A stretch of DNA of 64,000 nt from Anadara kagoshimensis (lineage: Eukaryota > Mollusca > Bivalvia > Arcoida > Arcidae), in NCBI GenBank assembly GCA_021292105.1, contig CM037866.1, positions 3,456,607-3,520,606 of the forward strand, in the 5' to 3' direction. Both the position numbers and the translations under genes were made by a program. How positions within the stretch are numbered: position 1 is the stretch's first letter; every line of letters starts with the position of its first letter. Positions 1-64,000 of this stretch are shown one piece after another. The notes beneath the pieces were generated by a model that was not told the DNA's origin, ran no database searches, and was given only the letters and a program-made list of their open reading frames with translations.

Positions 1-172
1 ATCCATTTATCTATCTATCCATCTATCCTAGCATCCATCCAACCATCCATCCTAGCATTCATCGAAGCACCCATCCATCTATCCATCCCTTCATCCATTC
101 ATCTATCCATCCACCCATTCATCCATCCATCTATCAATCCATTCATTCATCCATCCATCTGTCCATCTGTCT
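1..172. repeat. ATCC-type tetranucleotide microsatellite
   Basis: Imperfect tandem ATCC/ATCT repeats, probably continuing left of the window. Confidence 0.9.
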
Positions 173-432
173 GTCCTGAACAGTTGTTGACATACTTACT
201 TCATCAGATACTTGATAGAGTTTAAATGATTCTGAGTAAATGTTGTGTTTTACATGATTTTGATGAATTATTTATAAGTTGATTAACGATGTACATCAGA
301 ATGATTTTAGTAAGAGTAAATTATACATGTTATACACTAAATCAGGGATGATTGATCTCTGCAGAAAATCAATACATATTTTATTAATCAGAAAATCAAT
401 ATTATTTTCAAAATCATTTCAGGCCTTGCATA

Positions 433-775
433 GAGTTGAGTTGAGTAATGGTGTTTAACTTCCCAGTCAAAAATATTTCACTTATATTGAGACGTCGCCA
501 ATTGTAGGCAAAGGTGCATAAATTTTGCTTGTGCGTTGTGCTGATGACATTATACAGGAGGGTTCTTTATTGTGCCCAGCCCACCGTGACAAGGGAACTC
601 GTTTATTTTAAGTTCCCATCCAAAAGAAACATGACTTTCATTTCGTAATGCCGAGTGCTTGGCGAAAGAACAATCACTACACACTTTCAAGTCTTTGGTC
701 AGACCCGGTCGGGGTTAGAACCCAAACCTCCCACTTACGGAGCGAGCACTTTACCAACTGAGCTACCGCAGTTGT
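433..775 (-). mobile_element. SINE-A copy (tRNA-derived), reverse orientation
   Basis: Reverse complement of the SINE-A family that recurs in the window. Pol III box A-like (TAGCTCAGTTGG) and box B-like (GGGTTCAAACCCC) segments lie at the right end, and the ACTCAACTC tail at the left. Full or nearly full length, about 340 bp. Confidence 0.85.
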
Positions 776-975
776 AGGCCTTTTATAGAATTTACAATGT
801 CACTCGACACAGTGCCTACCTAGTTGGAGATAAAAGACACTCGACACTGAGCATTTTAACTCTGCAATGGTAAAAAAAAAATATTGTGATATTTTTATTT
901 GATTGATTTATTAGTTTTGGGACTTTTCCCAAATTTTGAATTTTTAAATTTTAATTTTAATTTAAGTTAATTTTT

Positions 976-2850
976 AGCTCACCTGACCAAAGGTCATGTG
1001 AGCTTATGGCATAGCGCAGCGTGTGTATGTGCGTGCGTGTGTGCGTCGTTAACACCTATTTTCGACTTCTCCTCTGAAACTACTGGACAGTTTTTAATGA
1101 AACTTTGTCAGAAGTATATATGGGCTGGTGCAATTCAGATTTGTTCGTGGCGTTGCTATGGCTACCATAACTAGGTCAAGGTGACCTAGGGGTGCAAAAA
1201 TCTTAAAAAATCTTTTTCTCCGAAAGTACTGATTGGAGAAAAAATCTGATGTGATATTTGGCTTCTCTAGGGTCTTAAGCCTATAGTTTGTTCATTTTGT
1301 GAAATTCGGATAAAAAATAGGTTACGCGTTTTTGCGTTTAATTTCGAAAAAATCGTAAAATAGCTTCAAATTGTTATAACTTGACTATTTGACCAGATAA
1401 TGACATGGGGTTTTCAGTTTTGACATCTTCTTGTTAGTATCTTCAAAATGAGGTCAAGGTCGATTGTGAAGGTCGTGACCTAATTTTTTGTACCTCTGAT
1501 TATAATTATTATCTCGAAAACTATAAACTTTTTGTATAGGCATGTATATTAGAATGTTGTAGGTATCGATACAACAATCATTTTGATGTATAGAAAAAGG
1601 TCATGGGTTCAAAGGTCAAGGTCACAGATGCGAAACAATACCGAAATGGTTAATTATCTCGAAAACTATAAACATTTTGTATAGGCATGTATATTAGAAT
1701 GTTGTAGGTATTGATACAACGATCATTTTGATGTATAGAAAAAGGTCATAGGTTCAAAGGTCAAGGTCACAGATGTGAAACAATACTGAAATGGTTAATT
1801 ATCTCGAAAACTATAAACTTTTTGTATAGGCATGTATATTAGAATGTTGTAGGTATTGATACAACGATTATTCTGATGTATAGAAAAAGGTCATGGGTTC
1901 AAAGGTCAAGGTCACAGATGTGAAACAATACTGAAATGGTTAATTATCTCGAAAATTATAAATTTTTTGTATAGGCATGTATATTAGAATGTTGTAGGTA
2001 TTGATACAACGATCATTTTGATGTATAGAAAAAGGTCATGGGTTCAAAGGTCAAGGTCACAGATGTGAAACAATACTGAAATGGTTAATTATCTTGAAAA
2101 CTATAAACTTTTTTTATAGGCATGTATATTAGAATGTTGTAGGTATTGATACAACTATCATTTTGATGTATAGAAAAAGGTCATGGGTTCAAAGGTCAAG
2201 GTCACAGATGTGAAACAATACCAAAATGGTTAATTATCTCGAAAACTATAAATATTTTGTATAGGCATATATATTAGAATGTTGTAGGTATCGATACAAC
2301 GATCATTTTGATGTATAGAAAAAGGTCTTGGGTTCAAAGGTCAAGGTCACAGATGCGAAACAATACCGAAATGGTTAATTATCTCGAAAACTATAAACAT
2401 TTTGTATAGGCATATATATTAGAATGTTGTAGGTATCGATACAACGATCATTTTGATGTATAGACAAAAAGGTCATGGGTTCAAAGGCCAAGGTCACAGA
2501 TGCGAAACAATACCGAAATGGTTAATTATCTCGAAAACTATAAACTTTTTGTATAGGCATGTATATTAGAATGTTGTAGGTATCAATACAACGATCATTT
2601 TGATGTATAGAAAAAGGTCATGGTTTCAAAGGTCAAGGTCACAGATGCAAAACAATACCAAAAGGGTTAATTATCTCGAAAACTGTAAACTTTTTGTATA
2701 GGCATGTATATTAGAATGTTGTAGGTATTGATACAATGGTTATCATGATGTAAAGAAAAAAGTCATTGGGGTTTAGTTTTTATGTGTTCTTTAAATCTAT
2801 CAGCTAGCCATTAGTTATCAGGTGAGCGTATCAGGCCCATGGGCCTCTTG
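976..2850 (+). mobile_element. Pearl/Helentron-like non-autonomous element with internal satellite
   Basis: Opens with AGCTCACCTGACC and closes with TCAGGTGAGCG followed by a GGGCCTCTTG end and a T run, so short subterminal inverted repeats bracket a tandem core. This layout matches the pearl-type elements known from bivalves, later regarded as Helitron relatives. No protein coding. Class assignment is from structure only. Confidence 0.6.
1505..2760. repeat. 145-bp tandem repeat, nine units
   Basis: The motif ATCTCGAAAACTATAAA or a close variant recurs at 1511, 1656, 1801, 1946, 2091, 2236, 2381, 2528 and 2673, a 145-bp period with one 147-bp step. Each unit carries a pair of AGGTCA-type motifs (GGTCATGGG and AAGGTCAAGGTCAC). 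Confidence 0.95.
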
Positions 2851-3002
2851 TTTTTTTTTTGGAGTGGCAATCTCAGAAACATCCATCTGCAATAAGTTCA
2901 TCATCAGGCTCTGTAGTTTTGACCTTGATCAGTTGCTTCTTTCTTGTCTTGTTTAAGAAAGTCAAACATCACATCTAGGACATGCTTTTTTTTTGCTATA
3001 GG

Positions 3003-3172
3003 GACCACTGTGGTAGCTCAGTTGGTAGAGTGCTTGCTTTGTAAGTGGGAGGTGTGGGTTCAAACCCCAACCAGGTCTGACCCAAGACTTGATAGGGTAG
3101 TGACTGTTCTTTCACCAAGCACTCAGCATCATGGACTGAAAGTCACGATTCTTTTAGATTGGAACTTATGAT
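3003..3172 (+). mobile_element. SINE-A copy, 3' truncated
   Basis: Contains the tRNA-like head with box A and box B and the following unique part, but stops at the GGAACTTATGATAA point; the gatataagtg tail is absent. Confidence 0.8.
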
Positions 3173-3970
3173 AACATACTGCATATTCAACTTTCAGTGT
3201 TGATATTGAACTTTCAAAACTTTATTCAAGACCTTCCAAAAAATAAAGACAAAAGGCTCTGGACTTTCCATTACAAAACATAATTTATAACCCCTGGCAA
3301 AAAATACTGTTACTGTTCTCCACTATTTTTAAAATCAATATTAAACTAATACTCATGTAAAAGGTTCTATTTTCAGTACATGTTTAATTTAATTTACAGG
3401 TAATGATTTTATTGGTCATGAAATCTTTGTACTGGTAAATAATTAAATTTTGTAAAATTATAATGGTTTCATTAGATGAAATAAAAGCAAACCATCCATA
3501 TAAGCTTTAATTTTGTACACATAATAGAATTATGGGCATTGAACATTGAACTTTTTTTTTCTTGGTTAGAAAAAATATTGATGTATGATTACTGTATTTT
3601 AATGTCTTATTATTTATTATTTATTATCTATTTTCACCAATTACACAGCATCCATTTATATTAAATTCTGAATGAAATGAATCAGAAAAAAAGTCAATAT
3701 TCTTAGGCCTAAAAGAATGAAGTGTGTTTCCTCTAACCTGGCCAACTTTAAATTATTTCATACACACTGTTAAAAATGGCAACTTTGCCCCACATGGTCA
3801 GTGCAAAGAAAAAAAACCTACCTACTGACCCTAATTTTTCAAAGAGAATTATATTAGTAACACATATTATTTTCTTTGGCCTTAATAAATATCGTAATTC
3901 ACTAGTTTAATATGTCTTTGCTCCTGACTGCTTAAGTGAAGAATAAACCTTTCGTTACAAAATGTAAATT

Positions 3971-4339
3971 GAGGGCGCGGTGGCCTAATTGATAAGACGT
4001 CAGTCTTCAAATCCAGGGTCTCTCACCGCTGTGAGTTTGACCACATGTGGGAAAGTGAATTTTCCTTACCGTTGGCCTTTACTGATTCACCTGGTATCAG
4101 TATAATGGACTGGGGGAGTGGTACGCTTGTCTGCGGCGTACTGACTCTGTGAGCTAGCACGGTAAAGTCGCCCTGAGTGCGCGCTAGTACAAGGCAGACC
4201 ATACAACACACTCGCACTTCACATGCATACACAAAAATTGTTCATAGATTAATCCATAGAGATTAATTAAATAGTTCTCGTCGCGAATAGCTGAAAAGTT
4301 GCTGATGCGACGTTAAGCAACATTCAACCAACCAACCAA
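3971..4339 (+). mobile_element. SINE-B copy with 14-bp target duplication
   Basis: tRNA-like head GGTGGCCTAATTGATAAGACG-type box A, body ending in AACATTCAACCAACC. Flanked by ACAAAATGTAAATT at 3957-3970 and 4340-4353. The box B segment present in the other three copies (TTCGAGTCCCGCTCGG) is deleted here, so this copy should lack an internal Pol III promoter. That deletion probably arose after insertion. Confidence 0.92.
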
Positions 4340-4598
4340 ACAAAATGTAAATTCCTGGTATTGCACAATAAAAAGAATTTTGTGACATTCATGTTCATGT
4401 AATATAACTTGCACAAGGTTTGTCACATAAAAATTAATATTTAAGTGGTCTTTAGTTGAGTGTTTTACATCCAAGTCAAAGAATCTTTCACTTTTATCAA
4501 GGTGGTTAGATCTTATATGATGGAGGAAATTTGATTCTCCCATATCGAACTAGAAACCACACGGTTCAACAGGGTAAGTTTTTTGTCTTTCGCGCTAT

Positions 4599-5012
4599 CA
4601 GGGATTTTTCTGAGTATCCACAGGGTCCGGTAAAGGGACCCATTCCCAATGCAAAAAAACATACATTTTTCCCAATTCTGTAGTAAAAAATTCCCAATTA
4701 GCTATGTTTATCTATTTTTTGAGAAAAAAAATTTCACAAGATCATCAACATCATATTCGGAGGATATCTCGTTCTGTCAGATAACGATTTCAATCTATAT
4801 TAACCCACATTTTGCTCGATGATTTATATAGAGACAAAAGAGACAGCGCTATTTTGCTGTGAACACTGATATAATTTGTTCAATTACCAGTATTCTAGTG
4901 GTCTAGAATTTCTAAAATGTTGTTGTGATTTTTCCCAAAATTACATTTTTGTTGAGCATTTTCCCAATTTCATCCCAAGGTCCTTTTCCCAAAAAGATCA
5001 GAAAAATCCCTG
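4599..5012. mobile_element. hAT-like short inverted-repeat element, 414 bp
   Basis: Begins CAGGGATTTTTCTGA and ends with the inverse TCAGAAAAATCCCTG, flanked on both sides by the 5-bp duplication GCTAT (4594-4598 and 5013-5017). Related copies are at 13564-13876 and 40371-40740. The CAGGG terminus and 5-bp duplication suggest a hAT5-type non-autonomous family; no transposase frame. Confidence 0.85.
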
Positions 5013-5807
5013 GCTATGATGTAACAATATGATTTTAATTGTCACATCAACAATTTAAATCGTAACATCATTGTTGCAAAATACAAACAATGTACTTATT
5101 GCGTACTTTTATCATCATTTTTACCATAAAACCTATATATAACAGGCTGATATTGGATATGGGAGAAAAAAAAATCAATCTCTATTTTGTAGTAAAAACA
5201 TCGAAATCTCAACCTGCCCGATGAGATTTTTATGTCTCCACTACAAAGCAAGGATAGAATCTATTCGACCCCGAGAAAACCGGACCTTCAGTAAGTGAAT
5301 TGACAAACTGTCTCACGCTTTGACCACTTTGACGTTGAGGTCTGACCATGCAGGATTTGAACATAAGTGATGGTGAGAAGCACTAAGATTCATAAGCTTG
5401 CAGAAGTCTGTGATTTTCTCTGGTTTTCTCCACCATCTAAGAACTGTAAATTGAAACAAGTGAAAGAATCTTGACTCAGGCTTAAAAATTTTTTTTTCCT
5501 CTCTATAAAATAAAACTTTTATAATGTTTTACATGTTTTAGGAGTTTTATAAATAATGCTAAACTCTAGGATGGTGGAGAGATCTGGAGTGCCAGGAAAT
5601 GAATTGATCAGAGTTTTACGTGGCAGTCAAGAATTTTTCACCTATATTGAGACATCACCAGCTGTACCTAGATTGACTTTCTCACATTAGGGTAGACTGA
5701 CGGCTAAAGTCAATTGGTATTTATTTTTTCCAGTTAACTTAAAGAGCACATGCAGTTCATAAAAAGCCTAAATTTAAATCATTAAAGAGTGTCATGAAAG
5801 ATTGCTT

Positions 5808-6105
5808 ATTGCATTGATAGAGTTGTCCCCCTTACAATGTGATCATGATATTTTGGGAAATTTGATTTAATTAAAGAATGCTGTTTTTGCATTGACAGAG
5901 TTATCCCCCTTACATTGTGATCACAATATTTTTTGAAATTTTAATTTTATTTAAGAGTGGTATGGAAGATTGCTAGGATTATGTTGGTTTAGTAATTTTT
6001 TTGTATTGATGGAATTGTCTCCCTTACATTGATCACAATATTTTGGAAAAACAGACATGTAATTATTATGCTTTTTGCATTGACAGAGTTGTCTCCCTTT
6101 GGTTA
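5808..6105. repeat. Degenerate tandem repeat around GCATTGACAGAGTTGTC
   Basis: Four diverged units of the motif GCATTGAcAGAGTTgTCcCCCTTACA at about 5811, 5889, 6002 and 6076, with irregular spacing of roughly 75-115 bp. Confidence 0.7.
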
Positions 6106-6739
6106 AGTATTAGTTTTGGTAGTTATAGTATTTAAGTATTTAGTTAATGGATTAATTTTTAGAAATAATATTTTTACAAAGACTAAACATACACTACATA
6201 TAATTGTTTATTTTTTGTGTATGTAATTATTTAATTTATCTCCACACTTAAAATATAACATGAAAATTATTGTAATAGGTAGTTAAAATATCACTTAATA
6301 TTCAAAATGAAACCTTCCATGCTTGGACTATTGGAGCATACTACTGCTTTATAAGCCTAAAGGGTTTTCAATTTATTTTTGATTTTTAATTGATAGAAAG
6401 GTAAGAAAAATTATTATTTAGTGTGTTATTAAAAATATAATATTGTCAGGTTGATTCGTTTGGCAGTTCCAGTACTCATTGTAAGATTTTTAGAGAAGAG
6501 GGGTGGGGTGGATCATTTTCAAAAAGTTTTCTCTAAAATGTCATAACATAAATAATTTTGCTTCCATGTAATGTTAAACATTGTCCCTTATGGCTTTATC
6601 AATGGGGCCATTTGGCAAAATAAGGGATTTAAATGACTCCATGACTTCTGTCTAGAATGAACATAGTGAATGCAGTTTTGTTATTCATCTGGCTGTTAAA
6701 AGTGATAAAAAATCATTTATGTAGAATATCCTTTCTCCA

Positions 6740-7035
6740 CCATCCTTGAACCCGGGTCAGGTGTGATACAAGCCTTGAATAAAAGGAAATTTCTGTTCTT
6801 TTGCCAAGCACTCAGCATTTCCCCTGGGAAAATGAGTTGGGATAAGTTAGGACAAATAGAAACAAAAGTCAGAGGGTCCTTCGGAAGAGACATTTATGGA
6901 AAACTGATGACCTATGTAACGATAGAAATGGCATATTAAAGAATCGAAGCTTCTTCAAATTCATCTATAACTGGTGACATCTAGATATAAATAAAATATT
7001 CCTGACTAGGTTGTAAGAACCCCATTTAATCAATC
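6740..7035 (+). mobile_element. Decayed SINE-A relic
   Basis: Retains pieces of the SINE-A body (TTTTGCCAAGCACTCAGCATT) and of its tail (gacatctagatataa...), with an AATCAATCAATC end instead of ACTCAACTC. Strongly diverged. Confidence 0.55.
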
Positions 7036-7206
7036 AATCAGTCAATCAATCAAATACGTTAATTAATAGGGCTGTGGTGGCAAAGTGGTAAAAGTGTTCA
7101 CCATCAAACAGTAGCTCGTCTCACTGTTCAACACATCACATCTTTTCAGATTCTTTCCTTCTTAACAGTTTATAATTAATGTAAACATGATTTTGAATTT
7201 TTTTCA

Positions 7207-7320
7207 GGAGGATGAGTTACAATTAAATACAGAACACAATGTATTACAGTATAGGGATAAGACAAGGGAGGACTATAACAGCTTTATTGTTCATGTTGTA
7301 TCTAGTCAGTCAGTATTATG
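7207..7320 (+). CDS. Signal-peptide exon 1a (first 5' module)
   Basis: Acceptor TTTTTTTCAG at 7206, donor GTAAGT at 7321. A 32-nt leader precedes the ATG at 7239; the frame then runs 27 codons plus one base, so the exon leaves in phase 1 as every Ig exon requires. The peptide begins MYYSIGIRQGRTIT with a hydrophobic core ALLFMLYLV, a typical secretory signal. The GIRQGR stretch matches GIQQGG in the second signal exon at 18423, showing that the two are copies. A tiny upstream frame (ATG at 7212, four codons and stop) precedes the start. Confidence 0.75.
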
Positions 7321-10300
7321 GTAAGTAAAGTGGTGGTTTGAGCAATAACCTAAGTGGCTTAACCACCCCACCCCAACTCACCCAATGAATACCACTGGGG
7401 AAGTTCAGTTGGTAGTGTGCTCACTCTGTAAATGGGAGGTTGTGGATTCGAATTCTGACTGTGTCTGACCCAAGACTTCAAAGTGGGTAGTGATTGTTCT
7501 TTTGCCAAGCACTCGACATTACAAAATGAAGGTGTTTTTTTTGGCTGGGAACTTAAAATAAATGAAGTCCGTTCCCATGGTAGGCATGGCACAACAAAGA
7601 AACCCTGCAGTATAATGCCATTAGCACAATGCACAGGCAAAATTTCTGCACCTTCTATAGCTGGCAATGTCTTGATATAAGTGAAACATTCTTGACACCT
7701 ACATTAAGCACTATTACTCCATCTCGAATATGACTGGTCAGTCAGTACAAATGTATTGTGTTAAGTGCAGTAACCCCCACCAACCCCCACCCATTTTTAT
7801 GTTGTCCTTTACAGTGATTTTGTTACATTGTTTGAAAACTACCTTTTGTCTTTAAAATTGGGAAAAACTGAGGTTCTGAGATCTAGCAAACTGCTTTATG
7901 ATATACTTGTAATAGATAGTATTGCAAAGACACAATATTGTAGTACCATCTGATATTTTGTAGGTAAAGACAACTAGATTTAATTCTTTTTTCTCTGGGG
8001 AAACTAACTTTATTCGGTAGTAATCTTAAGCAAACTAAATCCATGCTTTGTCACTGATAATACATTTTTGGGTATTAAGTTTTCTGTTACATTGTATCAT
8101 GATTCAGACACTTTGATTGAAGGAATGTTCTCTTAAATGCAGCTCAGATTGCATCATTTGTTCAAAATGACCTGGACCCCTTAGAAGGTCCATCATCTTG
8201 AACTCCCCTACTACCCCAAACTAAAATCCTGAATCTGCTTCTGAAGTGTGTTGCTGCAGGTTAAACATAACATTCTGTAGGGGATGGGTTAAATGCCATC
8301 TAATTAGTTTGTTAAAAAAATCAGAACCGACCCTACAAAATATGGTGACAGACTGGTGTGTCAAGCAGATTGTATCCCAGTCTTTAAAGATTTTGTTGGA
8401 TGTTTATGACACAATGGTTAGCGCTATTGCCCATCACCAATACTGCCAGGGTCTGATTCCTGGCATTATATGACGAAAGGTTTAAGGTTTACAGTCTTGA
8501 ACATGGTGGTTCTTCATCAGGTTCTCCAGGTTTTTTTTCAAACATAAATAAGACCTTTATAGACAGGCTTGACTGTAAAAGCTGTGAAGTTCCTCCAGGG
8601 AACTGAGGGCGGGTGTTCTGGAAGAGTAAGCACTTCCTGTTTGGCTAGCTACACCTGCCATGTTTAAAATCAAAATTGAGAACGAAAGGAACATGTAACT
8701 TTGAGAAGTGAAATATTATGTTGAAAACTAGCAAATTGAGTAAAACATGTGAACTTCCACCAAGGAAGTGAGGCCAGGTGCTCAGACTAACTTATTTTTT
8801 GTTTTCCTGTTTACAGTTGAGGGTTACCAGCCAGTTATTTCGGGTAAGAACTATTTGACGGAAAACATTGAAACTAATTTCACATGTATGACGGTGACGG
8901 TGAAAGCTGCTGGACAAATGGAACCCAACTTGATTATAAAATGGAGGCTTCAGAGCGAAACGCAGGAAAATTTAAGCGTGAATACTTACGTGATTCCGTG
9001 GAACACTACGACCACTGTGAGGAACAGTACAATCGTTTTTGTTCCCATCCCTGATCACCATCTAAAGAGATTGTACTGTATCGTCGAGGAAATCTCAGGA
9101 CTAAAACGGAATTTTACAGACAGTGTCATCCTTTATGTTCTTCGTAAGTAGCGGATATTTTGTAGATTTGTAGAAATGTAATTAATTTTTCTGTTTGTAA
9201 GGGGATATTTTGTATGTTGTTACAAAAATGAAATGAAAATTTCCGTTTGTTAGTGAAAAAAATGTAAGAACAAATTTGACATTTTTCACACTATAACTTG
9301 CTACTGATATGTGTAACAAATAAATTTACATGAGTAAAATGTCCAATACTGGCTCTTAAATTTTTTTCTCCAAATGAATGGGGGTCCCAGTGGCTAAGAG
9401 CTAGGTTTAAATCCAACTCTGGTTTTCTCTGGGCACTCAGGTTTCCTCCATCCTAGAATGATAGAATCTGCCACCTGTTTGTGACCGATACCGGTTGATC
9501 TCAGTCGAGAGTAGTGTGATGTAACATATCCCAATCTAGGCTATGCCAAGATTGGGATATGTTACATCACATCACCCAAGACTGAGATCAACCTGTATCG
9601 GTCACAAACTGGTGACAGGTTCTATTTCTCATGCCACTAAAGTGTTTATAACTGTGATATGTACAAAACAAAACACATACCCTCATAGGGCCTCTTGCAT
9701 TGCATTCTTTGGGCACCTAATGCATTGTACAAATCCGCCCTTTAAAAAAAATCCCATGGACAACTCTTCAAAATTTTTCAACGATTTGTATTCATTGCAA
9801 ATATAGAACAACTCTGACAATGGAATATTTTGAATAAAAAGTAAAATAAAACACATATGAATAAATAAAGAAATTCTTTGTTTTGATGACGTCAAGTGCA
9901 ATGATCGCATACGTCATCCTGATTGTTCAGTTGTCGCATAAGGCAGTACCAGACAAACTGGACAAGACAGAAAAATCTAGCACTGGTGTGCACGTGAGAT
10001 TTTTCTGTCCAAGGTACGAGATATGACTCTTGAGTGAAGGAATCTTGAATGTGACATAAAGCTCCAATCTACTCAACTTTGTTCAATTCTTCAATTTTTT
10101 CGTAAGAAGGAAATTATTTTCATTTCTTATAAATTACATGTATATAATAATAAATGAATTTTTAGCTCACCTGGTCATAGCTATAAAGGTCATATGAGCT
10201 TTTACAAAGACTTTGTGTCTGCCATCGATGGTCTGTCATTTGTAAACTTTTTAAAATCTTTTCCTTTAATTTGTAACAGCTTAACAGAGTTGCTTGAAAC

Positions 10301-13300
10301 GTGGTAGCAATGTTTTTGCATTTGTGTGATCTCTGTGGGTACGGCTATTCAAATACATTTTTCCAGCTATATCACTGTCTTTGAATTAAAACAGATATAT
10401 GAAATGGACTAAATAATAAATTTTAATTCTCTTTTTACTCATTAAGTCACGAGGGTGCGGTGGCTTAATGGATAAGACACCAGTCTTCAAATCCCCGGGT
10501 CTCTCACCGCTGTGAGTTCGAGTCCCGCTCGGACCACATGTGGGAAAGTGAATTTTCCTTACCTGAAAATTTACTGATTCACCTGGTATCAGTATAATGG
10601 ACTAGGGGAGTGGTACGCTTGTCTGCGGCATACTGACTCTGTGAGCTAGCACGGTAAAGTTGCCCTGAGTGCGCGCTAGTACAAGGCAGACCATACAACA
10701 TACTCGCACTTCACATGCATACACAAAATTGTTCATAGATTAATCCATAGAGATTAATTAAATAGTTCTCGTCGCGAATAGCTGCAAAATTGCTGATGCG
10801 ACGTTAAGCAACATTCAGCCAGTCATTAAGTCACCCCCATCATATTTGGGGTAACTTATTGATTTACCCTTTATGATTCAAATATTGTTTTAGAATGCAG
10901 AAAATCAACTAATTCCTCCATTTTTCCCAGATTTGTCTACCCTGTTCCTTCCAGGAACCCCCAATCCTGTGCTGCATGTGATGACTTTGGCACCAGGTTT
11001 TATGTTCATTCTTTCTGGTTATTGACACTGAAAGATAATATTTATACCAGTAGTATTATATCAATGGTAGATTATTTAATAAAGAACATTCTGTATGAGT
11101 GTATTCATTCAAATTAATGAATAAATACACTCAAAAATATGTTGTGTCTTATATTTAAAATCATGAAAAATAATGTTAGCATGACAGAAATTTAAAACTA
11201 TCCTTACAATAATATGTGTTATCCAAAATTCTGACAAACATATGGTGTTGGTGGAACGGCCTTTTTCCAAATAAGGATAGAACCATGAGACAATGTGTCG
11301 CATACCAAATTTAGGTACATAGGTCAAGGGTCATGACCAAATGACAAAACCTATGGTGGAGTATAAGTCAGATTCTATGACAGTTCTAGTAACTGTACAT
11401 TACTGATTTATTTTAAAACCTGTGATTTTTGCAAGGACTATTGGTCACAAATATTCCAGAATCGCAAAATTCAAAAAGATAAATTGCGAAATATGACAGA
11501 AATTGACCATTGATGTGGAAGTTATATATAACATGACAAAACAACTGAGGAGAGGGAGATAATTGCCTATCAATGGCAAATTTTAAAATTTACATGGATT
11601 GTGATTGCAAATTTACATATTCGTGAAATTACGCTTAGGGATTTGCACACGAAATGTGATACTCACGAATTGACTGTAATCTACATTAGTACAGAAATAT
11701 GCAGTATTGGACATATTTTGTGATGCAGTGATCTACACATGTTTATTTCATCAGATCTTGTAATATTAAAGGGTTATTGAACTGATATTGTGAAATATTG
11801 TCTCAAGTTGACTCGACATTTGCACGAGCTTGCGAGTGCTAATTTCGAGTCAACAAGGGACAATATTTCACAATATCAGTTCAATAACCCCTTTATTATA
11901 TAGCAAAATAAATTTTGTTTACTTCCCACTAGTATTTCATCTCAAAATACCATTTTTTCTTACAATACATAAATATTGCACTAGTTCTTGTATACGGATA
12001 TAAGAACTAGTTCAATACGACAACAACACAATCATGACGTCGTCAGCCATGTAGCAACAATCGTATGACGTCATAAATGACAGTGTCATGTGACAAAGCA
12101 TGCAATATGAAAAATTGATTTGGGAAACCTCTGACTGCAACAAAGTTTGCGTGCAAATATAAATATATATTGCACGCTAACACCTCGGGATTTATCCTTT
12201 TATTTCTATGTGATGCATATATTGCTATATAATAAAGTGGTATAAAGTGGTTGTGAGACATCTAACACACGGGTTTACGGTTCAGAGCATCATTGAATGA
12301 AATTAAGAATCTTCAATGGAGCTTAATTGGCCATTACACCACTCTACTAGACTTTTTTATCCATGCATACGGAAATATTGAAATGATGTTTGAAGAAGAC
12401 TTTTGAAGATAGTAGTCCAACCCAGGCAAGTATAAAAATACAGTCAAACCTGTCTATAAAGGCCATTTAAGGGGAATCAGTAAAAGTATCCATTCTGGGC
12501 AGGTGGTCCTTATATACAGGTTAAAAATAATATGAATAAAGAGCAATTAGGATACAATTTTACTGACCTTTATGGACAGGTGACTCTTACATACAAATGA
12601 CCTTTAAGATAGGGTGACTGTATTGTTTTTTAGATCAAATTTTTGTGATATTTTATGCAGGAATAGAGATCTGCCACTGTACCATGTGATAAATATCGCT
12701 TAAAGTTTGTGCTGAACATTTTGGAAATATTTACATTGCAAAATCCAGAAATGACGTCATTTTCACAGGAAAACATCATCTCATTCGATTTCATATCCAT
12801 TGGTAATAAATGTTCTGCACAAATATAAGGGGATATCATGTGGCACATTGGTGAAGTCCATTAATTTGTAGCAAAAACTCTTTCGTGAGATGATTATTTT
12901 TTATTTTTGGAAATTGAACATTATCTATTTTTCAATTGAAATCAAATTTTGACAAATCTTTGAAAATTAAATAATCTATATGGTAACATCTTAATATAGA
13001 TAGTATTTTGTTCATTTTTACCCATGTCCTGGCAGTAAAAGCTCATCACATATCTGTTCAACCTTTTCTGTTCATCCCTTTGTTTATTCATACTTGATGT
13101 AACCTGTATATTGCTAACCACTGTGGTAGCTCAGTTGGTAGAGTGCTCGCTCCATAAGTGGGAGGTCATGGGTTTAAACCCTGACCAGGTCTGACCCAAG
13201 ACTTGAAAGTGGGTAGTGACTGTTCTTTCGCCAAGCATTCGGCATTATGAAATGAAAGTCACAGGAACTTAAAATAAACGAGGTCCCGTGTCACGGTGGG

Positions 13301-16300
13301 CTTGGCACCCTAAAGAACCCTGTTGTATAATGCCATAAGCGCAACGCACAGGTAAAATTTATGCACTTTTGCCTATAGCTGGCAACGTCTCGATATAAGT
13401 GAAATATTCTTGATTGGGACGTTAAACACCATTACTCACTCACTCACTGTACATTGCTGTAAAAGCAGCTGGCCATTAGTTTTCAAAGCTTTGAGACAGC
13501 CCTGTAAGAATGAATTTTTGTCACACATGTGACAAGGCAATCCAGCTATTTAACCTGTGCTAGCAGGGATTTATCAAGGGCCTATTTAGGGCCGAAATTT
13601 GGCCCTATTCCCAATGGAAAAAACATTGATTTTTTCCCAAAATGGGCTGAGAAAATTCCCAATTAGAAAATCGTACCAGACACATAGCTGAAGTCTGGCC
13701 ATAAAAGTGGCTGCTTTTCTCAATCTTCAATCAACTCAAGACACTAAAAGCATTAGATTTAATCATTAATGGCATCAAAAATGATGTCAAAGTTTTCTCA
13801 AAATGAGCAAAAAGTTGATAGTTTTTCCCAATTTTTAGTTTAGGGCCTTTTCCCAAAAGACCCTGATAAATCCCTGGCTAGATTTTCCTGTCTCGCCCTT
13901 GTTGAGACAGATCACACAAACCATCTTCCGCATTAATTGGATTTCTTTGACTTTTTAATCCAGTTCTTTAAAAATATAGAGGGCATTCTGGATGAAACAC
14001 GATCACTTACGGACACTAAATTGATGATGTCATAATCATTTTACTCAAGAACATCAACATAATTCGATGATGTCATTTTCAGACGGCAGGGATGGTGGCA
14101 TAAAAAATGAAGATTGGCCTTCAAAAAGATACAATAAAACCTGGTTGATAATGCCCCTCAATAATTTGTTTATCACCACATTATTATGAACTTGCAAAAT
14201 CACTTTGTGAACTCAACTCCTCCTGCAGTTTTCAACCAAAAAACTTGAAACTTCACAGAATGTTTCTATAAATATTGAAGATGTGCATCTGACTTTCTGG
14301 AAATATTTCAGGATTTTTTCCCCATTTTCCAGACTTTGAAACTTAGTTACTTTGTAATGTATATCAAAGATGTGCGCCTGACTTAATGGCAACCCGGCCC
14401 ATTGAGTCTTTGACCCATTTTTTTTTTTTTATAAGCTCTCTCATTTTATCGTTAAACCTCTTTTGAATGCGATAACTTGAATGAACAAATGGAGGCAATA
14501 TGTTGAGGCTTCACTGTATATATCATATAACATTGTGATGTAAGCAATATTCTCTTGACAAAGAGCATAATTCAACCTGTTAAATAAATTCAGTTTTTCT
14601 CCACCTTCTCGCTATTTGAACTTTTCTTCAGATTTTAACTTTTAAAACACCAGTATAAACGGATTAATTTCATTTCTCTTTCAGTTTTTGTTTGTTTTTC
14701 TTATGAAAATGAAGATCGGTTATTTATCCAGCAATTAGCTCGGTTTGTTTGCATGTCTGTCTGTACCTGTCTATTGAGAATAATAACAACCGGTGTCCAT
14801 CGGAGGGTGTCATGGTTGTTAAAGACTCCAACGACAGGACAAACAGAGGTGTGTCACTTGTTGGAGAAGAGTTATGTAAAATGCAGGTGCTTTTTGTGTA
14901 ACTAATAGAAAAATTAAATTTGGATTTAAATCTGAAGGTAAGTTTTAATTTGGATTTGTTAATTAAATTTGAATTATGAATTTTTATATTGGTGGTAAAA
15001 GACTGGTGTTTTTTGAATAACCAACAGGAAAATTAAAATTGGGATTTTTAATACGATTAAAAAAAATAATTTAATTTGAATTATGTTTTTGTACAGAGTG
15101 GGTTTAATGAGTGATGATGATAATGAGTACCGGTAATTCTGATGCTGATGATGATAATTAGTTATTTTGTTGGTGATTGTGATGATGATGATGATGATGT
15201 TGATGTTGATGATGATGATGATGATGATGATATGTGTTTTTTGAATACCAGTAACCCACGGGGTTCAATAAAAATTGGATTCATTAATTGGACCTAATAT
15301 TATAGTAATAATGAATTTGTTTTTGTTAAAAGGCTGGTGCTTTGTGGGTTGACAACAGAAAAAAATTGGATTAATATCTTAAGATGGGTTTTAATCAGAT
15401 TATGTTATTCCGAATTTGAAGTAATTGTGGATTTTTATGCATCAGGTTAAAGACAGCTGCCTTTTGAATATAATTTACACAAAGGAAAATTAACATTCAA
15501 TTATTAAATATCTGACAGGATTTTGTTAATTGCGCTTATAGTACCTGTAATTCCGATTTTTTGTGTTCCATGTTAAATTCAGACAGGTGCTGTTTGAATA
15601 ACCCATATGAAAATTAATTGGATTATTCATTATCTGACGGGATTTCCTTTATTGGGTTTAATATAATATTGTTTTTGGTAACAGAAAAAAAATTAAAATT
15701 TGATTAACATCTGGCGATGAATCTTAAATATAATTGTTAATTGGTCTAATAGTAATTATGAATTTTTAAATTTTATTTCTTAAGTCTTGCCACCAAGTCT
15801 TCAATTAAGGTACATGTCATTTCTCAAGAAAAATACTGGGACATAAAACCCACTCCAATCAATCACTCAACCTTAATCTTAACAAACCACAATGGTAACT
15901 CAGTTGGTAGAGTGTTGGCTCCATAATTGGGAGGTTGTGGGTTCAAACCCAGGTCTGACCCACTAGAAAGAGGGTGGTGATAGTTCTTTTATCAACTGCT
16001 TAATGGCATTACAGAATTAAAGTCACGGTTCTTTCAGATGGGAACTTAAAATAAACGAGATCCAGTGTCACAATAGACATGGCACGACAAAGAAACCTGT
16101 TGTATAATGCCATCAGTGCAACACAAAGGCAAAATTTCTGCCTATAGCTGGAGACATCTTGATATAAGTGAAATACTCTCTACTGGAAAATTAAACACAA
16201 TTACTCAACTCATCCCTCAACAAAAGTACTGGAACCTAAGACCCCATTCCTTCAATCGATCAAGGGCGCGGTGGCCTAATGGATAAGACGTCAGTCTTCA

Positions 16301-19300
16301 AATCCAGGGTCTCTCACCGCTGTGAGTTCGAGTCCCGCTCGGACCACATGTGGGAAAGTGAATTTTCCTTACCGTTGGCCTTTACTGATTCACCTGGTAT
16401 CAGTATAATGGACTGGGGGAGTGGTACGCTTGTCTGCGGCGTACTGACTCTGTGAGCTAGCACGGTAAAGTCGCCCTGAGTGTGCCCTAGTACAAGGCAG
16501 ACCATACAACACAGTCGCACTTCACATGCAGACACAAAAATTGTTCATAGATTAATCCATAGAGATTAATTAAATAGTTCTCGTCGCGAATAGCTGAAAA
16601 ATTGCTGATGCGACGTTAAGCAACATTCAACCAACCAACCTTCAATCGATCAATCAACCTAAAAACTTCACAAAAGTGCATTGCCTGATTGTTTAATCAA
16701 TATTTAAATACACTAATATATAATTTTTATGTGAAAATTTTCAGCATTCTATTACGATATGTATGACGTTAAAGTGATGAATGGATAATCACCTGTTATC
16801 GATTTTTAACACCCACCTCAAATTTGTTTGTCTCTATTGAGTCTCAAAATTATTTAAAGACTTGTTTTTATTTTAAATCTTTAAAAATCTGAATCCTTGT
16901 GTGAGAATATTTTAATTTCTTTATTAGTAATTTGTTTAAATTTGTTAAAGATTATGTGAATATTATTTTTAAAATGACTTAATACTATTTCGAACCATTT
17001 TGCGATATTAAATGTTGGTCTTGTCTTATGTATTCATTACAATATACATTTGTGTGTATATATATTTTTATCAAACTTTTTCTTTTCATTTTATTTGGAT
17101 TTTGACTCTCGGCAAGGCAAGGTAGGTAGGCTTTCAATGTTACAAAAAAATTGTAAAAATCTTTAAAAAGAATTCTTTTTAAGGAATTAATAGATAAAAG
17201 TTTTGACATACACTGCCATCCATAAATACCTATTCAAATTTACGTTTGTAAAAATTAATTTTCTGTTCAAGGAATTAAGTTTTGACAATTAATACACTGC
17301 CATCCATAATAAACTATATACAAATTTATATTGTAAAATTCTAAAAAATTGATTTTATTTTCTTTTAAAGAAATTATAAACACCTATTCAAATTAACATT
17401 TATAAAAATCTAAAATTTTGATTTTTTTCTTTTTAAGGAATTAGTATTAAAAAAGTTTCAACAATACATTGCCATCCACAAACAACTATTCAAATTTATA
17501 TTTGTTAAAATCTAAAATGTCTGAAAAAAATATTTTTGAAAATTATTTTTTAACAACATTTATAATAGATATTTTTAAGGAATTATATTATTTTTAAAAA
17601 GTTTCAGCAATTGCATACACTTTGTTTATAATTAATTTTTTTTGTGAAAGTGTATATTTCTTACTAATTTGAAGACCAACTTAAAAGGAAATAATTTTTT
17701 ACATCTGATATTCACCACCCCAGGTTTTGACTTTGGCCACATACAAATAATTAGAAAATTCAAAATGACTGTCTTTGATATAAATGAAAGAATCTAGGGC
17801 ATTAAACTCCATTACTCCACTCCACCATCTCAGAACTGACCAGCCTGATATAAGTTAAAGAATCTTGACTGGAGTGTAAAACACCATTTCTACACTCCAC
17901 TCTACCATCCCAGAACCGACCAGCTCGATATAAGTTAAAGAATCTTGACTGGGGAGTAAAACACCTTTTCTACACTCCACTCCACTCCACCATTTCAGAA
18001 CTGACCATTTTGATATAAGTTAAAAAAATCTTGTCTGGTGCGTAAAACACCCATTTCTACACTCCACTCCACTATCCAAGAACTGACTAGTCCGATATAA
18101 GTGAAAGAATCTTGGCTGGACTATAAAACACCTTTTCTCCACTCCACTCCAACATTTCAGAACTGACCGGCTCGATATAAGTTAAAAAACCTTGCTGGAC
18201 TGTAAAACACCATTTCTCCACTCCACTATCCCAGAACTGACTAGTCCGATATAAGTTAAAGAATCTTGTCTTGATCGTTAAACACCACTTCTTCACTCCA
18301 CTCTACCATCCCAGAACTGACTAATTTGATATAAGTAACATATATTTTGGTTTTTTTTTTCAGAGTACTGGTAATATGAAAGTTATTTGAACTCTGACAA
18401 AGTGATAGATAGTATAATAGATATGCAGCAGATGATGACAATGTTAAAACATGGTATTCAGCAAGGAGGACTTTTATTGGTATTGTTATTGTGCTGCCAA
18501 AATATCAACTCTCAAATAATAAGTAAGTACCAGTGTATAAAATTCAATTGATTTATTTGGATGTGTTCATTCGTTCGTTTGTTGGTTCATTCGTTCGTTT
18601 ATTTCTTCTTTCATTCGTTTGTTCGTTTGTTTATTCGTTCTTTTGTTTGTTCTTTCATTCATTTATTCATTTGTTCATTCATTCGTTTGTTCGTTCGTTC
18701 TTCATTCATTCATTCATTTGCAATTAGTTTATTAATTTATTTGTTTTTGATTTTATTTCATTGAAGTTTTTAATTTATGCAATTGAATTTTTTTAAATTT
18801 ATTTAATTGATTTGGTTTATTTAGTTGCATTTCATTTTTGTCAATTAAATTGAATGTTTTTATTAATTGAATTAATTGGTTAATTGTGTTTGTATTTATT
18901 TGTATTCTATTTTGGTTTATCATTGAATTTATTTATTTATTTATTTACTTAATTACTTATTCATTTGTGTTTGATGTATTTTTACTTAATTGATTTTTTA
19001 AATTTTTTTCATTGCATTTGGTTTATTAATTTATTTGCATTTCAGTTTGGTTAATTATTGAATTTATTTATTGATTTTTTTATGTGAGGTTAAGTATAAG
19101 GTCACTTGGGTCTTATTTTCTTTCTCTGTTTTTCAGTCCCTGCTACACAACCTAAGATTATCGGAAATCCAAATATAGTCCATGCTGAATTTGCTACATT
19201 CACTTGTGCTTCATCGGGGAACCCAGCTCCAATTGTCAGATGGAAGTTGGCTCATGAAGATGTAATGAATGTCAAGGTCGCACCAATTGTAAACTTTTTT

Positions 19301-22300
19301 GTCAACACTTCGGTCACGTTCCTAGCTCTTTACGAAGATAACGGGAAGAATTTGTCGTGTATCGTGGATCAGACGGGCAACGGCAACTCAAACCTTACAG
19401 ATTATGTTACTCTATATATTAGTTGTAAGTATGACTTAGTGAGAGAAGGTAAGGACAGGTGTCACACGAGGCAAGTTGTAAGTATGACTTAGTGAGAGAA
19501 GGAAAGGACAGGTGTCACACGAGGCAAGTTGTAAGTATGACTTAGTGAGAGAAGGAAAGGACAGGTGTCACACGAGGTAAGTTGTAAGTATGACTTAGTG
19601 AGAGAAGGAAAGGACAGGTGTTACACGAGGTAAGTTGTAAGTATGACTTAGTGAGAGAAGGAAAGGACAGGTGTCACACGAGGCAAGTTGTAAGTATGAC
19701 TTAGTGAGAGAAGGAAAGGACAGGTGTCACACGAGGTAAGTTGTAAGTATGACTTAGTGAGAGAAGGAAAGGACAGGTGTTACACGAGGTAAGTTGTAAG
19801 TATGACTTAGTGAGAGAAGGAAAGGACAGGTGTCACACGAGGCAAGTTGTAAGTATGACTTAGTGAGAGAAGGAAAGGACAGGTGTCACACGAGGCAAGT
19901 TGTAAGTATGACTTAGTGAGAGAAGGAAAGGCCAGGTGTCTCACGAGGCAAGTTGTAAGTATGACTTAGTGAGAGAAGGTAAGGCCAGGTGTCTCACGAG
20001 GTAAGTTGTAAGTATGACTTAGTGAGAGAAGGAAAGGACAGGTGTTACACGAGGTAAGTTGTAAGTATGACTTAGTGAGAGAAGGTAAGGCCAGGTGTCT
20101 CACGAGGTAAGTTGTAAGTATGACTTAGTGAGAGAAGGTAAGGACAGGTGTTACACGAGGTAAGTTGTAAGTATGACTTAGTGAGAGAAGGAAAGGACAG
20201 GTGTTACACAAGGCAAGTTGTAAGTATGACTTAGTGAGAGAAGGTAAGGCCAGGTGTCTCACGAGGTAAGTTGTAAGTATGACTTAGTGAGAGAAGGTAA
20301 GGACAGGTGTTACACGAGGCAATATGAGACGAGATGAGATAGGTGAGTAAGTATGTGATCAAAAACAAACATACTAATCCATGTCAGAATCACAATCCAG
20401 AGGCAAAGTAAACACTTGGGAACTGACAAGTCAGGTTAGACACGTGAACTTCCACCAGGGAAGTGAGGTCGGGTGCTCCGGAAGGGTAAGCACCTCCTGT
20501 TTAGCTAGCTACACCCGCCACATGTGTAATCAAAATTGTGTGACCGGAACATGGAACTATGGGATGTCAAATATATCAGGGCAATCCTTGACACAGAGAC
20601 ATCCAACTTGTCAACAATACTGTGATGACAAGTTGAGGCAAAATGGGATAGGGTGAGACATGGCTAGGCAAGGTGTCACATGAGGGGAGGCAAGGTGATG
20701 CCAGTCAAGGTGAGATAATGCCAGGCCAGTTACGGTGAGATGAAATGAGGTGACGTGAGACAAAGAAAGGGAAAAAAGTTGTAAGTACTTTTAGGTTACC
20801 ATAAAAACTAGTGTTATTTATGCAGGTGATTTTAAGGTTAAAATTTTGGTGAAAAGGTTGTACTTCTGTAAATTTTGCCCCCAAAAATTTCCAGAATCTG
20901 AATGAGGTGGGTGAGGGGAGGTAAGTTGTCTGTGAATAAGTGATGTAATCTATAAGCTGGTATTTTAAATCACTTAATCAATGGTTCTATTTTTGATTGG
21001 TTTCAATCAGAATTAACATGAATGAACTACTATAAACCAACTTTTATTCACCAAAATTTAATTTTCGCGATTCTCTTACCAAAACCAATTTGCGTCTATA
21101 AACTTTCACAATATCCTTTTAAGCTGAATATTTAATATTAATTTAAACATTTTTGGAAACAAGTTTGAGGTGATTAACTTTCGAGATTATTTTGTCATCG
21201 CAAAATACACGAAAGTTAATCGCATGGAATAAAAGTTGATTTACAGTTTGATAATAACTAAAATACTACATGTATTTCAATTTCAGGATTTTCCTTACAT
21301 TGGAGAGAAACTTAATAAAAATAAATAAAAAATTAAAAAAGATATTTGTTGTGTTTTTATTTTGACGTTTTGAAATTAAATTTTTAATCGATTGTCATTT
21401 AATAAAATGACTGGTTTTCCTGACTTCAATCTCCTTGCTAAATCTATAAAATCACGTACAAAATTGTGAAAATCTACTGTGATGCCCTTCTGCACAATGA
21501 TGTGCAGGCAGACAAACCTGTCTATAAAAGCCACCCAAGGGAACCTTTAAAAATGGCCCTTATGAGTGGATGGCTAGAAAAAACAGGTTCAAATAACTTG
21601 AATAAAAACTGATTGGGTTAAAATTATTTGACAGGTCTTTAAAAGCAATTGGCCCTTATGTAAATGTGGCCTTTAAGGGAAGGTGGCCCTTATAAAAAGG
21701 TGACCTTTAAAATCAGATGGCCTTTAAAAGCAGGTGTCTCTTAAATTAATGTGCCCTTTAAGACATGTTTGACTGTATTTGTAAATAATTAATTTTCTTT
21801 TTGTGTATATCAGATGCCACGACTCCAAGGCCAGGTAAAGATAAATGCTTGTTTTTCATTCTCGGCTAATGCATTATTTAGCATGGGAAAACAGTTATTG
21901 TTTTATGTGCAGCTAAATGTAGTGTTTATAAAGTTTGTACTAGTTTTGTTTGAAGTCTACCAGTGCTCGCTTTGTATGTAGAAAGTCTGAGATTTTTTTT
22001 TTCATTTTGCATCTATCCTTAAAAAATCTGTATGTCTTAATTGTTGCAGGTCCCCTGTCTGATTGTGTGTACATCACTTGATTAGCCTCGCACCCAAATA
22101 AGCATGAGTCACCATTTTTATGTGCATGTCTCATTCTGAGTCTAACATGTATACAAATGATTCAGAGTCTGTTACCGTTGTAATAATGTGCATCCGATTC
22201 TGACTCTGTTACCAAGATTATAACATGTAACAGATTCAGAGTTTGTTACCATGGTTATAATGTGTGTCTCATTCTGAGTCTGTTACCAAGGTTATAACAA

Positions 22301-25066
22301 CTGATTCTTACTTTGTTACCATAGTTATAATGTGTGCCTCATTCTTACTCTGTTACCATGGTTATAACATGTAACAGATTAGGAGTCTGTTACCATGGTA
22401 ATGATGTAACATTCTGTTGCAGTGGTAATATATGTGCCTCATTCTGAGTCAGTTACCATGGTAATGATGTAACAGAGTCTGTTACCATGGTTATAATATT
22501 ATATATCATATGATTATTCTGTTTTATGTACATGTTTGTCTATTTTGCATTGTCAGTTGCCTCTGGCTTCATGCATAATTGGTCAGTCGGTATATCCTGA
22601 AACGTGATTAGTCAGTCAATACATCCTAGAATGTGATTGGTCAGTCTGTATATCCTTAAATGTTATTGGTCAGTGGGTATGCATGAATAAATTGGCATGA
22701 TAAAGCACTACTTTATTTCTTCGAAACAGCCCATCATAAATCAGACACTTGCTCGCTTGCTAAGTCTGTATATCCCAAAATGCATGAACTGCACAGGTCT
22801 TGTTGCCATGGCTACTGCCTTTTTTATACCCATTGCTATATGGTAGCTTTTTTATTTCACGATGTAATCATAAAATGACATTTCTTTCCAGACTTTCAGA
22901 AAAGTTAGACTTATTCAGTTTAAGATAAGCAAGTTTGAGTGCACTTTGCCAATTAAGTAATATGACTTGATCCAATTATAAAACGGGTCAATTTTTTTCT
23001 GAATTGTACGCTTAAAGTTTTATCAAGTCTAATGGTGAATAATTGTCCCATAAAAATGATGACGTATACATAGGTAATTTCAGGTGAAATTGACAGATCG
23101 ACGGCCATGCCCATAATGTTCCCACAAAGGCCGACATGCTTGAATTAGATGCAAAAAGAATGAGAACTTGACCTGAATTGTGCTATTTAACCCCTTAACC
23201 CCCGTAAGCGCCATAGAGCGCCAACCGGATTTTCAGGCGGTGTGTTGTACATATTTTGATGTAAAAATCGTAAATATTGACGGATCGACATAAACTTGGT
23301 ATCATAGGAAACTACAGAACATTATCTACAAATAATATTCTTCAGGTTTTTTGATAGAAAGAATATTTCAGTTCGAATTTTTTATTTGAAATTTGTGGAA
23401 CGGTTTCATTTTTTACGTGATTAAAATTTTGAGTTGTTTTTCCTCCGTTTTTTCTAGAGAAAAAGTAACTCGTTCAAACTTTTGAAATAGTTTATTAATT
23501 TGGTTAAAAATCAGAGTTTTATGAAAAGCAGGAAAAGGTTGTTTGTTTTATGTAAAGAAATAAAGACATAAATAGTATAAAATTTATCACACTGAACAAT
23601 TACAACTTTTTGTGTTCATAACGTTTCACTTGACGTTTTTACTTTCATCCGGGAAAACGTGTATTCTTTTTTATTTTTACACACTGTCGAGTTTGAAGCA
23701 TTTAAAATTCTACAACAGTCACTATATAATTCACAAAATCTATGCCGTTAGAAAGCTTTTTTCCTCCGGTTTTTACACATATAAAATTTATATTCTAGAC
23801 ATGATATCAATTTAACGATTCGAAATCTTCAACAGGTGCATTCGATGTAAAATTTTCAACCAATTTTTACATGTCAACATCTACAAGGTGCAACTCGATC
23901 GATTTTTTTGTATCGATGTTTACGGGGTCTTTTCAAAATCAATTTTCGAAAACTTTTTTATTTTCACAATCAAATATTGGATATTGAAGTTGATGCATCT
24001 AAGAATTTATGTTCATTATACATGGTTGACTAAAAAAGATCTTGTCAGTTCATTATTCATCACGTTTTGCATCGACAGGCAGGTCTGTGTAAACAGCAAA
24101 GAAGTAAACGTCATGGGTCATTGCTAGTTTTGTGGTTCATTGTGCATCTGTAAGCATATACAGAAATATTGAGTGAGTTTGGAAGATTTGTGTTAAAATA
24201 TGCTACATATCTATTTCTTAAAAACTTTTATCATTGAACTCTGGGCATAGATTTATGTACTCTACACGTCCTGCGCACAAACTTTGTCGCGTCTAAGAAC
24301 TGTCTTCTACTACGTCCGTACAGTGTATCTAAAAATATAGGGGCACGGCGCGGGCTTGCATCGGGTTTTATTTTATATTTGTATCAGCTATATTTTAAAT
24401 TTATATTTATATATTTTTGTATTCATCATGAGTGTAAGTATAATGTAAATATTCTAGATAAATATAGACTGCGAAATGATTGCTGGTCTCGGCACACTTT
24501 TTTATAAACAGAAGTCGAGAAATATACGTAAAGTGCAATATTTACAGTTCAAAAAACAATATCTGTGAGGTACAATTCTACGAACGATTCAGTTCAAAAC
24601 AAAATAAGTTACTGATCAATAACTCCTGCTAAAGCTGACGGAGAAATAAAAATAATAAAGATAATATTCAATTATTCAAAATATAAAAAATTACAAAAAA
24701 TGATTTCTAAAGAAATTCAGTTACAAAGACCGTATGCATCAGATTTGTTTTGATTTTTTTGCAAAGATTGCATTGTATTACACTTATTCATGATGGTGAT
24801 GGTACGCTTTTTGCTGTCAATATAGTAAAAAAAATATGCTTTTAAAATTCCACAACATATCCAGTATTGTAATATATTTTTTAAAATCCTTCTTGGAAGA
24901 TTGAAGCTTATTAAATTGTTCCTTCCACTTCATGTGGAAGTCCCGGTACCTTGAATAGAACTGCACTCACACAGAACTGCATGAGAAAGTTCGTCAGTTC
25001 ACAAAGTGGTTTCCAGGGCTTCGGTTTTCTCCACCATACCAGAAAGAAATAACCACCTTGATATAA

Positions 25067-25115
<49 letters not shown>

Positions 25116-28100
25116 TGCTACGGTAAGTAAAAGTGCAGAGCTAGAATTTTCGAAATAGCTCTATCCTTTAGATTGGGACACAAAAATGAAGTCTTATTCC
25201 AGACTAAGGAAAAAATCCATAAATGCTTTGAAAGTAGAGATATATAGCAGGTGATGCATCGATATAAGTGAGACAATATGACACAAATGAGTAAAACAAT
25301 GATTTCCAACCAGTAGTATAGAAGTGTGTATTGACAATCTGTTACAAAGATCACATATATTTTGAACGTATGCAATGCAAATAAGTTTCTCAGTGTTGTT
25401 TCTGTCTTATATTGATGACAATATACATGAAATATTGTTCAGCTGACTGAATACTGTCTACTGTCGTGTACTGAGGAACACAAGGATTAACACCTGAAAT
25501 GCCTGAATTTTAAAGACCACGGTTGTTTGTTGATAAAGAGTTCTATAGTTCTATTCCCTGATGGTGCGTTAGAAGAATGAACATTCCCTGTAGTCATTAA
25601 GTTTTATAGCTTGATAGAATTTGTAAGGCTAGATGGTGGTGCCTTGTACTATGGCTTGATGGTATCGGTCGCTCTTATTAACTATCAATTAATTATTGAC
25701 AATCATACAAAAAACATTGTCAGTATTGGATCTGTCCTGTGTTTTTTCCAGTGATCTCCAGTCCCGATGAAATCAACTACTTTTCAAATATTTCCAAAGT
25801 TCCCTTTGAAACTGTAACGGGTATTTTTCGACATATATTTCAGTCTTGATTCTTATATTATCAGGGCTACTGGAGAAAAAAGTGTTGTCACAAACAGCCG
25901 ATTTATGGCCAGCGACCTGGCAAACTAGGATCTGTCTCAGTTGCAATTCAAACCTTGGGTGACGACTTGCAATGTGCTGTATAAGTCAGGCGCGATAGAT
26001 GATTCTCTTTTGAAAGATCATTGTGTCACTTGTGCTCCTAATGCACCTTCAATTTGTCGTCAAATACAAATGGTATATAGTGTTCACTTATTCTCTATTA
26101 CCCGACCTAGTCTAAAATTTAACCACTGTGGTAGCTCAGTTGGTAGAGTGCTTGCTCCGTAAGTGAGAGGTCGTGGGTTCGTGGGGTCTGACCCAAGACT
26201 TGAAAGATGGTAGTGACTTTTTTTTTTTGGCCAAGCACTCGCCATTACGGTTCTTTTGGATGGGAACTTAAAATAAACGAGGTCCCGTGTCACGGTGGGC
26301 TTGACACGCTAAAGAACCCTGCTGTACAATGCCTTCAGCGCAACGCACAGGCAAAATTTCTGTACCTTTGTCTATAGCTGGCGAGGTCTCGATATAAGTG
26401 AAAAATTCTTGACTCGGATGTTAAACACCATTACTCAACTCAACTCATTAGTCTGAAAATAGGCTGCTACATAACCGTTATTTCGTCAAGCATTCGGTAA
26501 TTTTAATTACTAGTAGAATGACATTCCAATAGAATTTTCAAATAGCGATCTAAACTTTTTCCTAATTAAGAAATCGGACAAAACCAGCTGTAGCAAAGTG
26601 TTTCATGTATTCTGTGTTCATCAAAACTTTCATATTTCTGTTATTTTTATGTGCGCATTTTATGTTTGAATATTACAAAAGTACACGTTTTACACTCAAT
26701 TTTTCACCTATACTGTAGCTTAGTCGGTAGAGTACTAGTGTTGTATATGGGGAGTTTGGGTCCGAACACCGACTGGGTCTGACCACGACATGGGAATAAA
26801 TAGTGACTTTATTTTACTCAAGAACTTGACATTCAAACTACAGGTTTTCGGAGGGGGGGGTGTGAAACGATGACCATGTCATGGTAAGGAACCTAGCAGA
26901 TTGCACTGTGTGCACTGCGATGATAAACAATTCTGCCGCTTCATCTTTATCCCGATATAAATGAAATATACTTGACTTGGAGGTAAAATCCTAATCAATC
27001 AATCAATCAATCAATCATTTAAGTTCCAATTCTAGCGAAAATGAGACAATTTTAAAAACCAGTTCCCTCTTATTATAAATATCATTAATACTAATCAAAT
27101 TCGACAGAACCTATATTCTACCATCTAAAAAATGTGAGGATAGCAAATTTATACTACTTCTCGGATTTTCGAAGTTTCCGTTGCCATGGTAACGGATATT
27201 TGATTAAATTTATGACAAAATTTAAATAAAGTGAAAATCATCATATAAGTGTTTACAATATATATTGCTGACCATTCCGTTTTAAATTGTGGAAAGTCAG
27301 AACCCTACATGTACGTTCTAGATCAACATTGAAACTAACAGAATATGGATGTTTTTGTTGAGAATTAAGCATGCCTATTTTAAGTGAAATTTGTCATATT
27401 TTAACAATTTGAAGACTACACGTCGTATAAATTGTTATTAGATGATTGAAACTGATTTTATTTATCAAAATTCATATTTTTCATTTGCTGGTATATATAA
27501 ATAGGCGAAATGTTTTAAGTTTTTAACAGAAATTCCCTTTTTGTGGTTTTTAAGGGTATCCGGTTTCTGTTGCCATGGTAACCGATATTTGTCGAAAATA
27601 TTTTTTATTCTTATTTAGTATAATAAGGTAAAAATATATTTATGGTTTTACCTTCTATTACATGTATCTCCATCGATAATTTTAAAAAATGGAGTCGAAA
27701 CTGCGATCTATTTGGTTGTTCAAATATAAATTTAGCACATATATATATAGTGTTTGTTTTCAGTATTTGGTTGAAAATACGCAAAATTTGCTGCTTTATT
27801 TTTGGGGAAAACATGAAAATTTGGATATAATTTTTAATAGCATCCTTGCGTAATATTTAAATTTAATATGGACTCGAATAAATATTTTTCTAATGTGTCA
27901 AAATTAGGATATGAGCGATTTATTGAAACAAATGCAAAAATGTGCAAACTATTACTCATTTTCTTGGTAAAATCGATGGTTACGTTGCCATGGTAACTGA
28001 TATTTAGATTTTATGCACCTATAAGTGAAGTATAGTATATAGGGATACTAAATATATATGGGTTGGTTTTTACAATTTTTAGTCTAAATGCCCGAAAAAT

Positions 28101-31100
28101 TGCGTTGAAAATCAGGTACTGGTTTTGTAAAAAGCCACAAAAAATAGCGGGGGTTAAGGGGTTAATGATGTCACTGACACTAGTACATCATTAGTAGCCG
28201 TGACGCTGCTTGTGTACCGTGATGGTGGCCAGTGTCAGAACATTGTGGGCGTGGTCGGCGAGATGTCAATTGACTAATTTATCAGCCCATCATGATTTTT
28301 CTTTAAAAAGTATTGCACGTTATTCTGGCTTTATCAGGGAAAAAAATTTATATGAATGATTAAGAAATAAACTTTAGTGAATTTTATGGAAAAAATACAG
28401 CTTTCTAAAAAATAAATTTAAGTATTTTATAAACTGTCTCAATATTTGATGCATGTCTCTGTATGCAGATTGTTGTGTTGTATGTATAGTGCGTCAAGTT
28501 TGACCTGACCGTTTGACCTTTAATTTGAATATTCAAACTGGCATATCCATTGTGTTATTTAGGGGCTATATAAAGTTGATATAAAAGGATAGATTATAGT
28601 AATACTGGGAACTGGCTGTTTATGGCAATGAAACAGCCTGTCTACCCTCAGTCACACAGTCTTTTAGTCCAATCTAATATTCAAATTAAAGGTCGAACGG
28701 CCAGGTCAAACTTGACACACTATAAAAGATGTCTGTAGAGAAATGACCGATTTTCTCTCCACTAGTTTTTGGTTAATTAATTTTGCTTAGGTGACTTGAA
28801 ACTCAATTGTATTTCTAATTTTGAATTTTCATTTTTTTTTTTTTTGGTATCAGATGTACCGATTGCAAAGATATCTAAAGACCAGTATCTAGTGTCTCCG
28901 GGAAGTCAGATTACGATGAACTGTTCTATCCAGTCATCGCTGGATATTACCCAAATTTACTGGAAGAAATTATCCAATGGAAATATGGACATTTATCCGA
29001 ATACTAATCCTAATAAATACGGGATTACCAATGACGTCTTATCCTCGCCCAAAACATCTGTGTTAAAAATAAATAATATTGACAGTTCTAATGCCGGGAA
29101 TTATGTTTGTCATGCAGTGCCCTCTAGTGGTGATCCTGGAACCAGTAATACTGTTAGAGTTAATGTTGTCAGTAAGTATAAATCAAAAACAAACATACCA
29201 GTCCATGTCCAAATTACAATCCATAACAAAGTAAAAACAAACATACCAGTCTATGTCCAAATTACAATCCATAGGCAAAGTAAAAACAAACATACCAGTC
29301 TATGTCCAAATTACAATCCATAACAAAGTAAAAACAAACATACCAGTCTATGTCCAAATTACAATCCATAACAAAGTAAAAACAAACATACCAGTCCATG
29401 TCCAAATTACAATCCATAAGCAAAGTAAAAATAAACATACCAGTCCATGTCCAAATTACAATCCATAAGCAAAGTAAAAACAAACATACCAGTCCATGTC
29501 CAAATTACAATCCATAAGCAAAGTAAAAACAAACATACCAGTCCATGTCCAAATTACAATCAATAAGCAAAGTAAAAACAAACATACCAGTCCATGTCCA
29601 AATTACAATCCATAAGCAAAGTAAAAACAAACATACCAGTCCATGTCCAAATTACAATCAATAAGCAAAGTAAAAACAAACATACCAGTCCATGTCTAAA
29701 TTACAATCCATAAGCAAAGTAAAAACAAACATACAAGTCCATGTCTAAATTACAATCCATAAGCAAAGTAAAAACAAACATACCAGTCCATGTCCAAATT
29801 ACAATCCATAAGCAAAGTAAAAACAAACATACCAGTCCATGTCCAAATTACAATCCATAGGCAAAGTAAAAACAAACATACAAGTCTATGTCCAGATCAC
29901 AATCTATTTGTTTCCGTAAATGGTTTTATTTACACCAAATATTCAGCTAAAGTCCATATGGCGAAAATTAAGTCACAAAATGGGTTTGGTAAAAGAATCG
30001 CGCAAATTAGTACCCACAAATAACATTGGGTTTACAGTACTTGATCTACAGAAGATTATCAGCATGTTCATAGGACTTTAGAATTTTAGTTCAATTTGAC
30101 TGAAAAATTTTAGTTCGAGTTAATGAACATTATTTTCATTAAATTTTCACTTTTCAATTTTGACTTTTCCCTCCCAGACCTTTTAAAAAAAGTTGAGACT
30201 ACAGTTAAAATCCGAAGATATGAGATACATTGTATCTGTTTTCAGGATAATGAGGTTCATCTGTATTGTATTTAAAAATATTTGAATGTATTTGAAATTA
30301 TATTTTTTTTTTAAATTTTTAGCTTTCCAATTACTATCCACACAATATACCAGAGCAGTACAGAGCAATGTAACCCTTGACTGCTCAATGACTGGAACGG
30401 CGGGGATGAACTACGAGATTCGCTGGTACAAGAATGGACAGGTGCTAGATCTCGGCAGAGACTCCAGACTCGTTAACGGTAATCAACAAATTCCATCATT
30501 AACCATCTACAACTTACAGGCGGCGGACAGCGGGAAATACACATGTCAGATACGAAGTGGCACTGATTCTCTGATGAGTCCCGAAATCACGCTGAACGTT
30601 CAAAGTAAGTCAAAACATGATAACGTGAGTTTGTTTTTATCTTTTTGCAATTCCGGTGGAGTTGAGTGGAGTAATTGAGTTTAACATCCTTGGAGTCGAT
30701 ATTCTTTCACTTACCGTATATCAAGGCAGTCAGCTCAGAGATGATGGGGTGGAGTTATGATGTTATATTCCCCAGTCAAGATTCTCTGTCACTTAGTCAA
30801 GATTCTTTGTCACTTATATCAAAGTGGTCATTCCTGGATGGTTTACACCACTGTCAAAATTATTTCATTTATATTGAAGTGGTCAGTTTTTAGATGGTGG
30901 GGAGGAGTAATGGTGTTATATGCCCCAGTCAAAATTATTTCACGTATATTGAAGTGATCAGTTCTGGGATGGTGAAGAGTTTTACGGAATTTTACACCCC
31001 AGTCAAGATTCTTTTTTGTGAACTACCGGTAATAAACTTTTTCAAATTCATACTAATTCAATTTACACTGATTTTAGTATTAGATAATGATACACAGCAT

Positions 31101-33571
31101 TCAAACTTTTAAGTGATATTTTGTTGTACACAATGTCTTGATTGTTGTTAGATATTTTTGCATTGCTGCACAAGTCAACATGTTGGACACTGTTTAATTA
31201 ACTGGTCAACTGATTAATATTGATAGTTAATTATAAGAATTCTCCATTGAACAATATTGTTGGGTTCTGTTGTACATAACACAGTATGAAATTTTTTTTA
31301 CCAAACAGTAAATATTATATACAGACAAGATTTTAATTGATTTTGCAGCACTTTTCCCAAATTTGGAGGCATTCCCAATGAAGCATTTTCCTTAATAGAT
31401 CTTTTCTCCCTTCTTGATTTCCGGAATTAAATTGTGTCCATTTCCTTAGTATCATCTACTGATGTCACAATCATGGAGGTGCTTTACCTTTATCAGTGAA
31501 CTTAAGTAGACTGTCAAGCTCACAAGTGATCTTTATCAATATCAACACATGTTTTAGTTCCTTTGACAATGGTACCATATTTGAATCGGCTGTTTTTGGT
31601 TTATCGGAGCTATTTCACACAACAGAATATACTATACAGAAAAACCCACTAACACACCTTCGGATTCTTTGTAAAAAACAGAATCTTTTAGTAGAAAGTG
31701 TCAATTAAAAATGTTGGTGCAAATGTTACTGTCGTGGATGTGCCAGCTGAAAATTATGGTCAATAGGCACCAGAAATTTTGGTTTTTGGCATTGATAACT
31801 TTCTTAAAATTATTCAATTGAATAAATTTGAAAATTCCCCATTGGGGAGATCCGTGTTTGGAAGTTTTGGAACTTTTCTGTGAAGAAGGATTTGAAAGTT
31901 GAAGTATACTAAAAGTTCTTACTTTTAATTTTTAGGCAGCGCTCCAGAAGTTACAGTCTCTGCAATACCTTACATCAAAAATGTTGGTGAAAATATTAAC
32001 CTAGCATGCAGCTTTAACCAACCAGTGTCCAGTGTTTACTGGATGAATACCCGCACAAATCAACGATACACCACAAGTCCATCATCTCCAAATTTGATAC
32101 TGAACAGTGTTACTACTGCCCATGCTGGTAGTTATGTTTGTAGTGGCGTCAGTACCGCTAGCGGTTTAACTGGAAACAGTGTCCAGGTCCCCTTGATTGT
32201 TATCGGTAAGTAGTCTGGATAACAGGAAAGATTGTCCATCTCGCTGTTTGTAATTGATAGATAGTGTGTAGTGGTTTAACTGGAAACAGTGTCCATCTCG
32301 CTGATTGTTATCAGTAAGTGGTTTGATTAACAGGAAAGATTGTCCATCTCGCTGGTTGTAATTGATAGATACAGTTGACTCAGGATATAACGAAAATGAA
32401 GGGGGCTGATCGATCACCTGGTTATAGCCGATATTCGTTGTATCCAAAACCGGAAGTCTGGGAAGTAAATGACTTAAGCTAATGAATATATGATAAATAC
32501 ATGTATAGTAGAACTTCGATGGCTCGAAGTTCGAGCAACCAAACATCGAGAGGCGATCTTCATTAGATTTAGGTTTCGGTCCCTTTAGAAATACTAAATT
32601 CACGATGATATCTCGAAGTTTTCAAACTTCATTTGTAATTAAAACGTTGAACCTCGAACGGCAAATCCATCGATATTGAAATAAATAAATTTGGTTGAAA
32701 ATAAAAGTAAATAACAACAACTGATGATATAAAATAAACTTACTTTATTATCGTTGTAATACAGAGCACATGGTATTGCCGGTTATTAATAATCACCGGA
32801 ACTACCGGTAATACACATTGCCATGCGCATTCCAATAAAATGTAAATAACAGAATCTGAATATTCTATGATGAGGTAAAAAGTCAATCATCTGGCGTGGA
32901 CTCGCGTGTTCTACCGATCAAGCACCCACGGGTCGTAATTGAATTAAGAGATTAATGATCTGATCACGGTTAATTACTAATCTTAAATAACACTCTATGT
33001 TCCAGATGAGTTATTTTGTTTCCCTCTATTACTTTCGGTGAAATCTGTATCATGGCTTCAGCTTGTGTTTTGTTTATAATGACTGACCACATGTATATAT
33101 TACATCTGTATTGTAATCAGGTGTCTGTCGTCACAGCTGATTCACCTCTGATCGCTCGTTATAACAGGTGATTTTTACATACTTTTAGTAACGAAGGGGC
33201 AAGTATTTTGCCTCGCTAAAAGCGATATCTCGTTGTACCCGATCTCGCTATATGCGGTAAGAAAAAAGCATAAAATATAGACACTACTGACGGGGAAATT
33301 AAATGACCTTGTTAAAAACGATATCTCGCAATAAGCGATCTCGTAATAGCCGGAGTTAACTGTAGTGTGTAGTGGCTTAACGGGAAACAGTGTTCATCTC
33401 GCTGATTGTTATCAGTAAGTAGTTTGCTTAAAGAGGAAAGATTGTCCATCTCGGTGGTTGTAATTGATAGGTAGTGTGTAGTGGCGCGAGTCTCACTAGC
33501 AGCCTAACGGAAAACAGTGTCCCAGTCTCTTTGTTATTGGTAAGAAGTATGCTTTATGGGAAATTGTGTCC

Positions 33572-33607
<36 letters not shown>

Positions 33608-36600
33608 TTGCTAACATTTTAACAGCAAAAATGTAAACTGGCACTTCCATTTGTTTCTGCCATTTCCCTCTGCAGTTATCAAACTTCCATTTGTTTCTGC
33701 CATTTCCCTCTGCAGTTATCATGTTTTTACCAAATATAAATTTACAATTAGTGTTTATGACATCACATTTGATCAATTTCTTATCCCTAGCCAAAGGGTG
33801 TTTAACTCCATTCCATTTTATTTCCTTTTCCAGTTCAGTGGTTATTTTTCTAGGAGTTATGGCCCTTTTGAATTTTTTTCAATGATTACAAATACATCTT
33901 GGCTTTCATTAAAAGCTGTTGTTCATTTTTCTATTAGATACAGTTCAATGATTTTTTTAGGAGTTATGGGCCTTTGGATATCAGTTATTATATATACCTT
34001 TTTTTAGGAGTTATGGCCCTTTGAATATCAGTTATTATATATACCTTTTTTAGGAGTTATGGCTCTTTAAATATCAGTTATTATATATACCTTTTTTTAG
34101 GAGTTATGGCCCTTTGAATATCAATGATTACATATACCTTTCTTTAGGAGTTATGGCCCTTTGAATATCGGTAATTATATATACCTTTCTTCAGAACATC
34201 TTGCTTTAACTGAAATTTTTTATTCATATTTTTTAAATTAGATACAGTTAAAACTCAGTACAGTGAGACAGTCGGAGGAAGCGTAACGTTAAGCTGTAAC
34301 GTCAATTCTCCAAGCACCAACTACGCTATATCATGGTATAAAGAAGGATTGAATATTAATATCGTCGGTAATCCAGGGAAGTACGAAGGTGGTTTGGTCT
34401 CATCGCCAGGATTGAAGATAAAATCACTTACAACAAGTGATGCTGGGACATATTACTGCAGAGTTACGTTTAACGGCCAGACGAGCTCGAACAGTGCCAA
34501 TATAAACCTTCAAGTTACGCAAAGTGAGTAATATAATACTGTATGTTCTTTAAACAAGTTTTCATCTGTAAAAACAAGAGTTTTCTAACAATAATGTTAT
34601 TATTCATTTTCATATTTACCAGCTATTTGACTAGTATTTTGCTTGTATTTTCATAATTACAAGGGCTCCGACCCCATTCACAAACGTTTGAGAGAAAACC
34701 CTGAATTTAGTGCAGTTTTAACTGACGTGACTGAAGAATTAAAGACTTTAATTTATGTAATGTTTTATAGGGAAAACCTGAAGTTCACCAGACAGTGGTG
34801 GAAGTTACACAACAACAACAACATATACCGGTAGCCATCAATTCGTCATCAAAATCATCCCTTATTTAAATAAATGGGGGACAATTGGCAAGAATCAATC
34901 TCAGAATTATTTAGTTTCAGCTTAAAAACAACTGCTGAATCCTTAGAAATTATGACATCAAATTTTCTGTGGGGAAATTTGGTGCGAAGCAATTTTGGGA
35001 CTGGATCATTTTGTTGCCATGGAGTTTAGCTTATCTCTCCAAGAAAACTACCAAATCCATCAAAATTCTAACAATTTTTGTCAAAATTTTTGTAGGGACA
35101 TTTGGTGTGAAGCAATTTCAGATCATTTTGTCGCCACGGAGATCATCTTAACTTTTCTGGAAAATTGTCAATTCCATCTAAATTGTGACAACATTATATC
35201 AAGATTTCTGTAAAGAGAGTCTTTTGCCAATTACCTTTGTTACTATAAATGATCCGGTCCTGTTATCGTTTTAGGCCAAATGTGTCTCATTATTGAATGT
35301 CGGGTTGGTGGTTAAGTTTGATATTCTGTCATCATCTTGAAAGCTTTAAATTTTGTGTTTTAGGTATTCCGCCTAGCATCACTGTCCCGACTACACCGTA
35401 CATCGTGAACTCTGGGGACAGTGTTAGGTTAACTTGTAATGTGAATGAAGCAGTGTCTCAGGTATACTGGACCAAAGTTGGGACTGGACAAAGGTTTACA
35501 GCAAGTTCCATCAGTTCAACCAATTGGTTTTTAGATCTTAACCAGGTTACTGCTAGCAATGCAGGAAGTTATATTTGTAATGCTGTGAGTTCCGTTTCTG
35601 GTTTAACAGGAAGTAGTTCAGCAGTTAGCGTGGTTGTTATTGGTAAGTTATATTTGTAATGCTGTGAGTTCCATTTATAGTTTAACAGGAAGTAGTTCAG
35701 CGGTTAGCGTGGTTGTCATCGGTAAGTTCTTTAATTGGCTTGTTATTGGTGAGTTGTTACTTGTTTGTTCTCTACTTGGCGTCTATGTGTTTATTGTGAT
35801 TCATATATATATATATAATCAACATAATAAGTTCTACAAAATTTGCAAATAGATTTGACTTTGACCTTTAGTTCAAGGTCACAGTGATGTTATCTGCAGA
35901 AGCAACTAAATAAAACTTCTTGTGGTCAACCAAAAGGAATACAGTCATTGAACTTTATACATAGAATTAGTGTGTTGAGCGATAGATTTGACCTTGATCT
36001 TCATTCAAGGTCACAGTGACCTTATATCGAAAATTCTATAAATAACTTCTCATTAACCAAGAGGCTTGTCATCATCAAATTTCATATATAGAATCAGAAG
36101 AGGTATACCACAGAAAATTGCTCTGATTTTGGCTAATGCCCACCAGGTGCGCGAAAGAGGCCCTTATTGGGTCACTTGTTTTTGTCATTTATAATTTATA
36201 TCTATTTGATTTAAATTTTACACATAACAGTATTGCCACCTTATATAACGAAGCCAGCCAAAGTCGCTGTATATTGACAACTTGGCTAAAGAAATTATGC
36301 AAATGAGTTTCCCTTCATGGGGATTTGACCTTTTCAAAGGTCAATTTTGGACTTGTAATTTTTTCATAAGGATCTTTTTCAGAATTTTTCTCAGTAAAGC
36401 ATCAGTTTTATGAAATTTAAACTGAACAAATGATGATGGTATGTTTAAGCTAACTTTATCAACTATCAATATGCAACCTCAGAACAATTAAGATAAATAA
36501 TGCCCTTTTTACTGATAAAACACAGATTTATTATTATACCCCCCCCCCCCTTAAAAAGTGGGGGGTATATAGTGATAGGGGTGTCCGTCTGTGTGTCCGT

Positions 36601-39600
36601 CATTCCGTTACACCTTAGGGTACCTATCTCTTATCCGCAACTCCTCCTAAACCCTTCAATGGATTTTTATGAAACTTTCACACAATCTTTGTGATATAAT
36701 GTAGATGTGCACTTGCTATTTAAAAATTTGATCCGATGGATTTTTTTTATGTGGGGGGAGCAGGGGGTATTTTTTGTGAGCTTGTGGCTCACAGTTTTTC
36801 TAGTTTTTGACCAGAATTCACTTAGTTTTTCAGTGTGTTTTTTTTATACAGGTTTCACTTATTTATTGATTGATTTGTTTTTTGTTATAATTCAGATCCT
36901 GTACAGACACAATACAGCGAAAAAACGGGAGATGACGTTACATTGGTGTGTAACGTAAACTCTCCGACCAATGATTACTCCGTATTTTGGTATAAAGATG
37001 GCCAGAATGTTAATGTCTTCGGAAATCCATTAAAATATGAAGGTGGAACGCAGACATCACCGTCGCTGAAGATTAAATCACTGACTACAAGTGATGCTGG
37101 CGTTTATTTCTGTCGAGTCAGATTTAATGATGGAACGACCAAAGACAGTTCTAATATAAACTTGGCTGTTACACAAGGTGAGAGGAATGATTTTGTAAAC
37201 AGGAAAACCTGAATACGCACCAACCCACCTACACCTTCATCTCCTAAACTTGACTTACTTCACTTATGCCTCTTAATTCTCTAGAGAACAAAGAGCCACA
37301 ACAACTCTCCATCGGACACGGTTTTGGGATAACTTCTTCAGTTCACCCCAGGTCTTTCCCCTTGTTCATGCCTCTGTGTCTGTACTTCTGCGCCAAATCT
37401 GTTTTTGGTCAGCCCCTCTCCTAAACATGATAACCTAAATACCCACCAACTCACCTACCCTCCCACCCTTTCATTTCCTAAACACAACCTTAATACCTAT
37501 CAACCAACCAACCTTGATAACATCAACCAATTCACCAACCCACCCTTTCATCACCTTTGTTGAGTATAAGTGAACAATGATTTCATTACATTTTCATACA
37601 AAGAGGGAGTATCTTTACCTCTGTGTGTCCATCCATCTGAAACAAAATAATTGTAACAGTTTTCTCAGCAACTACTTCTCACTTAGAAATTTTGTATGTG
37701 AGTTTAGCATGAGGTCTCATGTGGCTAAAACCGATTTCAAATCTGCCAAACATCTACTTACTGTTTACCAACTTAGTTGATTTTTCAACATTTTACAGTC
37801 AACGGTTGAAGTTAAAAGTTGTGGTATACTGAGAGAGCATCATAATCTTGGAAAGTCTAAATTTAATGTGTTATAGGTACTCCACCAAGCATCACTGTCC
37901 CGACTACACCATACATTGTGAACTCTGGGAACAGTGTGAGGTTAACTTGTACCGTGAATGAAGCCGTGTCTCAGGTATACTGGACCAAAGTCGGGACTGG
38001 ACAAAGGTACACAGCAAGTCCCATCAGTTCAACCAATTGGTATTTAGATCTTAACCAGGTCACTGCTAGCAATGCAGGAAGTTATGTTTGTAATGCTGTG
38101 AGTTCCGTTTCTGGTTTAACAGGAAGTAGTTCAGCGGTTAGCTTGGTTGTTATCGGTAAGTTCTATAATTGGCTTCTATTTATTATAATTTAAGTGGCTT
38201 TAATCTATAGCTGAAAGATAGATCTGCTAACCTTTGTGATTTATTTTTGGCTCTTAAAAAATGATAATCTTATGATTGTACAGATTCAGCATGTGTTCTT
38301 CTTTGTTGTGTTTACGTTTCCAAACAAAATTTTATTAATCTACAGTACAGACCTGTCAAATCTTTGACACTCAGCCAACGAAAAATAATCTAAGCTCGGC
38401 TACCAAGTGGCCGAGATATGGATAGCTAATGACCGAAAAACTGTCAAGAGATTTATAACAACGACCAAAAAGCTGTAGAAATGTTGCTAACAAAGGGCAG
38501 AGATAAACGGTACTAATTAATTCATTACCTCTTTTTTTTTTAGATTTTTTAACATTTTTACAAAAGTATGAGATAGACAAAAGACAACATTCATGGCCAC
38601 TAACATTTCATTAACTTTTGACAGATATTTACAGTACATGTATCATGCAAACACTTGAATGGCATACAGATTATCATAAAGCTTTTAAAAGATAGCTATT
38701 GTTACACAAAGTCAATAGAGTGCTTGACAGAAAAGCATCTCAAAGGCATTTATACTTTTCAATGTGACCCTCATAAAACGGACCAATCAGGACATTTTGT
38801 TTTATTTTTGGTCAATTACAGATTTATGTAGTTTTTTTTTTTTCTTTTATTTTGTAAAAATAACAGAATAACAATAAATATATAAATACAATTAAATGAA
38901 TTAAATAATGATATGAATTAAATAATAATAATAATAATAGTAAGAGATTTATGAAGTTGATCCAAATGTAGCATGTGATGAAATTTATAATGTCTGCCAC
39001 CTAATATAAAGAAGCCAGCCAAAATCACTACTGTATTACCATAAATTGATGGCACATGGTTTTTATTCTTTATTTCTTAATTGAAAATGTTTCCATTAAA
39101 CTATCAATAAAAAGCATTTCAAATGCACTGACCTAACCAAATTATATTTTTAATTAAAAACATTATTGTTCAGTTCTTCTGTACATAGAGAAATTTTGCA
39201 AAAATAGTGGAAATTTGATCAAGTTTATACACCAATTGGGCCTTAGTCAAAGTTACATCAGGGCATTTAGGGTCAGGTAGGTCATTGTTGTTCGGGTTTT
39301 TTCCAGGTGTGATCATCATGAATATTCAAATTATGACATTACGTTTTTTGTTGTTCCAAATAAGAAGGTACAGAAGGGATAATTTTGACATAGTCATATT
39401 TGTTGTTTTGTTAAAAAGTTAAAAAAAATTGCTCTATGTACAGAATTAAGTTCACTTTTTCATGAATGAAAAATATTTTTCCCTATTAGGTCAGTATATT
39501 TTGTATTAAGTTTTGACAATTTTTTGTGAGTTTGTTGGAAAATACGTCTTTATTCTTGCATTTTCCATGTGCACTGAATTTATGGAAATACAGTAGCTGC

Positions 39601-42600
39601 ATCATCTTTGTATACATATCTAAGGCAATGCCAAATCAATTTATTGTTTCTCTATACACAAGTTTTTCTCTTTTATTTAGATTATGTGGATTTTTTGATA
39701 ATAAATTATTACATACAGGTTTTACGTATTTATTGATTGATTTGTTTTTTTGTTATAATTCAGATCCTGTGCAGACACAATACAGCGAAAAAACAGGAGA
39801 TGACGTTACATTGGTGTGTAACGTAAACTCGCCGACTAATGATTACTCCGTATTTTGGTATAAAGATGGCCAGAATGTTAATGTCTTCGGAAATCCATTA
39901 AAATATGAAGGTGGAACACAGACATCGCCGTCGCTGAAGATTAAATCGCTGACTACAAGTGACGCTGGCATTTATTTCTGTCAAGTCAGATTTAATGATG
40001 GAACGACCAAAGACAGTTCTAATATAAATTTAGCTGTATCACAAGGTGAGAGGAATGATTTTGTAAACAGGATAATCAGCTCAGCCCAGGTCTTTCTGGC
40101 TGTTTATGCTTCTTGTGTTGGTATTTCTGAGCTAAATCTGTTTTGGTAGGCTCATCCGAAATAAAAAAAATTGTAACAGTTTTCTCAGCAACTACTTCAC
40201 ACAGCCACTTGAAATTTTGTATGCGAGTTCAGTATGAGGTCCCTGGATGCAGCTAATACCGATTTCAAGTCATACATCTATTTCCTGTATACCAACAGAG
40301 TTTATTTTTCAACATTTACAGTTATTGGTTGAAGTTAAAAGATGTGGTTTACTAAAAGAGCATCATAATCCAGGGATTTATCAGGGTCTTTTGGGAAAAG
40401 GCCCTAAACTAAAAATTGGGAAAAACTATCAACTTTCTGCTCATTTTGGGAAAACTTCGACATCATGTCAGAAGTCAGTTTACTCACAACCTCAGAAGCC
40501 TTTGATGTAGAAGCGGTATTTTCATCTTGTTTTGCAGATGTTGTTTTAAAATAATCAAGACGCTTTTAATTGATTTTGCTGCTTTGGGGTGATTCACAAA
40601 ATTTACTTTCGTTTTTGTTTAAAAACAACACAGTTTTCTAATTGGGAATTGTCTCAGCCGATTTTGGGAAAAAATTAAGGTTTTTCCCATTGGGAATGGG
40701 TCCGAATTTTGGCCCTAAATAGACCCTTGATGAATCCCTGTAATCTTAGAAAGTCTAAATTTTATGTGTTTTAGGTATCCCACCAAGCATCACTGTCCCT
40801 ACTACACCGTACATCTTGAACTCTGGCAACAGTGTGAGGTTAACTTGTACCGTGAATGAAGCCGTGTCTCAGGTATACTGGACCAAAGTCGGGACTGGAC
40901 AAAGGTTCACAGCAAGTCCCATCAGTTCTACCAATTGGTATTTGGATCTTAACCAGGTCACTGCTAGCAATGCAGGAAGTTATGTTTGTAATGCCGTGAG
41001 TTCCGTTTCTGGTTTAACAGGAAGTAGTTCAGCGGTTAGCGTGGTTGTTATTGGTAAGTTGTTATTGTTATTACTTTAATTGGCTTCTATTTGTTTATTA
41101 TGATTCAAGTGGTCTTAATCTATAGCTTAAAGGTAGACTGGCCAACCATTATGATTTGATTTTTATTCCTTGCCTTTTGAAGAAAGAAGAGGATATTACG
41201 TTGAGTTTCGCTCTGTCCATCCGTCCAAAATTCTAATTCTCCAAAATAATGAAGCACTATTTTAACGAAACTTGGTGCAAAGTATCGACATAGATAGTTG
41301 ATGTGCCTATCTTCAACCTGAGTTGGTTTGTTCATTTTCCTCGGGAGTAATGGCCCTTTGAACATAAGTGCAAATCAAAAAAAAAAAAAAAAAAGGGGGG
41401 GATCCTAATTCAATGAATTTTTGCTTGCTCCATCTTATTTACTGAAAGTTGATAAGAATTTGATCATAATCATAATTAATATCATAAAACTTTTAAAAGA
41501 TATAGCCACATTACACAAAGTCACTAGAGTGCTTGATAGTAAAGCATTTCTTTTGTTTTTTTGTTATAATTCAGATCCTGTACAGACACAATACAGCGAA
41601 AAAATGGGAGATGATGTTACATTGGTGTGTAACGTAAACTCTCCGACCAATGACTACACCGTGTTATGGTATAAGGATGGCCAGAGTGTTAATGTCTTCG
41701 GAAATCCATTAAAATATGAAGGTGGAACACAGACATCACCATCACTGAAAATTAAAGCGCTGACTACAAGTGACACTGGCGTTTATTTCTGTCGAGTCAG
41801 ATTTAATGATGGAACGACCAAAGACAGTTCTAATATAAATTTAGCTGTATCACAAGGTGAGAGGAATGATTTTATAGACCTTTATGATAATTCAAACATA
41901 ACTCCCATCCCTCCACCACCATCACCTCCCCCCACCCATCCCCACCCCCGTAGTTACTGTACAAGAAGAAACAAGAAATATTAGCAATACAGTAAAACCT
42001 CGTTATAATGCCCCTCGATAACTTTGCCACCTTGCTTATCGCCACACTATTTTGAAGTCCCAAAATCCATTTTGTTTATGTTTTTCTTTATCCACCTCCC
42101 CCGATTTATCGCCAAACCCCTTTATAATGCCAAAATTTGACTGAACAAATGGTGGCAATGAATCGAGGTTTTACTGTACAATACTTTCACAGTTTTGATT
42201 TTCTTTACTATTTTGAAGCAATAAATTTTCACAGTTCAACCTGTAGGGAAGTTATACCAAGGTGGGCAGCAAATTTTAGTAGAAAGAGATATTTGCGGTA
42301 CAAGAGCCACCATGAAAATCGCTTATATATTTCTTCACTGCAAATGTACCTTCTTATAAAGTATCTGAAATCCACTACCTACATATAACCTCCACTGTTT
42401 TTATGATGTTCCAACATTTTTTATAAACATTTATTTGAAAAATGAAATAAATTTCTCTTCGTTTAAAAAAAACACCAAGTTGGTTAAAACTTTTTTGTCA
42501 TTACACTAATATATACTGGGGAATTCATTGAATATGCTTGTTTTAGAATTATTTGATATAATTTTTTTCAAATAAAATTTATTTCAGTTAATCCACCACA

Positions 42601-45600
42601 AGTTACCATCGGCAGATCAACATACATTGCGAACGTCGGTGATAATGTGATTTTAGGGTGTAGTGTGAACGAAGCAGTATCGCAAGTATACTGGACAAAT
42701 ACGCTGACTAAACAGAATTATACCACCAGTACATCCAGCCCATCTTTAATAATTAATGGTGTAAGTTTGGCAAACGCTGGAAGTTACGTCTGTAATGCTG
42801 TTAGTGCTACGACAGGTCTGACAGGAAGTAGTTCTCCAGTAAATGTTATTGTTATTGGTAAGTAATAAGTTCAGGGGTCTAAATTTCTCTTGCGTTACAT
42901 TAAATCAACTTTTAATTACAGATTATTAACTTTCGCTATTCTCTTCCAAAAACTATTTTGTCACATCTACAATTAAACCAGAGATGGTAAAATTTCATAA
43001 TAACTGACTAGATCAGCATCTTCAATCTAATTGTGAACGGTAAGATATCATAGTGACTGACTAGATGAACATCTCCAATCAAACCAGAGATGGTAAGATT
43101 TCATAATGACTGACTAGATGAACATCTCCAATCAAACCAGAGATGGTAAGATTTCATAATGACTGACTAGATGAACATCTCCAATCAAACCAGAGATGGT
43201 AAGATTTCATAGTGACATACTAGATAACCATCTCCAATCAAACCAGAGATGGTAAGATTTCATAGTGACTGACTAGATAACCATTTCCAATCAAACCAGA
43301 GATGGTAAGATTTCATAGTGACTGACTGGATGAACATCTTTAATCAAACCAGAGATGGTAAGATTTCATAGTGACTGACTAGATGAACATCGCCAATCAA
43401 ACCAGAGATGGTAAGATTTCATATTGGCTGACTAGATAACCATTTCCAATCAAACCAGAGATGGTAAGATATCATAGTGACTGACTAGATGAACATCGCC
43501 AATCAAACCAGAGATGGTAAGATTTCATATTGGCTGACTAGATGAACATCTCCAATCAAACCAGAGATGGTAAGATATCATAGTGACTGACTAGATAAAC
43601 ATCTCCAATCAAACCAGAGATGGTAAGATTTCATAGTGACTGACTAGATGAACATCTCCAATCAAACCAGAGATGGTAAGATTTCACAGTGACTGACTAG
43701 ATGAGCAATTCCAATTGAACTAGAGATGGTAAGATTTCATAGTGACTGACTAGATGAGCAATTCCAATTGAACCAGAGATGGTAAAATTTCATAGTGACT
43801 GACTAGATGAACATTTCCAATTAAACCAGAGATCATTACCTATTTAGTTTTACATTATTAGCCTAATTGGCTCAGGTTCTCAAACATTTTTCAGAACTTT
43901 CTGTCATATTTTTTTGTTTCAGATTCTGTCCAAACACAGTACAGTGAAAAAGTAGGAGGTGATGTAACGTTAAATTGCAATATAAACTCGCCAAGCACAG
44001 GTTATACTGTATCATGGTATAAAGATGGCCAGAACGTTAACGTCTTCGGAAACCCATTAAAATATGAAGGTGGAACGCAGACATCACCATCCCTGAAGAT
44101 TAAATCTCTAGCTACGAGTGATGGCGGCGTTTATTTCTGTCGAGTCAGATTTACTGATGGAACGACTAAAGACAGCTCTAATATAAATTTAGCTGTATCA
44201 CAAGGTGAGAGGAATGAAGTTTATTTACTACATAAATATAACAGAGCCATTGTAGCCAAGTGGTTAAAGCATTATACTCTTCAAACCCATGTGGTTCTCG
44301 CTAATTTTGTTCCCAGTTTTTATAGCATGATCCTTCACTGCTGTGGTGTCCCTTTTATCCCATGTTCATATCTGCATCACTTCAAGACAATATAATAATT
44401 GATGGATTGATTGATGAATGGGTGGATAGAAGGAAAGAATTCTTATGTCCCTGTAAAGAATATTTCACTTACATCGAAAATGTTGCCAGCTATAGGTAAA
44501 GAGGCAGAAATTGTTGTCCCTGCAATGCACTAAGGACAATGTGCAGGGAGGGTACTTTAACTTTAACATGCCATACTCATCATGACACAGAGGGCGCGGT
44601 GGCCTAATGGATTAGACGTTAGTCTTCAAATCCAGGGTCTCTCACCACTGTGAGTTCGAGTCCCGCTCGGACCACATGTGGGAAAGTGAATTTTCCTTAC
44701 CATTGGCCTTTACTGATTCACCTGGTATCAGTATAATGGACTGGGGGGGTGGTACGCTTGTCTGCGGCGTACTGACTCTGTGAGCTAGCACGGTAAAGTC
44801 GCCCTGAGTGCGCGCTAGTACAAGGCAGACCATACAACACACTCGCACTTCACATGCACACACAAAATTGTTCATAGATTAATCCAGAGATTAATTAAAT
44901 AGTTCTCGTCGTGAATAGCTGAAAAAATTGCTGATGCGACGTTAAGCAATATTCAACCAACCAACCAACCATAATCATGACACAGGTCATCCAGTTTAAA
45001 GGTCTCTTCCAAAGGACTCTGTGAGTTTTATTTCCAAATGATGAGCAATTGGTAGCTACCTATTTTCAACTTGGAACTGATCTCAAAAATAAGTGAAAGA
45101 TACTTGGCTGGATCATATTATTCAACTCCACTATTCCAGAAATGACCACCTCCATATAAGTGAAAGAATCTTGACTGGAGAATCTTGACTCTTACAATTA
45201 CTCTACTCCACCATCTGAGAACCACTGCGGTAGCTCAGTTGGTAGAGTGCTCGCTCCTTAAGTGGGAGGTCATGGGTTCAAACCCCGGCCGGGTCTGACC
45301 CAAGACTTAAAAGTGGGTAGTGACTGTTCTTTCGCCAAGCACTCGGCATTACGAAATGAAAGTCACAGTTCTTTCGGATGGGAACTTAAAATAAACTAGG
45401 TCCCGTGTCTTGGTAGGCTTGGCACGATAAAGAAACCTGCTGTATAATGCCATCAGTGCAATGCACAAGCTAAATTTCTTAACCTATCCCTATAGCTGGC
45501 GACATCTCGATATAAGTGAAATATTCTTGACTGGGAGTTAAACACCATTACTCAACTCAACTCCACCATCTTAGAAATGACCATCTCAATATAATAGAAA

Positions 45601-48600
45601 GAATCATGACTGGAGCATGAGACACCATTATTCTACTCCACTATCCCTTAACTGACTGCCTCAATATAAGCAAAAAAAAAAAAAAACTTAACTGGAGCTA
45701 AAGACACCCCTTACTTCATTTCTTTAAACTCTGTTAGTATTCATTTTATTGACGATTGTTTTAGGCAGTCCACCACAAGTTACCATCGGCAGATCAACAT
45801 ATATTGCAAACGTTGGCGATAACGTGATTTTAGGGTGTAGCGTAAACGAAGCAGTATCCCAAGTATACTGGACAAATACGCTGACTAAACAGAATTATAC
45901 CACCAGTACATCCAGTCCTTCTTTAATAATTAATGGTGTAAATTTGGCCAACGCTGGAAGTTACGTCTGTAATGCTGTTAGCACTACGACAGGTCTGACA
46001 GGAACTAGTTCTCCGGTAAATCTAATCGTTATCGGTAAGTAGTCATAAAATACATGTATTATGTATTTTGAAAATTAATAATTTGTAAACTTGGAAAATT
46101 TCAGCGCTTTACATAGTTTGGCCTCTGTGCTAAATCAGATCACAGCATCTCCCACCATCTAGGTTCAAATCCCACTTGGGACAGATCTTAGTATGAGAAG
46201 GTCTGTCATTTCACTTGCTGAAGATCAGTGTTTTTTTTTTTTTTTGGGGGGGGGGGGGGGGGGCACACTTGTTTCTTACCATCCATAAACTTCCCAATAT
46301 CTTGTCCATTCCATATCTGCCATGTCTAAAAAAAGATGATTTTGAACAAGCTTGACACAAATTTAAATTAAGATGAGACAATATGTGACTTACTAACTTA
46401 TTTGTCCATTCTTCTGTCCATCTATCTGAACAATGTAAGCAAGAGGGGAGGGGGGTTTTTGTCTCTTAACATGTTAATAAACCAGGAAAATGGCAGAACC
46501 TGTTGTAAAAATGACATAAATTGTCACCAAAGACATTACTTTCAGTGTAAACATCACTATTTTTGCCATGTAAACTCCAAATAGCGCCAATGTTTTCCTT
46601 TCTACAGACATATTTTAAGACAATCGCTTATGTGCATACAGATTTTAAACTAAGACTAAGTACAAGTAAGTGAAAATATTGTTCTTTTTTCAAGTTTATT
46701 TGATTTTCTATGGAAAAAAAGCATAAATCACTGTCACAAACAGAATGGGTTGAACAGTAGTTAACATTTAACAGTTTAATTTATCAAATTTTTTTTTTAA
46801 AATCTAGATTCCGGTTCATCACAGCAGTATGACAAAGCTGTCGGTGACAGCGTGACGCTAACGTGTGATGTGAATCCTAAAACACAGAGTTATTCTGTGG
46901 CTTGGTATAGAAATAACTTATTTCTGAACATAGCCAGCAATCCTGGGAAATATGGCGGAGGAAATACAACTCATCCATCACTGGAAATCAAGTCGTTGTT
47001 GCCTGGTGATGATGGGACTTACTACTGTAGAGTAACGTATAACGTTGACGGAACAAGCATGAACGGGGCGAACCATCAACTTAGTATTCTGTCAGGTAAG
47101 CATGAACCGGGTGAATCATCAACTTAGTATTCTGTCAGGTAAGGGCATTTACACAACAAATTTCAACCCATTTTTATACGCCTGTCGAAGACGTTGTTGT
47201 CCGTCTTTTGGACTTGTGGGTTTAACTAGTCCGTTTTTCACCAATTGTTTTCAAATTTGACATGGGTGATAGGGATCATATGAAGATGTGCATATCATAA
47301 AATGAAGATGTTTCATGAAATTTTACGGAGTTATTGCTCTCTGAGTGCCAAAAAAAGCACATAATATAGCAAAATGCAAGAATTTAACTGTATAGATTAA
47401 CAACAAGTAACAATATTTAACATATAGAACTGGTTTTTGTCTCGCATTTTAATTTTTTGCAGAATTGGAATTATGGTTCTATGTTTCTAGTTTTCCAACA
47501 ATTTTTTTCAAATTTGACACTTTCATTTTCCTCTCATCATCCTTTAGCAAATGGAAAGAATTTAGCAAAATTTAACTTGGGTATTAAAATGAAATTAAAA
47601 TGACATAGTTTCCATTGAAAATGTGGTATAAGGTTATATTTTGTTCTTATACTCATGTAAATGAAGTTCAGGGGGTTGGGTGGGAGGTAAAGAAATCACC
47701 TTGTCTGTCCATATTTAGTGTCCACTCCACTCAACAGCTTCCACATCTATGGATGGATTTTGATCAAACTTGGCACAAATGTAAACCAACATGAGACAAT
47801 GTGTCACATACCAAATTAAGGTGTGTAGGACAAAGGTCAAGGTCATAATGTCAAATTTTAGATGTAGTCCTTTGGTGATGTTGAGACATGGTCTTCCATG
47901 GATCCATAATTGGGGTGGATAACGTAACCCAGTTCACAATTAAGAATCTTATGGTTTTTTTCACAAACACCAAGCTGATTTCAGAATTTAAAAAAACAAA
48001 TAAGAATTGATAATGAAAAGTGTAAAATAGATAAATAAATAAAAATTCATTACAGAAAACAATTCTGGAAAAAAATAAAAGCAATACTAGTAATTATTAG
48101 TAAGCATTAGACACCTTTTCTTCTATTTTAGACTTTTTTGATAATACAGTCAAACCTGTCTATAGAGGCCACCCAAGAGAACCAGTAAAAGTGGCCTTTA
48201 TGGACAGGTGACCTTTATATACAGGTTCAAATAATATGAATACAGAACAATTGTGATACAATTCTACTGGCCTTTATAAGCAGGTGGCCCTTATATAGAG
48301 GTGGTCTTTAAGGCAGGTTGGACAGTATTATATTTCATTTTTACAATTTTAACTATTTGACCGCTATGTTTCACAATTACAAGGGCCCTGGTCCGATTTC
48401 ACAAAAATTGTGAGACAGTCCTGGAAAAGGTAAAATGTTCTTAATTTTTATAAAAAATCTGCAGTGATATAGCTTTTATTTTATCTTTCAGTGGCTGTTC
48501 AAAGTACGCAGTATTTTGCTAACAATGGTGGTAGTATCAAAATCACTTGTGTCAGTTCAACGACTGATTTGATCGAGGTCTACTGGGTCCGTACCTTATC

Positions 48601-50464
48601 CTCTAACGGCGTTGTACAGCGGCTGTACTCGTACACGTCGGCTAGATATACTGGAATAACTAAAGATGATCCATCTGTTACTATAAATAGCATCAACATT
48701 GGCGATGCTGGAGAATACGTTTGTCATGTTAGGTCAAGGTCAGGAGCTGAAGCCAACAGTGATTCCGTAAATGTTAATGTTATACGTAAGTTGAACATAA
48801 ACTTTTTCATCTGAATGGTCCCCAGTTTCACAATCATTTGTATATTATGCAAGGACTTTTTCATATGAACATTTTCATAATCATTCATAAGTTATTAATG
48901 TGCCCCAGTTTACAATCATTTGTTGAGTTATACAAGAACTTTTTTTTAATTAAGGATGGGCCCCAGTTTCATGATCATTCATAAGTTATACTAGAATCAT
49001 TTCATATAATGTGTAAGTTATACAAAACTTTTTTATGTGATTGTGTATCAGTGTCAGTTTAATGATCATTCATAAGTCATATGAACTGTCCCCAGTTTCA
49101 CAACCATTGGTTAAGTTACACAATAACTTTTTCATGTGAAAGGGTCCCAGTTTCAAAATCATTCTATAAGTTACACATTGTCCAGAAGGTTTTCATATTA
49201 ACTGGTCCCAGTGTCAAATCATTTGTCAGTAATACCGGTACATGAAGTTTTTCATATGAAATTTGCTGGAGTTTCACAGTCATTTGTATGAAATACTAGA
49301 ACTTTTTCATACAAACAGTCCCAGTTTTACAATCATTCTTTAACTAACATTTTCTGAAATCTGTAAAAATTGCTAAGGAATCTAAAGCACATACCTACAG
49401 ATCATATTGCCTAGGTTTAATTCCCATAGTGAAAGATCCTAGTGAGAGAATCTTTGTCAAGTAGCTTGACCAGACTTGGTAGTTTTCTGCAGGCACTCCA
49501 GCTTACTCCACCATCCCAGAATTGTCCACCTTGAAATAAGTGAAATAATCTTGACTGAGGTGTAAAACTCCATCACTCCACTTTTCCATTTGCTTAAGAT
49601 ATTTATAACCCTGCTTCGAGGAAAAGGGGAATATACTGGTTTGCCTCTGTCCTTTGTCCGTCTGTCTAAAACAAACACTTTCGTAACAGTTTTCTCAGCA
49701 ATTACCGTACTAAACACAGCCACTTGAAATTTGATATTTTGTATGTGGCTTCAGTATGAGATCTTATACCCCAAGTACCAATTTCAAGTTTGCCAAATGT
49801 CTACTTCCTGTTCCCTTACTATTTTTTCAATTTTTATGGTCGATGGTTGGAAATTTTCTTAACAGTTTTCTCAGCAACTACTTAACACAGCCATTTGAAA
49901 TTTGAAATTTTGTATGTGGCCTCAGTATGAGGTCCCATACTGCAAGTACCTATTTCAAATCTGCCGGACATCTACTTCACATTATCTTTCTATTCTAACA
50001 TATGTTAAAAGTGGGGTATACTAAGTGAGCAGAACCTCACAGAGTTCTTGTTTTTCAAACTTACTTTGACAGTTACCTGTCTGTGACAAGGTCAAGGTTA
50101 CTGTCTTTGTTACCATGGTTACTTACATTTTATTAATCTTTTTTTTTATTTATAAACAGGTCTTGACTCAACTTCCTATACACATGTTCCTGGAAATTCC
50201 GAGAGCATAGTATTAAATGTTGAATTAGCAGGACCCACAACATCGACAGTGAGCTGGTTTAAAAACAACCTGGTGATGTCAATAGACGGAACAAAATACC
50301 AGAATGGAAACAAGTTTGTTCCATCTCTGACGATTAACTCACTTACGGAGAGTGACAGCGGAGTTTATAGATTCACCGTAAATAATAACGGGAAACTTTA
50401 TACCAGCCCAGATATTCGTGTTAGCATTCAGCAAGGTAACATAAACACCTTCTCTCTCTCCCTC

Positions 50465-50519
<55 letters not shown>

Positions 50520-53500
50520 CTGTGACTGTAGTTTTTTTTGTGGTGTATAAATTTTTTGCTATTTCACAGTCAAAAATTTTCTTAAAAATTTGTTAAAAAG
50601 TTAAGTTAAAGTCTGTCCCGAGCCATTAGGCCCATCAGGCCGGAGCTTATCCCGGTTTCGGTGGCGTTAAGCGACTGAGAGTACAAGACTCTCCCCTGAA
50701 TGGGACGCCGGTCCATCGCAGGGTTAACCCCCAGCATTTTTGCTGGTACTCATTTATTTTTCAGCTGAGTGAACTGGAACAACGTGAAATTAAGTGTCTT
50801 GCTCAAGGACACAACACATCGCCCGGTCCAGGGATCGAACCCACGACCTTCGAATCATGAGTCCAACGCCTTAACCACTAGGCCACGTGCTTCCAAATTT
50901 GTACCACTTGTAAAATAATTTATTAATACACATAGCCAATAATGATATTGTCTGAAGACAGCATCATACACTGCATGGTCTGTTTTGTGATTTTTTATCT
51001 TCAAGTCAGTTTCAAAAATCCACAAATGTAGCACCCAGCAAAAAGGTAGGAATTTTAAAACCGTGAAAACTTGAGCTTGTAAATATCATAACATTTACAG
51101 TATATAAATTTCTATATTTCTATAAACTGTTGATCTTTGAACCTATGGAGCGAGCACTCTACCAACTGGTCTACCAGGAATGTGAACATTGTGTAACTAT
51201 AAGTATTAATTAAACATTAAACTGTCTATAAATGGCGTTTATAGTGCTATAACTGCCATTGCCATGCAAAGCAAACTGAATAATGCACATTGGCGCATTA
51301 TGATTAGTTTGCTTTGCACGGCAATGGCAGTTATAATTATAGCACTATAAACGCCATTTCTAGACAGTTCAGTGGTTATATTTACATTTCGCATTTTTTG
51401 AAAATCTTACTTTGGTATTTTAATCCTAGAAAAACTTCAAAACACTGTTGTGAAAGACATGTATTTCCAACGTTACGCATATAGCAAGGAAGAGATGAGT
51501 GACGTCACATTAGCAATGACATTTATACTCCTATAACTGCCATCTGGTCTTAAACAACGTTTAATACATTAAAACATTACAAATGTAAATATAATTATAC
51601 ATATTCACAGCTTCTGTGTAAATAAAAATATTCCACTATTTTGTATTTACAGCTACGGCCCCACAAGTAAGCTTACCTTCATCATACATCGGCTCCCTGG
51701 GTGGATATATAATACTACAGTGTTCCGTGACTCCGACGGAAGGACTGTCTAGCGTCAGCTGGACGTTGCCAAGTGGTTCAACAGATTTATCCAAACCTCT
51801 CAATAAATATGTTGGTGGAACCAAGAGTAATCCTCCCCTACGTATTTATTCTCTGAGTGCGACCGATACTGGTGTGTACACATGCAGGGCCTCCAATAGC
51901 GCTGGGACGGGGTCGGCATCCACATCTCTAACAGTATACAGTAAGTATAAGGTTATTAACTGACAGTGGTGTATCTATGTAGGGCCTCCAATAGTGTAGG
52001 GACAGTAGATGTACATGTGTAAAGCCTCATTAGTGCAGGGACAGTGGTGTGTACATGTGTATGGCCTCCAATAGTGAAGGGACAGTGGTGTATACATGTT
52101 TAGGGCCTCCAATAGTGCAGGAGAGTTATGTTTACATGTGTAGGACCTGTAATAGTGCAGGGACAGTGGTGTAAACATGTGTAGGGTCTCTATTAGTGCA
52201 CAGACAGTGGTGTATACATGTGTAGGGTCTCCATTGGTGCAGGGACAGTGGTGTATACATGTGTAGGGCCTGTAATAGTGCAGGGACAGTGGTGTATACA
52301 TCATCTGTACGGCCTCCAGTAGTGCACAGACAGTGGTGTATACATGTGTAGGGCCTCCATTAGTGCACAGACAGTGGTGTATACATGTGTAGGGCCTCCA
52401 ATATTTCTTTGCAGGTCTGAATATCCAGTAGGTAGTGGAATTTCGTTTCAAGAACTTTAGTTGAAAAGCTGTCTCTCTTACTATCTCAAATTGATATATT
52501 TTTTAAGATATTTTCGAAAAAAGGGGTAAAGTTAAATTTTAAGTTCCTTCCTTCCTTACATCCTTCTGTCCATCCAGAAACTTGTTTACATAATTATAAT
52601 TTTTTTTTTTTTTCAGAAAAACCAGGAAATGTACAGATAACTCCAACATCTCTATCAGTAAACAATGGTGACCCAATTCAACTGACATGTTCTGGTGACG
52701 GCACACCTACACAGAAATATGAATGGTATAAGGGGACCAGTCAGTTGAACGACTTTGACTCTGTGTATTACGTTCCGTCGGCATCCGCTTCAGATGGAGG
52801 ATCATACACGTGTAACGTATCTAACCAGGCGGGTTATAAGACGGACACGATGACGGTCACAGTTATCTGTAAGTATCTGGCTGTATCTCTTTAAGAAATA
52901 ATTCTATCTACAATGTTATTTCTTATATTTACTGTTGTATTTGTTGTACTAACAAATAATAAATGATCTATGACAAACGGAAAAAACCCATCTGACAATA
53001 AACTACTAACCGGATAGTGCGCGGACCATCTGAGGGATCCGGAACAATCATTCATATGCGCGATTGGGGACTTATTATTATTAAGTCATTGTTAATACAC
53101 AACATTTACAATCATAAAAAAACATATTGTTAGCATGAGAAAAATGTAAAATTATCGCTACAAAAATTAATTTTTTCCAAAATTCTGACATGATTTGGGA
53201 TTGATGGAACAGTCTTTTTTTTCAAATAAGGATAGAAAGATAAGAGCTAGATTAAAATTATGACCAAACAATACCTGACATAACAGAATTATATTCTGTG
53301 TCTGGATAGCTAAACGTTACGTGACCAGAGATCATGACCCACACCATAATCATGAGCAATCGAATGCCAGTAAAAAGAATTAGGTTCATCTAAAGAAGGG
53401 CAATTCCAATTGTAAATATTTGATATTGAAGCTCTCTCAGTGTTCATTTTAGGATTTTTCAGATCCTTGGGCCATTTTTTAAAATATTATAATATTTTTC

Positions 53501-56500
53501 ATTCATTTTATGTAAAGTATGGCCCCTTAATGCATTGACAATGTGACCACTTGTCTTAATATGAATCATTGGCCCAATGACTCATTGCTTACACTGTCAG
53601 TTGCAAACGTTGCAATTTGTGACACTTTTTATAAACTGCAACCAAAAAATAATCTTTAATTTAAAAAAAACATGTCTTAGAAGACTTAAAACTTCTACCC
53701 TTGATTAAAATTTGCAACAAAAGATTTGAGTCGGTTTAGGCCCTGTGACCCCCTTCTAGAATGAACACTATTTTTCTCATTAAAATGTTGCTTAGCAAGC
53801 TTACTTGTAAAATTTAACCAGAGACTACTCTAGTTATGAGCTTTTTTTACAGCTTTAGAATGGGCAGGAGATGAAAATCATCTCAGAAAATTTCCAAGTA
53901 TCAAGTGAGGTTCGAACCCACAACCCTTGACTTTGAAAGCCAGTAACAGTAGAATTCGGTCATATGAAATTGTATGTATGTGATGTAGTTAATTATTTAG
54001 TCCTCTTCGTGCCTGGGACACATAAGGCCTTTACCAAGGACCTCCATCTCTGTCTGTCGGGTGGAATCTGCTGTACTATGCCCCAAGTCCATCCCTGCTC
54101 CTTCATCTCTTTCTCAACTGATCTCCGCCATGTCTCCTTGGGTCTTCCTCTGTTTCTCTTTCCAGGTGGAGTCCATCTTAAGGCTACCCTTGGTATATCT
54201 GATATTTCCATTCTAAGGACATGGCCGATCGACCTCCAGCGTTTCTCTTTAATCTGGTCGGATATGGCAACTGTTTGGGTTCTTCCATAAAGCTCTTCAT
54301 TGCTGATCTTATTTGGCCCGAATATTTTTAGGATCCTGCGGAGACATCTGGATTGGAAGGTGTCTAGTTTTTAAGTGATGGTGTTGGTCACCTTCCAGGA
54401 CTCTGAACCATATAAATGTATGTGATTTGATTTGAGTAAATCTATTCTATTTTTAGCTACTGCTAGTCAGACATACTCAAAAGGTGAAGGGGAAAGTGTG
54501 ACGCTGGATTGTAGTGTGAGCGGTTTGACATCCTATACCATTACATGGTACAAAGATGGCCAGGAAATCAAATCCCGTGGAACCAAATACTTCAACGGAA
54601 ATTCACTTCGACCTTCATTAACAATAAATCCTCTCCTTTCATCGGATAGCGGGACTTATGTATGTTCTGTCAGCGGCACAGGTGTTTCTAAAAATAGCTC
54701 CAATATCAATGTTTTGTTGGTAAGAGATTTTACTTACTTTTACTAGGCTTATACTGGTTTACCTGCTTTAAAGGCCACCTCTATATAAGGTTGACCTGCT
54801 TGTAAAGGTCAGTAAAATTTTATCCTAATTCTTCTATTTTCATGTTATTTGAACCTCTATATAAGGACTATCTGCTAATAAAGGTCACATTTACTGGTTC
54901 CCTTTGGTGGCCTTTATAGACAGGTTTGACTGTACCTGCAAAAGTCAGCATTATTAGTTACACAGTGTGTTGGTGACCTTATATGGTTTATGCAGGGTCA
55001 GTAAATTGACCTTTTACTGGCCATGCCTATTATGTTCCGACACTGACCGCCATCACGGTACCAAAGCAGCGTCACAGCAACTTATGAGGTACTAATGTCA
55101 TTAATTTCATTAAACGGCACAACAATTAAGGTCATGTTTTCATTCTTTTTGTTTGTAATTCAAACATGCCATGCCTTTGTCAGAACATTGTGGGCATGGT
55201 TGACGATCTTACAATTCCATATCTGGCAAGGTCAAATTGGACTATTTAATCCTATTCAACTGATGTATGAAGTTACATGTGTATGGTTATACGGGTATTA
55301 AAAAATATGTGGTAATAACATCTGCCTAAAATTAATAGTCCAGAAAATAAATAACAAACCACATCCTGACAAGCTTGCATTAGCTAGGATCCTTATCGCA
55401 AAAATTAACATTGTATTGTGACAATATTTGAATTTTTTGTAGGTCAGGAAAGTACATGTATTATACAACAATTTGTGTAAACTGTTTTCTTTTATATTAC
55501 TAGTGCGGGAGAAATTTAGCTGTGAAATCTGAAAATTTTAGTAATTTTTCTCCAGGAGAAACTACCTTTATTTGGTAATAATTCTAGGCAAAGGAAATCA
55601 CTAGTATCTCTACTAATAAGTGTGTTGTCATTGTTTACAGGCAGTAAACCTGTTGTATCTATCCCACAATCGAAGTATACAGGAAGTGTTGGCAGTTTTG
55701 TAACAATACCCTGCAGTGTTAATCCACGGAACAACCTGGACGACGTAAAATGGTTCCGGAACGGAATGGAGATCCAGGTTCTAGCACAGCCAACAAAATA
55801 TCAGAATGGAAACAAATTTTTCCCAGATCTGACCATTTTACAACTAACCACTGGGGATAATGGATTTTATCGATGTAGTGCCACAAATGCTCTCGGCACC
55901 GGGACCAGTCAACAGGCAGAACTTACTGTATTCTGTAAGGAGTAATTAATTGAAATTCCTTTTAATGATTTTCAAATTATTGTCCACCATATTATAATAT
56001 TCAAGAAATCGCTTTTATAAAAAAACACTTACATTTTCTGAATTAGAGAAATTTACACATTTTTCAACATTATAGAATTGAAAAAACCCAATACGAACTA
56101 TCTGGGAAATCGGATGCTTTTACTCTAAAATGGAAAAACTATGCAACACTTTTTGAATACTAAATAAATTAAAATCTTCAAGGATCACCAGATTATTTGT
56201 TATTTACTTGACTGTTTATTTACATGAAATTTTATGCTTCATTGATGCCATTCTATTTATGTTTCTGTACTTAATTTGCAGACATTTGTACAAAGTTTTC
56301 ATGTATGAAAGGTGAATGTAAGTGTGCATGAATGTTGTCTTTGTCTATCTCATATTTTTGTAAAAATGTTAAAAAATCTAAAAAAAAAAAATAATATTCA
56401 AGAAATCACAACGTGAACGGCATTGTAAATGGAGTTACCCAGTGTACCATATGATACCCAATAATGTTTCTACTAAATAATAATTTCTATTGCAGATGGA

Positions 56501-59500
56501 ATCGTTTCAGTTCATGTTATCCCATAAAAATTACATTGTTCTGGGAAATTTCATCCAAAAACCTTTTCCAAAACGTTCCGCACAAATGTAAATGGATATT
56601 GATCATGTGGTACGCTGGCGTACTCAATTTTGAATGTCAATGTTAGGCATGATTATATAGCAGATTTCAATTTTAAATATTTTCTGTTGAATTTAAATGT
56701 ATCTCTATAAAAACATTAAAATTTCATTTTTCAAACAGTATCTTTGAAAAAAAAAACTAACATATTCTACATTTAGTAGTGAAAAATTGATGGACTTAGT
56801 GATCAAGAAAAAAATGTTTTTAAAACATTTGTTTTAAATGGAATAAAGGATTTCACAAACTATAGGGCCCCAGTTTCACAATTATTTCTTGACCAAGATT
56901 TTCCTTAACTTTAGTTTAGCAAATTTTGACAATGTTTTTTGAAAATATGGACAATCATTTTTGCCAAAACTAAATAAAATTTTTATAAGCTTGAATTGAT
57001 CTTCAAAATGAGACCTTAAATCCCTGAATATCTTAAAAATTAGCAAAATTATTAAGGTATGAAATTTGCCAGATTTAAATTAAGGAAAATCTTAGTTTTA
57101 GGAACGATTGTGAAACCAGACCCTGAATACTTTTTTTTTACATATTTTGTATATTATTTGGGATTATTCAAATTTATATTTTCATTTTAGCTGTTAATGT
57201 GCCTTCTACCAGATACCGACCTTTGGAAGGTCAAAGTGTGACCTTGACCTGCAGTACGACCTTGTCAAGCTATTTAGTAACATGGTATAAAAACGGAGAA
57301 AAAATTACGTTGCCAAGTTCCGGATATCAAAATGGTATATATCCAGTTTCCTCGTTGACGATTGACAACGTGGATGTCGGAGACACCGGGATTTATGTGT
57401 GTTCCGTTTCCGGCGGAGGATTTACGAAAAATGGATCCAATATAGAAGTCTCTGTACAACAACAGCTAAGTATGTTACTATATGGTCTGTTTATTTTGTT
57501 CTGGTTCGAATTGTTCAAAGCTCAAAAATAGAGTCGAGTTGAGTTGAGTAATGTTGTTTAACGTCCCAGTCAAGTATATTTAAATTATATTGAGACGTTG
57601 CCAGCTATAGCCGAAGGTGCAGATATTTTGTCTTTGCATTGCATTGATGGCATTTTACAGCAGGGTTCTTTATCATGCCAAGCCTACCAAGACAGGGGAC
57701 CTTGTTTATTTTCAGTTCCCATTTGAAAGATCCATGACTTTCATTTCGTAATGCTGAGTGCTTAGCGAAAGAACAGTCACTACCCACTTTTAAGTCTTGG
57801 TTCAGAACCGGTTAATGAATACAAAACACTAAATCAATTCTTCAGTATTGTTGCGAGCTTTTTTTCCATCAATGAGTTATGGTACATTTATTCATATTCA
57901 TGTACTAGTGAATCATGTCATCCCTCCAATAAGTTGAAGTTGATAATTTAATGCTACAAGTTAATTCTTCTTGTTACAGTTGCTCCTGACGCTGTTATGA
58001 CCTTTAACCCCTCATCTGTGTCCGTACGCCCAGGAGAGCGTATTCAGGTATCGGCAAATGCAGGTGGATCACCTGACCCAGTATACAGATGGACTAAAAA
58101 TGGTGTGGTTGTTTATACTGGCCAGACGCTGATTGTTGAGTCTGCCTCGGCTAATAATGCTGGCACATATACTGTCACAGCCTCCAATAGTGCTGGAGAA
58201 ACTAACGGAACCTTAACAATTAATGTACAGACCCAAGGTAGGGAACTCTTGAGTGAAAAACTCAGGGTAGGTAACTCTTTTGATCGAAAAACTTAATACC
58301 ATAGATTCTCTTGAATTCGCTACTATCACAATTCGCCTGCCAACACCTCTGTGATTATTTAAAACATGTAAATTTGCAACCATGACCATGTGAATATTAA
58401 AATTAGCAATCAATAAGTAGTTATCTCCCTTTTCTTAGAAGTCTTGTGCTTAAAATACCTTTACCTAGTGTAATAAGTATGAAATGTTTTTTTTTTTAAT
58501 TTCAACAGACTTTTTTAAATTGTAAAGCACCATTACTGACCGTCTCAATATAAGTGAAAACTTCTTGACTGGAGTGTGTCTTCTTGTGCATATAATTAAG
58601 CATAGTATATTTGAATTTGCTTTATCTCCCACCTTTTGGAGAAAAAGGAAGAGGATATTAAATTCAAATTTCTGTCCGTCCATCTGAAATTCTTGTCTGC
58701 ACAAATTCTCCAAAACTATGAAGCACTATTTCACGAAACTTGGTGCAAAGCATCAACATCAATAAGAGATATGCATACCGTTAACCTGAGTTGGTTTGCT
58801 AATTACCTGGGAGTTATTGCTCTTTGAACATAAGTGCAAATTACAGAAAAGAAACTGCTGGCGGGGGATCCTAACTAACTGAATTTATTTTCCATTACAG
58901 AAGTGACTGTGTCCAGTAACCAGTATAGTGCCCTTGTGGGTGACAGTGTCGTAATGGGGTGTACCGTAACGGGCGTGACAAACTTTATAGTCACATGGTA
59001 TAAAGATGGCCAGGTACTCCGCAGAATGAACCGACATCAAAATGGTAACCGCAATATCCCAACGTTATCAATAGCCTCCATCATAGCAGAGGATGATGGG
59101 AAATATATTTGTTCAGCAACTAATTTGAATAACGGCGAGTCGACAAACAGCTCGGTGATTACGTTGACTGTTGGAGTTATAGGTAAGTCTTGTATTATTA
59201 TTATTTTACTTTAATTTCACAGTTTCAAATTTTCACAGTTTCGTAATTTCCAATCTTTTTCATTAAGTGTGTTATATCTGTGGGTTTATGAAATTGACTA
59301 TATAAGGTCAATAATATATATTATTTTACGAGTTGTTTAGAATTTCATGGAATATTTTCACTGCGAACTAACCAAAATTTAGTACACTAAGAATAAGGCT
59401 ACATTTACAGTTCATGTATTGATATTTACCAAAATATTTCCAATCGGTCAATGATGTCCTTCTTCTGTTAGAGTCTTGACCAATGGAAATATTTTTGATG

Positions 59501-62500
59501 GTCAACCAAAAGAGGGATTTCACTGTGTTTAAGGGTGTATACAAATAAATTATTGTCCTAAAGTACAGTCAAACCTGCCTTAAAGGCCACCTTTATATAA
59601 GGATCACCTGCTTATAAAGAGCAAACAAATTCTACTCCAATTGCTGTATATTTATGTTATATGAACCTATATATAAGCTCCATTTACCCATAAAGGCCAT
59701 TTCTCTGATTTCCTTAGATGGCCTTTATAGACTGGTTTGACTGCTAATGTACGGTTGTCCTCCAAAGTTTTGAGGGTGTATAGGATTTGTCCCGTACATA
59801 CATATATATGTAAGTAGGTGTGTACATAAACATGTATATGTATCTTAGGCATCCTTGTCAGCATTCTAAAAACTTTATTTCTCTATAGAATTTAACTTGG
59901 ATCAAGAGTTTATCAAGATGATATCTCGGAACTCACCTCCACAATGTATGTGAAAGTCTGTAAAGTGCTTACCCTTCTGGAGCACCCAGCCTCACTTCCC
60001 TGTGTGTTTAACATAATTTGCCAGCTTCAAAGTTTTTACTTGACTTTGGGATTATAGTTTGGACATGAAATGGTATGCTTGTTTTTATCCCTACCTTTCA
60101 GAGAAAGAGGGTGATATTAAATTTGAGTTTCTGTCCATTGGTCCTTCTGTCTATTTGAAATTTTTGTTTGCGCAAATTCTCCAAAACTATGAAACATCAT
60201 TCAACGAAACTTGGTGCAAAGTATCTACATAGATTGGATATACCCATACCGTTAACCTGAGTTGGTTTGCTTATTTTCCTCGGAGTTATGGCCCTTTGAT
60301 CATAAGTGCAAATCACAAAAATAGAATCTGCTGGCTGGGGTTCCTTATTCCCTGACTTTGCATGCTAATGAATCCATTCCACTTCTTAACATTTAACAGT
60401 TTTGTTTTGTAATTTCAGCTCCGTCAAATATAAGAATAGTCCCGACTTCGCTGACAGTGGTGAAACCCAGCGCTATAAACTTACAATGTGTGGCTGACGG
60501 TACCTCTGTGACCTACGAATGGACAAAAGGCGGGGTCAAGTTACGTGAAAACGGGCTGTTATACATCCAGGATACGGATAGATTTGACGATGGTGTATAC
60601 AAGTGTACAGCTACAAATAAAGGCGGAAGTGTATCCAAATCTATCAATGTAGATGTTCAGTGTAAGTTTACCACTTCAAAATCAAAGCAAAAATGTCAAA
60701 ATTTAATACCGCTTTGAAGAGCGACAAAAATGTAACAGTGAAACACGAATATAACAAACACACTTACAACATACATAGATATCTCGACTGCTCCTCTATG
60801 TAAGTCTATTTATCACAGTATCACAAAGTCGCTTTGTAACGAAGTTAAAAAAGAGTCCCTAGACCTTCATTATAAACATGTTGTACTGTATACAGATTTT
60901 TGGCAGGTTACAAGGACCCATATTCTATGTTGTACTGTATACAGATTTTTGGCAGGTTACAAGGACCCATATTCTATGTGTACTGTATACAGATTTTTGG
61001 CAGGTTACAAGGACCCATATTCTATGTGTACAGTATACAATTTAACACCTGAGGTAACAAAAAAGAATTGATGTTTGGCGGTCAAGTGGCTCGGATATAT
61101 GAATGGATACTTAGTGATCGACAGCTGGCAAGAGATAGGTATATGCTGCCAAAAATCTGTTAAGATATTGCTATTAGATGTGATTATGAGTTGAGTTGTT
61201 TTAAGTTGCAGACAAGAGTATTTCACTTTTATATGAAGCCATGGCCAGCTATAGTTGAAGGTGCAGAAATTTTGCCTGTGTGTTGCACTGATGGCATTTT
61301 ACAGCAGTTTTATCATACCACACCTAACTTGACACGGAACCTCGTTTATTTTAAGTTCCCATCTGAAAGAACTGGGCTTTGATTCGTAAGCTTAGGCATT
61401 AAACTTTTGACAGGTCTGTACTGTATCTCATGAAAGCTAGATTAATGTAATCTGAGCCTCATCTGTGACTGGCTACATTGGACCCACGTAACTAGCCGAA
61501 AAACCTGTATAACTTATAATGTAATGTGAATGTTTGATATTTTTTAGATCCTCCCGTAATAACGACCACTGTCTCTACGGTAACCACAAGTATAGGATCA
61601 TCTGTAACTCTGAATTGTGAGAATGAGGCAGATCCTGTCGCCACACAGTACGAGTGGAAATACGGAGATATAACTCAATTACTTTCCAGTTCTTCACTAT
61701 CTGTGGATATCATCGATGACAATTCATTCATTGACTATAGCTGTACAGCCATAAATATCCACGGCTCCTCAGAACAACACACGTTTTCCCTGGTTAAGGA
61801 AGGGGCAGGTAAGATATGGTTCCCACATGTCAGGGAAATGTGGTGAATTTTTTTTCAAGGTCTGGGATTAGTCTGGGAATTTAACAAAATCTTAGGGGAT
61901 TTTAAAACTGGGAATTGTCTGAAAATTTCAAAATATGTCGGGGTATTTTGAAAATTAAGAAAATGTCAGAGAATGATCAGGAAGTTTTATATTTCTTTCG
62001 CAAGAGTTTGTATTTATACCGCTGGCAAACTCTTTTAGGTGGTATTTAGGAATCACCATCTCTGTCTGTCAGTGCATGTAAAGTTGTCTTGGGGCCATAT
62101 CTCATAGCTGCTTTGGACATAAAACTTCAGGTGAATAATCTTCATGGTTCAAAGGTGTGTGTTCAAAGGTGTGTGATGACCTTGAACCAATGTCATATCG
62201 GAAGGGTCAAGGTCGAGGGAAAACATTAAACCCTTGTAGATGTTGGGGCAGGGGGGAGGGTATTTGGGTCTCAAGAGACAGTTCTATTTAAATAGTTATT
62301 TTTTGGTTGAAATAGAAGCAAAGAGATGAGTCTCATGTTTTTAAAATACATGTACTAAACCAAATGGTCATGCCGAGGTTCTTTTTGGTCGAAATAGAAG
62401 CAGAGGGGTCATTCTTATGTTTTTAAAATACTAAACCAAATGGTCAAGCCGAGGTTCTTTTTGGTCGAAATAGAAGCAGAGGGGTCATTCTCATGTTTTT

Positions 62501-63302: not shown

Positions 63303-64000
63303 GTAAAATAATATATAGTTATAATCCCCCCTCTGCCACCCCCATCCCCGAAGTTTAGGGGGTTTATAGGAATCTGCTTGGCTTTCCATCCCTCTGTAGA
63401 TGGATTGCTTTCTGGACAATAACTTAAGAAATATTTTACTAATTTTAATAATATGTGGTATGTAGCATTAATGTATGAAGATGAATATGGAATTCCATTT
63501 CCATATCATTTTATTTATTTTTACAAGAGTTATTGCCCTTTGATTAAAAAATTCAAAAAACTGGTTTTTTTTTTTAAAAAAAAGCAAAGCTCGTAAGCAA
63601 GTCTGATTTGATAGTTGGTATCTGTGGTGTTGTCAGCTTGCAGTCTCTTAAAGTTATTGGTGCGGTAATTTTCGTCAAATTTACGACATTTAAAATAAAA
63701 TTCACAAAACCTGTATTTTTTACAAATTATAGGAGTTATGACGATTTGCTTAATTGTAAAATTTATAGTAATCGGACTCAAATGTTTTAAGAAATAAATA
63801 TGTTTAGGAAATAATTTTGGGTTGGCATGTCATCAGATCGAGGTCGGCAGGTATCGCGTGACCCAAATTAGAGAGACCTAAAACATTGTCGGATTCGGCC
63901 AAAAAACGAAAAAAGAGTGTGTATGTTAAAGAAATTGGCAAAACAAGGGTCATAATCGGAGAGGAAATGATGAAATGGGGCAAAAAATGCAATGATTAAG
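63303..64000. other. Start of the next intron, cut by the window edge
   Basis: Begins with a poly(C)/GGGGG pair like that at 36535 and a CCATCCCTCTGTAGATGG segment. No exon is recognisable up to the edge; the short open frames overlap on both strands and are AT-rich noise. Confidence 0.6.

Follow-up and report, generated by a model that had tools for sequence, protein, structure and literature searches.

A 53-bp tandem array spanning the predicted 5' splice site of an immunoglobulin-type exon in the bivalve Anadara kagoshimensis

The window, by which we mean the whole 64,000-nucleotide stretch of contig CM037866.1 that was analysed, has a G+C content of 33-38% per 4-kb block. We assigned 27 exons of Ig type to it, and the exon after them has the look of a membrane-spanning segment. 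These Ig exons are predictions (16 by pattern search, the rest from the open reading frame list and the splice-site listing), and their membership of a single gene is an assumption. In a Pfam scan of 10 exons, eight of the nine Ig candidates match Ig families and the membrane exon matches none. The donor of the exon at 54457 is uncertain, the length of that exon not being a multiple of 3. Between 35329 and 46041 lie two kinds of closely related Ig exons with several repeats, the listed copies being 83-95% identical in DNA, and this stretch looks like a recent tandem exon expansion. The features around exon N1b are as follows.

19137-19424, plus strand: predicted Ig-domain exon N1b, 288 nt, phase 1-1 (Pfam C2-set_2, acceptor TTTTTCAG, donor)
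19421-20321, plus strand: array of 17 x 53 bp, unit 1 holding the exon end and the native donor (TRF, unit comparison)
19425-19432, plus strand: native 5' splice site GTAAGTAT, with copies at +53k, k = 1 to 16 (homologous N1a donor at 9144)
19449-19456, plus strand: secondary donor-like site GAAG/GTAAGGAC at +24, in frame and open, at the same offset in 6/17 units (motif and U1 scan)
19577-19584, plus strand: first of nine GAG/GTAAGTTG sites, U1 pairing -10.7 kcal/mol (motif and U1 scan)
20343-20350, plus strand: ATAG/GTGAGTAA, -12.2 kcal/mol, the strongest U1 pairing among the sites listed for the first 1600 nt of the intron, adjoining a repeat also present at 29168-29238 (U1 scan)

Exon N1b scores barely above threshold against Pfam C2-set_2 (22 bits, cut-off 21). 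Its 3' edge is supported because the homologous exon N1a (8817-9143), which itself has no Pfam match, ends at the equivalent codon and in the same phase (TTC/GTAAGTAG). The next exon is predicted at 28854, which gives N1b a downstream intron of 9429 nt. The initial annotation had called the donor of N1b a working, full-consensus site. It is a predicted 5' splice site, and that it works we only infer; GTT/GTAAGTAT matches U1 fully on its intron side and not on its exon side (the duplex with U1 comes to -7.3 kcal/mol), so that full consensus was an overstatement. Measured by U1 pairing, the native donor is one of the weaker donors of the gene: of the 26 others predicted, 20 pair with U1 equally well or better (3 of the 20 are ties), and a matrix built from those 26, few sequences as they are, gives it the lowest score (3.9, with the others at 6.4-14.3).

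Tandem Repeats Finder (TRF) delimits the array at 19421-20319 (17.0 copies, 95% matches, 0% indels), while unit-by-unit alignment resolves 17 full 53-bp units at 19421-20321, each with 0-3 substitutions relative to the consensus; the 17 exact-period copies reported initially are thus upheld. The same account began the array at the N1b donor, and the donor does sit in unit 1, but the true start at 19421 brings in the last 4 bases of the exon. GTAAGTAT recurs at 19425 + 53k (k = 0 to 16), in the context AGTT/GTAAGTAT in all 17 units. Many units had also been credited with a second donor, as the secondary motifs GAGGTAAGTT (9/17) and GAAGGTAAGG (6/17) bear out; these stronger donor-like sites read GAG/GTAAGTT and GAAG/GTAAGG, respectively. 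GTAAGT occurs 82 times in the window on both strands, against a shuffle mean of 37.4 (100 shuffles, largest 55), with 26 of the 82 words inside the array. The first 457 nt of the N1a intron carry no such array, their match to the 53-bp unit being limited to GTAAGTA.

Only six columns of the unit vary (30, 35, 43, 44, 48 and 52), with columns 30 and 52 determining whether the two secondary donors have their GT. The variant combinations recur in blocks, units 3-5 repeating the pattern of units 6-8 and the pairs 11-12, 13-14 and 16-17 being alike, as expected from multi-unit duplication, and these internal blocks suggest turnover of the array. The variable columns all lie within the final 24 positions of the 53-bp unit, leaving the 29 donor-holding positions invariant in 17/17 units (hypergeometric 0.006, a post hoc value that ignores shared descent of the variants). 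This hints at constraint on the donor-holding columns, although homogenisation would give the same pattern.

Four further donor-side duplications are present in the window. The final 70 nt of every exon, taken together with 12 nt of intron, were compared with the intron that follows over as much as 1500 nt, and any match above all 300 shuffles and above a chosen cut-off of 32 was scored as positive. Sequence from the exon end or donor is copied into the next intron at 5 of the 27 predicted Ig exons (donors 19425, 32206, 35643, 47096 and 51941). Among 28 acceptor sides one is positive (31936, an exon-internal fragment), and acceptor 34242 scores 31, just below the cut-off, with a shuffle maximum of 26, so that the acceptor cases could be 2/28. 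The four additional donor-side cases are these.

32159-32371, plus strand: repeat (periods 51/108) of the 3' end of exon 31936-32205 and its donor, with a second donor copy at 32314
35566-35728, plus strand: 79-bp x 2.1 duplication of the 3' end of exon 35364-35642 and its donor, with a second donor at 35722
47055-47143, plus strand: 43-bp x 2.1 duplication of the 3' end of exon 46808-47095 and its donor, with a second donor at 47139
51962-52403, plus strand: 41-bp x 10.8 array resembling the 3' part of exon 51653-51940 without its donor, starting 21 nt past that donor

At 32206, 35643 and 47096 the copied stretch comprises roughly 30-67 exonic bases and the donor. The donor is present twice at 35643 (79 bp apart) and at 47096 (43 bp apart), and in each case use of the second copy would lead to a stop. 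By eye, the exon-internal copy follows directly after the first donor at both sites, the join sharing AAGTT at 35643 and AAG at 47096.

The window holds repeats of several other kinds. A second 53-bp array (42963-43833, 16.4 copies) begins about 105 nt past donor 42858, and its unit looks unrelated to that of the N1b array. A 49-bp x 14.8 array (29185-29904) starts 13 nt past donor 29172, its unit matching a dispersed repeat at 20357-20415 and, inverted, near 60089; the exon-end comparison found no copy of that exon's end in the array. Degenerate repeats of about 50 bp (48786-49353) seem by eye to start at donor 48786, several copies reading ATAAGT for GTAAGT, and the exon-end comparison does not support a copy there (p 0.24). 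A perfect 40-bp tandem duplication of the acceptor-like CCCTCTGCAG is intronic (33643-33721). A dispersed repeat, at most about 340 bp long, occurs at 433-775, 3004-3174, 7391-7719, 13116-13442, 15885-16212, 26121-26446, 45220-45563 and 57533-57812. The Rfam tRNA model matches three of the copies and ARAGORN finds no tRNA gene; the repeat is perhaps a tRNA-derived SINE.

Whether duplication favours donors was asked with scans that gave differing answers. Enrichment of local duplication at donors as such found no support (4-7 of 27 donors over six settings, rotation P 0.04-0.45), and in the same scan acceptors are depleted (0-1 of 27, P 0.002-0.016). For the edge tests, TRF rows were merged by hand into 27 arrays of period 20 or more, shorter periods being dropped. 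With test intervals picked after the data had been seen, left edges of arrays fall near donors in 3-7 of 27 cases over five intervals (rotation P 0.0006-0.025), and a within-intron null gives P 0.012-0.097 over four. Right edges near acceptors number 0, 0, 1, 0 and 3 of 27 over the five intervals against rotation means of 1.4, 0.9, 1.7, 0.7 and 3.3, with no significant depletion. A donor bias is suggestive only, its statistical support depending on the null chosen.

The anatomy of the N1b array is that of the amphioxus mirages, tandem repeats lying across exon-intron boundaries of both types, variable in length and, in the excerpted reports, accompanied by normal splicing where examined (PMC3087553, PMC3902484). 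According to the same excerpts they occur in Adh3, the globins BflGb6 and BflGb9, troponin C and PGBD5 (PMC3087553, PMC3902484). The array looks like a clean example of this known kind, a donor-spanning mirage repeat: a short unit is repeated in tandem (17 x 53 bp), every copy keeps the splice signal GTAAGTAT (17/17), and the unit spans the boundary, narrowly, by 4 exonic bases at a predicted exon edge. It differs from the amphioxus cases, which include acceptor-side mirages, in having a 53-bp unit with 4 exonic bases in 17 copies on the donor side, and in the presence of several donor-side cases in one window. The G+C content of the window, too, looks unlike that of amphioxus and, together with the character of its repeats, suggests a mollusc. 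The recurrence of donor-side cases is what is new here, and it is mildly surprising.

We therefore regard the array as probably a mirage-type minisatellite whose growth, seeded by the native donor, has been mostly neutral. Among the three roles proposed initially (decoys that capture U1, graded 5' splice-site choice, and minisatellite growth seeded by the donor) the third is the best supported, by the variant blocks, the repeat phase and the mirage anatomy. A tandem duplication would have captured the last 4 bases of the Ig exon with about the first 49 bases of the intron, and further single- and multi-unit duplications would have brought the array to 17 copies, as the repeat phase and the variant pattern suggest. 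With the original copy kept at the exon edge, normal splicing would most likely still take place at 19425, and the extra donors would mostly be tolerated passengers. Donor-side copies might be tolerated in general since the original exon and donor stay intact upstream, whereas a duplicated acceptor would be a competitor placed before its exon. An argument against taking this as a general rule is amphioxus BflGb6, which has an acceptor-side mirage and, in the excerpted account, regular splicing (PMC3087553).

Exclusive use of 19425 is not obvious, the native donor being weak with stronger sites shortly downstream, and the array could instead offer a functional choice of 5' splice sites, which we think unlikely. 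Use of the +24 site would yield an isoform with eight extra residues, and later sites would yield truncated or decayed transcripts that tune output. The +24 site pairs better with U1 than the native donor (-10.0 vs -7.3 kcal/mol), and among the candidate donors listed for the first 1600 nt of the intron it is, with a weak site at +57, the only one both open and in frame. The +53 donor has an open extension but a shifted frame that leads to a stop in the next exon, and every listed candidate from +106 on has an in-frame stop inside its extension, which argues against this reading; most extra donors, if used, would by their frames give premature-stop transcripts. The initial annotation had noted that a 53-bp step would cycle the frame. 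The arithmetic is right, but it is made moot by the stops from +106 on, and frame cycling as a coding mechanism was rejected on their account. A human interferon-gene minisatellite, that of 6-16 (IFI6/G1P3), reportedly provides multiple splice donor sites, going by the title of a 1995 paper by Turri, Cuin and Porter. The title has units supplying donors, as is the candidate role here; donor use is stated there, and here the sites come from genomic sequence. In young human paralogues, the excerpted text of another study describes minisatellite expansion at exon-intron boundaries that may alter splicing and form introns, and within segmental duplications such boundary repeats accompany alternative transcripts (PMC2812944). 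Those human cases have transcript support, the present one being read from genomic DNA. Set against them are the amphioxus mirages, whose duplicated splice signals are reported, in the excerpts, not to disturb splicing (PMC3087553, PMC3902484).

Improbable in our estimation is a second functional reading, in which the repeated donor-like sites are left uncut and serve as landing sites for U1 snRNP that aid an exon with a weak donor, or as decoys. Within 0.9 kb the array has 32 GT sites whose U1 pairing equals or exceeds that of the native donor, a density of 35.6 per kb where the window as a whole, with the array counted in, has 2.2 per kb. The minus strand of the array holds none; the donor core, moreover, is unchanged in 17/17 units. 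In a PAH study, U1 binding at a position downstream of a natural 5' splice site is reported to be stimulatory, and the excerpted text of a C. elegans study ties one intronic minisatellite, CeRep25B, which lies near alternative exons, to multiple splicing decisions (PMC4039745). Against this, the related exon N1a does without such an array. Among the other arrays, scored with 5 of the 27 omitted, 20 of 21 have 0-3 plus-strand sites of this strength, the exception being 42963-43833 with 14. The folding stability of 19405-19690, about the first five units, is not above that of shuffles (z 0.17).

Very unlikely is an origin of the array as part of an interspersed mobile repeat inserted at the edge of the exon. 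A dispersed repeat does follow it (20357-20574, with relatives near 8584, 29185 and 60089), but unit 1 coincides with the exon's own donor. Beyond 1.5 kb the 64-kb window shows no other locus of the 53-bp unit, and nearer by, 0.3-0.6 kb downstream, there are only weak traces (scores 31, 25, 24 and 22, where 200 shuffles reach at most 28). No other copy of the unit turned up that could serve as a comparison.

A donor-spanning minisatellite in an invertebrate Ig gene was not found among the literature matches listed. An abalone TSSK1-like gene has an intronic minisatellite of variable copy number (PMC6905558) and an earthworm metallothionein has intronic repeats; units spanning a splice site are not described in the excerpts for either. 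The mirage-type reading of the N1b array might, if doubtfully, be part of something wider: the Ig gene may be prone to recurrent duplication of exon 3' ends together with the donor, with short matches to the donor motif as a possible route, and the donor arrays so produced could tune exon use, either as poison extensions or by giving U1 places to land, and could be a source of new introns.

The excerpted accounts of the amphioxus and the human repeats both propose that new introns can arise from duplicated splice sites (PMC3087553, PMC2812944). With 17 equal donors at one exon and smaller donor duplications at others, intron origin and donor choice become testable in one transcript. Equal donors in tandem are a natural test of how the spliceosome chooses, and if only the first is used, that would itself be informative on how the end of an exon is recognised.
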